From positions 1-42,370 of the forward strand of contig JACRLJ010000074.1 in NCBI GenBank assembly GCA_016215105.1: a stretch of DNA of 42,370 nucleotides. The letters are read 5' to 3'. The notes below the pieces were generated by a model. That model was not told where the DNA came from. It made no database searches and saw nothing but the letters and a program-made list of their open reading frames with translations. How positions within the stretch are numbered: the stretch's first letter is position 1; each line of letters opens with the position of its first letter. The position numbers and the translations under genes were made by a program. Positions 1 through 42,370 of this stretch are shown here, one piece after another. The DNA is from Candidatus Hydrogenedentota bacterium (GTDB taxonomy: Bacteria > Hydrogenedentota > Hydrogenedentia > Hydrogenedentales > SLHB01).

Positions 1-134
1 CTTGCAAGATTCGCGTCATCAACCTGTTACGCATCGGCTACCACTTCATAAGAAACAAGGGATACCAGCTTGACTACGCAATCCAGGCTATGCGCGAACT
101 CGTCACGCGTCAACATGCGCCAAACTGGGGATAA
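1..134 (+). CDS. C-terminal fragment of an unidentified protein
   Basis: An open frame enters from the left edge and ends at a TAA at 132-134, giving about 43 residues rich in Ile, Tyr, Arg and Asn (it contains IGYHFIRNKG and ends HAPNWG). The other two forward frames close within the first 120 bases, so this is the only long forward frame here. I do not recognise the family. It lies in the same frame as, and 75 bases before, the glycosidase start, so it could be the end of the preceding gene in an operon. Only the last part is visible, so even its reality as a gene is uncertain. Confidence 0.35.
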   Translation, partial: CKIRVINLLRIGYHFIRNKGYQLDYAIQAMRELVTRQHAPNWG

Positions 135-209
135 GTCAGCTTTGGAATACCCGTTGTCGAATCCCGCCGCACTTCGGACGGCGAGTCCATCACGATCCGC
201 AATGACGCG

Positions 210-2180
210 ATGACGGTGGAACTGCTCATCGACTCGCAACGGCATGCCGCGATACGGAGTCTTCGCACCGGAAACGGACACGAGCTGCTCGCGAGACCTG
301 CTGAGTGCTTCTCTGTTCTCCGTCCTGGTGGGACCGTCATCAAGGAAGGTGGCATGGAATTCACCCAGGCTTGGGCGCCGCGCGAGAAGGAGTCCAACCA
401 GACGGTCCAGACCTCCGAGGCGGAAGCCCAGCTCTTCAAAGACGGGCGAGAATTCAAAGTCGTATCCTGGCATCCCTGGCAGCGCATGTCCTACGCGGAG
501 GTCGAGGTCTCGCTGGAAGCCCCCGAGCCGGTCATCTGGCGGATTCGCCTTCATCGCGACAAGCCCTATCTGGAACAGCGTTTCGAGGCGCCCGCGGAAT
601 GGCGAGCATCCGGGCGGGCGCTCGTCCAGCGCCTCGGCGTGGCGCCGTCTCTGGAACCAGTCATGCCCACCGATGTTTTCAGCAAAGGCTTTTCGAACGG
701 CCGTCCGAATCTTGCCGGGCGTCATCGGTTCGAGTTCGTGTCGCAGTCGGACCATCTCGCCTACGATCTCGGACCTCGAATCGGTCTGGCGGCGTTTGTA
801 GCGGGCATCGGCGGGGAAGAAAGGATACTTCCCCATGAATTCTTCCTGATAGACCATGCCTCGAGCGATCTGAAGACCGACGGCACCACCGTTCGATTCC
901 TTCTTTGGCCGTCTGAGGGTTCTGTCGAGAAAGGGTTTTCGAGCATCAGGACCTTCGTCGCAGACGAATACTCTTGTCAGCGCGACAAGTACAATCCGTT
1001 CGCATGGAATCAGTTTTGGCTCTGGCAAGGCGGGCCCCAACCAGCAGGCTCCGAGGTCGTCACAGCGGCGCGGCTGCTTGACATCCTGCCCCAGCTCAGC
1101 GCCGCCGGGTGCGAAGAGTTGCACCTGGATGCGGGATGGGAGGTGGCGCCCGGCGACTGGCGCTTCGATCCGAAACGCTTCCCCGAAGGCTTTGAGCCTA
1201 TCCGCCAGTTCCTCCGCGAACACGGCATGCGCTATCACACCTGGATGTGCAACACCGCCACCGACGATCCGGAAGGGTTGAAGAAACTCATCGAGCAGAC
1301 CGACCTCTGCAAGCTATTCATGGACCGCACCGCCACCGAACTCAGCGTGGCGTCCATGCGCGAGGTGCGCAAGAGTTATCCCGATTTCGAGACCTTCGTC
1401 CATCACACCACCTCGCGCAGCGCCTATTACCCCTGGGGCAATATCCACTTCCTATCCGATTTCAATCAGGTGTACTTTGGCGAAGGACAATTCTGGTCGT
1501 GGTCGAACGTTCTTCCCGGCAACGCGCAAGAAACGGATGTGAACAAGCGCTTCTACAGCACCCACAGCCTGAGGGCGGGTGATCTGGTGACGCGTTCGGC
1601 GGCCTACCAGGCGCATTGGGCCTGGCCGTACAAATGCATCGTGCCGCCGCATTGCGGATGGGCGTGGCTTGAAGACCGCGGCCTCGATGAACTCGCGAGC
1701 CGCATGTTCACGACCATCGCCGCCCGCTACGACTACCAGTGGGGCGAGGACCCCCGAATGCTTCGCGACGAGGTGCGGAACTTCTTCCTGGACTGGACGG
1801 CCTATTTCAAAGCCGCCCGGCCGTACCTGCAACAGTACCAGCACGTGCTTCCCGTGCCAGACGGGCTCCATCCCGACGGAGCCGCGCATCTCAAGGACGG
1901 CAAGGGCTTCATAGTGCTGTGTAACCCTTCCGACCAGAAGACACAGGTTGAATGGAAGGAAATCCTCTGGGAACCGGAACTCGAATTCGATCCCGATCGA
2001 TCAATCCGAGTGAGCGACTGGACCCATCCACTCGCCCCGCGGAATCTGAGGACCGTCAACGTCGGAAAGCCGAAAGGTTCGTTGGCCCTCGAGCCATTGA
2101 GCTACAAAGTCATCGGACTGGACGTGGACGTCACGGCGATGCTCAACGAAATACGCGAGCAACGCGCCCGCCTGCATTAG
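210..2180 (+). CDS. GH36-like alpha-galactosidase (melibiase family)
   Basis: A 656-residue protein with an N-terminal beta-rich region followed by a TIM barrel of the GH36/GH27 alpha-galactosidase clan. The barrel signature HLDAGW (305-310) is followed by GDWRFDPKRFPEGF and a GMRYHTWM strand, as in GH36 enzymes. K368-LFM-D372 matches the family K-x-D nucleophile strand, making D372 the likely nucleophile; D417 in FLSDF is the likely acid/base. Expected role: release of terminal alpha-linked galactose or a related sugar from oligosaccharides. No signal peptide is evident, so it probably acts in the cytoplasm. ATG at 210 has no good ribosome site, and the frame stays coding-like back to 135, so the true start may lie slightly upstream. 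The gene converges on ruvB. Substrate specificity is inferred only from the clan. Confidence 0.8.
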   Translation: MTVELLIDSQRHAAIRSLRTGNGHELLARPAECFSVLRPGGTVIKEGGMEFTQAWAPREKESNQTVQTSEAEAQLFKDGREFKVVSWHPWQRMSYAEVEVSLEAPEPVIWRIRLHRDKPYLEQRFEAPAEWRASGRALVQRLGVAPSLEPVMPTDVFSKGFSNGRPNLAGRHRFEFVSQSDHLAYDLGPRIGLAAFVAGIGGEERILPHEFFLIDHASSDLKTDGTTVRFLLWPSEGSVEKGFSSIRTFVADEYSCQRDKYNPFAWNQFWLWQGGPQPAGSEVVTAARLLDILPQLSAAGCEELHLDAGWEVAPGDWRFDPKRFPEGFEPIRQFLREHGMRYHTWMCNTATDDPEGLKKLIEQTDLCKLFMDRTATELSVASMREVRKSYPDFETFVHHTTSRSAYYPWGNIHFLSDFNQVYFGEGQFWSWSNVLPGNAQETDVNKRFYSTHSLRAGDLVTRSAAYQAHWAWPYKCIVPPHCGWAWLEDRGLDELASRMFTTIAARYDYQWGEDPRMLRDEVRNFFLDWTAYFKAARPYLQQYQHVLPVPDGLHPDGAAHLKDGKGFIVLCNPSDQKTQVEWKEILWEPELEFDPDRSIRVSDWTHPLAPRNLRTVNVGKPKGSLALEPLSYKVIGLDVDVTAMLNEIREQRARLH

Positions 2181-2263
2181 AGCTCAGCTTCAACTTCTGC
2201 GTCTGCAGTCATCGTTTACTGGATTCCTTTACAGCCTCTATCAGAACCCGCGTCGGGGCGAAT

Positions 2264-2289
2264 GGGAGGGCGGTTGTCCTCAACCGCCG
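2264..2289. repeat. Dispersed palindromic repeat, copy 1
   Basis: This 26-base element carries a GGGAG leader, an 8-bp stem with loop TCCT, and a closing G. It matches 23 of 26 bases of the element at 5526-5551, and one of the changes (T to A on the left arm, A to T on the right) preserves a base pair. It is intergenic, like a REP-type element. Confidence 0.55.
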
Positions 2290-2306
2290 AGGTCACGCCG
2301 TGACCT
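2264..2306. terminator. Two tandem hairpins between convergent genes
   Basis: The first hairpin is GGCGGTTG (2269-2276), loop TCCT, CAACCGCC (2281-2288). The second is AGGTCAC (2290-2296), loop GCC, GTGACCT (2300-2306), followed by TTTGTT. They lie between the ends of the glycosidase gene (+) and ruvB (-), where a bidirectional terminator is expected. The first hairpin belongs to a repeated element, with a relative at 5526-5551. Confidence 0.6.
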
Positions 2307-2320
2307 TTTGTTAGGCGCTC

Positions 2321-3346
2321 TTAGAACAGCGGAGGCTGGTCTTCGGACGGGGGGGCTTGCAGCCCGAAATGCTTGTACGCCAGCGGCGTCGCGACTCGCC
2401 CTTGCGGCGTGCGTTTGATGAACCCGAGTTGGATGAGGAAGGGTTCGTGGACTTCTTCAAGCGTCTGCGACTCTTCGCCAATCGCTACGGCCAGTGAGCT
2501 GATGCCGACAGGGCCCCCGTTGAACTTATCGATCACGGTGCGAATGATGGCCTTGTCCATATCGTCCAGACCGAGGTCGTCAATGCGCAACAGTTTGAGC
2601 GCGGCGTCGGCCAGTTCGCGCGTGATGGCGCCATCGCTCTTGACCTGCGCGTAATCGCGCACGCGCCGGAGCAGGCGGTTGGCCACGCGGGCCGTGCCGC
2701 GCGACCGGGACGCGATTTCGAGCGCGCCGTCGCTGTCGATGGGGACGTTGAAGATGCGCGCGGACCGCAGGACGATGGCGCGAAGCTCGGCGGGACTGTA
2801 AAACTCGAAGCGGCACACGTCGCCGAACCGCGCCCGGAGCGGGGCTGTCAACAGGCCCGCGCGCGTGGTGGCGCCGATGAGCGTGAACGGTTTGAGGCCG
2901 ATCTTTAGTGACCGGGCGGTGGGACCCTTGCCGAGCATGATGTCCACCTCGAAATCTTCCATCGCCGAGTACAAGGTCTCTTCGACGGCGTTGTTCAAGC
3001 GATGGATTTCGTCGATGAAGAGCACATCGAACTCTTCGAGGCTGGTGAGGATCGCCGACAGGTCGGCCTGGCGCTCCACCACGGGCCCCGAAGTGGACTT
3101 GATGTCCACGCCCATTTCCTGCGCGATGATGCGCGCAAGGGTAGTCTTGCCCAACCCCGGCGGGCCGGACATGAGCAGGTGGTCCAGCGGTTCGGATCGC
3201 TGTTTGGCCGCCTGGATGGCGATGTTCAGCTTGTCCTTGATGGCTTGCTGTCCGGGAAACTCATCGAGGCGCTTGGGACGGATCTGTTCGTCGTAGACCG
3301 CATCGTCGCCGGTAGGGTTTGACCGCAGGATTTCGTCGTCGGCCAT
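2321..3346 (-). CDS. ruvB: Holliday junction branch migration helicase RuvB
   Basis: A 341-residue AAA+ motor that forms hexameric rings on DNA and, with RuvA, drives branch migration of Holliday junctions in recombination and repair. It carries the usual RuvB opening ([11 protein letters not shown]), Walker [10 protein letters not shown] (61-69), Walker B FIDEIH near 110-115, the sensor/arginine region GATTRAG near 158-164, and a C-terminal winged helix with [10 protein letters not shown] and RTPQGR. Length is typical for the family. The ATG at 3346 lies only 3 bases after the ruvA stop, and GAGGAGA at the end of ruvA is its ribosome site, so the two genes form an operon. ruvC is not beside them. 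Confidence 0.97.
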
Positions 3347-3349
3347 CGC

Positions 3350-3955
3350 CTATCTCCTCGCGATGGACCGCAAGGCGGCCTTGACCAGGTCTTCATCGGA
3401 TGCGCCGTCGCCGAGCTGCTTACGCGCGGTCGCGGCGGCTTTCCGGGCCTCGCCGAGCGTACACCCGAGCGAGCACAACGCCGCGATGACATCATCCGTA
3501 TCCGGCGTCGGCTCGGCGGACGCGGGTTCACCGAGAATCGCGTCGAGCTCGGCGTCCTGGCCGAGCTTGGCCTTCATCTCGAGCACGATGCGCTGGCCGG
3601 TCTTCTTGCCGACCCCGCCAATCTTGGTGAACGCGGTAACGTCGTTCTCACGCACGGCGCGCCCGAACTCCGCGACGCTCATTGCGGACAGTACGGCCAG
3701 GCTCACCTTGGGGCCGATGCCTGAAATGCCGAGCAGCATCATGAATAGGGTCTTCTCTTCCTCGCGCAGGAACCCGAAGATCTGAAACGAATCTTCGCGG
3801 ATATGGCAATAGGTCAGCAAGGTCGCCGTGGCGCCCGCCGTCAGCCGGCGATGCGTTCCGTCCGGCACAAAGACGTCATAGCCCACTCCGCCGACGTCCA
3901 GATGAACGCGGCCAAGCGGCTTAGCAGCAACGGTCCCTCGCAAGAATGCAAACAT
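3350..3955 (-). CDS. ruvA: Holliday junction DNA-binding protein RuvA
   Basis: A 201-residue protein that binds four-way junctions as a tetramer and loads RuvB. Domain I starts MFAFLRGTV and contains GGVGYDVFVP; domain II has two helix-hairpin-helix motifs (LLGISGIGPK and IGGVGKKTGQ); domain III (about 150-201) is the small helical RuvB-contact domain. The frame stays open to 4069, but homology begins at the ATG at 3953-3955 and the extra upstream residues look unlike RuvA, so I use 3955. It is the first gene of the ruvAB operon and diverges from the transporter at 4131. Missense-free motifs and normal length argue for an intact gene. Confidence 0.96.
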   Translation of the reverse strand: MFAFLRGTVAAKPLGRVHLDVGGVGYDVFVPDGTHRRLTAGATATLLTYCHIREDSFQIFGFLREEEKTLFMMLLGISGIGPKVSLAVLSAMSVAEFGRAVRENDVTAFTKIGGVGKKTGQRIVLEMKAKLGQDAELDAILGEPASAEPTPDTDDVIAALCSLGCTLGEARKAAATARKQLGDGASDEDLVKAALRSIARR

Positions 3956-4041
3956 GCGGCCTATGGTAATCGGACGCGCGGCGATTGTCGAATCGCGAAC
4001 GCCATGGTCCGTGCGGTCTCCGCGGGCAACGGAACCGTTCC

Positions 4042-4070
4042 TTGGAAACGCGCGCCTTCCCCGGTACACT
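4042..4070 (+). promoter_or_regulatory. Putative sigma70-type promoter of the transporter gene
   Basis: TTGGAA (4042-4047) and TACACT (4065-4070) are separated by exactly 17 bases, and the transporter start lies 61 bases further on. Both hexamers are near consensus. The site lies in the divergent ruvA/transporter spacer. It is a prediction from pattern only. Confidence 0.5.
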
Positions 4071-4130
4071 CTACCGTCGTTGACCCGTGTAACGCGTTGA
4101 TGGGTTGTGGGGGGTGAAAGAGAGGAGCCA

Positions 4131-5483
4131 ATGTCTTCTGGTTTTCTGCGCTGGTTAGCGCCCGCGGCCCCAATTCCGCGTCTGCCGGACGCAGAGGTCC
4201 AGCGGCTCTACCCGCGCTATCGGCGGCGCATTCTGGAATGTACGTTCCTGGGCTACGCCACTTCCTATCTGGTCCGCAATAACCTGGCGCCGGTATCCAA
4301 AGATATCGAGAGCGCCCTGTACTACGATCACGCCATGATCGGGAACATCCTGGCGGCGACGGCGATCACCTATGGCATAGGCAAGTTTGTGATGGGGGCG
4401 GTTTCGGATCGAAGCAGCTCGCGCGTCTTTCTCGCCTGCGCGTTGTTGCTCACGGCGCTCTGTAATTTTGCGTTTGGGGCGTCAGCAACCTATTCGGCGC
4501 ATTTCTGGTTGTGGGCGCTCAACGGGTTCGTGCAAGGCATGGCTTGGCCGCCCTGCGGTCGCTCGATGGCGCACTGGTTCAGCGAAAAAGAGCGCGGCCT
4601 TACCTTCAGCATCTGGAACACCTCGCACAATGTGGGTGGCGGCATCGCGGGATTCATCGCCGCGCAGGCGACACTGTACCTTGGCGGATGGCAATACGCA
4701 TTTTACGTTCCGGGCGCGCTTGCCCTTATTGGATCGGTCTACGTGCTTTGGCGTTTGCGCGACACCCCGCAATCGGTCGGCTTACCTCCGGTCGAGGAGT
4801 ACCGGAATGACTACACGGAAGAGACGCGGGCGCACGGGACACTGGAACGAGAACTCACCACGTGGGAGCTTCTCGTGGACAATGTGCTCTGCAATAAGAT
4901 CATCTGGCTGCTGGCGTTCGCCAACTTCTTCGCGTATATCACGCGCTACAGCATGCTCGACTGGGGCGCGATGTACGTGCGCGAAATGAAAGGCGCCAAC
5001 ATCACCGGGGGCGGCGCCGCCGTCCTGGTGAACGAATTCGGAGGCATCCCCTCGACCATCCTTCTAGGTTGGCTGACGGACCGCATGGGCGGGCGCAGAG
5101 GCCGCATCGCCACGCTGTCGCTCGTTCCCATTCTCGCCGCGTTTACCGTCCTGCATTTGACCCCGTCTGGCTACATCGCGATAGACATGGCGATGCTGGG
5201 TCTCATCGGCTTCTTCATCTACCCGGTGATCAATCTGATCGTCATCATGGCGTTAGATCTCACTTCCAAGAAGGCAATCGGAACTGCGGCGGGGTTTATC
5301 GGATTATTCGGCTACTTGGGGCGCACCGCCCAAGCCAAAGGCTTCGGCTGGATGCTGCATCACTACGAGAACCTCTACGGCAAAGCCACCGCCTGGGACT
5401 ACGTGTTCTATGCGATTCTTGCCGCAACTTCGATATCCATGGCGCTGCTTGCGTTGACCTGGAAACTCAAACCACGGGCGTGA
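4131..5483 (+). CDS. OPA-family MFS transporter (GlpT/UhpT-like)
   Basis: A 450-residue inner-membrane transporter with about 12 hydrophobic helices. The segment YATSYLVRNNLAPVSKDI near the first helix, the CGRSMAHWF region and the linker RDTPQSVGLPPVEEYRNDY are characteristic of the organophosphate:phosphate antiporter branch (GlpT, UhpT, PgtP). The expected role is uptake of a phosphorylated organic compound, such as glycerol 3-phosphate or a sugar phosphate, in exchange for phosphate; the substrate cannot be read from sequence alone. The ATG at 4131 has a strong GAGAGGAG site at 4120-4127, so an upstream in-frame ATG at 4107 is rejected. A terminator-like repeat lies downstream, so it is probably monocistronic. 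Confidence 0.85.
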   Translation: MSSGFLRWLAPAAPIPRLPDAEVQRLYPRYRRRILECTFLGYATSYLVRNNLAPVSKDIESALYYDHAMIGNILAATAITYGIGKFVMGAVSDRSSSRVFLACALLLTALCNFAFGASATYSAHFWLWALNGFVQGMAWPPCGRSMAHWFSEKERGLTFSIWNTSHNVGGGIAGFIAAQATLYLGGWQYAFYVPGALALIGSVYVLWRLRDTPQSVGLPPVEEYRNDYTEETRAHGTLERELTTWELLVDNVLCNKIIWLLAFANFFAYITRYSMLDWGAMYVREMKGANITGGGAAVLVNEFGGIPSTILLGWLTDRMGGRRGRIATLSLVPILAAFTVLHLTPSGYIAIDMAMLGLIGFFIYPVINLIVIMALDLTSKKAIGTAAGFIGLFGYLGRTAQAKGFGWMLHHYENLYGKATAWDYVFYAILAATSISMALLALTWKLKPRA

Positions 5484-5525
5484 CACGTTGCAGCGCCCGC
5501 GCCCGCTAGGTGTGGGACAGTGGCC

Positions 5526-5551
5526 GGGAGGGCGAATGTCCTCATCCGCCG
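5526..5551. repeat. Dispersed palindromic repeat, copy 2
   Basis: GGGAG is followed by GGCGAATG (5531-5538), loop TCCT and CATCCGCC (5543-5550). It is the relative of the element at 2264-2289 and keeps the same loop and flanks. One arm position is mispaired (A opposite C). It lies between the transporter and the sensor kinase and may act as a terminator for the former. Confidence 0.55.
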
Positions 5552-5642
5552 CGGGGTGTGGGATGGCCGCAAAAAGGTGTAAGCTCTAGGGGGAACTGAA
5601 CCCCAGCCGCCTTGGCCATTTGCCGTGTCCGGGGATAAGCGT

Positions 5643-7424
5643 ATGAAAACCACCGCGCCGCCGATGCCCGTGACGGGTGTCCTCGAGCTGGTCGACCGTA
5701 CCACCGCGATGATGTACCTCGCGGACGCAAACCCAGCGCGATCGCTTCGCAAAATCAGCGCGACCCTTGCAGCGACGCTCGGCCACGCCACACCTGCCTC
5801 TACGGTCTTGCCGGAGGTCTGGAAGAAGCACCTTCACCCCGGCGACAGTTCCGCGGTCTTTGAGCGATGGAACGGCCCAACGAAAGGGAAGCCAGATACG
5901 TCGCTCGACTATCGATTGGTCGATACGGCGGGCCAGGTTCGTTGGGTTCGCGAGGAATCCACGCTGGTGGACTTGCCTGGCGAACGCGAACCGAAGGTTC
6001 TCGCTTGGCTCGTGGATATTACCGATAGCCGGAACGCCGAGTCACAAATGCGCTCGTACGCCCATGACCTGGCCGAGCGCGTCAAGGAACTCGACTGCCT
6101 GTACTCCATCACTCACCTCGCGGAAGAGGGTACGGTGGCCGACGTACTGCGGCGCGTGGCGCATATCCTGCCGCGAGCGTGGCAATACCCGGATAGAGCC
6201 TACGCCCGTATCGTCTACGCCGGACAGGAATTCGTGACGGGGAAGAATTCCAACGGTTACTGGAAACAGGCGGCCAACATCACAATTCGGGGCGAGACGG
6301 TGGGGCAGGTCGAGGTCGGCTACCGCGAAACGCGGGAAGGTGACGCAAACCCGTTCCTGCCCGAAGAATGGTCCCTGCTCAACGGAATTGCGCGCCGCCT
6401 GGCCGACGTCGTCGAACGGCGATCAGCCGAGGAGGCGCTGCACCGCAGCGAAGAACTCTATCGAACGCTGGCCAGGAACATCCCCGGCGCGCTGGTTGGA
6501 TTGTTTGACGCCGAACTGCGGTGCTCGCTCGTCGAAGGGAAACTGAAGGGTGTTCTCTCCAAGCGCGCCGTAGAAGGTCGATCGCTCGAAGAGGCGTGGG
6601 GGCGAAAGGCTGATTTCCTCGTAAGGATGTGCCGGGCCGCCCTGAATGGCCTGGATCAGCTCGAGGAGCATCAGTGGCGCGGACTGTCTCTCTCAGCGCA
6701 TGTCCTCCCGGTGTACAGTGATCCGGCCACACAAGCCGGCGTGTTTGTCATTCACGACGTGACCGATCGACGGAGACTGGAGAAGGAAGTGGTCGAGATC
6801 GCCGCGCGTGAACAACGGCGCGTGGGCCAGGATCTGCACGATGGGCTGGGCCAGTTGCTGACCGGCCTGATGTGCCTCAGCGGAAGTTTGGCTCGAAACC
6901 TGTCCGAGCAATCGCCGGCGTGCGCCGCGCAGGCCGGCGAGATCACGCAGATCGCCGGCTCGGCGCTGGCGGAAGTCCGTTCGCTGGCGCGCGGTCTGAT
7001 GCCCGTCGAACTCGATCTGCGCGGCCTTCCGGCGTCCCTCCAGGAACTCGCCTATGACTGCGAGAATCTATTCAATGTGGCGTGTGAATGCGAGTGTTCC
7101 GGCGAAATCGAGTTCGACGACGCGGTTGCGCCGCTGCAGCTCTACCGGATTGCGCAGGAAGCCGTCAGCAACGCCGTCCGGCACGGAAAGGCAAAGGAGA
7201 TTCACATCGCGCTGAAAGCCGCCGGATCGCGTGGCCAACTGACCATCGAGGATAACGGAACGGGATTCACCCGATCCAAACAACGACGTGGTGGAATGGG
7301 TCTTCGGATCATGCGGTACCGCGCCGAAATGATCGGAGGCGCCTTGGATATACGCGTGTCCCGCGGCCGCGGAACGCGCATTCTGTGCGGGTTCGCGCTT
7401 CGAAAACGGTCATGCGCCGGCTAA
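5643..7424 (+). CDS. Cytoplasmic sensor histidine kinase (NarL-partner type)
   Basis: A 593-residue kinase without an obvious membrane segment. Order: a PAS-like domain (about 20-140, ending in a PAC-like LAWLVDITDSRNAE), a GAF-like domain (about 150-265, with ELDCLYSI and PFLPEEWSLLNGIA), a second PAS domain (about 270-380), a HisKA_3 dimerisation helix with EQRRVGQDLHDGLGQ (H399 is the likely phosphorylated histidine), and a C-terminal HATPase with EAVSNAVRHG and EDNGTGF. It should autophosphorylate and pass phosphate to the response regulator encoded 10 bases downstream. The ATG at 5643 has GGGGA 7 bases ahead; a GTG at 5625 is an alternative. The signal is unknown, but soluble PAS/GAF sensors usually read an internal cue such as redox state or a small ligand. 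Confidence 0.88.
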   Translation: MKTTAPPMPVTGVLELVDRTTAMMYLADANPARSLRKISATLAATLGHATPASTVLPEVWKKHLHPGDSSAVFERWNGPTKGKPDTSLDYRLVDTAGQVRWVREESTLVDLPGEREPKVLAWLVDITDSRNAESQMRSYAHDLAERVKELDCLYSITHLAEEGTVADVLRRVAHILPRAWQYPDRAYARIVYAGQEFVTGKNSNGYWKQAANITIRGETVGQVEVGYRETREGDANPFLPEEWSLLNGIARRLADVVERRSAEEALHRSEELYRTLARNIPGALVGLFDAELRCSLVEGKLKGVLSKRAVEGRSLEEAWGRKADFLVRMCRAALNGLDQLEEHQWRGLSLSAHVLPVYSDPATQAGVFVIHDVTDRRRLEKEVVEIAAREQRRVGQDLHDGLGQLLTGLMCLSGSLARNLSEQSPACAAQAGEITQIAGSALAEVRSLARGLMPVELDLRGLPASLQELAYDCENLFNVACECECSGEIEFDDAVAPLQLYRIAQEAVSNAVRHGKAKEIHIALKAAGSRGQLTIEDNGTGFTRSKQRRGGMGLRIMRYRAEMIGGALDIRVSRGRGTRILCGFALRKRSCAG

Positions 7425-7434
7425 GGAGGCAGAT

Positions 7435-8112
7435 ATGGCGGCCAAAACGCCGCGGGCCAAGAAGAAACGCATACTCATTGTGGACGACCATCCCGTTGTC
7501 CGCCGAGGTTTTGCCAGCCTGATCAACCTCGAGCCGGACCTCGAAGTGTGCGGTGGCGCCGAGGACGCGCAATCCGCGCTGGAAGCCGTTAAGACACTAA
7601 CGCCGGACCTGCTGATCGTAGACATCTTCCTCAAGGATTCCAGTGGATTGGATCTCATTAAGGCCCTGCACAAGCGGGGCGGTATCCCCATCCTCGTCGT
7701 ATCCATGCACGACGAGACGCTCTACGCCGATCGCGTTTTGAGGGCAGGCGCGATGGGATACGTCATGAAGCGGGAGGCCGAGCGTACCATCGTGACTGCG
7801 ATTCGACGAGTGCTCGAGAAGAAGACCTATCTCAGCGAACGCATGGCCGAACGGCTGGTCCAAGGGTACTCTGGGCAGAAGCTGGAAGCGCCCACGTTGG
7901 AAGAGGCGCTCAGTGACCGAGAGCTTCAGATCTTCGAAATGCTGGGACACGGCCACGGCATCCGGAAAATCGCGGAGGAACTGAACATCAGCCTCAAGAC
8001 CGTGGACGCGCACCGCAGCCGTATCAAGGAAAAACTCAACGTCCAGACCTCCACAGAGGTCCTTCAGCGCGCGGTCCAATGGGTCCAACAGGGTAACCGC
8101 GGCGCGTCATAG
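7435..8112 (+). CDS. NarL/FixJ-type response regulator
   Basis: A 225-residue DNA-binding regulator. The receiver domain (about 12-130) has the acidic pair D17-D18, phosphoacceptor D63 in LLIVDIF, S90 and K112, all canonical. A LuxR-type helix-turn-helix follows (about 160-220), with LSDRELQIFEMLGHG and LNISLKTVDAHRSRIKEKL. The start is set by TAAGGAGG overlapping the stop of the kinase gene, so the pair is translationally close and should form one two-component system. Target genes are unknown; the palindrome CTAGGG-ATTTT-CCCTAG just downstream (8135-8151) is a possible but untested binding site. Confidence 0.92.
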   Translation: MAAKTPRAKKKRILIVDDHPVVRRGFASLINLEPDLEVCGGAEDAQSALEAVKTLTPDLLIVDIFLKDSSGLDLIKALHKRGGIPILVVSMHDETLYADRVLRAGAMGYVMKREAERTIVTAIRRVLEKKTYLSERMAERLVQGYSGQKLEAPTLEEALSDRELQIFEMLGHGHGIRKIAEELNISLKTVDAHRSRIKEKLNVQTSTEVLQRAVQWVQQGNRGAS

Positions 8113-8134
8113 CGCTGACTTTCTGGCCGCGCCT

Positions 8135-8151
8135 CTAGGGATTTTCCCTAG
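8135..8151. promoter_or_regulatory. Short palindrome downstream of the regulator gene
   Basis: CTAGGG (8135-8140), ATTTT, CCCTAG (8146-8151) form a perfect 6-bp dyad in the 170-base spacer between the response regulator and the HPt-like region. There is no T-run after it, so an operator is as likely as a terminator. LuxR-type regulators bind short dyads of this kind, but no link is shown here. Confidence 0.3.
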
Positions 8152-8282
8152 CTGCAATTCCGCCTTCCCCCTATTCTCGTGCGGCGAAGTTTGCGTTACC
8201 GTAAATCTACTGAGGCGCGAAATGCATGGTTTTCTGGCGCGGAAGGTCCGCCAACGCGGTCCTGTCGTACGAGGTCGGAACG

Positions 8283-8651
8283 ATGCGAGAACAAATTCAT
8301 CAAAGCAATGGACAGCAGTGGACTCTGGCGTCATGGGCGATTGGCTCTGTCGGCTCTGCCCGCCGTCTGCTGCGGTAACTGGGAGAACACCCCGAGGGAA
8401 GCGCTCCGCTCAACGAGTTGTTGCTCACGGTACACGCCGTCCGATGCTACGCCGATATGGCTGGGTTCGGCCGCGTGTGCGCGTTGGCGGAACGTCTCGA
8501 GGACGATATGTGCAACGCGCGGAACGCTGGCGCCCCTGTGAATCCCATTTGGCTGGAGGGTGTCGAACGGCAGCTCGAGGCGATCAGGTCCTGTCTGGAC
8601 GAGGGGTCGGATCCCCGCGCCGCAGAATCCGTAGCGGCGCCGCAACACTAG
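8283..8651 (+). pseudogene. CheA-P1-like HPt protein interrupted by an in-frame stop
   Basis: One frame from ATG 8283 to TAG 8649-8651 (123 codons) reads as a single HPt-type domain except for a TAA at 8376-8378, after 31 residues. Across and after the stop the sequence aligns with the CheA P1 pattern: ARRLLR-stop-LGEHPEG, then LNELLLTVHAVRC, DMAGFGRVCALAERLEDDM and a final helix with WLEGVERQLEAI. The phosphorylatable histidine (codon 8433-8435) is kept, but the usual H-x-x-K-G-S has become H-A-V-R-C-Y. A complete HPt protein would relay phosphate between kinase and regulator, which fits its place after a two-component pair. It may be a recent pseudogene, a sequencing error (TAC would read Tyr), or a shorter protein started at TTG 8418 or 8421. 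Confidence 0.55.
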
Positions 8652-8704
8652 ACGTATTTGGCATCCGGCGCCGGCGAGGCCGGCCCGAGTGAAAGGAGCG
8701 CACG

Positions 8705-9163
8705 ATGCCCGCAACATGGTATCTGATTGCAAACGGCAGCACTGCCCGGCTATTCACGATGGAGCGCGGTGAAGGGCGCCTGACCTTGGTCCGCGAGTTC
8801 GATCACCCGGAAAGCCGGCTTTCCCGAAAGGAACTGAAACGGGACAGGCCAGGACTGTTCTGTCAGCGGGGCGGCCGTCCCGGGACATTCGTCGGCGCAA
8901 CGGACGCAAAGAGACACGAGTCGGAGGTGTTCGCCCGGCAACTCGCGGAAGAACTGGCGTTGGAACTTCTGCCGCACACCTTGGATCGTCTGGTCCTGGT
9001 GGCCCCGGCGGGATTCAGCGCCATCCTGAGCGGACTCTTGCCGCCGGTCCTTCGGAAACGCATCGCTAAGGTCATACGGAAAGACTACACCAAGTCGCCA
9101 GAAAAGGTTTGTACCCAGTTGCTGCGGCGGACCGGACCCGTTCCGGCGCTTGGCGCGGGGTAG
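8705..9163 (+). CDS. Host-attachment family protein (Host_attach, PF10116-like)
   Basis: A 152-residue protein. It opens with WYLIANGSTARLF, continues with a region of charged residues ending in DAKRHESEVFARQLAEEL, and has the strand LDRLVLVAPAGFSAILSGLL followed by RKRIAKVIRKDYTKSPE. This order matches the family named for a protein needed for attachment to host cells, whose fold resembles eRF1/baeRF ribosome-associated domains. The actual biochemical role is not established for most members, and the name should not be read as evidence of host association. The ATG has a good AAAGGAG site. It stands alone between the broken HPt gene and rnk. The conserved basic and acidic positions are present, and length is normal. 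Confidence 0.75.
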   Translation: MPATWYLIANGSTARLFTMERGEGRLTLVREFDHPESRLSRKELKRDRPGLFCQRGGRPGTFVGATDAKRHESEVFARQLAEELALELLPHTLDRLVLVAPAGFSAILSGLLPPVLRKRIAKVIRKDYTKSPEKVCTQLLRRTGPVPALGAG

Positions 9164-9227
9164 GCCGCAAGTGGCGGCTAGCGCAGCGATTCAAAATTGA
9201 AGCAACCTAACTGAACACCGCAATCGA

Positions 9228-9291
9228 GCGAAAACCGGGGACTGACTCGCTTTTCGGTAGTTTGAAAAGCGTGTCTGTCCCCGCTTTTCGC
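9228..9291. repeat. 64-base near-perfect palindrome
   Basis: The left arm (9228-9255) and right arm (9264-9291) are complementary at 25 of 28 positions around an 8-base loop (GGTAGTTT). The arms carry CGGGGACTGACTC and GTGTCTGTCCCCG. It sits in the 219-base spacer between the host-attachment gene and rnk. It could be a strong transcription stop or a REP/RAYT-type mobile repeat; no T-run follows directly. Confidence 0.65.
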
Positions 9292-9382
9292 GGCTCTTGC
9301 GTCCAAAGATTGTGATGCCATCAGCATGAATCAATACACTAGCTGCGCGCAGGATCGCGCGACCCTTGGCAGGAGGTCCGCA

Positions 9383-9793
9383 GTGAAAGAAGTCTATGTC
9401 ACAGCCCATGATTATCGCCGGCTAAGCGAGCTGGTAAACGTGGCCCGTGAATTCGGACGTGAGAACGAGCGCTATCTCAAGGTGCTCGAAAGCGAACTCA
9501 ATCAAGCCCATGTAGTGGACTCCGAAGACATTCCTGCGGACGTGATTACCATGAACAGCAAAGCCCGGTTGCGTGATTGCAGCACCGGGTCAGAGATGAC
9601 CTACACCTTAGTCTTTCCGTCCGACTCCGATCCGGCCCGCCGCCGCGTGTCGGTCCTCGCCCCGATCGGGACCGCGATGCTCGGCAATCGGGTCGGCGAA
9701 GCGTTCGAGTGGGAAGCGCCGCGCGGCCCCCGCCGCCTGAAAGTCGAGGCGATACTGTACCAGCCCGAGGCCGCAGGGCATTTCGCGCTTTAG
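9383..9793 (+). CDS. rnk: Rnk-like GreA/GreB-C-domain protein
   Basis: A 136-residue protein, the usual Rnk length. A short N-terminal helical region (VTAHDYRRLSELVNVA, then ENERYLKVLESEL) replaces the long coiled coil of GreA, and is followed by the GreA/GreB C-terminal FKBP-like domain: DVITMNSKARLRD, YTLVFPSDSDP, VSVLAPIGTAMLGNRVGE and FEWEAPRGPRRLKVE. Rnk binds RNA polymerase and is known as a regulator of nucleoside diphosphate kinase; here the same role is inferred. Start: GTG at 9383 with AGGAGG at 9371-9376, a textbook spacing. An ATG at 9326 lacks such a site and would add residues absent from the family. It converges on the photolyase gene. Confidence 0.85.
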   Translation: MKEVYVTAHDYRRLSELVNVAREFGRENERYLKVLESELNQAHVVDSEDIPADVITMNSKARLRDCSTGSEMTYTLVFPSDSDPARRRVSVLAPIGTAMLGNRVGEAFEWEAPRGPRRLKVEAILYQPEAAGHFAL

Positions 9794-9826
9794 CCGGAGG
9801 CTGTATCGGCTTCACAGCTCAGCCTG

Positions 9827-11227
9827 TCACTGAGCGCGAGTCGCTCCGCCTCTCTCTTCAACCATCTGAAACGAACGTTTCACCCTGTCGACATAGTCGT
9901 CCATATCGAACTTGCGTTCAAGCCCCTTCGCATTCATGTAGCGGACGGTTCCGAAGATTGGGCGCTCTTGCCAGGGGCGATCGTGTTTGCCAAATAGCCA
10001 TGCCACGTTGGTGAAGCCGTTCGGGTCCCGGCCGTCCAGGAAATACTTGTTGTTCAGCGCGAGGGCGATACGAAACGCTTCGCGCGGGTCGCGCGTCCAC
10101 TCGATAATCTTCTTGCCCCAGTACATGCGCATATATCCATGCATCTTCCCCGTCCCGGCCATTTCCGCCATCGCGGCGTTCCAATACGGATCGTGCGTCC
10201 GTGCGGACTCCAATTGCGCCGCGGTGTAAGTGGGGTCACGGCGATCGCGGGCATGTTTATCAAGTGTTCTCCGAGCCCACTCCGGCAATACGTCATACTG
10301 GTCATAGCGCGGATTGAAATGCGTCAAATTGAGCGCCAACTCGCGTCGAATGATGAGTTGTTCGAGAAAGACCGCCACTGATTCCGAGTGACGCCCCTGC
10401 GCCCGCGCTGAGACCTCGAGCGCGACATATAGTGGTGAAATCTGACCAAAATGCAAGTACGGCCCGAGACCGGACTGACCGTCGTGAGCCGGGTCGTTGG
10501 CGCTCGCCCCGTACGCGGCCAACGTCCCGTTCAGAAACGTTTCCAACAGGCGCTCCGCTTGCGACGCGCCACCTGTTGTTGACGCCACGCGCGCTACGGT
10601 TCGGTCCAAGCGAAGCTGAGCAAGGAGCCCGTCGACATCGTCCAGTACAACCGAATCGAACTTCAATCCCATCGAGTCGCGTTTGAGTCGGCGCGGCGTT
10701 AGCGGCACAAGAAACCGAGGCAGCATGCGCATGAGCTTCGGTCGTATCGTGCGCGCCGCATATTCCTCCCGATTCGATGCTGTCTCGACCGGAATTACGG
10801 AGTCACTTTCGACCTCGACCATCGGGCACGCCACAGATTTCGCTACGCGAATTCGCCATTCCCGCTGAATCCGCAAGTAGCCGCGATCCGTAACCAGTAG
10901 CGCCGCGTCCGCCGCGAGTTCAAGCGCCGCGCGGTCCGGTATTGTGCGTCGCACGACAAGTTGGGCGCCCCGCTTTGCTAATGCCCGTTGAGTCTCGCGC
11001 AATCCTTCGACCATGAATGCATAGTGGCGCTCGTTGGCTTCGGGAAATCTGTCCGTCAGACCGAAAACAACAACCAGGGGCAGTTGAAGGTCGTTCGCTT
11101 GGCTTGCGGCATATTCAAGGGCGTGATTGAAGAATGCGCGCTGGGACTGCTGCATCCAGTACAGCACATATTGCCCGTTTCTGGGCGCTTTGTCGTTTCG
11201 GCGACGGATGCGCTCCGGTTGGATCAT
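9827..11227 (-). CDS. phr: Class II CPD photolyase
   Basis: A 466-residue flavoprotein that repairs cyclobutane pyrimidine dimers using blue light. The class II marks are clear: YVLYWMQQSQRAFFNHALEYA near the N terminus, LHFGQISPLYVALE in the FAD region, and the C-terminal HGYMRMYWGKKIIEWT, ALNNKYFLDGRDPNGFTNVAW and FGKHDRPWQERPIFGTVRYM. Homology begins at the ATG at 11225-11227, preceded by a purine-rich stretch (GGGTGGGAG), so the open frame up to 11416 is not used. It diverges from the oxidoreductase at 11352 across a 124-base spacer. Class II enzymes are scattered in bacteria and also found in archaea and eukaryotes, so transfer in the past is possible. Function is confident. Confidence 0.94.
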   Translation of the reverse strand: MIQPERIRRRNDKAPRNGQYVLYWMQQSQRAFFNHALEYAASQANDLQLPLVVVFGLTDRFPEANERHYAFMVEGLRETQRALAKRGAQLVVRRTIPDRAALELAADAALLVTDRGYLRIQREWRIRVAKSVACPMVEVESDSVIPVETASNREEYAARTIRPKLMRMLPRFLVPLTPRRLKRDSMGLKFDSVVLDDVDGLLAQLRLDRTVARVASTTGGASQAERLLETFLNGTLAAYGASANDPAHDGQSGLGPYLHFGQISPLYVALEVSARAQGRHSESVAVFLEQLIIRRELALNLTHFNPRYDQYDVLPEWARRTLDKHARDRRDPTYTAAQLESARTHDPYWNAAMAEMAGTGKMHGYMRMYWGKKIIEWTRDPREAFRIALALNNKYFLDGRDPNGFTNVAWLFGKHDRPWQERPIFGTVRYMNAKGLERKFDMDDYVDRVKRSFQMVEERGGATRAQ

Positions 11228-11270
11228 GTAACCGCTCCCACCCCTCGGTATTTCGTTGCCGTGGTTCCAC

Positions 11271-11299
11271 TTGGCATTAGCACAGCCATTTCCTATAAT
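11271..11299 (+). promoter_or_regulatory. Putative strong sigma70-type promoter of the oxidoreductase gene
   Basis: TTGGCA (11271-11276) and a consensus TATAAT (11294-11299) are separated by 17 bases, 52 bases ahead of the start codon at 11352. This is the best promoter match noted in the window. The leader has no obvious structure. Confidence 0.65.
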
Positions 11300-11351
11300 A
11301 GAGCGTCTGTGCAGTGCAATGTCCAGAGCAATAGTCCAGGAGGAGAATCGC

Positions 11352-12518
11352 ATGGCCAAGAAGACAGTGAACGTGGCGTTGATCGGCACCAAGTTCATGG
11401 GGAAAGCGCACAGCAACGCATTCCGTCAAGTGACCAAGTTTTTCGATCTGCCTGTCGAGCCCGTGATGAAAGTGCTTTGTGGGCGCAATCCGGTTGAAAC
11501 CAAAGAACTTGCCGCCAAGTACGGTTGGGAAGAAGCCAGCACCGATTGGAAGAAGGTTATCGCGCGGAACGATATCGACGTTGTGGATATTTCCGTTCCG
11601 GGAAACATGCATCACCCCATGGCCATCGCGGCGGCCAAAGCGGGCAAGCACATTATTTGCGAGAAGCCGCTCGCGGCGAATGTGAAGCAAGCCAAGGAAA
11701 TGCTCGATGCAGTGACCAAAGCGGGCGTGAAGAACCTGTGCGGATTCTCCTACCGGTTCGCCCCGGCCATCGGCACCATCAAGAAGATGATCGCGAACGG
11801 CGACCTGGGCCATATTTACCACTTCCGCGCAGCCTACCAGCAGGACTGGATCGTCGATCCCGAATTTCCGCTGAACTGGCGCCTTCAAAAGAAGGTCGCC
11901 GGCTGTGGCGCACTCGGCGACATCGGCGCCCATATCATCGACATGTGCCAGAACCTGATCGGTCCGGTCGAGGAAGTCGCGGCTTCGATGCGCACGTTTA
12001 TCAAGAAGCGCCCGTTGACCGAGGGTTCCGCGACCATTGCGGCCGCGGCCGGTCACAAAAAGAGCAGCAAGATGGGTACGGTCGACGTGGACGACGCGAC
12101 GATCATCCTGGCGCACATCAAAGGTCAGGACACGCTGGCGACGTTTGAGGCCACGCGGTTCGCCCCCGGTCGGCGCAACCACAACAGCATTGAAGTGAAC
12201 GGCAGCAAGGGCAGCGTGTTGTGGAACCAGGAAGACATGAACATCTTCCAGTACTACAACGTGAATGACCCAGGTACGCTCCAGGGATTCCGCCGCATTC
12301 ACGCGACCGACTCCGGGCATCCGTACACCGGCGCGTGGTGGCCCAGCGCGCACATTATCGGTTACGAACACCTTTTCACTCATGAGGTGCATGACTTCAT
12401 TGCGCAGTTGAACAGCAAGAAGGTAACCTATCCGACGTTCGCCGATGGTTTGGCCTGCCAGAAAGTGCTTGAGGCGGTCGAGAAGGCCACGAAATCGCGG
12501 AAGTGGGAGAAGGTATAA
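11352..12518 (+). CDS. Gfo/Idh/MocA-family NAD(P)-dependent oxidoreductase
   Basis: A 388-residue cytoplasmic dehydrogenase. The Rossmann domain opens VNVALIGTKFMGKAHSNAF (a G-x-x-x-x-G-x-x-H variant of the dinucleotide motif), followed by VDISVPGNMHHPMAI, the family signature CEKPLAANVKQAKEM (with the catalytic-region lysine), and a C-terminal beta-sheet domain with GALGDIGAHIIDM, where D and H fit the usual catalytic site. The expected reaction is oxidation or reduction of a sugar or cyclitol alcohol; the substrate is unknown. ATG 11352 has AGGAGGAG at 11338-11345 and a strong promoter upstream. It is followed after 142 bases by a sugar isomerase-like gene, a pairing common in sugar or inositol catabolism, so the two likely share a pathway. 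Confidence 0.88.
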   Translation: MAKKTVNVALIGTKFMGKAHSNAFRQVTKFFDLPVEPVMKVLCGRNPVETKELAAKYGWEEASTDWKKVIARNDIDVVDISVPGNMHHPMAIAAAKAGKHIICEKPLAANVKQAKEMLDAVTKAGVKNLCGFSYRFAPAIGTIKKMIANGDLGHIYHFRAAYQQDWIVDPEFPLNWRLQKKVAGCGALGDIGAHIIDMCQNLIGPVEEVAASMRTFIKKRPLTEGSATIAAAAGHKKSSKMGTVDVDDATIILAHIKGQDTLATFEATRFAPGRRNHNSIEVNGSKGSVLWNQEDMNIFQYYNVNDPGTLQGFRRIHATDSGHPYTGAWWPSAHIIGYEHLFTHEVHDFIAQLNSKKVTYPTFADGLACQKVLEAVEKATKSRKWEKV

Positions 12519-12554
12519 GGCGGCTTAGCGGCCGCTTAGAAGGTTTTGGTGTGA

Positions 12555-12607
12555 CTTCGTTGTCAGCATTGTCTGCGAGAGATGCGCGGGAATTGCTGAC
12601 AACGAAG
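12555..12607. repeat. Long inverted repeat between the two sugar genes
   Basis: Perfect 14-base arms, 12555-12568 and 12594-12607 (CTTCGTTGTCAGCA and its complement), enclose a 25-base loop. GTGA at 12551-12554 and TCAC at 12615-12618 could extend the stem past a bulge. No T-run follows. It may attenuate or stabilise the transcript, or be a small repeat element. Confidence 0.55.
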
Positions 12608-12660
12608 CTAAACGTCACCGGCGCTTCTTGGCGCGTGACCCTAAGGAAGGGGATCGAACA

Positions 12661-13623
12661 ATGAAACTTGGTGTGTTGACTGTCATGTTTGGCAAGAAGC
12701 CTCTCAAGGAGGTTCTTGGAATCCTGCGTCCACTCGGATTGCAGACCGTCGAGTTGGGCGCCGGCAACTATCCCGGAAATGCGCACTGCAATACAAAAGC
12801 GCTGCTGGCGTCAAAGCCCAAGCGCGACGCGCTGCTTTCGTTGGTCAAAGGCGAAGGCCTCGAGATCAGCGCGTTGAGTTGCCACGGCAATTGCCTGCAT
12901 CCCGACAAAGCGTTCGCCAAAAAGAACATTGAAGTTCAAACCGACACCATCAAGCTCGCCGAACTGTTGGGCGTCAAAGTAGTCATCGACTTTTCGGGCT
13001 GTCCGGGATCGGACGAGAAGTCCACGAAACCAAACTGGGTGACCTGCGCATGGCCTCCGGACTACTTGGACATTCTCGATTGGCAGTGGTCCAAGAAGGT
13101 GATACCGTACTGGACGAAGCAGGCGAAGTTCGCCGCGAATCATGGTGTGAAGATCGCCTTCGAGGCGCACCCTGGCTTCGTGGTTTACAACCCTGAAACA
13201 CTGCTCAAGTTGCGCAACGCGTGCGGTCAGAACATCGGCGCGAACTTCGATCCGAGCCACTTCTTCTGGCAGGGGATTGAGCCGGTGGCCGCGGTGCGGG
13301 CGCTGGGCAAGGCCATTTTCCACGTCCACGCCAAGGATTCGAAGGTTGACTTGGTCAACGCGTCGGTGAACGGCGTGTTGGATACGAAACACTACGGTGA
13401 TGAGCTCGGCCGCTCGTGGATATTCCGCACGGTAGGCTACGGCCATTCGCTCGAGTGGTGGAAGGAATTCATGTCGATGTTGCGCCTCGTGGGTTACGAC
13501 GGCGCCATCAGCATCGAGCACGAAGACAGCCTGATGTCCAACATGGAAGGTTTGAAGAAGGCCGTCGCGTTCCTGAAAGAGACGCTCATTTTCGAGAAGA
13601 GAACCGCGATTACTTGGGCGTAA
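12661..13623 (+). CDS. Sugar phosphate isomerase/epimerase-like TIM barrel
   Basis: A 320-residue protein of the AP-endonuclease-2/xylose-isomerase-like superfamily. It opens KLGVLTVMFGKKPLKEVL and carries the usual metal-ligand strands: IAFEAHPG, GANFDPSHF, FHVHAKDSK and AISIEHED. Members isomerise, epimerise or dehydrate sugars and cyclitols using a divalent metal; which one cannot be told here. ATG 12661 follows AAGGAAGGGG by a suitable distance, so the in-frame upstream codons from 12628 are excluded. It follows the Gfo/Idh/MocA gene in the same direction, but the inverted repeat between them could set unequal expression. A perfect hairpin lies just after the gene. Confidence 0.83.
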   Translation: MKLGVLTVMFGKKPLKEVLGILRPLGLQTVELGAGNYPGNAHCNTKALLASKPKRDALLSLVKGEGLEISALSCHGNCLHPDKAFAKKNIEVQTDTIKLAELLGVKVVIDFSGCPGSDEKSTKPNWVTCAWPPDYLDILDWQWSKKVIPYWTKQAKFAANHGVKIAFEAHPGFVVYNPETLLKLRNACGQNIGANFDPSHFFWQGIEPVAAVRALGKAIFHVHAKDSKVDLVNASVNGVLDTKHYGDELGRSWIFRTVGYGHSLEWWKEFMSMLRLVGYDGAISIEHEDSLMSNMEGLKKAVAFLKETLIFEKRTAITWA

Positions 13624-13651
13624 CCAGACATAGCATAACGTGAGCAATCAC

Positions 13652-13684
13652 GGGGAAACCCCGTTGGAAAAATGGGGTTTCCCC
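13652..13684 (+). terminator. Perfect hairpin after the isomerase gene
   Basis: GGGGAAACCCC (13652-13662) and GGGGTTTCCCC (13674-13684) form a perfect 11-bp stem with an 11-base loop. Each arm can also fold on itself (GGGG/CCCC around AAA or TTT). It lies 28 bases past the stop, where a terminator is expected, though no continuous T-run follows. Confidence 0.55.
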
Positions 13685-13756
13685 TCACCGTTTTCAGCGG
13701 GGTCAATGGGGCGTTCCGCGGAAACGGCCACGGCAACCCCGACAAAAGGATATCCG

Positions 13757-14272
13757 ATGAATCAGAAGAATTCCTACGACAGAGAAGATCTCCTGGCCTG
13801 CGCTCGAGGCGAGTTGTTCGGACCGGGAAACGCTGAAATGCCGATGCCGAATCTGCTCATGATGGACCGCATCCTGTCCATTACGGACGACGGCGGGGAA
13901 TATGGAAAAGGCGAGATCGTCGCGGAGATGGATGTTCGCCCCGACTTGTGGTTCTTTCAATGTCACTTCGTCAATGATCCAGTTATGCCGGGGTGTCTCG
14001 GATTGGACGCGCTGTGGCAGGGCGTTGGCTTCTTTCTCGGATGGAAAGGCTACCCTGGGCGCGGACGCGCGTTGGGTGTCGAGGAAGTGAAATTCCGCGG
14101 CCAGATTCTTCCAAGTGCAAAGTTGGTCACGTATCAAGTGACTATTCGCCGCGTGATGACCGGAAAGCTAATTATGGGAATCGCGGATGGAACTGTATCC
14201 GTGGATGGACGGAAGATTTACATGGCCAAGGGTCTCAAGGTCGGGTTGTTCACCAGTACCGAAGGTTTTTAG
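13757..14272 (+). CDS. fabA: 3-hydroxydecanoyl-ACP dehydratase/isomerase FabA
   Basis: A 171-residue hot-dog-fold enzyme of anaerobic unsaturated fatty acid synthesis. It dehydrates 3-hydroxydecanoyl-ACP and isomerises the trans-2 to the cis-3 double bond. The FabA block [20 protein letters not shown] is present; catalytic residues fall at H70 and D84, the positions known in E. coli FabA, and [16 protein letters not shown] follows. The start is ATG 13757 (AAAAGG upstream), because the longer frame from 13640 adds residues covering the preceding hairpin. fabB follows in the same direction, the usual partner pair, so this organism makes unsaturated fatty acids by the FabA-FabB route. Confidence 0.95.
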
Positions 14273-14393
14273 CGGCGCCTGCCAGTAGATAGAACGAGGA
14301 ATTGCTTCTCGACGCGCGTTGCGGTGAACGTGCGGTCGAGGAACTAGAACGAGAGGCGATTTGCCTGCGGCTCAGCCGCCTCAGAGGACTCCA

Positions 14394-15611
14394 ATGAATA
14401 GACGTGTGGTTATTACCGGGATGGGAATCGTTTCCTGCCTGGGCAACGACAAGCAAAGTGTGCTCGAATCGCTTCGCGAGGGACGTTCCGGAATCCGAGC
14501 CAAGGACGACTACCGCGAGATGGGTTTTCGCTGTCAGGTTGCCGGCTCAATCGATATTGACATTGAAGCCCGCATTGACCGTAAAGTGCGCCGGTTCATG
14601 GGAAACGCCGCGGCCTACGCTTTCATCGCCATGGAACAAGCCATCGCCGACGCCGGTCTCGCGGAGACGGATGTGTCGAATCCGCGCACGGGCCTCATCG
14701 TGGGCTCGGGCGGCGGTTCACCCTCAAACCAAGTGCTTGCCGCGGACCTCATGCGCAGCAAGGGGCTGCGCGGCGTAGGCCCCTTCATGGTTCCCCGCAC
14801 CATGTGCAGCACCGTCTCCGCATGCCTGGCGACGCCGTTCAAGATCAAAGGACTCAACTATTCTCTAAGCTCCGCCTGTTCCACGAGTGCGCATTGTATC
14901 GGGAACGCCATGGAGCAGATTCAGATGGACAAGCAAGACGTGGTCTTCGCAGGGGGCGGCGAGGAAGAACATTGGACCCTCACGGTCATGTTCGACGCCA
15001 TGGGAGCCTTGTCAACAAAGTACAACGACGCCCCGGCCACCGCGTCCCGCGCGTACGACGTGAATCGCGACGGTTTTGTCATTGCCGGCGGCGGTGGCGT
15101 GGTCGTCCTCGAGGAACTCGAGCACGCGAAGCGGCGCGGAGCCAAAATCTACGCCGAAGTCGTCGGGTACGGCGCGACCTCGGACGGCGCGGACATGGTG
15201 GCGCCGTCGGGTGAAGGCGCCGTGCGTTGCATGCGCCAGGCGCTGGCCACCGTGAAAGAGCCCGTCGACTACATCAATACCCATGGCACCAGCACGCCCG
15301 CAGGGGATATTGTCGAGCTTAAAGCAATCAGCGAGGTGTTTGGGCAAGACGTCCCAGCCATCAGTTCGACCAAGTCCCTCTCCGGTCACTCGTTGGGCGC
15401 CGCCGGCGTCCATGAGACCATCTATTCGCTGCTCATGATCGAGAACGATTTCATCACGGCGTCCGCGAACATTAGCGACCTCGATCCCGGCGCGGAAGGC
15501 ATGCCAATCGTACGGGAACGGCGGGATGGCGCGAAACTTAACACGGTGATGTCCAACAGTTTCGGTTTCGGCGGCACGAACGCGGCGCTGGCTTTGCAGC
15601 GCTTCTCGTAA
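14394..15611 (+). CDS. fabB: Beta-ketoacyl-ACP synthase I FabB
   Basis: A 405-residue thiolase-fold condensing enzyme that elongates acyl-ACP with malonyl-ACP; FabB acts on the cis-3-decenoyl product of FabA. It shows [15 protein letters not shown] at the N terminus, the nucleophile C162 in [12 protein letters not shown], the histidine motifs [11 protein letters not shown] and [12 protein letters not shown], and the C-terminal GFGGTNAAL. The close match to FabB rather than FabF is supported by the adjacent fabA. Start: ATG 14394 with AGAGGA about 6 bases ahead, rather than the in-frame codon at 14361. The 121-base gap to fabA holds no recognisable feature. Confidence 0.95.
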
Positions 15612-15679
15612 GACGCTGCGTCCGCAATTGGCTGCGCCGCAGGAACAATGGCGCCAGTGAGTGTGTTATTAGGACCATC

Positions 15680-18600
15680 ATGACTCAAGCGGCACTCAAG
15701 AGAACTGTTTTCGACTTCCGGGAAACGCTTCGGCGGCAGATCATCTGTATCGACGGCGCCATGGGCACCATGATCCAGGCGCTCCGCGTGACCGACGACG
15801 ATTTTGGCGGGCCGGATTTCCGCATGTTGTCGGATTTGCTCACCTTTTCGCGTCCCGACGCCATCAAGGGAATTCACCTCGAGTACTTTCGCGCCGGCGC
15901 GAATGCGGTCGAGACCAACACCTTCGGCGCATCGCCATTGCGTCTTTCCGAATATGACTTCTCGACGCTGAATCTGTCGCAGTTTGCGCCAAGTCCCTAC
16001 GGCGTGGACCCGCGTGCGCTGAGCTACGAGGATCTTGCCTACTACTTGAGCCGCGCCGGCGCCGAGGTGGCCTGCCGCGCGCGTGACGAGTACTTCGACA
16101 CTCCCGAATACGACGGACGTCCGCTATTTGTCATCGGCTCGATCGGGCCATCGAACCGCGTGCTTTCAAGCACGAAGGCCGATCTGAAAGTGTCTACGTT
16201 CGACGAGATCGCCGAGAACTTCCGTCATCAGGTGCGAGGACTGCTCGATGGCGGCGTCGACGTAATCCTCTACGAGACGCAGCAAGATATCCTCGAACTC
16301 AAGGCCGCGGTGATCGGCGGACTTCGGGCGATGGATGAACTCGGTCGGCGCGTCCCCATCATGTGCCAGGTGACCGTTGACACCTTCTCGAAGATGCAGA
16401 TATTCAACACAGACATCCATGCGGCCATGGTGACCGTGGAAGGCCTGGGGATCGATGTGTTTGGGATCAACTGCAGCATCGGTCCCGATCTGATGCTCAA
16501 GACGGTCGAAAAGCTCTCGCGCTACTCGAAGCTGCCCATATCCGTCATTCCGAACGCCGGTCTTCCGTCATCGGAAAACGGCAAGACGGTGTTCAAGTTC
16601 ACGCCCGAGGATATGGCGCGCTTCCAGTCCGAGTTCGTCGACAAATACGGGGTGAACGTGGTTGGCGGGTGCTGTGGCACAAACCCGAATCACATTCGCG
16701 CCATCGCGCAGGCGGTCAAGGGCAAGATACCCAAACCCCGCACGCCGGAGCGCGGACTCTATATTTCCGGACCGCAAGAAGCCGTGTTGCTCGACAGCAG
16801 CAAGACGCTGATCATGATCGGCGAACGCTTGAATGTGCGCGGGTCCAAGAAAGTGCGCGACGCCGTCGAGAGTGGGGGGGCAATAGACCACGACGCGCTC
16901 GAAGAAGTGGTGAATGAGCAAGTCAAAGACCTCGGGGTCAAAGTCATTGACGTGTGCATGGACTCGAACGTGGTCGACACGACAACGGCGTTGGCGGAGG
17001 TCGTTCATAAACAGACCACCGATTTTTCTGGCGCCATGTGCCTCGACTCGTTCGCGTTGGACGCGTTGGCCGCGGCCATCAAGGTGTATCCGGGGCGCCC
17101 CATCATCAATTCGATGTCCATGGAAGACGTTGAAGAGGGTGTGACAAAGGTTGAAGCGGTAATCCGCGCCACCCGCGATCATCACCCGATGTATATCGGC
17201 CTGGCTGCGGGTCCCAAGGGCCCCGGAAGCACCCGCCAGGAGAAATACGAGCTAGCCAAACAGATCGTAGACAAGGCCGCGGAATTCGGCGTCACGCCGG
17301 ATCAGATTTTCATCGATATGAACGTGTTTCCGGTGGGTTCGGAATCCATCGAGGGGATGAACTTCGCCGTCGAATCACTCGAAGCGATACCGCTGATCAA
17401 GTCCATTCATCCGGACCTGCGGACAACGTGCGGCGTGGGCAATCTTACGAACGGCCTCGCAAAAAAACCGTACATGCGTCAGGTATTGACGTCGGTGTGG
17501 CTCGACGAAGCGCGCAAGCGCGGTCTGGACGCCGCCATTATCAATCCGAATCACTACGTGTTCGTGAGTAATCTCGATCCGCGGGACTACGAACTGGGGC
17601 TTCGCGCCATACTCCAGCGCGACATGGACGCATTCGCGGAACTCGAAATCGTCGCGGAACAGAAGAAGGGAAACGTGGTAACCCGGCGTACGTCGTACGA
17701 GGACTTGCCGCTGGAAACGGCGATCTGCGAGAAGATCAAAGACGGCTACAAAGAACGCGAGAACGGTTCCTTCGATTACCAGGGAATCACCTATACCTAT
17801 GCCGACAAGATCGTTCTCCAGGTGGCCAAAGCGATCGAAACACACGAGCCGCTCGAATTCATCAACCGCTTCTTAATGGGCGCGATGAAAGATCTCGGTG
17901 ATGGGTTTGCGCGCGGCGAGGTATCATTGCCGCACCTGCTCAAATCGGCCGACGTCATGAAGCAGGCCATGGGATTCCTCGAAGCGTATATGCGCAAGTC
18001 GGCGTCGGTCGACATCCACGAGGAGATCAAATACAAAGGCACAATCGTCCTTGGCACCGTGTACCAGGACGTGCATTCCATCGGCAAGGATCTGGCCAAG
18101 ACGCTATTCGAAAACTATGGCTACCGTGTAATCGACCTCGGCGTGATGACGCCGCTGCAATCATTCATTGACGCCGCCAAGCAGTACAAAGCCACCGCGA
18201 TCGGCATGTCAGCCTTGTTGGTGCAGACCTCCAATCACATGATCACCGTATCCAAAATGATGTTGGAGCAGGGTCTGGAAAACACGCCGGTGCTTATCGG
18301 TGGCGCGCCCGTAAACGATCGCCACGCCGGATACGTCGCCATGGCCGGAGGGGAAGACGTGACGCGTATCCGCCCCAACGTCTTCTACTGTCCGACCGCA
18401 ATGGACGGCGTGAATGTCATGAATCGGTGGGCGTCCTCTCCCGACGTCAAACCGATTCTGGACGCGAATCGCAAGAAACTGCTGCTACAGTTTGAGCGCG
18501 CGGAGAAACGCGCCCACGAAGAAGAACAGCTACTTGCAACCTTGCCCCGGCGCCAGATTCAGTACGAGCATCACGATGTCGCCAGGGATCCCTGGTTTGG

Positions 18601-19330
18601 CCCGGTGGCGCTGTCGTACGGACTCCGCGAATTCGCGGAACTCATCGATAAGAAGACCCTGTTTGCCCTGAACTGGAAGTTCGGCGGTTCGGCGTCACGG
18701 CAGAAGCAGGGCGAGACTCCCGAGAAGCTGCAGGCGTTGCTCGACCGCTGGATTCGTCAAGCCGACGACCACGGCTGGGTCAAGCCCCAGGGTATTTACG
18801 GAGTATATCCGTGCCAATCAGACGGCGACGAAGTGATCGTATACGATCAGGACGACTGGAGCCGGACGCTTTGCCGTTTCGACTTTACGGTAGTGATCGG
18901 CGGCGAGCGCAAGGACACCGTATGCGCGGCGCAGTACTTCTACCCGAAATCCTCTGGGAAGATGGATGCGATAGGTGTTCAGCTTTCTACCAGCGGTCCC
19001 CAGGTGGATACCCAGATCACGGCGTTCCGTGAATCGGGCGACTCTGAATCAACGCTCTACCTGCAAGGTCTGTCGGATCGCATTGCCGAGGATATGGCCG
19101 ATCATTTGCACGCCCTTCAGCGCAAACGCCTGGGATTCAGCGCCGGTCATGGCGTACGCTGGTCGCCCGGCTACCCTGCCATGGCGAATCCCGAGAACAA
19201 CAAAACCATTCTGGAATTGCTGAATGCCGCCGAGCGCATCGGAGTGCGCATTACCGACGCGGGTGAGTTCTCGCCGACGGGCACCACCGCCGCGGTCGTG
19301 TGCTTCCACCCCGACGCGCGGTACACGTAG
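15680..19330 (+). CDS. metH: Cobalamin-dependent methionine synthase MetH
   Basis: A 1216-residue four-module enzyme that methylates homocysteine from 5-methyltetrahydrofolate through methylcobalamin. The homocysteine domain (1-345) has zinc ligands C265, C331 and C332 (in NCS and GGCCG). The folate (pterin-binding) domain starts near 375 (MIGERLNVRGSKK). The cap (about 670-780) and cobalamin domain carry DVHSIG with H799 as the expected lower cobalt ligand, and S in GMSALLVQT. The C-terminal S-adenosylmethionine reactivation domain (about 920-1216) has RWSPGYPAM. Length is close to E. coli MetH. The cobalamin motif is slightly unusual (QDVHSIG, where GDVHDIG is usual). No cobalamin or SAM riboswitch fits the 68-base upstream gap. 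Confidence 0.96.
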   Translation: MTQAALKRTVFDFRETLRRQIICIDGAMGTMIQALRVTDDDFGGPDFRMLSDLLTFSRPDAIKGIHLEYFRAGANAVETNTFGASPLRLSEYDFSTLNLSQFAPSPYGVDPRALSYEDLAYYLSRAGAEVACRARDEYFDTPEYDGRPLFVIGSIGPSNRVLSSTKADLKVSTFDEIAENFRHQVRGLLDGGVDVILYETQQDILELKAAVIGGLRAMDELGRRVPIMCQVTVDTFSKMQIFNTDIHAAMVTVEGLGIDVFGINCSIGPDLMLKTVEKLSRYSKLPISVIPNAGLPSSENGKTVFKFTPEDMARFQSEFVDKYGVNVVGGCCGTNPNHIRAIAQAVKGKIPKPRTPERGLYISGPQEAVLLDSSKTLIMIGERLNVRGSKKVRDAVESGGAIDHDALEEVVNEQVKDLGVKVIDVCMDSNVVDTTTALAEVVHKQTTDFSGAMCLDSFALDALAAAIKVYPGRPIINSMSMEDVEEGVTKVEAVIRATRDHHPMYIGLAAGPKGPGSTRQEKYELAKQIVDKAAEFGVTPDQIFIDMNVFPVGSESIEGMNFAVESLEAIPLIKSIHPDLRTTCGVGNLTNGLAKKPYMRQVLTSVWLDEARKRGLDAAIINPNHYVFVSNLDPRDYELGLRAILQRDMDAFAELEIVAEQKKGNVVTRRTSYEDLPLETAICEKIKDGYKERENGSFDYQGITYTYADKIVLQVAKAIETHEPLEFINRFLMGAMKDLGDGFARGEVSLPHLLKSADVMKQAMGFLEAYMRKSASVDIHEEIKYKGTIVLGTVYQDVHSIGKDLAKTLFENYGYRVIDLGVMTPLQSFIDAAKQYKATAIGMSALLVQTSNHMITVSKMMLEQGLENTPVLIGGAPVNDRHAGYVAMAGGEDVTRIRPNVFYCPTAMDGVNVMNRWASSPDVKPILDANRKKLLLQFERAEKRAHEEEQLLATLPRRQIQYEHHDVARDPWFGPVALSYGLREFAELIDKKTLFALNWKFGGSASRQKQGETPEKLQALLDRWIRQADDHGWVKPQGIYGVYPCQSDGDEVIVYDQDDWSRTLCRFDFTVVIGGERKDTVCAAQYFYPKSSGKMDAIGVQLSTSGPQVDTQITAFRESGDSESTLYLQGLSDRIAEDMADHLHALQRKRLGFSAGHGVRWSPGYPAMANPENNKTILELLNAAERIGVRITDAGEFSPTGTTAAVVCFHPDARYT

Positions 19331-19474
19331 CGACGGGCGGCCCTTCTCTATTGCGCATCGAACTGTGTGCCGTGCGCCGGCTTTCTGACTCGACGCCACC
19401 GACCTGGACTAGGCGTTTCCGCCCGGGCTGTTGCGGCGAATTTAACACGTACGCTGCAAGGGAGAAATCATCGC

Positions 19475-21871
19475 ATGGACGAGGTATTGAGGCGCGAAGT
19501 GCGCTTTATAACGACGCGGCTTGGCGCGATCATCCGCGAACAGGCCGGTAACACGCCCTTGTTCACCCACATCGAACAATTACGGACGTTTGCGAAAGCA
19601 ATTCGCAGGCATCATGACCGCGCGAGCATCACTGCGAAGCGGCGGCTCGTGGCTGCCCTTAGCGTCTCTGAGGCATATCAGGTGGCGCATGCGTTCAGTT
19701 TGTTCTTTCAACTCACCAATCTGTGCGAAGAGCGCGCGCGCGTTCGCCATCTACAGGCGAATCCCGAGCCCGCGCAGTCTTTGCGACGGATGTTTGGGGA
19801 ACTGCAAGAAGCTGGGGTCAGTGCGGAGACCCTGCAACGTTGCCTCGACAGCCTCGAAATCGAGCCGGTTCTAACCGCGCATCCGACCGAAGCCAAGCGC
19901 CGCACGACGCTTAATCACATTTTCCGGCTGTCCACGCAATTCGACCACCCCGACGAAGTTCTCGAGGCCCTCTGGCAGACCGTTGAAATCCGCGAACAGC
20001 GCGTCAGACCACTCGATGAGGTAGATAACGTCATCTTTTTCTTTGAACGCACGATTCTGTCGGCGGTGGCGCGCTTTAATGCGGTGTTTGATGAGGAACT
20101 TCGATTGGCGTTTCCAAAAGTGAAGCGTTCTCGGCCGTTTCTCACCTTCGGAAGTTGGGTGGGTGGCGATCGCGATGGGCATCCGTTCGTTACGCCCGAG
20201 ATCAGCCTCGCGACCGTGGAGCGCCAGCGTTCCCGGCTACTCAGTTACTACAAGAGTGAATGTGAAGGGTTGATCAGCGAGTTGACACACGCTTCCACGT
20301 CTCGGCGCCAAAGCGCTTCGGCGTCTGATCCTTTTCAACCCGGCGAAGTCTATCGGCGGCGCCTGCTGGAAAGTCAACGAAAGTTGAAGGGCGACTATCG
20401 ACACTGGGGGGAGTTTGCACGCGATCTTGAGGCCATACAAAGCGGGTTGCGGAAACAGCATGCGCATCGGGCGGCGGACGGCCGCATTGCCGCCCTTATC
20501 TCGCAGGCAAAAACGTTTGGGTTTCACCTTGCGCAACTGGACTTCCGCGAGCACAGCGGCAAACTGACCGGGACACCGGACGATTTGCTCGGCCAGTTTC
20601 GCGCGCTCCGCGCGATCCAACGCGATCACGGCGAACATGCGGCGCATCACTTTATCGTGAGCATGACACGCAACGCAGACGACCTGACGGGGTTGCTCGC
20701 GCTGGCTCGGCGGGTCAAAGTGGGAATAGACCTTGTGCCCTTGTTTGAGACTATCGAAGACCTGGACCACGCGCCGGGGATCATGGACACGGCGTGGAAT
20801 GTCACCGACTACCGGGAGCACTTGCGGCAACGAGGCGACATCCAGGAGATCATGCTCGGCTACTCCGACTCGAACAAGGACGGCGGTTATCTTGCGGCAA
20901 ACTGGTCTCTTTACCGTGTACAGCAACGCCTCGCGGAGCTGGCCGACGCGCGCGGACTAAAGCTGCGATTCTTTCATGGCACGGGCGGCTCAATTGACCG
21001 AGGCGGCGGCATGAGCCATCGCAGCCTGCGCGCACAACCGCACGCGGCGCACGGCAGCCGGATTCGCATCACGGAGCAGGGGGAAGTCGTCTCGCTCAAG
21101 TACTCAAACCCGGTCATTGCCCAGCGCAACCTCGAGCAACTCACTAGCGCGGTGATCGCAGCCAACTGCGCGCCGGCGCCAAAAACGGAACCGGCTTGGC
21201 TCACCGCCATGGACTCCTTGGCGCACGGATCGTTTGAGTTCTATCAAGACCTCGTTTACCGGACGCCGGAGTTTCAGAAGTATTTCCGGCAGGCCACACC
21301 CATTGACCTAATTGAACACCTGCGTATTGGTTCTCGGCCGAGCCGGAGGGCGGGCGAAGGTGACGTGCGGCAGTTGCGGGCAATTCCGTGGGTGTTTGCA
21401 TGGACACAGTCGCGGCACCTCCTGAGCGCGTGGTACGGCGTTGGACACGCTCTGGAGGCGCATGGTGATGTGGAGCAGCTGCGTGAAATGTACCTCAAAT
21501 GGCCGTTCTTTGCAGTGTTGCTCGACAACGCCGAGCTTTCGCTGGCCAAGACTGACCTCTATATCGCGGGCCGGTATGCGGCTCTCGTGCGCTCTGCGCC
21601 AATACGGAAGAAAGTTTTCGGGATGATATCAGAGGAGTACGACCGCACGGTGAGAATGGTGTTGAACGTAACGCGGCGAAGCCGGTTACTCTCGAACCAG
21701 CCCGTATTGGCGGAGTCGATCCGGTTGCGTAATCCGTACATTGATCCGCTCAATTATCTGCAAATCCGGTTCCTGCCGCGCTGGCGGCGCACAAGAGAAG
21801 ACGAAAGCCTGCGCCGATTGCTTGCGTTGACGGTCAACGGCATTGCATTCGGCATGAAGAGCACCGGCTGA
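19475..21871 (+). CDS. ppc: Phosphoenolpyruvate carboxylase
   Basis: A 798-residue enzyme that adds bicarbonate to PEP to give oxaloacetate, replenishing the citric acid cycle. Landmarks in order: VLTAHPTEAKRRT with the catalytic histidine, GSWVGGDRDGHPF, LGYSDSNKDGGY, FHGTGGSIDRGGG, FAWTQSRHLLSAWYGVG, LSLAKTDL, and RLRNPYIDPLNYLQ. It is shorter than the 880-930 residues usual in bacteria. Two positions differ from the common form: the glycine loop reads HGTGGS where HGRGGS is usual, and the C terminus is KSTG instead of the usual NTG ending. Start ATG 19475 follows AAGGGAG; an earlier in-frame codon at 19367 is rejected. It is followed by sbtA and sbtB, so bicarbonate supply and use are linked. 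Confidence 0.92.
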   Translation: MDEVLRREVRFITTRLGAIIREQAGNTPLFTHIEQLRTFAKAIRRHHDRASITAKRRLVAALSVSEAYQVAHAFSLFFQLTNLCEERARVRHLQANPEPAQSLRRMFGELQEAGVSAETLQRCLDSLEIEPVLTAHPTEAKRRTTLNHIFRLSTQFDHPDEVLEALWQTVEIREQRVRPLDEVDNVIFFFERTILSAVARFNAVFDEELRLAFPKVKRSRPFLTFGSWVGGDRDGHPFVTPEISLATVERQRSRLLSYYKSECEGLISELTHASTSRRQSASASDPFQPGEVYRRRLLESQRKLKGDYRHWGEFARDLEAIQSGLRKQHAHRAADGRIAALISQAKTFGFHLAQLDFREHSGKLTGTPDDLLGQFRALRAIQRDHGEHAAHHFIVSMTRNADDLTGLLALARRVKVGIDLVPLFETIEDLDHAPGIMDTAWNVTDYREHLRQRGDIQEIMLGYSDSNKDGGYLAANWSLYRVQQRLAELADARGLKLRFFHGTGGSIDRGGGMSHRSLRAQPHAAHGSRIRITEQGEVVSLKYSNPVIAQRNLEQLTSAVIAANCAPAPKTEPAWLTAMDSLAHGSFEFYQDLVYRTPEFQKYFRQATPIDLIEHLRIGSRPSRRAGEGDVRQLRAIPWVFAWTQSRHLLSAWYGVGHALEAHGDVEQLREMYLKWPFFAVLLDNAELSLAKTDLYIAGRYAALVRSAPIRKKVFGMISEEYDRTVRMVLNVTRRSRLLSNQPVLAESIRLRNPYIDPLNYLQIRFLPRWRRTREDESLRRLLALTVNGIAFGMKSTG

Positions 21872-21979
21872 CTGCGCATCGTTCTGGCCACGTGACGGCG
21901 ATGAGGCGCAACTATCAGCGAAACTCGTGGAGTTCAAGGCGCGCATGGCGTGTGACCCCCGAAGGAAGAACAGAACTCT

Positions 21980-22981
21980 ATGAGCAGCGATCTGCTACAA
22001 GGACTGCAAGCGAACTTGCTATCACCGCCGGTATTGTTCTTCGTACTGGGATTGCTGGCGGCGGTAGTCCGCAGCGAGTTGAGATTCCCGGAAGCGCTGT
22101 ATGTCTCGTTGACAATCTATTTGCTGTGCGCGATCGGATTCAAGGGCGGCGTGGAAATTTCCGAAGTAGGGCTGAGCCAGGTGTGGTTGCCGACGCTGGC
22201 GGCAATGGCGCTGGGCGGAATGATTTCACTGTGGACGTATCCGGTCCTGCGGTTCATCGGGCGCCTTCCGTCCGCGGACGCGGCGGCAATTGCCGGTCAC
22301 TATGGCTCGGTCAGCGCGGTGACTTTCATTACGGCGACGAATTTTCTGAAGGTGCTCGCGCAACCCTACGAAGGTTACACCGCGGCGTTCCTGGCAGTAA
22401 TGGAAGCCCCGGCGATCATCGTGGCCATCGTGGTCGGCAAAATGGCGCTGCGTCGGCAGGGGCCGGCACGCGCAACTGCGGATGATAGCTTGGGCTCGGT
22501 TTTGCACGAAGCATTGCTGGGACGCAGCGTGTTCCTATTGGTGGGTACTTTGCTAACTGGATTCCTCTGTGGCAAGCGCGGGATGGACTCGGTGGCGGGG
22601 TTTCTGGTGACGCCGTTCCAGGGTGTGTTGGCGCTGTTTCTGCTGGAGCTCGGTACCGTGGCCGGGCGGCGCCTCAATGACCTGCGGAAAGTAGGCCCGT
22701 TCCTCGTGGTGTTCGGGATCGTGATGCCGCTGCTGCACGGAACCCTTGGCGTGTTGTTGGGGCACGCGGTGGGATTAAGTCTTGGCGGAACGACGTTGCT
22801 GGCGGTGTTAGCGGCGAGCGCTTCGTACATTGCCGCGCCGGCTGCGATGCGATTATCGTTACCAGACGCAAACCCGACCCTGTATCTGACTGCGGCCTTG
22901 GTAATCACATTTCCATTCAACGTGACGCTGGGAATTCCGATCTACTACGCCATTGCCAAATGGTGGACAGGAGGGCATTGA
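21980..22981 (+). CDS. sbtA: SbtA-like sodium-dependent bicarbonate transporter
   Basis: A 333-residue membrane protein with about ten hydrophobic helices and family marks (FKGGVEISEVG, AGHYGSVSAVTF, MEAPAIIVAIVVGK, FLLELGTVAGRRL, ASASYIAAPAAMR). It belongs to the SbtA family (PF05982), first known from cyanobacteria as a high-affinity Na+/bicarbonate symporter and later found in many other bacteria. GAAGGAAG precedes the ATG. It lies 108 bases after ppc, which needs bicarbonate, and its stop is 1 base before sbtB, giving a probable ppc-sbtA-sbtB operon. The transported ion is inferred from the family and context. Confidence 0.87.
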   Translation: MSSDLLQGLQANLLSPPVLFFVLGLLAAVVRSELRFPEALYVSLTIYLLCAIGFKGGVEISEVGLSQVWLPTLAAMALGGMISLWTYPVLRFIGRLPSADAAAIAGHYGSVSAVTFITATNFLKVLAQPYEGYTAAFLAVMEAPAIIVAIVVGKMALRRQGPARATADDSLGSVLHEALLGRSVFLLVGTLLTGFLCGKRGMDSVAGFLVTPFQGVLALFLLELGTVAGRRLNDLRKVGPFLVVFGIVMPLLHGTLGVLLGHAVGLSLGGTTLLAVLAASASYIAAPAAMRLSLPDANPTLYLTAALVITFPFNVTLGIPIYYAIAKWWTGGH

Positions 22982-22982
22982 C

Positions 22983-23285
22983 ATGCCAGCACATTCGATG
23001 AAACTGGTGACGATCGTTTGTGAGGCGCTGGCGCGCGATGCAGTGACGCGTTTACTGCGCGACGTTGGCGCGCACGGTTACACGCTATTTGAGGTCGAAG
23101 GGTTGGGAGCGAAAGGGCCACGTACACTCGAGATGGTCGAATTGGCGAATATCCAGATTGAGGTACTCGTGCCTCCGGCGGTGTGTGATCGGTTGATGGA
23201 CGAACTCGAAACCAGGTTCTTCCCAACGTACGCGATGATCGCTCATGAGACCGACGTTAGTGTGCGCCGACCGGACAAATTCTAG
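22983..23285 (+). CDS. sbtB: SbtB-like PII-family regulator
   Basis: A 100-residue PII-like protein. It begins MKLVTIVCEALARDAVTRLL after five residues, has GAHGYTLFEVEGLGAKG leading into the T-loop region, and NIQIEVLVPPAVCDRLMDEL plus FFPTYAMIAHETDVSV as the second half of the ferredoxin-like fold. SbtB proteins bind adenine nucleotides (including cAMP in cyanobacteria) and bind SbtA to control transport. The C terminus ends in RRPDKF and lacks the Cys-Gly-Pro-x-Gly-Cys redox tail of many cyanobacterial SbtB proteins. It starts 1 base after the sbtA stop, which strongly supports the pairing. Confidence 0.85.
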   Translation: MPAHSMKLVTIVCEALARDAVTRLLRDVGAHGYTLFEVEGLGAKGPRTLEMVELANIQIEVLVPPAVCDRLMDELETRFFPTYAMIAHETDVSVRRPDKF

Positions 23286-23348
23286 ATGGCCACGACATCG
23301 CCGAACGATGAGACACGATATCATCATTAGACCGGCGCCGGAGCGACC

Positions 23349-23377
23349 TTGCGGACTGATGGACGATCCCCTACACT
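23349..23377 (+). promoter_or_regulatory. Putative promoter of the GH42-nitrilase gene
   Basis: TTGCGG (23349-23354) and TACACT (23372-23377) are spaced by 17 bases, 50 bases ahead of the start at 23428. The -10 hexamer is the same as that before the transporter gene at 4131. Prediction from pattern only. Confidence 0.45.
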
Positions 23378-23427
23378 GACACCGCTTTTGCCCTATCAGA
23401 ATCCGCGTGCCAGGAGAACGTCTGCCC

Positions 23428-25815
23428 ATGTGTGCCCTCGCCGTCCTAATCTCCTCCTCCGTTTGCGCCGCAGTTCCCGTTCAATACTCCTTTACGCTGT
23501 GGAATTGGGACACCAATTACCGTGACATTGCTGCGTTCCGCCGAACAGTTGACGCGTGCGCGGTTCATGGCTTCACGCTCATTGAGCTCGGCGCCGCGTG
23601 GGAAGACTGCGAAAAGCAGGAAGGACAATTCGACTTCAGTATCGTCGACGAGCGCGTGGCCTACGTTACTTCCACAGGGCTGGGGCTGCGTTTGCGGCCT
23701 AACCTCTACGATTGGCCGGCCTGGTATACGCCGGAGTTGTTCACGGACGCGAAGGGAGTCGCTTTTCCCCATTGCGGCGGGTACCCGAGCGTGTTCAACG
23801 CCGAGAATCGCAAGCGGCAATACCGGCTTTCTGGGGAACTCGCGAAGCACTGCGCCGGACATGGGTACACCTACAGTCCGGGCTTCAGCGTACACATGGA
23901 GGTCAAGTTTGCCGATTGGATCAGCTATGAGCCGTCGGCGCGCGCGGCGTTTCGCGCCTGGCTTGCCGGACGCTATGGGACGGTCGAGGCGCTCAACGCT
24001 GCGTGGAAAACGGCGCTAGCGTCTTTTCAAGAAATCGAGCCGCCCGTGCCGGCCGATACGGCGGGAAGTCCCTCGCTCGATGAACAGTCCAACGACTGGA
24101 TACGGTTTCGCGAGTTCGCGTTGGCGGATTGGGTCGCGGGCTTCGCCGCCGAAGTGCGGCTCAACGATCCCAGCGCCAGGATTTCCGTGCCGCTCGGCGA
24201 GAGTTACCGCCGGGAGTCGGCGCGCATGGCCAATCTGGGCTATTGGGCCTATTCGCGCCCGGCTGACGAGGTAGTACACTCCTACGACTTCTTCTGGCAC
24301 GGCAAGAACGGGCTCGAGAATAGCATGGCGTCGGTGGCGGCCTTCATCGGAATTACCCAGCGCCCGTCAATTCTCGAAGTGGACGGTCCGACTCTACTCG
24401 ACCAGTTCGGCTACACTCCCGCGGACCTGGTCCGTGTGGCGCGGTTCGCCCTCGAAGCCGGCGCGGCCGGAATCCAAGTTTCAAACTGGGGAGGGATCGA
24501 CGTCACGCAGTGGCCCTTCCTTTCCGAAGTTGGGGCGCTGGTCCGTGAGCGCCGCGCGCAAGGAGATTGGGAACTGCCCATGCCGTGTCCGACCTTGTAC
24601 TATGTCTCGAAATGGCAGAACTACGTTTATCGCGAGCCGTCGGAATGGGTTCATGACCGTCAATTCGGGTATTGGCTGACGCTACATCGAGCCGGCATTC
24701 CCGCGCGCATTGTGACCGACGAAAACCTGCTTAAGGAAGACTTGCGTGCGCAGACCATGGTCATTCCGTGCGGCGCTGTTATCGATGCGCCCGTGCGGGA
24801 CCGTCTTCGGGCTTTGTCCAATGGCATGCGAATCGTCGCGGACGATATCCCCGGTTTGTTCACCACCTCTCAGAAGACCGAAGGCCAGTTTGGCGCAAAG
24901 GTCGAGGTCTTGGATCGCCCGTTCGCGGAGGAGAAGCGCGCTCCCGCGGAGCTACTGGCCGCGTCTGACAAGGACGTCCAAACGCTGCGTGTGGCGGCCG
25001 TCCAGTTCCTGACCTCATTCGACGTGGCATCAAACGCGGCCAAGATCGTGGGATACATCCGCCAGGCTGCGGATCAGGGCGCGAAGGTGGTGGTGTTTCC
25101 CGAGATGGCGCTTACGGGCTACAGCAAGGCCGCTGACGCCTACGCCACTCTCGATTGGAAGACGGTCGAGGCGGGGCTAAGCGGCATCCGAAAGGCTTGC
25201 CAAGACCGCAAGGTCTACGCAATCGTCGGCGCCCCGATTCGGGATGGCGATGCCTGGTACTGCGCAGCGCTGGCTATCAATCCCGCGGGGGACATCATCG
25301 ACGCCTACGAGAAGACCTATCTCGCGGGAGAGGCCTGGGCAAAACCGGGCCGAAAGTTCACGACGTTCGACATCGAGGGCATTACCTGCGCCACGATCAT
25401 TTGCCATGATGAACGCTACGGGCCGTTGGTGCAGCTTCGCGCGCTTCGCGGCGCGCAATTGTTCTTCTACATCTCCTGTGAATCCGGCGCAAGCGCCGAG
25501 AACAAGCTCGGACCGTACCGGGCGCAGGTCCAAGCGCGCGCGGTCGAAAACAAAGTCTACGTGGTCCACGCCAATACTCCCGCGAACGCCGCGAATCCGC
25601 AAGATCCCGCCGCCTCCCACGGTGAGAGTCGTATCGTGGCGCCGGACGGCAATCTCATCACGGAGGCGCCCAGGTACGATGACGCCGTAGTCTACGCTGA
25701 CCTGAATCTGCGGCGTACGCCTCCGCGCCCAGGGAAAGCGGTAACCGAGGGACCTTTGGCCGCGTGGATGCAGCAGGGGCTTGACTTGGTAAACAGCCCC
25801 GGCAAAACGCCATAG
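23428..25815 (+). CDS. Secreted GH42-like glycosidase fused to a nitrilase-family amidase
   Basis: A 795-residue two-domain protein with an N-terminal signal-like segment (MCALAVLISSSVCAA). Residues about 20-390 resemble a GH42 beta-galactosidase barrel: FTLWNWDTNY, CEKQEGQFDF, RPNLYDWPAWY, and YEPSARAAFRAWLAGRYGT; E158 (HMEV) and E317 (ILEVDGP) are the likely acid/base and nucleophile. Residues about 395-515 form a glutamine-amidotransferase-like linker region. Residues about 525-775 are a carbon-nitrogen hydrolase with triad E559 (FPEMALTGYS), K629 (YEKTYLAG) and C659 (IICHDERYG). The protein should act outside the cytoplasm on a glycan-linked amide or on two successive bonds, but no substrate is known. 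Start: ATG 23428 with AGGAG at 23412-23416; GTG 23407 is less likely. Both active sites look intact. Confidence 0.8.
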   Translation: MCALAVLISSSVCAAVPVQYSFTLWNWDTNYRDIAAFRRTVDACAVHGFTLIELGAAWEDCEKQEGQFDFSIVDERVAYVTSTGLGLRLRPNLYDWPAWYTPELFTDAKGVAFPHCGGYPSVFNAENRKRQYRLSGELAKHCAGHGYTYSPGFSVHMEVKFADWISYEPSARAAFRAWLAGRYGTVEALNAAWKTALASFQEIEPPVPADTAGSPSLDEQSNDWIRFREFALADWVAGFAAEVRLNDPSARISVPLGESYRRESARMANLGYWAYSRPADEVVHSYDFFWHGKNGLENSMASVAAFIGITQRPSILEVDGPTLLDQFGYTPADLVRVARFALEAGAAGIQVSNWGGIDVTQWPFLSEVGALVRERRAQGDWELPMPCPTLYYVSKWQNYVYREPSEWVHDRQFGYWLTLHRAGIPARIVTDENLLKEDLRAQTMVIPCGAVIDAPVRDRLRALSNGMRIVADDIPGLFTTSQKTEGQFGAKVEVLDRPFAEEKRAPAELLAASDKDVQTLRVAAVQFLTSFDVASNAAKIVGYIRQAADQGAKVVVFPEMALTGYSKAADAYATLDWKTVEAGLSGIRKACQDRKVYAIVGAPIRDGDAWYCAALAINPAGDIIDAYEKTYLAGEAWAKPGRKFTTFDIEGITCATIICHDERYGPLVQLRALRGAQLFFYISCESGASAENKLGPYRAQVQARAVENKVYVVHANTPANAANPQDPAASHGESRIVAPDGNLITEAPRYDDAVVYADLNLRRTPPRPGKAVTEGPLAAWMQQGLDLVNSPGKTP

Positions 25816-25855
25816 CGCTGCCCTCCATCCCGAGGCGGCGGTAGGTCGTCTAAGG

Positions 25856-25884
25856 TTGCGTAAGTCCTTGATGTCTGGTACAAT
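25856..25884 (+). promoter_or_regulatory. Putative extended -10 promoter of rmlD-rmlB
   Basis: TTGCGT (25856-25861), a 17-base spacer, and TACAAT (25879-25884) preceded by TGG (the extended -10 TGn). It lies 26 bases ahead of the rmlD start. The -35 match is weak, which fits the extended -10 form. Confidence 0.5.
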
Positions 25885-25909
25885 ACGCGCCAATCGGATA
25901 CGAGGGGAT

Positions 25910-26755
25910 ATGCGCACACTTATATTAGGTTCAAAGGGCCAACTGGGTCGAGAGCTGCTGCGGGTCTTTGCCGTGGATGGCCCGGCTCAGGGCGTGGATC
26001 TGCCTGAACTGGATATCTCCAACGCGGTGGCCGTGGCGCGGCTCTTGGATGGCGCTGCGCCCGACCTCATCATCAATGCCGCCGCGTACACGAATGTCGA
26101 AGCCGCCGAGGAGGATCGCGAGGCCGCGTTTCGGGCCAACGAGGACGGCGCCCGGCACGTGGCCGAGGCGGCGTCAATCCGCAAGGTCCCCGTCGTCTAT
26201 TACAGCACCGACTATGTGTTTGGCGGCTCAAAGACCACGCCCTACGAGCCGCAAGACGCCATTTCGCCAATAGGGGTCTACGCCAAGTCCAAGGCCGCCG
26301 GGGAAAAGGCCACGGTCGGCGCGAACCCTAGGCATTTCATTATTCGCACTGCATGGCTCTACGGTCCCGGCGGCAACAATTTCGTCGAAAAGATTCTGCG
26401 CGCGGCCGGGACACGGCCGGAATTGCGCGTGGTGTCAGACGAGGTAGGTTCGCCGACCCATACCGAGGACTTGGCTCAAGCAACACGCGCATTGTGCAAG
26501 ACCGTCGCCTTCGGGGTATACCACGCAGTCAACGAGGGTTCCTGTTCGCGCTTCGAGTTTGCCCAGGCCATTTTGAGCCTGGCGGGTGTTAAAACGCCGG
26601 TAAAGCCGTGCATGTCGTCGGAATTTCCTACCAAGGCCGAGAGGCCCCTCTACTCCGTGTTGTCCAACGCGAAACTCGAGCGGGTGTGTGGCCACCGTAT
26701 GCGTCCCTGGAAAGCGGCGCTCGAACGTTACTTGCAGCGAAGGGAGAACTCCTAA
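25910..26755 (+). CDS. rmlD: dTDP-4-dehydrorhamnose reductase RmlD
   Basis: A 281-residue extended SDR that reduces dTDP-4-keto-L-rhamnose to dTDP-L-rhamnose, the last step of rhamnose donor synthesis. It has the nucleotide site ILGSKGQLGRELL (GxxGxxG), LDISNA, PDLIINAAAYTNVEAAE, STDYVFGG, catalytic YAKSK with tyrosine and lysine, and the RTAWLYGPGGNNFV and SDEVGSPTHTEDLA blocks of RmlD. Start ATG 25910 (GAGGGGAT just upstream), not the in-frame codon at 25856 inside the promoter. Its stop overlaps the rmlB start by one base (TAATG), so both are translated from one message. RmlC and RmlA are not here, so the pathway must be completed elsewhere. Confidence 0.92.
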   Translation: MRTLILGSKGQLGRELLRVFAVDGPAQGVDLPELDISNAVAVARLLDGAAPDLIINAAAYTNVEAAEEDREAAFRANEDGARHVAEAASIRKVPVVYYSTDYVFGGSKTTPYEPQDAISPIGVYAKSKAAGEKATVGANPRHFIIRTAWLYGPGGNNFVEKILRAAGTRPELRVVSDEVGSPTHTEDLAQATRALCKTVAFGVYHAVNEGSCSRFEFAQAILSLAGVKTPVKPCMSSEFPTKAERPLYSVLSNAKLERVCGHRMRPWKAALERYLQRRENS

Positions 26756-27753
26756 TGAAGCGAATCATGGTCACCGGCGGAGCGGGATTCATCGGCTCTG
26801 CGTTCGTGCGCTACCAGTTGCGAACCTATCCTGACGTCCATATCGTCAACTTCGACAAACTAACCTACGCCGGAAACCTGAACAACGTCAAAGGGGTCGA
26901 CGAAACAAGGCATACCTTTGTGCGCGGTGACATCGCCGACGCCGAGGCTGTCATGTCGGCCATGAAGGATTGCGACGCCGTAGTCAATTTCGCCGCCGAG
27001 ACCCACGTGGATCGAAGCATCATGGCCGCCGCAGACTTCATCGACACCGACGTTCGCGGCGTGCATAACATCGTCGAGGCCGCCAAGGCGCTGGGAACCA
27101 AGCGGGTCTTGCTGGTTTCGACAGATGAAGTCTATGGAAGTATCGCGAAAGGCTCGTTCAAGGAAACGGACCCCATGGGGCCGCGCAATCCGTATTCCGC
27201 CAGCAAGGCCGGCGGCGAACTGCTGGCGATGGCCTATTTCCACACGCACAACGTCCCCGTGATTATCACGCGGGGCTCGAACACCTACGGCCCATATCAA
27301 TACCCGGAGAAGGTTCTGCCGCTCTTTGTTACGAACGCGATAGACAACCAGCCGCTTCCACTCTATGGCGATGGGAAGAATGTCCGCGATTGGCTCTATG
27401 TGGACGATCACTGCACCGGAATCGACTGTGCGCTGCGCCACGGCGAACCGGGACAGATATACAACGTTGCCGGTGAAAACGAACGGGAAAACATTGTCTT
27501 GACGCGGCGTATTCTTGAGCTCACGGGCCGTGGCAAGGAACTGATCAAGCCCATTACGGACCGTCCGGGCCATGATCGGCGTTATTCGATCGATGCGTCG
27601 AAACTGAAGGCCCTGGGATGGCGGGCCGCGATGGAATGGGATACCGGTATCGCATCCACCGTCCGCTGGTACAAGGAAAACGAGTGGTGGTGGCGCCCCA
27701 TCAAGACCGGCGAGTTCCTTGAGTACTACAAACGGCAGTACGATAACCGATAA
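26755..27753 (+). CDS. rmlB: dTDP-glucose 4,6-dehydratase RmlB
   Basis: A 332-residue extended SDR that turns dTDP-glucose into dTDP-4-keto-6-deoxyglucose, the step before RmlC/RmlD. It has the NAD site TGGAGFIGSAFVR, FDKLTYAGNLNNV, FAAETHVDRSI, STDEVYGS, the catalytic YSASK, and GSNTYGPYQYPEKVLP, NVRDWLYVDDH and GHDRRYSID, all characteristic. Length is normal. It begins on the last base of the rmlD stop and has AAGGGAGAA upstream. Together the two genes point to deoxysugar donors for lipopolysaccharide, surface polysaccharide or protein glycosylation. A new promoter follows 18 bases after the stop. Confidence 0.95.
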   Translation: MKRIMVTGGAGFIGSAFVRYQLRTYPDVHIVNFDKLTYAGNLNNVKGVDETRHTFVRGDIADAEAVMSAMKDCDAVVNFAAETHVDRSIMAAADFIDTDVRGVHNIVEAAKALGTKRVLLVSTDEVYGSIAKGSFKETDPMGPRNPYSASKAGGELLAMAYFHTHNVPVIITRGSNTYGPYQYPEKVLPLFVTNAIDNQPLPLYGDGKNVRDWLYVDDHCTGIDCALRHGEPGQIYNVAGENERENIVLTRRILELTGRGKELIKPITDRPGHDRRYSIDASKLKALGWRAAMEWDTGIASTVRWYKENEWWWRPIKTGEFLEYYKRQYDNR

Positions 27754-27771
27754 CCCTGGGATTTCCACGAT

Positions 27772-27800
27772 TTGACATTCTTAGCCCGTGGTGTCACAAT
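27772..27800 (+). promoter_or_regulatory. Putative promoter with consensus -35 in the 392-base spacer
   Basis: TTGACA (27772-27777), 17 bases, then CACAAT (27795-27800). It is the only perfect -35 hexamer among the promoters noted here. The next start codon is about 345 bases away, so it predicts a long leader or a separate small RNA. Confidence 0.5.
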
Positions 27801-28145
27801 AGCGTCCTCGAATCCGGTCGCAGTGGGGTTACCCCCTGCGATCCTTGGACGGCGCGATGACGTTTGTTCCGAAGTGGGTTGGGAACGGGTCTTGTGCGGT
27901 CAATCAGAGTACTTTTTGCCGTCGGACGAGGTGTATTTTGTTAGAAATCGGCCCCCAGTCCGAAGTTGCAGCGCCAAAACGTGTAACGCGGGGTATGTTG
28001 ACCGGTAGATTAGTATACACGCCTTGCGCCTATCCAAGGCGCGCGGTCCGGCCAATTGTGTGCTTTGGTCAGTCATGTTCGTGGATGGTCGGCCAATCTT
28101 GAAACCTCTAACATCGTGATAGTGGGTAACTTAAAAGGGAACTAG
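27801..28145 (+). other. Long structured leader or unannotated small RNA region
   Basis: No convincing protein gene lies in this stretch. It holds strong stem-loops: 27816-27843 (a roughly 12-bp stem around TTA with one bulged T), 28020-28041 (CGCCTTG, 8-base loop, CAAGGCG), and a possible long-range pairing of CGTGTA (27980-27985) with TACACG (28016-28021). A near-direct repeat around GGCCAAT occurs at about 28050 and 28091. I could not match it to a known riboswitch, 6S RNA or tRNA. Confidence 0.35.
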
Positions 28146-29375
28146 ATGAGTCAACGGTCGGTCTTGATCACCGGCGCTACGGGGATCATGGGGGGCTGGG
28201 TGCTCGGCGAAGCGCTCCGTCTGGGATATGCCCCGATTGCGCTGATGCGCGACGCAGATCTCGGTCGCGCCCGCGAGCGCCTATCCTCCGTATTGCGTCT
28301 GGTGGGCTGCGATAGGTTCCTTGACGATGTCCGTATTGTCCAAGGGGACACACAGGCGCTCAATCTGGGCCTTGGTGGCCGTCGTGGCCGCGAACTTAAG
28401 GCCTCCTTGGAAGCCATGGTTCACTGTGCCGCATGCACCAGCTTCGATCCCCGTTTGGATAAGGAACTGTGGGAAACGAATGTCGGCGGCGTCAAAAACG
28501 TCATCGAATTTCTTTCGGGGACGGATGTTCCGCTGTATCACGTGAGCACCGCCTACGTCGCTGGCGATAGAACCGGCTGCGCGTATGAAACGGAAACCGA
28601 CTGCGGGCAGCAGTTTAACAACACGTACGAGCGCACTAAACACGAATCCGAACTTCTCGTGCGGGAAGCCATCGCCCAAGGCCGCATTCAGGCCGCCATC
28701 TTCCGCCCTGCTATTATCGTCGGGGCTACCGAAGAAGGCCGCATTAGCCAGTTCCTGAACTTTTACAGCTTCCTTCGCTTGGTCGACGTTATCTCGGCCC
28801 ATCCTTCCGCGGAATGGCGCCGAATCCGGATACTTGCAAGCCCGGACGCTACGAAGAACTTGGTGCCGGTCGATTGGACGGCGCAAGCCTTGTGGGCGAT
28901 CGCGGAAAACGAAGGACCCAGTGGGCAGACCTATCACCTGACCAGCCCGAATCCATCGGTCTTGCAGGACGTCGTGGAGTGGGCCAACGCGTGGCTCGAA
29001 CCGTGCCGGGTGCGAGTTGAACTGGTCGAACAATACGAAGAGAGGGCATCGGCTCTTGAACGACTGATCAATGCGTCTCTCCGCTATTACCGTCCCTACA
29101 CACGTGGTGAAACATTGTTTGATAGGACGAATACCGACCGCGCGTTGGGCGACTCGTTTTCGTTCCCATCAATGGACCATGCTCACCTCGACAGGATGCT
29201 CCAGTTTGCGCGGCAGCAGAGCTGGCAGGGAATCTTCGGGTGCCGGCCAGACGGCGAGGAGAGCTCGTACGCGGACCGTATCACACGCTTTTTCCCCCGG
29301 CTTCCGGAAGCCTCCGCCGTACAGGGACGGTCCGCCTCGGCGCGCAGCGAAGATCGTCTCGTCGCCGTAAAATAG
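28146..29375 (+). CDS. Thioester-reductase-like SDR (NAD_binding_4 / male sterility family)
   Basis: A 409-residue extended SDR. It opens SVLITGATGIMGGWVLGEAL (GxxGxxG), has VHCAACTSFD, NVGGVKNVIEF, YHVSTAYVAGD, the catalytic YERTK, and FRPAIIVGATEEG, the pattern of NAD_binding_4 reductases such as fatty acyl-CoA reductases and thioester reductase domains. Those enzymes reduce a thioester or aldehyde, or rearrange an activated acyl group, but this stand-alone form could equally be a sugar or polyketide reductase. AAGGGA precedes the ATG. The C terminus (about 330-409) is poorly conserved, with a low-complexity Ser/Arg tail. It is separated from rmlB by the structured spacer, so it is probably expressed on its own. 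Confidence 0.75.
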   Translation: MSQRSVLITGATGIMGGWVLGEALRLGYAPIALMRDADLGRARERLSSVLRLVGCDRFLDDVRIVQGDTQALNLGLGGRRGRELKASLEAMVHCAACTSFDPRLDKELWETNVGGVKNVIEFLSGTDVPLYHVSTAYVAGDRTGCAYETETDCGQQFNNTYERTKHESELLVREAIAQGRIQAAIFRPAIIVGATEEGRISQFLNFYSFLRLVDVISAHPSAEWRRIRILASPDATKNLVPVDWTAQALWAIAENEGPSGQTYHLTSPNPSVLQDVVEWANAWLEPCRVRVELVEQYEERASALERLINASLRYYRPYTRGETLFDRTNTDRALGDSFSFPSMDHAHLDRMLQFARQQSWQGIFGCRPDGEESSYADRITRFFPRLPEASAVQGRSASARSEDRLVAVK

Positions 29376-29637
29376 CTAGAGGCGCGGCTAGAAAGCCTCC
29401 GATTACCAAGACCCTACAAAAGCGAGTACCGGTGTCAAACGACTTACAGATGCTTTCTGGCCGAACTCCTAGTTTCGATTCGGGAGCGCGCCGATCCCGA
29501 TCACCCGGTATCCATATCCTGCGGGACATCGGGAGACATCCTGGACTTGCAATTTTTTGATGTGCCCCCTCGATACCCGCAGCGTTATTTCCATGGCTTC
29601 ATCCGTCGTGTCCCAGGGGACAGGTCTCGGGTTAGCC

Positions 29638-29705
29638 CAAAGGCGGCTCCTGGTGGATCAATGAAACCCTGGCGCGTATGAGAGAACTTCAAAGGCGGCT
29701 CCTGG
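29638..29705 (+). repeat. 16-base direct repeat
   Basis: CAAAGGCGGCTCCTGG occurs at 29638-29653 and again at 29690-29705, 52 bases apart start to start. Each is followed within about 40 bases by a GTATGAG sequence. No target-site or transposon structure is visible. Confidence 0.6.
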
Positions 29706-29888
29706 CCCACGTATGAGCGTAATTTCATTTCCGGCTAAATGGGCGCTTTCCGCGCGGATCACCTTGACTTCGGCGTTCCAGCGGACATCCATCCGCGTTG
29801 GTTCCGCGGGCGGGACATTCCCACTATCGGTATCCGCGGCGCGTGCGCGAGCGGTCCTGCCTGCGAACCAGACACGCCCCGCGCTGCG

Positions 29889-29917
29889 TTGCAATCTAAC
29901 TCATCTCTCGCTACCAT
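29889..29917 (+). promoter_or_regulatory. Weak promoter candidate before the lipoprotein gene
   Basis: TTGCAA (29889-29894), 17 bases, TACCAT (29912-29917). The -10 matches four of six positions, and the start codon is 243 bases downstream, so the assignment is tentative. Confidence 0.25.
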
Positions 29918-30159
29918 GGTCCGGCTATGGTGAAGCTTGCGGCGTTCGTTCGGGCCCGCGCTCCGGCGACGGCCGGAACCCGTTTGAAGGCTCCTGAATG
30001 GCGATGGCTGTGTCCGAGTCCTGCTTCTTGGATGCTAATCCGTGTGCGAATCGCGAATGACGGTCTGGAGACAATGTGTTTCAATGAGTATGTGCCGTGC
30101 GCAGGTCTGTCAGTGCGCGCGGCTTCGACACGCGTATGACTAACGAAAGGTGTTTCATA

Positions 30160-31413
30160 ATGAGAAATCTGTCTGTAGCGCTAATCATCGCCTTGGTGAC
30201 CGTCGCGTGTAGCGACAGTGGTCCGGTTACCCAAACCAAGGAAATAACGAAAACCCAAGATGTCAAGGAAGCCCCGGCGGCGCCAGCAAAGCTCCCCACG
30301 AGCGCCGAGCGTTTCGGCACGGAACATGCTCATACGTCGGGCATGCCGGGCGCCGCGCCCGCGACGCCTGGCGCCATGGGAGGCGGTCAAGCGGTCTCAT
30401 TGGACTGGACCGCGCCGGAAGGCTGGGAGCAGGCCGCGGCAGCGCCCATGCGCCTCGTGACGTTCAAGGTGACTGGCGTCCCGGAAGCCGAGTGCTATGT
30501 AAGCACGGCCGGTGGCGGGCTCGAGGCGAACGCGAACCGGTGGCGCAAGCAGTTGGGACAGGCGGATTACACCGCGGATGAGTTCGCGAAGCTGCCCCGA
30601 GTTCCCGTGCTCGGCCAACAGGCCGCGATTGTGGAAATCGAAGGCGCCTATGCCGGAATGGGCGGCGGAGAGAAAAAGGAAGGGTACAAACTGTTGGGAG
30701 CTATCCTCGACTATCAAGGCACCGGCGTGTTTGTGAAAATGACCGGACCTGCGGCGGCGCTGGACAAGGAAAAGGCTCATTTTGACGCCTTTCTCGCGTC
30801 ACTCAAGCCCGGCGCAGCGAAGCCGGAGGCCCAAGTCGCGGCGGGCGCTGAATTGCCTGCCGGCCACCCCGCCACGCCGGCTACTGGCCAACTGCCTGCC
30901 GGCCACCCCACCACGCCGGACACCGGCCAGTTGCCTGCCGGCCACCCCACCGCTGGAGAAGTTGGCGGGATGACGGACGGCGCGAGCGTCGCTCCCTTTA
31001 CCTGGACGGCCCCGGATTCTTGGAAAAAAGCCGCGGATCGTCCCATGCGCGTTGCAACCTACACCGGTGGGGCCAACGCAAAGTCCGAGTGTGTCATCAG
31101 TATGCTCTCCGGCCCAGCAGGCGGTCTTGACGCAAACATAAACCGCTGGCGCGGCCAACTAGGTCAAACCCCGCTGCAGTCCGCTGATATCGCGGCGCTG
31201 CCCAAGGTCAAGGTCCTGGGGAAGGACTCACCACTGGTCGAAATCACCGGACCCTACACCGGTATGGACGGCGCCGAGCAGCCCGGCTACATGCTGCTGG
31301 GAGCGGTGTCGGAAGTGCCCGGCAGCACCGTGTTCATCAAGATGATCGGACCGGAAGCCGAAGTTAAGGCGGAAAAAGAACATTTCATCGCGTTTTGTCA
31401 ATCACTCAAGTAA
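30160..31413 (+). CDS. Lipoprotein with a duplicated domain and tandem-repeat linker
   Basis: A 417-residue exported protein. The N terminus MRNLSVALIIALVTVAC looks like a lipoprotein signal with the cysteine at 17, though the -3 residue is unusual (Thr). Two copies of a domain of about 130 residues follow: the first has WTAPEGWEQAAAAPMR and the second WTAPDSWKKAADRPMR. Each continues with NRWR(K/G)QLGQ, LP-(R/K)-V-x-VLG, VEI-(E/T)-G-x-Y-(A/T)-GM and ends HF-(D/I)-AF. The linker (about 230-270) has three copies of LPAGHP. I do not know a function; the domain occurs mainly in PVC-type bacteria as far as I recall. It precedes resB by 10 bases, so it is probably co-transcribed with cytochrome maturation genes. 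Confidence 0.75.
   Translation: MRNLSVALIIALVTVACSDSGPVTQTKEITKTQDVKEAPAAPAKLPTSAERFGTEHAHTSGMPGAAPATPGAMGGGQAVSLDWTAPEGWEQAAAAPMRLVTFKVTGVPEAECYVSTAGGGLEANANRWRKQLGQADYTADEFAKLPRVPVLGQQAAIVEIEGAYAGMGGGEKKEGYKLLGAILDYQGTGVFVKMTGPAAALDKEKAHFDAFLASLKPGAAKPEAQVAAGAELPAGHPATPATGQLPAGHPTTPDTGQLPAGHPTAGEVGGMTDGASVAPFTWTAPDSWKKAADRPMRVATYTGGANAKSECVISMLSGPAGGLDANINRWRGQLGQTPLQSADIAALPKVKVLGKDSPLVEITGPYTGMDGAEQPGYMLLGAVSEVPGSTVFIKMIGPEAEVKAEKEHFIAFCQSLK
30853..30955 (+). repeat. 39-base in-frame tandem repeat (about 2.6 copies)
   Basis: Units start at 30853, 30892 and 30931, each beginning TTGCCTGCCGGCC or CTGCCTGCCGGCC. The period is 13 codons, encoding LPAGHPTTP-x-TGQ. It forms the flexible linker of the lipoprotein and could vary in copy number by slippage. 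Confidence 0.85.
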
Positions 31414-31423
31414 GGTGGTATCA

Positions 31424-32611
31424 ATGCGTAAAGCAGTCAAGCTGACGTTGGATTTCCTTGCCTCGTACGGGTTTGCAGGAGTGATCTTTCTGCTGCTGCT
31501 CCTACTGGTGTTCTTGGGAACGGTCGAACAGGTCAACCAGGGATTATTCGAGGTCCAGAAGAAGTACTTCGAGTCAATCTTTCTCGTGCATTACTTCTTC
31601 GGCAAAATCCCCGTGCCATTGCCGGGGGTTTACCTGCTGCTAGCCCTGTTCACGCTCAATATTATGGCGGGGATGGTGCTTCGGATGCGGCGCGGCCTGG
31701 CGCACCTCGGCGTGCTGATTGTCCACATCGGCATGGTGCTCATGATTGTCGCCGGTTTCGTGAAGTTCAAGTTCTCGGACGACGGCAATCTGGCGCTGTG
31801 GGAACATGACCAAGCCAATGTGTTTGAGAGCTATCACGACTACGAATTGGCGATTACCCCGGTCGGCGTATCCGGTCCCGTCAAGGAATATGTCATTACT
31901 GGAGATCAGTTTACTAAATTGCGGCCTGAGCAGGTGGTTACGTTCCAAAATGCTGAACTTCCATTCGACTTGACCCTGACGGGCTTTGTGAAGAACGGTA
32001 CACCACGCCAAAAAGGCCCGATGGTGACGGTAAGCGCGAAGGCTGTCGACGGGTTCTATATCGAGCCGTTGAGCATTGAGAAGGACGCGGAGCGAAACCT
32101 GCCCTGCGCCTATGTCACCGTGAAAGACAAGAAGACCGGTGAATCGCAGGATGGAATACTGGTTACTTCGACCCGTCAGCCGGGCTTTCCGCCTGTGGCG
32201 TGGTATGCGCAGTTGGACGACAAGACCTGGAAGGTAGATTTGCGCAAGAGGCAGGTGCAATTGCCCTTTACGATTGTGCTCGACAAGTTCACTCATGAGT
32301 TGCATCCCCGCACCGCGATGGCGAAAGCGTTCATGAGCGACGTCACCAAAATCGAAGACGGCTCCGAGCAGCAGGTGAAGATTGCGATGAACGAGCCCTT
32401 GCGGCACGAAGGGTATACCCTCTTCCAGTCGTCATTTGGACCGTCCAACGCCTCCCCAGGCGAACGGATGTACTCGGTGTTTGCGGTTGTTCGTAATCCT
32501 TCGGACCAGTGGCCGCTGTATTCCTGCATCATCATTACGGTGGGCTTGGTAGTTCATTTCACGCAAAAACTGCTCAAGTATCTGCGGGCAGAAAGCAAGA
32601 GGCGCGCATGA
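31424..32611 (+). CDS. resB: ResB/CcsB-type cytochrome c biogenesis protein
   Basis: A 395-residue membrane protein. It has a hydrophobic start with LASYGFAGVIFLLLLLLVFLGTVEQ, a second pair of helices (VYLLLALFTLNIMAGMVLRM and HLGVLIVHIGMVLMIVAGFV), a large extracytoplasmic domain (about 120-365), and a last helix near 370-385. This is the ResB order, and with CcsA it forms the system II haem exporter/ligase that attaches haem to CxxCH motifs outside the membrane. Its start ATG (31424) has AAGGTGG at 31412-31418; GTG 31415 is an alternative. The stop overlaps the ccsA start (ATGA), so the two are translationally coupled. Confidence 0.88.
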   Translation: MRKAVKLTLDFLASYGFAGVIFLLLLLLVFLGTVEQVNQGLFEVQKKYFESIFLVHYFFGKIPVPLPGVYLLLALFTLNIMAGMVLRMRRGLAHLGVLIVHIGMVLMIVAGFVKFKFSDDGNLALWEHDQANVFESYHDYELAITPVGVSGPVKEYVITGDQFTKLRPEQVVTFQNAELPFDLTLTGFVKNGTPRQKGPMVTVSAKAVDGFYIEPLSIEKDAERNLPCAYVTVKDKKTGESQDGILVTSTRQPGFPPVAWYAQLDDKTWKVDLRKRQVQLPFTIVLDKFTHELHPRTAMAKAFMSDVTKIEDGSEQQVKIAMNEPLRHEGYTLFQSSFGPSNASPGERMYSVFAVVRNPSDQWPLYSCIIITVGLVVHFTQKLLKYLRAESKRRA

Positions 32612-34659
32612 AGACACGTTTGTTTGGGCGATGGGCATTGGCGGCGGGGCTGGCGTTGGTGTGGGCTGGCGCAGCCATCGGCCAGGCTGTGGAAAGCGGT
32701 GTCCCAGCGCCGCCAACCGTGCAAAAGCGGACACCCTGGGACTCCGAGATTCTTGCTGCGTTCTCCAAAATGCCCGTCCAGGATGATGGGCGCGTAAAGC
32801 CATTGGATACGTTCGCGCAATTCCGGTTGCTGCGTTTCAACGGCAAGCGCGAGTGCGTCACGCCCTGGAAGGAAACGCTGTCGCCGATAGCGTGGTTGCT
32901 GGACTCGCTCTTCTACCCGGAACTGGCCGAACAGTACAAAATGTTCGTCGTGCCCAGTTGGGATGCGCTTGACGCCGCCGGTATCAAGCACGAGGGCAAA
33001 AACAAGCGCGACCGCTACTCCTACGTCGAGCTATTCACCGGACGCCAGGCGCTGATGACGAAAGCGCAGGAGTTGGGGCACAAGGAAGAGAAGGACCGCA
33101 CGACCACCGAACAACAAATCGTGAGCCTCGCGATGAGCATGCGGGACTTCGAGATGATCACCCACTACCTCGATTTCGCGCGTACGCCGTTGTCCATCCC
33201 GAGTTCGCCTGGAATGGCCAACCTGTTCCCGAACCCCGCCGAGGTCCGGTACGCGGATGTGCTCTCAAAGGCGGGCGTGATTCGTGGCGCCATGGCAACG
33301 CTGCAGGCCGGTGGAGCCGATGTCGATGAGGCAACCAAGAAAAAAGAGCTTGAAAACATTCGCAGTCTGCTGGCGCAGTTGGACAAGTTGGGTGGTATGG
33401 CCAGTGAGCTGGCGCTGTTCCCGCCGTCCGTCACTGTGAAAGAACAACCCGCGTGGTCCGCCCCGGCCGATCTTATCGAGAAAGCGTTTACCGGAGAAGT
33501 GGCGCCGGAAAAACAGATTGCGCTGCTGGGCTCACTCGAGAATCTGGTGAAACAACGCGACGACCGCATCGCCTTCCGCGGTACCCTTACCGGAATGAAT
33601 CAGGACGTCGTAGCGTTGGCGAGCGCGCGCGGCGAATATGGCAAGATCCCGCTCGAGGTGTTCCTATACAAGTCGCAATTCCTGTATTGGAGTCTCTGCG
33701 TATTTGTGCTTGGGTTCGTGCTGGTCGCCTCGTCCTGGCTGGCGCCCCGCAGCCGGATCCTCGGCAATATCCCCTGGCTCGCGGCTGTTCCGGGGCTTGC
33801 CCTATTAACAACGGTCATCGTGCTGCGCTGCATCATTCGTGGCCGTCCGCCCGTCACCACGCTGTATGAAACGATTCTATTCATCACCGCCACCGCCGTG
33901 TTCGTTGCGCTGGTAATCGAGTACATGAATCGTCAACGCATCGCGCTGGCGCTAAGCACGCTGCTGGGCAGCCTCGGACTCTTCCTTGCCTACAAGTTCG
34001 AGCTGCAGCAGGGTACGGACACGATGCCCAATCTCGTGGCCGTGCTTGATACGAACTTTTGGCTGGCCACCCACGTGACTACCGTTACGATTGGATACTC
34101 GGCGGGATTGTTGGCCGCCGCCGTCGCGCACGTATACGTCATCGGTCAACTGATAGGCTTCAAGAAGAGCGACAAAGCGTTCTATAAGTCGCTTACCCGC
34201 ATGGTGTACGGCGTGGTGTGCTTCGGCTTGGTCTTCTCCACCGTCGGAACCGTTCTCGGTGGAATCTGGGCGAACTACAGTTGGGGCCGCTTCTGGGGAT
34301 GGGACCCAAAGGAAAACGGCGCGCTGATGATCGTGCTGTGGGAACTCGCCGTCTTGCACGGGCGTATGGGCGGGTACATTCGCGATTTTGGAATGAATAT
34401 GACGGCCATATTTGGCGGCATGATTGTCGCGTTCAGTTGGTTTGGCGTAAACCTCCTTGGCGTCGGACTGCATGCCTACGGGTTTACTAGCGGCATATTC
34501 AGCGCATTGCTAGTGTTCTATATCATCGAGACGATCGTGCTCTTCCTTGGCGCAGGGCTGTGGATTGGCCGGCGCGGAAGTTCGGACACGCCCGCCAGCG
34601 CTACTAAGGGCAAACACCTGCCGGCGTCGGCCGATTCGAAAGCGGCCAGGGCTCGATAA
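32608..34659 (+). CDS. ccsA: CcsA-type cytochrome c haem-attachment protein with N-terminal extension
   Basis: A 683-residue membrane protein. A signal-like N terminus (MKTRLFGRWALAAG... AIGQA) leads a roughly 340-residue extracytoplasmic region with no recognised fold, then about eight helices of the CcsA/CcmC/CcmF superfamily. The haem-handling WWD motif is WGRFWGWDPKENGALM, with histidines in THVTTVTIGYSAG and in the C-terminal GVGLHAYGF. It overlaps resB by four bases. The long extension resembles that of CcsA proteins in bacteria with split CcsB and CcsA; its job may be apocytochrome handling, but that is inference. It should serve the cytochromes encoded downstream. Confidence 0.88.
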   Translation: MKTRLFGRWALAAGLALVWAGAAIGQAVESGVPAPPTVQKRTPWDSEILAAFSKMPVQDDGRVKPLDTFAQFRLLRFNGKRECVTPWKETLSPIAWLLDSLFYPELAEQYKMFVVPSWDALDAAGIKHEGKNKRDRYSYVELFTGRQALMTKAQELGHKEEKDRTTTEQQIVSLAMSMRDFEMITHYLDFARTPLSIPSSPGMANLFPNPAEVRYADVLSKAGVIRGAMATLQAGGADVDEATKKKELENIRSLLAQLDKLGGMASELALFPPSVTVKEQPAWSAPADLIEKAFTGEVAPEKQIALLGSLENLVKQRDDRIAFRGTLTGMNQDVVALASARGEYGKIPLEVFLYKSQFLYWSLCVFVLGFVLVASSWLAPRSRILGNIPWLAAVPGLALLTTVIVLRCIIRGRPPVTTLYETILFITATAVFVALVIEYMNRQRIALALSTLLGSLGLFLAYKFELQQGTDTMPNLVAVLDTNFWLATHVTTVTIGYSAGLLAAAVAHVYVIGQLIGFKKSDKAFYKSLTRMVYGVVCFGLVFSTVGTVLGGIWANYSWGRFWGWDPKENGALMIVLWELAVLHGRMGGYIRDFGMNMTAIFGGMIVAFSWFGVNLLGVGLHAYGFTSGIFSALLVFYIIETIVLFLGAGLWIGRRGSSDTPASATKGKHLPASADSKAARAR

Positions 34660-34687
34660 TACAGTTTCAGACAACCCGATTTTGTTT

Positions 34688-34745
34688 GCGGCCTTCTACG
34701 TATCTGGGATTCGCGTTTCCTGACATGTAGAAGGCCGCTTCTTTT
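34688..34745 (+). terminator. Intrinsic terminator after ccsA
   Basis: GCGGCCTTCTAC (34688-34699) and GTAGAAGGCCGC (34727-34738) form a perfect 12-bp stem with a 27-base loop, followed by TTCTTTT (34739-34745). It lies 28 bases past the ccsA stop. This closes the lipoprotein-resB-ccsA unit. Confidence 0.75.
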
Positions 34746-35184
34746 CGTGGTTATCCTCCGGGGAAATGCCGCCCACATATCGTGTTAGACCAGCAGATTC
34801 CTTTCTGAACTGTGCAAGCGGGACATATCCGTTCAGAACAAAGCTGTCCTGCGATACATCCCCCATCGCCCGCCACATCACCCCGCAATGCTCCCGCTCC
34901 AAGATAAGTACGCTTTCCCCAGAACTTTACATATTCGTACTATCAACCTTTTCCCTGGAATGCTTCTTGCGCAATTCCAGGCGCTTCCGGTGGGAAGACG
35001 ATGCGGTTTCATAAATGGCAGTGTTAGTTACCGGTTTACACGACGTGGTGTTCATTTAATGACGCGCCGTCGGTTTTCGCGGGTTTGTACGGGGCCGGTC
35101 TTGACTGTGTCTTAAGTGTGATGAACGGTTGTCGACCGGCTTCTCAGAGACGCGGTTGTCTATGACGCGAAGTAACGAGGTCTT
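34746..35184. other. Roughly 440-base spacer without a recognisable gene
   Basis: After the ccsA terminator only short frames remain, on both strands, with no family match. A promoter for the cytochrome module is expected here, but I see no convincing -35/-10 pair with the spacing used elsewhere. Confidence 0.35.
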
Positions 35185-35481
35185 GTGGGCAGAACAAACA
35201 TTGTGACGCGCTTTGTGCGCGCCGTGACGTGGGTGCTTAAACCCGAGCGGCTAACTGACCAGTTTCCGTTGCCACCCCATGCTTCCGGGGTCAAACGGCA
35301 AACGTTCCTGCATTGGCTATTCGCTTCGGAGACTTTGCCGCAGGTACAGCACGTCGATGCGCCGGCGCGGCTTGGATTTGTGCGGAATCTCTTTGCGCGC
35401 GAGCGCTTGCCGCTTGCCGACTGCGCCGATGCGTCCAAGGCGAGGACCGGAGCAGTATCACGAGGAAAGAAAGGTAATTGA
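35185..35481 (+). CDS. Small triple-repeat protein ahead of the cytochrome module
   Basis: A 98-residue basic protein, GTG start at 35185 with ACGAGG just upstream, ending one base before the next gene start. It holds three copies of a short hydrophobic motif: AVTWVLKPERLT (about 13-24), FLHWLFASETLP (about 41-52) and FVRNLFARERLP (about 65-76), each of the type aromatic/aliphatic-x-x-hydrophobic-[Lys/Ala]-[Pro/Ser/Arg]-E-x-L. Comparable small repeat proteins next to respiratory genes exist in related bacteria as far as I recall, with no assigned role. Each repeat could be a short amphipathic helix lying on the membrane. The tight link to the cytochrome gene is the best support that it is real. 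Confidence 0.55.
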   Translation: MGRTNIVTRFVRAVTWVLKPERLTDQFPLPPHASGVKRQTFLHWLFASETLPQVQHVDAPARLGFVRNLFARERLPLADCADASKARTGAVSRGKKGN

Positions 35482-35482
35482 C

Positions 35483-35962
35483 ATGGACCATACCAAACAC
35501 CTTTGGCGGGTTGTGCTGATCCTGGTTTTAGCAGGCGCGGGAGCAATTATCGGGCGGCACTTTCTCATTCCAAAATCGTTCGGCGAACAGGGCTTTTACC
35601 GGTACGACAGCCTTGGCGATTACATGACTCAGCCCGTGCGGCACGGTGGGGACGCCGCCTGTGCGGCGTGTCACAAGGACAGGGCGGACGCCAAAGCCGG
35701 CGGGAAACACGCGACGGTCTCGTGTGAGTCCTGTCACGCGCCCATGGCGTCGCATGCGACGACGGAAGCCAAAACCGCGGACATGCCGAAAAACCGCGAC
35801 ATGACCTTGTGCCTGTGGTGCCATCAGAAGCTTCGTGCGAGACCCGAAACTATGCCGCAAATCGAGATTAGCGAGCATTTGGCGGCTCTTGATCCGGAAG
35901 ACGCAAAAAAAGCCGACGTTTGCTTCAATTGCCATGACGTTCACAATCCGTCAATGAAATAG
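35483..35962 (+). CDS. Membrane-anchored tetrahaem cytochrome c
   Basis: A 159-residue protein. One N-terminal helix (LWRVVLILVLAGAGAIIG) anchors it, and four haem sites follow: CAACH, CESCH, CLWCH and CFNCH. Extra histidines (KHATVSCESCHAPMASH, SEHLAAL) can supply distal ligands. It resembles NrfH/NapC-like or small DmsE-like carriers that pass electrons between a quinol-oxidising membrane subunit and a periplasmic partner. It starts one base after the triple-repeat protein and 14 bases before the ferredoxin gene, so it is part of one operon with the Fe-S and NrfD subunits. Haem attachment would need the ResB/CcsA pair encoded upstream. Confidence 0.87.
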   Translation: MDHTKHLWRVVLILVLAGAGAIIGRHFLIPKSFGEQGFYRYDSLGDYMTQPVRHGGDAACAACHKDRADAKAGGKHATVSCESCHAPMASHATTEAKTADMPKNRDMTLCLWCHQKLRARPETMPQIEISEHLAALDPEDAKKADVCFNCHDVHNPSMK

Positions 35963-35976
35963 GAGGCGGGCGCGAG

Positions 35977-36807
35977 ATGCCATATATGAAGGGCGAACCC
36001 ATGAATGACAACAAAGAGATGAAGAGTGATGCGGCGCTGGAGGTCTCGCGGCGCGACTTCCTTGGTACAATCGCGGGCGCCTTGTCCGCGGTTGCGCTGG
36101 TGATCGTCGCGGATGACGCGGTATACATCGCGTCCGGGGCCGAACCCGGAGCGCCCCTGCCCGCCGGTGGATACGATCCCGACAAACACAGCTACGTGTA
36201 CGTGATTGACATTACGAAGTGCATCGGGTGCGGCTCCTGCGTGCGCGCGTGTAAGGCCGAGAATAATGTGCCGGACCTCTTCTTCCGAACCTGGATCGAG
36301 CGCTACATGGTGTCGCGCTCAGGCGAGGTTAGCGTCGATTCGCCGAAAGGCGGATACGACGGGTTCGATCCGTCGATCACGGGGGACGAAATCACCAAGG
36401 CCTTCTTCGTCCCAAAAATGTGCAATCACTGTTCCCACAGCCCGTGTGTGCAGTTGTGTCCCGTGGGGGCCTCGTATCGGAGTCCGGACGGAGTGGTGCT
36501 CGTTGACGAGAAGCGTTGCATCGGTTGTGGGTACTGCGTCCAAGCCTGCCCATACGGTTCGCGTTTCCTGAATCCGGAGACAAAAGTCGCGTCGAAATGC
36601 ACGTGGTGTTATCACCGGATTACGAAGGGAATGCGGCCCGCGTGCGTCGAGATGTGCCCCAGAGGCGTTCGCAAGTTCGGCGATGCGAAGGCGCTTCACG
36701 ACGAAGTGTCCGAGATCATCGCCACGAAACAAGTCCATGTGCTTAAGCCAGAGCTGCTCACCGAGCCCAACCTCCATTATCTCGGCTTGAGCATGGAGGT
36801 GCGGTAA
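35977..36807 (+). CDS. Tat-exported four-cluster ferredoxin subunit (NrfC/DmsB-like), module 1
   Basis: A 276-residue iron-sulphur protein. The N terminus has a twin-arginine signal (SRRDFLGT plus a hydrophobic stretch), so it should be folded before export. Four cysteine groups are complete: CIGCGSCVRAC, CNHC...CVQLCP, CIGCGYCVQACP and CTWC...CVEMCP, enough for four [4Fe-4S] clusters as in DmsB, NrfC, PsrB and TtrB. Such subunits wire a catalytic or haem partner to an NrfD-type quinone subunit. The start is ATG 35977 with AGGAGG at 35961-35966; ATG 36001 is possible but has no site. Its stop overlaps the nrfD start by one base. Confidence 0.92.
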   Translation: MPYMKGEPMNDNKEMKSDAALEVSRRDFLGTIAGALSAVALVIVADDAVYIASGAEPGAPLPAGGYDPDKHSYVYVIDITKCIGCGSCVRACKAENNVPDLFFRTWIERYMVSRSGEVSVDSPKGGYDGFDPSITGDEITKAFFVPKMCNHCSHSPCVQLCPVGASYRSPDGVVLVDEKRCIGCGYCVQACPYGSRFLNPETKVASKCTWCYHRITKGMRPACVEMCPRGVRKFGDAKALHDEVSEIIATKQVHVLKPELLTEPNLHYLGLSMEVR

Positions 36808-37994
36808 TGTTGCAGGAGAGCCTGAATTTCGTTTTCCCAAATGACTTCCACATCATGTGGAGTCTCATGATTGTCATATATCCCTACGTGACCGGAATTG
36901 TAGCGGGAGCCTTCATCGTCTCGTCTCTGTACCACGTCTTCGGCCGGGACGAACTGAAGCCGGTGGGACGCTTGTCCATGGTGGCCTCGCTGGCGTTCCT
37001 GCTAATTGCAACGACGCCTCTGTTGCTGCACCTGGGGCATCCCGAGCGGGCGCTCAACATCGTAATCACGCCTCACTTCACTTCGGCAATGGCCGCGTTT
37101 GGAATGATCTACACCTGTTACTTGACCCTGTTGACCCTCGAGATCTGGCTTGTCTACCGCAAGGACATCATTATGGTCGCGGCGCGAAGCCGGGGGATCA
37201 AGCGCGTCATCTTCTCCGTCCTGTCGCTGGGCGTATACGACATTTCAGAGGAATCCTTACGCATCGATCATCGCGCCATTATCGTACTGGCGTCCCTCGG
37301 TATACCCGCCGCGTGCATCCTTCACGGCTATGTCGGCTTCATGTTCGGCTCGGTGAAAGCCAACGCCTGGTGGTCGACGCCGCTGATGCCCATCATCTTC
37401 CTGTTTTCTGCGGTAACCTCGGGTATTGCCATGATCATCATCCTGTATCAGTCGTTGATGCGGCTGAGCGGCCAGAAGATCATAGGCGAGTGTGTCCAGT
37501 CCCTGTCACGGTGGCTTTGGCTGTTTACGATTATGACGGTGACGTTGGAAATGCTGGAAATCATCAGCCTCGCCTACAAGAAGGGCGAGGAGTGGCTGGT
37601 AATCGGGCCGCTGCTCGGCACCAAACTTGCCTTCCCATTCATCGCGGTGCAGGTGGTGTTTGGGTCGTTGATACCGATAGTTCTTCTTGCGATTGTGGTG
37701 CTGATGAAGCCGTTCCTCACGAACCCGCTGCGCAACACGATCGCGTTCGTGGCGTCTCTCATTCTGTTGATTCAGGTATTTGCGATGCGCTGGAATGTGG
37801 TGATTGGCGGCCAGATATTCTCCAAGAGTATGCGGGGGTTCAGAGACCCTTACGTTCCGGAACTATTCGGCCGCGAAGGCGCCTTGGCGGCAATCGCTAT
37901 CTTTATTACTCCATTTGTCCTTCTTGCCATCTTCAACAAGTTTCTTCCAATGTATGAGACATCGGACGAGCCCAGCGGTGGTGAATCCGCATAG
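36807..37994 (+). CDS. NrfD/PsrC-family membrane subunit, module 1
   Basis: A 395-residue integral membrane protein with about nine or ten helices and family marks: WSLMIVIYPYVTGIVAGAF, TTPLLLHLGHPERALNI, HGYVGFMFGSVKANAWW, and MTVTLEMLEIISLAYKKGEEW. NrfD-like subunits bind and oxidise or reduce quinones, and in some complexes carry protons. It overlaps the ferredoxin stop by one base (TAATG), so the two subunits are made together. With the tetrahaem cytochrome it would form a quinol-to-haem electron path, in a direction not fixed by sequence. A 328-base spacer follows with no gene I recognise. Confidence 0.9.
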   Translation: MLQESLNFVFPNDFHIMWSLMIVIYPYVTGIVAGAFIVSSLYHVFGRDELKPVGRLSMVASLAFLLIATTPLLLHLGHPERALNIVITPHFTSAMAAFGMIYTCYLTLLTLEIWLVYRKDIIMVAARSRGIKRVIFSVLSLGVYDISEESLRIDHRAIIVLASLGIPAACILHGYVGFMFGSVKANAWWSTPLMPIIFLFSAVTSGIAMIIILYQSLMRLSGQKIIGECVQSLSRWLWLFTIMTVTLEMLEIISLAYKKGEEWLVIGPLLGTKLAFPFIAVQVVFGSLIPIVLLAIVVLMKPFLTNPLRNTIAFVASLILLIQVFAMRWNVVIGGQIFSKSMRGFRDPYVPELFGREGALAAIAIFITPFVLLAIFNKFLPMYETSDEPSGGESA

Positions 37995-38322
37995 AGGGAC
38001 CTGCGTGGCCTATCTGAACTGAATCGGCCTCGCGAACTTTTCGGGCATGTCCCGGTCGAGAGGCGCTGTCTGACCGGTGGCTTGAAATCGAATGTGTGCG
38101 TTCGAGGCGTTGGTCTTTGCGCAACGCGGCTGGAGCGGCCAGCCGTCAGGTTTGGGAACTGGTTAGCTTCGTTGTCCACAACTTCCACGTTGTTCGCGTA
38201 GATGTTGCGGACAAAGAAGTCATACCAATCACTCTGCCGTTGCGGCCGGGCCGCATTAGGCTAGCCATGCAAGACCCCCAGGCGGCGCGGCTGCCGTCAG
38301 GTGGATCTGAGGATCCCGTGAT
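37995..38322. other. 328-base spacer without a recognisable gene
   Basis: No open frame with a family match or a clear promoter was found. The only marked sequence is TTGTCCACA (38172-38180), which is discussed among the rejected items. Confidence 0.35.
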
Positions 38323-40125
38323 ATGTCAGAGACACCGGCCTTTCATGATAATCGCGTCGAGGAGCTGGCTGAGCAGGTTCGTGCGCTTTCGGCCAAGGTG
38401 GATGATCTGACTGCCCAACTCCGATCCCTTGGCGCTTCTCGAACGGAAATGGTCGAGTTGCCCCAACTTGACCGCACCAGTCCCCACGCCCCGGCGCATG
38501 ACAAGGCGGCGGTCAGCGCTCCAATAGTTCTATCGAATATTGCCCTCGTCAGTTTCTTGCTGGTCGTCGCGCTGGTTCTCCGCACGGTTGCCGACAACGG
38601 CATCGTAAACCGCGAGCTTGGAGCCATGCTCGGCGCGGGGTACGCCTTCGCGCTGATTGCGTACGGCTTCCTTCGGCAACGGCGGAGGCCGGTGCGCTCC
38701 GTGGTCGTGGTGAGCAGCGCGGCGCTCCTAAGCTTCTCGATTGCCCTGGAAACCCATGTGCGTTTCGGATTTCCTTCCTCGCCGCTGGCCTATGCCATGC
38801 TCGGTCTAACGCTCATTACCGTGACCGCCTATGGATTGCGCGCGAAAAACGCGTTTCCAATTTGGATTGGCGTGTTGGGAGCAAGCCTCACCGGGATCGT
38901 CATGGATTTCCCGCACCCCCGATTCGACTGTATGGCGGTGTTGGTTGTGCTGACGGCATGGGATTCCTATGCCGCGATTCGGCTTCCCAAGGCCCGGGGG
39001 CTGGTGTGGTACTCGTTGATTCTGACGTTGGTCTTCTGGGCGTTGTGGACCACGAAAGTGCGATTTGCCCTCGCGCACGGTCTGCAAACCGGACCGGGCC
39101 TTTCACTGCCGTGGCTGGCGCCCGCGATCACGGTGATGGCGGCCGGTTACGTCGTGATGGTGTTGGTCTCGGTTCTGAGCGAGGCCTGGTCGTATCGAAA
39201 GTTCGAGGCGTGCGCGCCCGTGGCCAATGCGGTTGGGTTCTATGCCGTGATGCGCTGGGTAGTCCTGCCGTGGACAGGCGACCACGGAATGGTCCAAGCG
39301 GCGGTCGCCGTAGCCGCGGGGGTCTATCTTGTCATTGCCGCGGTACTGGCCGCCCGCGACAAGTTGCGCCACGCCCACGCCGTGACCGGTTTTACGCTCG
39401 GAGCCGCCGGTCTCGTTTGTGTTTCGTCGTGGGCCGCCGTCGGAAACTCCGCCGTCGAGGTCGGCGTCTGGTCGCTCAGTGCGATGTTTGTGTGGTTGCT
39501 GTCCGTGCGTTGGCGCAACCATGACGTGCGCGCAATCTCGCATCTGTGGCAAACCTACACCTGCGTAACCGCGCCGGTCTGGGCGAGGTTCTGGGCGGTA
39601 CCCGCGACGCAAACCACCGTGTGTATTTCAGCGGCGTTGAGCGCGTTGTGCGTGGCGCAGTTCGTGCGCATACGGCGCGCCGCCCCGAAACCCGCGGCTG
39701 GACTATGTGAACGCCTTGACCCGGCCGACCGGCTTGCTATACTGGTCTTGTTCGCGGGATTGGCCTATGGGTTCGTTACGATTCGGGCCGCGCTCTACTT
39801 GGCCATCGTTACGCTTGGGAACGCGGGCGAAATCGTATTTCAGTCCGCCCAAACCGTGACGATCAACGGCTGTGCGCTGGGGCTTGGCATAATCGGGTTG
39901 CGGCGGGAGAATCGAGAGACGCTGGCCGCGGCGCTCATTGTCGCGGGGGTGGGAGCCGTAAAAGTGTTCGGATATGACCTCACCCATACGGCTGGCGTAC
40001 CATTGGTGATCAGCGTATTCTCATTTGGAGTAATGGCCGCCATCGGCTCCTTTATCTGGGGACAGTGGCAACGGCGGACGGCCGATACCGGCGCCCGCCC
40101 GCAGACCGATCGGCTCGACGGATAG
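38323..40125 (+). CDS. DUF2339-like multi-helix membrane protein
   Basis: A 600-residue protein. A short N-terminal coiled coil (VEELAEQVRALSAKVDDLTAQLRSL) is followed, after a Pro/Ala-rich linker, by about sixteen hydrophobic helices to the end. This order matches DUF2339 (PF10101) membrane proteins, whose function is unknown. There is no catalytic motif that I can identify. GAGGAT lies a normal distance before the ATG. It sits between the two NrfD modules in the same direction, and its expression with them is plausible but unproved. It could be an accessory to the redox complex or simply a neighbour. Confidence 0.65.
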   Translation: MSETPAFHDNRVEELAEQVRALSAKVDDLTAQLRSLGASRTEMVELPQLDRTSPHAPAHDKAAVSAPIVLSNIALVSFLLVVALVLRTVADNGIVNRELGAMLGAGYAFALIAYGFLRQRRRPVRSVVVVSSAALLSFSIALETHVRFGFPSSPLAYAMLGLTLITVTAYGLRAKNAFPIWIGVLGASLTGIVMDFPHPRFDCMAVLVVLTAWDSYAAIRLPKARGLVWYSLILTLVFWALWTTKVRFALAHGLQTGPGLSLPWLAPAITVMAAGYVVMVLVSVLSEAWSYRKFEACAPVANAVGFYAVMRWVVLPWTGDHGMVQAAVAVAAGVYLVIAAVLAARDKLRHAHAVTGFTLGAAGLVCVSSWAAVGNSAVEVGVWSLSAMFVWLLSVRWRNHDVRAISHLWQTYTCVTAPVWARFWAVPATQTTVCISAALSALCVAQFVRIRRAAPKPAAGLCERLDPADRLAILVLFAGLAYGFVTIRAALYLAIVTLGNAGEIVFQSAQTVTINGCALGLGIIGLRRENRETLAAALIVAGVGAVKVFGYDLTHTAGVPLVISVFSFGVMAAIGSFIWGQWQRRTADTGARPQTDRLDG

Positions 40126-40178
40126 CGTGGCGTCTCCGGGGTAAGAGCCCCTGGCGGCGAACGAGAGGAACCTAGGAA

Positions 40179-40802
40179 ATGAACCAAGACCGGATTCAGT
40201 CCGCCGCCATTCTGGCAATCGCGGTGGTCCTGTTCGTAAGCTGCCTGGAGTCGTGTTCACCACTCCCGTCAATAGCCGCATCAACGGCGCTGTACGAGAG
40301 GGACACTTCCGCTGGCCTCTCGGATATCGCGCCAGTTCGCGGCCCGGTACGGCCTTTGCGCCTGCACCGGGACGGCGACGAAACAGAGTGTACCCTGTGC
40401 CACGATGGTTTCGCCGGCGACAAGACTGAAGAGGCCCTGAAGAACGAGCATGCCGATCTGAAATTCAATCACGGTCTTAATCTACTGTGTCTCAACTGTC
40501 ATCACCCCAAGAATTCGATGGCGTATGTCTATCACGATGGCAGCGAGATTCCCAGCGACCAGCCCACGCGGCTGTGCGCCAAGTGCCACGGACCGCATTA
40601 CCGCGAGTGGATGATTGGACTCCACGGCCGCGTGAACAAGTACTGGGATCCCAGCCAGGGCGATCAGACAAAGCTGGATTGTATCCAGTGCCATAATCCG
40701 CATCATCCCAGGTTCGAGTCGATGGCGCCGATGCCGCCTCCAACCCTTACCCGGTTCGAAAAAGTAACCAAAGAAGGAGAGTCCGATGGCGGATCACACT
40801 GA
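40179..40802 (+). CDS. Exported tetrahaem cytochrome c, module 2
   Basis: A 207-residue protein. An N-terminal hydrophobic stretch (AAILAIAVVLFVSCLESC) acts as a signal, possibly a lipoprotein one. Four haem sites follow: CTLCH, CLNCH, CAKCH and CIQCH, with extra histidines such as FNHGLN, CHHPKN and LHGRVN for distal ligands. It is like the first cytochrome in haem number but not in sequence, so it is a second, divergent electron carrier. Its last 17 bases overlap the start of the next gene. A good AAAGAAGGAGA site for that gene lies inside its own 3' end. Confidence 0.87.
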   Translation: MNQDRIQSAAILAIAVVLFVSCLESCSPLPSIAASTALYERDTSAGLSDIAPVRGPVRPLRLHRDGDETECTLCHDGFAGDKTEEALKNEHADLKFNHGLNLLCLNCHHPKNSMAYVYHDGSEIPSDQPTRLCAKCHGPHYREWMIGLHGRVNKYWDPSQGDQTKLDCIQCHNPHHPRFESMAPMPPPTLTRFEKVTKEGESDGGSH

Positions 40803-41760
40803 TCACGAGGAAGCAGCGGGCCAATCGCAGCCGCTCTTTCCCGGTGAAAGCGGTACGACTGGACGCCGTGGCTTCCTCAAGGCAGGCATGGGCACCATGG
40901 CGGCCCTGGCGGCGGCGGCCGGAGCCCTCGAGCCGCTGCGGTCGCTGAAGGATGGGCCTACGGCGGAAGAGTTTCTGCGGCAGCATTACACGCGCCTTAC
41001 CCCCAGCATGATGGAAGAGGTATTGCATCGTGTCGAGGAACGTGTCGCGTCAGACTATGGCGCCAAAGCTCATGTCGGCGATTATAAGCCGATTCCCGGT
41101 GTCGAGTTCGCCTATGCGCTGAATCTGAGCCGCTGCAATGGCTCGCGCCGTTGCGTCTATGCGTGCATGAAAGAGAACAATGTTCCTCTCGATCATCCGG
41201 AAATGGCGTACATTCGAGTGCTCGAAATGGAGATCAAATCGCTCGACCTCGAAGAAGGCGACGTCAGGTTTGACGCTGAAGCCGTGCCGCGCGAGGGAAA
41301 GTTCTACATGCCTATCGCGTGCCATCAGTGTTCGAAACCTCCCTGTACGAAAGTGTGCCCGGTCGAGGCGACATGGCCCGAGCCCGACGGCATTGTCGCC
41401 ATTGACTACAGTTGGTGCATAGGGTGCCGCTATTGCATGGCGGCCTGCCCCTACGAGGCGCGCCGCTTCAATTGGACCAAACCCGAGTTCGCGCCCGAAG
41501 ATATCAACCCCGATATGGGTTATCTGAGCAACCGTCCACGCCCGCGTGGCGTCGTCGAAAAGTGCCATTTCTGCATGCATCGAACTCGGCAAGGGAAGAA
41601 CCCGGCGTGCGCGGAAGTGTGCCCGACCGGCTCGCGCATCTTCGGAAACCTCCTGGACCCGGACGGGAGAATTCAGTTCATTCTCAAGAACAAGCGAGTG
41701 TACGTCCTCAAGGCCGAAGCCAGGACCATACCCCGCTTTTATTACTTCTTTGACAACTAG
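40786..41760 (+). CDS. Tat-exported ferredoxin subunit, module 2, with a changed cluster
   Basis: A 324-residue iron-sulphur protein, longer than its counterpart at 35977. A Tat-like signal (GRRGFLKAGMGT) lies near residue 27. Cysteine groups 2, 3 and 4 are complete: CHQC...CTKVCP, CIGCRYCMAACP and CHFC...CAEVCP. The first group reads C117-N-G-S120-R-R-C123-V-Y-A-C127, so Ser120 replaces the second cysteine, predicting a [3Fe-4S] or a lost cluster. The N-terminal region before it (about 50-110) has no match and is absent from the module-1 protein. It would carry electrons between the tetrahaem cytochrome and the NrfD subunit downstream. Confidence 0.9.
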   Translation: MADHTDHEEAAGQSQPLFPGESGTTGRRGFLKAGMGTMAALAAAAGALEPLRSLKDGPTAEEFLRQHYTRLTPSMMEEVLHRVEERVASDYGAKAHVGDYKPIPGVEFAYALNLSRCNGSRRCVYACMKENNVPLDHPEMAYIRVLEMEIKSLDLEEGDVRFDAEAVPREGKFYMPIACHQCSKPPCTKVCPVEATWPEPDGIVAIDYSWCIGCRYCMAACPYEARRFNWTKPEFAPEDINPDMGYLSNRPRPRGVVEKCHFCMHRTRQGKNPACAEVCPTGSRIFGNLLDPDGRIQFILKNKRVYVLKAEARTIPRFYYFFDN

Positions 41761-41874
41761 AAATAGGTCTCTTGGCCTGCGTCCATCGGCGGCGAAATCC
41801 GCCGGCGCTGACAGCGAGTTGACACCATTGACCGCTCGAGGGTGAAGCCACCCCAACGCGTCACGGGAGCGATT

Positions 41875-42370
41875 ATGATTCGAAGTTACGTAACCTTCTT
41901 GGGTAGAGCGTTCAAGCTCAGTTTCGCGGGCGGACGTCTCTACTACTGTTGGATGTTTGCCCTGACCGTCCTGGCGGTGATTGGAGCGCGCGCATTCTGC
42001 CAACAGACCGTGGCCGGTTTGACTGTGACCGGAATGACGGACCAGATATCGTGGGGCGTCTACATCGCGAACTTCACGTTTCTGGTCGGTATCGCGGCCG
42101 CGGCCGTCATGCTGGTCATTCCGGCCTACATCTACCGCCAAAAAGAAATTCACGACGTGGTATTGTTCGGCGAATTGCTCGCCATTGCCGCCATCGTCAT
42201 GTGCTTGTGTTTTGTGACCGTCGATCTTGGCCGCCCCGACCGCTTTTGGCACCTGATGCCCTTTGTCGGCAAAATGAATTTTCCGCGTTCCATGCTGGCG
42301 TGGGACGTCATCGTGCTCTCCGGATATTTGCTGGTGAACCTTCACATCTGCGGGTACCTGCTGTACATGA
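41875..42370 (+). CDS. NrfD/DsrP-like membrane subunit, module 2, cut by the window edge
   Basis: The first 165 residues of a membrane protein that runs off the right edge. Helices are clear (LYYCWMFALTVLAVIGARAF, SWGVYIANFTFLVGIAAAAVML, ELLAIAAIVMCLCFVTV), and VDLGRPDRFWHL followed by NFPRSMLAWD is the pattern of the DsrP/HmcC branch of the NrfD family. ATG 41875 follows GGGAGC. The gene therefore differs in subtype from the NrfD of module 1. The 114 bases before it hold no gene I recognise. What lies beyond, including any catalytic subunit, cannot be seen. Confidence 0.85.
   Translation, partial: MIRSYVTFLGRAFKLSFAGGRLYYCWMFALTVLAVIGARAFCQQTVAGLTVTGMTDQISWGVYIANFTFLVGIAAAAVMLVIPAYIYRQKEIHDVVLFGELLAIAAIVMCLCFVTVDLGRPDRFWHLMPFVGKMNFPRSMLAWDVIVLSGYLLVNLHICGYLLYM

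Follow-up and report, generated by a model that had tools for sequence, protein, structure and literature searches.

A GH42-like barrel joined to a nitrilase-superfamily domain in Candidatus Hydrogenedentota: a possible exported enzyme of glycan breakdown

What might a bacterium do with one polypeptide that joins a glycosidase-like barrel to a domain of the nitrilase superfamily? The question is raised by a gene in a 6.7-Mb, 171-contig Candidatus Hydrogenedentota genome, within a stretch of 42,370 nucleotides that was analysed as a whole and is here called the window. The gene lies at positions 23428..25815 of the forward strand. An uninterrupted reading frame runs to 25815 from either of two starts, GTG 23407 (802 aa) or ATG 23428 (795 aa), and we favour the ATG because a Shine-Dalgarno-like AGGAGA, read from the sequence at 23412..23417 (+), sits between the two, 10 nt 5' of the ATG. 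Pfam matches to both halves within this open frame bear out the preliminary description of the gene as a single-polypeptide fusion of a glycosidase-like and a nitrilase-type part. The same domain order was sought in other genomes and found in seven, the source included. An Rfam scan of the window gave no match.

Residues 1-18 (23428..23481, +) form the signal-like segment that had been described, and the N-terminal stretch is hydrophobic in 7/7 fusions (best 12-mer Kyte-Doolittle value 1.96-2.96). Judging by this segment, the fusion protein is probably exported. The companion claim that exported nitrilase-family domains are unusual needs to be narrowed, since several Hydrogenedentota nitrilases, tandem ones included, also have hydrophobic N-termini. 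An unfused nitrilase at L142 (genome G348) has no obvious signal.

The GH42-like half

The structure prediction that had been proposed for this protein yielded models that match domains A and B of GH42 and the nitrilase fold. The AF2 model of the fusion protein, built from 8 sequences (mean pLDDT 76.1, pTM 0.72), shows a barrel and a nitrilase fold with a middle part between them. The GH42-like TIM barrel spans residues 19-378 (23482..24561, +) and is delimited by Pfam (Glyco_hydro_42, residues 37-294, 1.7e-21, 77.5 bits, cut-off 21), by the AF2 model and by a PDB match. In that match, model residues 15..513 align with residues 17..621 of 4uzs, which belongs to GH42 (474 residues at rmsd 3.6, Z 26.2), and are thereby predicted to adopt the barrel plus domain B fold of GH42. 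The stretch from about residue 380 to 500 had been described as a linker; it is instead predicted to be a folded GH42 domain B, included in the match to 4uzs domains A and B. This domain-B-like segment comprises residues 381-500 (24568..24927, +), where a profile match to 4ucf also runs through the domain-B region. In the model, the nitrilase domain stands where the C-terminal part of a GH42 enzyme would be.

GH42 beta-galactosidases (PF02449; 4uzs, 4ucf, 4uni, 1kwg) therefore share a TIM barrel and domain B with the fusion, but the fusion has 18% identity to them and carries a nitrilase domain after domain B. Related barrels are also found in the GH164 beta-mannosidase 6t7g, GH35, GH14 and the beta-1,2-glucosyltransferase 7vkw, at 8-14% identity. 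Of these, 6t7g and 7vkw align over most of an unfused GH relative (Z 23-25), and GH164 was absent among the sequence-profile matches to solved structures. Kinship with GH14 beta-amylases was considered and set aside, as the Pfam and PDB matches lie mostly past the catalytic region and say little on catalysis.

Two regions of the barrel are candidates for catalysis: E158-V-K160 (23899..23907, +) as the acid/base region and E317-V-D319 (24376..24384, +), at the end of strand 7, as the nucleophile region. E158, K160, E317 and D319 are all invariant, in 7/7 fusions and in 14/14 alignment rows of the GH family, as are many further polar barrel residues in the 14 rows. The preliminary description had named E158 and E317 as the catalytic glutamates. 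Both are present and invariant, but the methods disagree on whether these residues or K160/D319 are the equivalents of the GH42 pair. HMMER with a GH42 profile equates E158 with the acid/base Glu, in agreement with the 4ucf profile match, whereas hhalign and MAFFT place K160 there as an alternative register; for the nucleophile, MAFFT and the 4ucf profile match place D319, not E317, on the GH42 Glu, and E317 lies within the same DSSP strand (314-319). Around the first region, pLDDT in the two AF2 models is near 50-65. We take E158/E317 as a reasonable candidate assignment of the catalytic pair.

The K160 and D319 registers, together with the Met or Ala that stands in place of the GH42 Asn before E158 in the rows shown, fused and unfused alike, raise the alternative that this half is no longer a glycosidase and that the barrel helps an exported amidase to bind sugar or to oligomerise, K160/D319 having replaced the catalytic pair. 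We regard this as unlikely: the HMMER and 4ucf placements of E158 argue against it, and invariance of E158, E317 and so many other polar residues is not what would be expected of a dead barrel.

Membership in GH42, which the label "GH42-type" had implied, did not hold up. On the GH-family tree, a clade of 17 rows stands separate from the 5 rows of GH42 type (100/100; the outgroup is small and long-branched), and the Asn-Glu acid/base motif is missing. Against Glyco_hydro_42 (cut-off 21), the unfused relative L020 scores only 23.6 bits. The GH-like half probably represents a new GH42-like family, outside GH42 proper. A 14-row profile of this family, with 4 candidates scored per genome, matched in 18/386 genomes, all 18 of them among the 68 Hydrogenedentota genomes; by the phylum total, about 318 of those searched are non-Hydrogenedentota. 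Seven of the 18 carry the fusion; in the others the match is an unfused frame, some 570-670 aa long, or a piece at a contig edge. On the tree the unfused members group together (99/100), whereas the fused rows do so in 32% of bootstrap trees; the unfused members may have lost the nitrilase domain from a fused ancestor.

The nitrilase half and its relatives

The nitrilase-superfamily domain covers residues 517-768 (24976..25731, +), with a Pfam CN_hydrolase match over residues 521-763 (9.5e-34, 117.3 bits, cut-off 23.2) and fold matches of Z 25-28 to amidases and nitrilases. The predicted alpha-beta-beta-alpha fold was recovered with 8uxu (Z 27.8, 246 aligned, rmsd 2.7) and 5jqn (Z 27.3, 223 aligned, rmsd 2.3), and amidases and Nit2-type enzymes make up most of the best matches among solved proteins. 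The E559-K629-C659 triad of the preliminary description stands at the right positions and is invariant in 7/7 fusions, as is E635, the expected second catalytic Glu. These putative catalytic residues, E559 (25102..25104), K629 (25312..25314), E635 (25330..25332) and the nucleophile C659 (25402..25404) in a CHDER motif, all on the forward strand, are each invariant in 12/12 fused and unfused relatives. With all putative catalytic residues of the barrel and of the nitrilase domain retained in the fusions, both halves appear to have been kept.

The fusion shares its fold (Z 25-27), E-K-E-C residues and CxDxR motif with superfamily amidases (Nit2, 2w1v; Nesterenkonia amidase, 5jqn; Pyrococcus PH0642, 1j31/6ypa; N-carbamoylputrescine amidase, 5h8i). 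In contrast to them, it has an attached glycosidase-like barrel and is probably exported, and its identity to them is 20-25%. NitFhit (1ems) and glutamine-dependent NAD synthetase are also nitrilase-domain fusions, but there the domain is joined to a nucleotide enzyme, and neither is known as a secreted enzyme acting on glycans. Against the NCBIfam equivalog models for aguB, Lnt, formamidase, de-GSH amidase, nitrilase and NAD synthase, the protein stays below every cut-off (best 72.4 bits versus 410.25).

The closest relatives are unfused, exported-type nitrilases of Hydrogenedentota, either single (L023) or tandem (L025-L027, L031, L033), with 33-44% identity over the domain. Their catalytic residues are as in the fusion, but they have no glycosidase domain, and several adjoin glycan-degradation genes. 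The fused nitrilase domains form one clade (100/99), to which the single unfused L023 and L030 are nearest, at a weak 88/83, and the tandem ones next. Nitrilases that are tandem or of tandem size (about 560-650 aa) were seen at L025, L026, L027, L031, L033, L115:2401-4116 and L116:6139-7836; their N-termini are hydrophobic in those checked, and they often lie beside polysaccharide-degradation genes. The fusion's own genome encodes, at L003, a separate protein homologous to the second domain of the tandem nitrilases.

A search of 386 genomes for the nitrilase at E <= 1e-60, a threshold that weaker ones such as L035-L038 do not reach, returned 23 matches. Seven of these are the fusions; of the 16 unfused ones, four lie in three genomes outside Hydrogenedentota. 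At this threshold, a carbohydrate-polymer gene adjoins 9/16 unfused nitrilases, seven on the same strand and two convergent, if BNR proteins are taken as carbohydrate-related. The same-strand neighbours are a PL11 rhamnogalacturonan lyase 13 bp downstream (G043, L062), a GH127 gene 46 bp upstream with a pectate-lyase-like beta-helix 18 bp downstream (G056, L116), a beta-helix (G064, L115), a sulfatase (G007, L060), a 3-keto-disaccharide hydrolase (G062, L113), a BNR_2 plus laminin-G (LamG) protein (G038, L058) and a GH29 fucosidase (G347, L143). The convergent ones are BNR_4 (G066, L059) and a sulfatase (G106, L144). The L116 genes form a tight same-strand cluster in the order GH127, nitrilase, pectate-lyase-like beta-helix (L116:4777-10702). 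The other seven unfused nitrilases (G042, G031, G060, G030, G067 and both G348 loci) have no such neighbour, some of them with a short flank or an adjoining ORF without a Pfam match. The control was a joint scan of 77 ORFs lying farther out at the loci of the unfused nitrilases, some of them perhaps spurious: the 25 families listed, of 115, include a single sulfatase and neither GH nor PL genes. Glycan genes are thus likely enriched beside the unfused nitrilases, and because 9/16 of these relatives adjoin polysaccharide-degradation genes, a link of the exported nitrilases to glycan breakdown is indirectly supported. Sugar-esterase-type genes lie beside 2/8 unfused GH relatives, a CE15 glucuronyl esterase in G030 and an AXE1/abhydrolase protein in G058.

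The fused gene itself has no carbohydrate-degradation neighbour in any of five long-flank loci (0/5) and no conserved operon, which weakens the glycan reading. Its neighbours in the window are a P-II-like gene and RmlD, and those at L046-L049 are peptidase S15, DegT, OmpH, NifU, D-arabinono-lactone oxidase and unknowns. One neighbour recurs, a large protein (L046:5916-8531, L048:11933-14965, L049:4729-8394) that is missing at the window and for which the one copy scanned had no Pfam family above cut-off. An ORF at L013 looks similar to this protein. In the loci read, no GH-only gene stood next to a nitrilase-only gene.

Further features of these loci were recorded in passing. Directly after the fusion gene, at 25904-27750, come RmlD and a dTDP-glucose-dehydratase-like gene, which are not kept at other fused loci. 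Before it, at 19367-23285, PEP carboxylase is followed by a Na+/bicarbonate transporter of SbtA type (Sbt_1 in Pfam, 389 bits), which the P-II-family gene (63.6 bits) overlaps in an SbtA/SbtB-like pair. Elsewhere, a protein with an N,N-dimethylformamidase beta-subunit-like C-terminal domain (L063:15-1364, G031) adjoins an exported-type nitrilase, and a protein of 1120 aa that carries both NPCBM and the hydrazine-synthase-alpha middle domain (L057:6284-9643, G059) adjoins an unfused GH relative.

Function and substrate

We propose, at what we judge to be even chances, that the fusion is an exported enzyme whose two domains serve glycan breakdown. The GH42-like barrel and domain B would bind a glycan and cleave a glycosidic bond, and the nitrilase-type domain would hydrolyse a C-N bond on the same or a neighbouring residue through Cys acyl-enzyme chemistry at E559, K629 and C659, with E635. 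Export, catalysis by both halves and a shared substrate are all inferred here. The most likely class of substrate is an amide-bearing glycan. Primary-amide hydrolysis is a common chemistry of the nitrilase superfamily. Of the candidate bonds we favour a sugar carboxamide (uronamide), which fits both the CxDxR motif, as this is amidase-like, and the uronic acids in the context of some relatives; it is one candidate among several and holds a low probability, and N-acetyl sugars and glycopeptides are possible as well. Uronamides are reported to occur in bacterial surface glycans, with WbpS and WbqG tied to their making (PMC7468200), and to arise in ammonia-treated xylan (PMC5414315).

A true nitrilase acting on cyanogenic glycosides, in which the sugar would be cut and the nitrile then hydrolysed, was also considered. 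The CxDxR motif and the best profile scores are amidase-type, and nitrilase models score lower or match in part, but fold matches of the model to nitrilases are as high as those to amidases, so such a reading may yet hold.

The fused gene's lack of a surrounding glycan locus is compatible with a different account, by which both halves are active on unrelated substrates and the fusion co-exports two scavenging enzymes that yield sugar and, from small amides, ammonia. The phylum's tandem nitrilases, which have hydrophobic N-termini without any glycosidase, fit this account too. Two observations speak against it: unfused relatives lie close to glycan genes, and seven genomes have kept the fusion. 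We hold it to be rather improbable. A more specific form of the glycan-breakdown proposal is likewise doubtful: a phylum-restricted new GH family with a re-built active site (E158-x-K160, E317-x-D319), joined to a glycan-dedicated nitrilase, would strip the carboxamide from a uronamide and cut off the sugar. Under that reading, the nitrilases of exported type that lie next to PL11, GH127, GH29 and sulfatase genes would make up a class of carbohydrate amidases so far unrecognised.

It is very unlikely that the nitrilase half instead works on a sugar as an acyl- or amide-forming transferase, in the manner of Lnt or the glutaminase domains of NAD synthase. Weak profile matches to Lnt and NAD synthase exist at 51 and 67 bits, far below the cut-offs of 132.9 and 479, and beyond these we found nothing in favour of the acyl transfer that had been suggested; the protein has neither a membrane domain nor an ATP-dependent partner domain, and the best solved matches are mostly amide hydrolases.

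Distribution and meaning of the fusion

Full-length fusions (at least 779/795 residues) occur in 7/68 Hydrogenedentota genomes, the source included, and the other six are 53-58% identical to it, each in one open frame. The fusion is confined to the source's family, with 7/25 genomes there and 0/43 elsewhere in the phylum. In a scan of named loci, with search patterns taken from the GH half only, the nearest named relatives of the gene were metagenome-assembled Candidatus Hydrogenedentota in 7/7 loci. The fusion was not found in viral contigs or on plasmids, where 0/375 matching records cover 80% of the query. A missed stop or frame join, which had been named as a possible flaw, was checked for and ruled out by the seven stop-free, full-length homologues with the same boundary. 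With these in seven separate genomes, and with the named loci of a second collection also matching the gene, a gene-joining or assembly artefact can be dismissed for practical purposes.

Purifying selection acts on the fusion and neither half seems to be decaying. For L010 and L011, the only pair with dS < 1 in both halves (the others being saturated or near saturation), dN/dS is 0.079 for the barrel, 0.208 for the middle part and 0.049 for the nitrilase domain.

Both halves belong to known superfamilies and the architecture is new. To our knowledge, nitrilase-superfamily enzymes are not counted among carbohydrate-active enzymes. In the portion of the open-licence PMC literature consulted, no description of a GH-nitrilase fusion or of nitrilases in glycan loci was found, and the main text of a Hydrogenedentota genome paper mentions neither nitrilase nor glycoside hydrolase (PMC10866078).

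If the proposed function is true, the fusion would add an amide-removing step to glycan breakdown. The unfused nitrilases near glycan genes provide a ready set of further candidates, and uronamide degradation would be directly testable with the fusion enzyme.

Follow-up and report, generated by a model that had tools for sequence, protein, structure and literature searches.

Tandem NrfD modules beside a DUF2339 membrane protein: a putative quinol-oxidising entrance to extracellular electron transfer in Candidatus Hydrogenedentota

Results and Discussion

Gene content of the locus

The window analysed in this study is one entire contig of a Candidatus Hydrogenedentota genome (42370 bp); its edge at position 42370 is the contig end, which falls inside the second NrfD gene and marks no biological boundary. 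No structured RNAs or tRNAs were found in the window, and the window genes described here lie on the forward strand. The locus opens with resB, for System II cytochrome c maturation (31415..32611; PF05140, 77 bits), and a gene for a ccsA/ccsB-type haem lyase whose N-terminal extension is long (32509..34659; PF01578, 88.6 bits; TIGR03144, 128 bits, under the cut-off of 187.6). An initial annotation, made from the sequence alone, had placed these two genes upstream of two NrfD modules, each with a tetrahaem cytochrome c, a ferredoxin and an NrfD subunit, and profile matches and motif counts bear out this gene content. Orthologues with 60-80% identity occur in unchanged order in other genomes, so the content is not a chance reading.

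Module 1 begins with a tetrahaem c-type cytochrome with four CXXCH motifs and an N-terminal membrane anchor (35483..35962; one transmembrane helix; start codon ATG at 35483), which matches Cytochrom_c3_2/Cytochrome_C7 and whose orthologues in G009, G010 and G031 likewise have four haems. It is followed by a predicted Tat-exported ferredoxin of the NrfC/TtrB/CbcT type (35977..36807; PF13247, 95 bits), with an RR at residue 25 and 16 cysteines in four four-cysteine motifs, i.e. four [4Fe-4S] motifs, conserved across 16 homologues with one substitution. The third gene encodes an NrfD-family quinone-binding membrane subunit (36807..37994; PF03916, 128 bits against a cut-off of 25.8), for which no match was found among PDB sequences.

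Between the modules, 328 bp beyond module 1, lies a gene for a polytopic DUF2339-family protein of 600 aa (38323..40125), which the initial annotation left out although it belongs to the story of the locus. PF10101 was detected in all 13 aligned homologues, with the window copy at 27.3 bits (under the cut-off of 33.6). The predicted structure is helical throughout (mean pLDDT 73.5), and a search for a known fold with this model gave no PDB match below E = 0.02.

Module 2, present once in its own genome, starts with a second tetrahaem c-type cytochrome (40179..40802; four CXXCH motifs), a weak match to the NrfB model whose orthologue at locus L069 is 70% identical. The predicted Tat-exported ferredoxin next to it is DsrO/QrcC-like (40786..41760; DsrO 174 bits and QrcC 156 bits, both under cut-off) and carries RRGF at residue 27. 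Four clusters had been proposed for the ferredoxin of each module; the module 2 protein has 15 cluster cysteines, not 16, with serine instead of cysteine at position 120. Because the window copy has Ser here, and 25 of 77 homologues carry either Ser or Asn, the first cluster may be [3Fe-4S]. The last gene encodes the N-terminal part of a DsrP-like NrfD subunit (41875..42370, with the start at 41842 or 41875; the fragment scores 197 bits with NCBIfam DsrP; PF03916, 85 bits, over the 25.8 cut-off). As in the earlier assignment, the two NrfDs are of divergent subtypes.

Quinone-reactive NrfD proteins are marked by an Asp, Glu or His in TMH2 together with a Ser near the pocket entry (PMC8076601). 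His75 and Ser93 of the module 1 subunit are invariant (100% of 18 homologues), and Asp128, Ser150 and Asp155 of the module 2 subunit are 98% conserved in the homologue alignment, the TMH2 and pocket-entry residues being H75 with S93 and D128 with S150. Judged from these alignments, both NrfDs retain quinone-site residues.

Continuation on a second contig

The rest of the module 2 NrfD gene appears to begin contig C43 of the same assembly (G000), which supplies 231 residues. We infer this join across contigs that share no sequence overlap; the gap would be about 31 bp, with 11 residues missing relative to seven homologues. That the half on C43 is a second DsrP copy was rejected: a single amino-terminal half and a single carboxy-terminal half exist in the genome, and both lie at contig ends.

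C43 carries several quinol-oxidising and multihaem cytochrome genes. One protein has a CGKTCH motif (one CX3CH), five CX2CH motifs and a NapC/NirT domain (PF03264), in keeping with the definition of ImcH-type quinol dehydrogenases by N-terminal transmembrane helices, one CX3CH, five to nine CX2CH and NapC/NirT similarity (PMC6295460). There are also two CbcL-type c/b cytochromes (19 and 11 CX2CH, each with a b561/formate-dehydrogenase-gamma domain), an OmcA/MtrC decahaem cytochrome (TIGR03507, 416.8 bits; cut-off 209.3), an MtrA/DmsE-like octahaem cytochrome (DmsE/GSU2203-like), a 14-haem cytochrome and a predicted beta-barrel (mean pLDDT 76) whose Foldseek matches are outer-membrane barrels. 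An MtrB/PioB identity for the barrel was not adopted, as it has no Pfam or NCBIfam match and only a generic beta-barrel prediction.

The initial annotation saw no molybdopterin subunit and advised looking past position 42370 for molybdopterin, cytochrome or quinol oxidase genes. Neither the last 12 kb of the window nor C43 holds a molybdopterin catalytic subunit of the kind that defines a CISM molybdoenzyme complex; a molybdopterin partner past the edge was dropped as a candidate, the contig ending at 42370 and C43 having none. The quinone:cytochrome exchange role suggested at that stage is thus strengthened by the quinol-oxidising and multihaem cytochrome genes found there.

Comparison with known systems

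In composition, each module resembles Geobacter Cbc4 (CbcSTU), a menaquinol:ferricytochrome c oxidoreductase made of a four-haem cytochrome c, a 4Fe-4S ferredoxin and an integral-membrane subunit (PMC11434368, PMC10989804), likewise with no catalytic subunit; this likeness is to the published description. Relatives were found in Geobacteraceae genomes, and related sets are known from metal-respiring bacteria such as these. Unlike CbcSTU, the set here is doubled, of two divergent subtypes, and linked to DUF2339 and an outer-membrane conduit. Geobacter Cbc6 (CbcMNOPQR) was rejected as the identity of the double module, since its cluster includes, besides a b-type cytochrome, cytochromes with 10 and with 5 haems (PMC10989804).

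The DsrO and DsrP models give module 2 its highest scores, a likeness to the DsrJOP part of DsrMKJOP; however, its cytochrome is tetrahaem rather than trihaem, DsrM and DsrK are absent from the window and C43, and the scores lie under the family cut-offs. The NrfBCD and MccCD/SirCD arms, in which a small cytochrome (or none), a ferredoxin and an NrfD feed a multihaem reductase, are also similar, but no reductase gene stands at the window locus. Qrc, Nhc and Hmc of sulfate reducers share the architecture of multihaem cytochrome c, ferredoxin and NrfD, and the module 2 ferredoxin is QrcC-like; in contrast, the modules lack a QrcB-type subunit, and neither of their cytochromes has six, nine or sixteen haems. 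For Qrc in particular, the QrcA hexahaem cytochrome and QrcB are absent, and QrcC and QrcD reach 156 of 400 and 28 of 570 bits (the latter on the DsrP fragment). Alternative complex III, which comprises a pentahaem ActA, an ActB fusion, ActC and ActD-F, is not matched by the modules. Like them it has two NrfD-type subunits, ActC and ActF, whereas here quinone-site residues are retained in both NrfDs, each of which is paired with a ferredoxin of its own; a true alternative complex III is encoded elsewhere in the genome, in a separate ActB/ActC locus on contig C89. As the nearest outline, a CbcSTU composition close to DsrJOP/NrfBCD therefore replaces the Hmc, Qrc or alternative complex III suggested earlier, and the view that none of the layouts fits is not borne out.

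Distribution of the modules in other genomes

The search for the double module that had been recommended located the tandem in 16 of 76 named loci of other genomes, or 17 of 77 once the window itself is included; it recurs in Desulfuromonadales, Elusimicrobiota and Bacteroidota. The DUF2339 gene is present at 12 of the 17 tandem loci compared to 1 of 60 other module 2 loci, and in 6 of 60 relatives, always adjoining module 1 or 2; this adjacency holds for each of the six Hydrogenedentota genomes that have the gene. On phylogenetically independent pairs the association of DUF2339 with the tandem ran in the same direction 3.3 times and in the opposite direction 0 times, which are too few pairs for significance. 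No mention of the DUF2339-tandem link was found in the literature searched, and the doubled arrangement with its linked membrane protein of unknown function appears to be unrecorded there. The locus gives DUF2339 a testable respiratory context.

The modules are separable units, because module 1 with DUF2339 stands alone, apart from module 2, in G010, G030 and G031; in three genomes module 1 lies alone, away from conduit genes, a point against an extracellular role. Separate complexes would have counted against the original proposal of a joint complex, and these separate loci go part of the way. They would also suit a reading in which two unconnected respiratory units happen to be neighbours here, as would the 328-bp gap separating module 1 from DUF2339; promoter-like sites (6 observed, 2.8 expected) and terminator-like sites (6 observed, 7.7 expected) give no clear evidence either way. 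That reading is nevertheless highly improbable: the tandem occurs in both module orders across several phyla, with at least eight gains or losses on the module 2 tree, and all five genomes with module 1 fall within the 13 of 60 in which module 2 occurs (P about 2e-4, provided that genomes are independent).

Module 2 directly adjoins a gene for a hydroxylamine-oxidoreductase (HAO)-family octahaem cytochrome in 26-27 of 77 loci, and in ten of the thirteen Hydrogenedentota genomes having module 2, a further likeness to NrfBCD. The genome studied here has such a gene on another contig (C149:70371-71738; 73% identical), adjoining narHJI and two NarK-type transporters, and this stands against an extracellular role; given this gene and the linkage elsewhere, module 2 could contribute in trans to nitrite reduction. 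Module 2, perhaps with module 1, would then be the quinol-oxidising arm of an HAO-family octahaem nitrite reductase encoded elsewhere in the genome, as NrfBCD is for NrfA, and the single copy of module 2 agrees with this. We nonetheless regard such an arm as unlikely. Module 2 lies near both the octahaem gene and module 1 in 0 of 77 loci; G034 and G009 have module 2 and no octahaem match; and in G031 the two kinds of module 2 occur at different loci, an indication that the paralogues have specialised. The ferredoxin phylogeny, in addition, places the window copy in a subclade (SH-aLRT 100) whose only other members are the two copies linked to porin-cytochrome genes and the second tandem copy from Hydrogenedentota. 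Because module 2 has either an octahaem or a module 1/DUF2339 neighbourhood and never both, future studies could use it to ask how such a quinol-oxidising unit switches between soluble and extracellular acceptors.

Linkage of the module to conduit genes is independent of the window-C43 join, because a single 25-kb contig of G031 bears ccsA-resB, c554, 14-haem, barrel, 8-haem, OmcA/MtrC and ImcH-like genes together with module 2. The resB-ccsA pair likewise adjoins a porin-cytochrome cluster in G031:C339 (L054), and G034 keeps 14-haem, barrel, 8-haem, module 2 and DUF2339 genes together.

Proposed function

These findings suggest, with a probability of roughly 0.7, that both modules work as inner-membrane menaquinol:cytochrome c oxidoreductases and stand at the entry point of a gene island for extracellular electron transfer. 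In each module, NrfD would oxidise menaquinol, the donor we infer, at a periplasmic-side quinone site, and electrons would pass through the ferredoxin clusters to the tetrahaem cytochrome. The likely hand-over partners are periplasmic multihaem cytochromes and, beyond them, the outer-membrane porin-cytochrome conduit encoded on C43. The electron acceptor would be the cytochrome network itself, which could explain why there is no dedicated catalytic subunit. A near-complete gene set for an electron route from menaquinol to the cell surface would thereby be placed in Hydrogenedentota, a phylum whose physiology is barely described.

Electron flow, presumably outward, could also be inward, since CbcL-type proteins are reported from Fe(II)-oxidising bacteria as well (PMC6295460). 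The modules would then pass electrons from outside (Fe(II), an electrode or a partner cell) to the quinone pool, as happens with Qrc and Nhc, whose electrons come from periplasmic cytochrome c3. Both directions of flow are represented among NrfD complexes (PMC8076601, Table 1), QrcC gives the second-best score for the module 2 ferredoxin and, like ActB, has one [3Fe-4S] cluster (PMC8076601), and an aerobic sink is available in the form of the genome's COX2 and alternative complex III genes. However, Fe(III) reducers are the only organisms from which ImcH-type proteins are reported (PMC6295460); C43 encodes one, and another stands beside module 2 in L069. Inward flow is accordingly given little credence.

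The two oxidoreductases may act as one complex or as two. It is conceivable, if doubtful, that modules 1 and 2 and DUF2339 form one undescribed seven-subunit double-NrfD quinol:cytochrome c oxidoreductase for extracellular respiration in several phyla, with DUF2339 as a further membrane subunit and two active quinone sites, unlike ActC/ActF. The tandem loci of Geobacteraceae and Desulfuromonadales (L121, L137, L140, L145 and L146) adjoin CbcL-like and ImcH-like genes, and those of Geobacteraceae offer tractable relatives.

Gene content of the two modules and comparison with known complexes

In this sequence-based analysis, gene calling with simple ORF rules recovered both modules with the gene content described in the initial annotation. 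In module 1, a tetrahaem cytochrome with a membrane anchor (35483-35962) is followed by a Tat-type ferredoxin (35977-36807), which carries sixteen cluster cysteines, and by an NrfD protein (36807-37994). In module 2, the tetrahaem cytochrome (40179-40802) and Tat-type ferredoxin (40786-41760) precede a DsrP-like NrfD truncated by the contig end. Between the modules (38323-40125) lies a gene absent from that annotation, which encodes a polytopic DUF2339-family protein of 600 aa. Module 2 ferredoxins were sampled at 77 loci (the window plus 76 named loci from the best 80 matches listed), and all locus and genome counts here are of related genomes. The window's copy lacks one cluster cysteine (Ser120); as this position is Cys in 52 of the 77 homologues and Ser or Asn in 25, ferredoxins of this subclade probably have a [3Fe-4S] cluster.

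A single module has the same composition as CbcSTU (Cbc4), namely a 4-haem cytochrome, a 4Fe-4S ferredoxin and a membrane subunit, when compared by published composition rather than by the G. sulfurreducens sequences (PMC10989804, PMC11434368). The earlier view that no layout fits exactly was not confirmed. A search for the genes that define DsrMKJOP, Qrc, alternative complex III and CISM enzymes found none at this locus. Single modules are thus already known, whereas the DUF2339 protein is a new genomic partner and the recurrent tandem is apparently undescribed within the open-licence literature searched. Cbc6 (CbcMNOPQR) was first suspected to be the equivalent and was dropped, its make-up being different.

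Distribution of the modules and their partners

Full-strength module 2 was found in 13 of 60 Hydrogenedentota genomes and module 1 in five, all among those 13. In ten Hydrogenedentota genomes, the gene directly after module 2 encodes a hydroxylamine oxidoreductase-family octahaem cytochrome (PF13447), with 4qo5 as top PDB match and hydroxylamine oxidoreductases next. Among the 77 loci (best matches listed plus the window), the octahaem cytochrome lies within 6 kb of module 2 in 26 and module 1 in 17, and both never occur together (Fisher P = 4e-4, ignoring relatedness). A search for the double module in other genomes, as had been proposed, found it across several groups, with module 1 first in Hydrogenedentota (the window and L070) and Elusimicrobiota (L091), and module 2 first in Geobacteraceae, Desulfuromonadales, deltaproteobacterial MAGs, Bacteroidota (L120) and Armatimonadota (L127).

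The module 2 tree requires eight or more changes of tandem status. In the ferredoxin tree, module 1 forms one branch (SH-aLRT 99), while the window's module 2 groups with two porin-cytochrome-linked copies and the tandem copy of relative G009 (SH-aLRT 100), a group nested among octahaem-linked Hydrogenedentota copies (SH-aLRT 98). This nesting suggests that module 2 was rewired from a nitrogen-oxide reductase partner to a conduit, a history put forward as a suggestion because the tree is quick and its branches long. Elsewhere in the same genome (G000:C149:70371-71738, L067), a hydroxylamine oxidoreductase-family octahaem cytochrome, likely a nitrite reductase judging from sequence, adjoins narHJI and two NarK-type transporters.

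Homologues of the DUF2339 gene occur in exactly six of the 60 Hydrogenedentota genomes, adjoining module 1 or module 2 in all six. The gene lies within 10 kb of module 2 at 12 of 17 tandem loci, at 1 of the remaining 60 (P = 2e-9, with relatedness left out of account) and at none of the 26 octahaem-linked loci; a tree-aware pair test pointed in the same direction with low power. Beyond Hydrogenedentota, genomes with the tandem nearly always have one copy of the gene, placed downstream of module 1 in some, upstream of module 2 and divergent from it in others, or a few genes off. The gene thus tracks NrfD modules across phyla (window 38323-40125; L049, L050, L051, L029, L030; Geobacteraceae loci). 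Its predicted fold is helical throughout and had no PDB match, and the ten open-licence papers found to mention DUF2339 deal, judging by title, with unrelated topics.

Probable continuation on contig C43 and linkage to a putative porin-cytochrome conduit

The genome is a fragmented MAG (6.7 Mb in 171 contigs), of which the window is one complete contig, C32 (42,370 bp); its named close relatives are Candidatus Hydrogenedentota MAGs. A PF03916 (NrfD) search of this genome gave four hits: module 1, one alternative complex III gene (contig C89) and two half genes, the amino-terminal one at the window end and the carboxy-terminal one where contig C43 ends. The DsrP frame carries on into C43, read from that contig's end, with 11 residues (about 31 bp) missing between the halves relative to seven homologues. 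Since the two contig ends, when compared, had no sequence in common, we infer the join, which is backed by similar G+C and tetranucleotide use.

From the DsrP end, C43 carries first two minus-strand genes, one for a protein of 482 aa (one CX3CH, five CX2CH, NapC/NirT domain) and one for a decahaem OmcA/MtrC protein (417 bits with TIGR03507, against a cut-off of 209). The genes after these are on the plus strand and encode, in order, 19-haem and 11-haem cytochromes, each with a terminal b561/formate-dehydrogenase-gamma-like membrane domain; an octahaem cytochrome with DmsE and GSU2203 as related families; a protein of 566 aa; a 14-haem cytochrome; and a cytochrome c554-like protein. Published features of ImcH fit the 482-aa protein and those of CbcL the two fusions (PMC6295460). 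The 566-aa protein had no family match; structure prediction gave a beta-barrel of many strands (mean pLDDT 76), and the PDB structures nearest to it, at modest TM-scores, are barrels of the outer membrane. No molybdopterin gene was seen on C43. The larger CbcL-like protein (L027, the C43 locus, 7920-10706), with 19 CX2CH and a b-type membrane domain, is near the top of the CbcL range given in the literature (3 to 23).

The linkage of module 2 to porin-cytochrome genes is independent of the window-C43 join, as two relatives carry module 2 beside conduit genes. Contig C339 of G031 (L054, L028, L069) contains ccsA, resB, c554, 14-haem, barrel and 8-haem genes, with OmcA/MtrC, ImcH-like and module 2 genes divergent from these; in G034 the order is 14-haem, barrel, 8-haem, then module 2 and DUF2339. 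A 2018 survey of imcH loci (PMC6295460) did not report mtrAB adjoining imcH; unlike the loci surveyed there, an ImcH-like gene here adjoins an OmcA/MtrC and barrel-cytochrome cluster (L027, 14249-15697 and 11481-13607; also L069).

Quinone sites and proposed electron path

Quinone-reactive NrfD proteins are characterized by a protonatable helix 2 residue and a pocket-entry serine (PMC8076601). Both are kept in at least 98% of homologues, as His75 and Ser93 in module 1 and Asp128 and Ser150 in module 2, so both subunits should react with quinone. To our knowledge, ActF of alternative complex III is the only second NrfD within one complex, and the present pair differs from it in that both members should be quinone-reactive. 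Reading electron flow from gene content, the most likely path would run from menaquinol to the NrfD site, through the ferredoxin clusters to the tetrahaem cytochrome, and on via periplasmic multihaem cytochromes to the 8-haem/barrel/OmcA-MtrC conduit. Given the ImcH-like and CbcL-like genes near the modules, the island would supply several quinol oxidases acting in parallel; in G. sulfurreducens, ImcH- and CbcL-type proteins operate at different redox potentials (PMC12307469).

Other genes in the window

Just upstream of resB, an internally duplicated, lipoprotein-like protein that contains LPAGHP repeats (30097-31413) had no family match. A FabA-like dehydratase (PF07977) and the ketosynthase-like ORF that comes after it (13640-15611) suggest an anaerobic unsaturated fatty acid route. 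A phosphoenolpyruvate carboxylase-like ORF precedes an SbtA-type bicarbonate transporter (19367-22981; PF05982, 389 bits), and a single 802-aa ORF (23407-25815) fuses a GH42-like domain to a carbon-nitrogen hydrolase domain.
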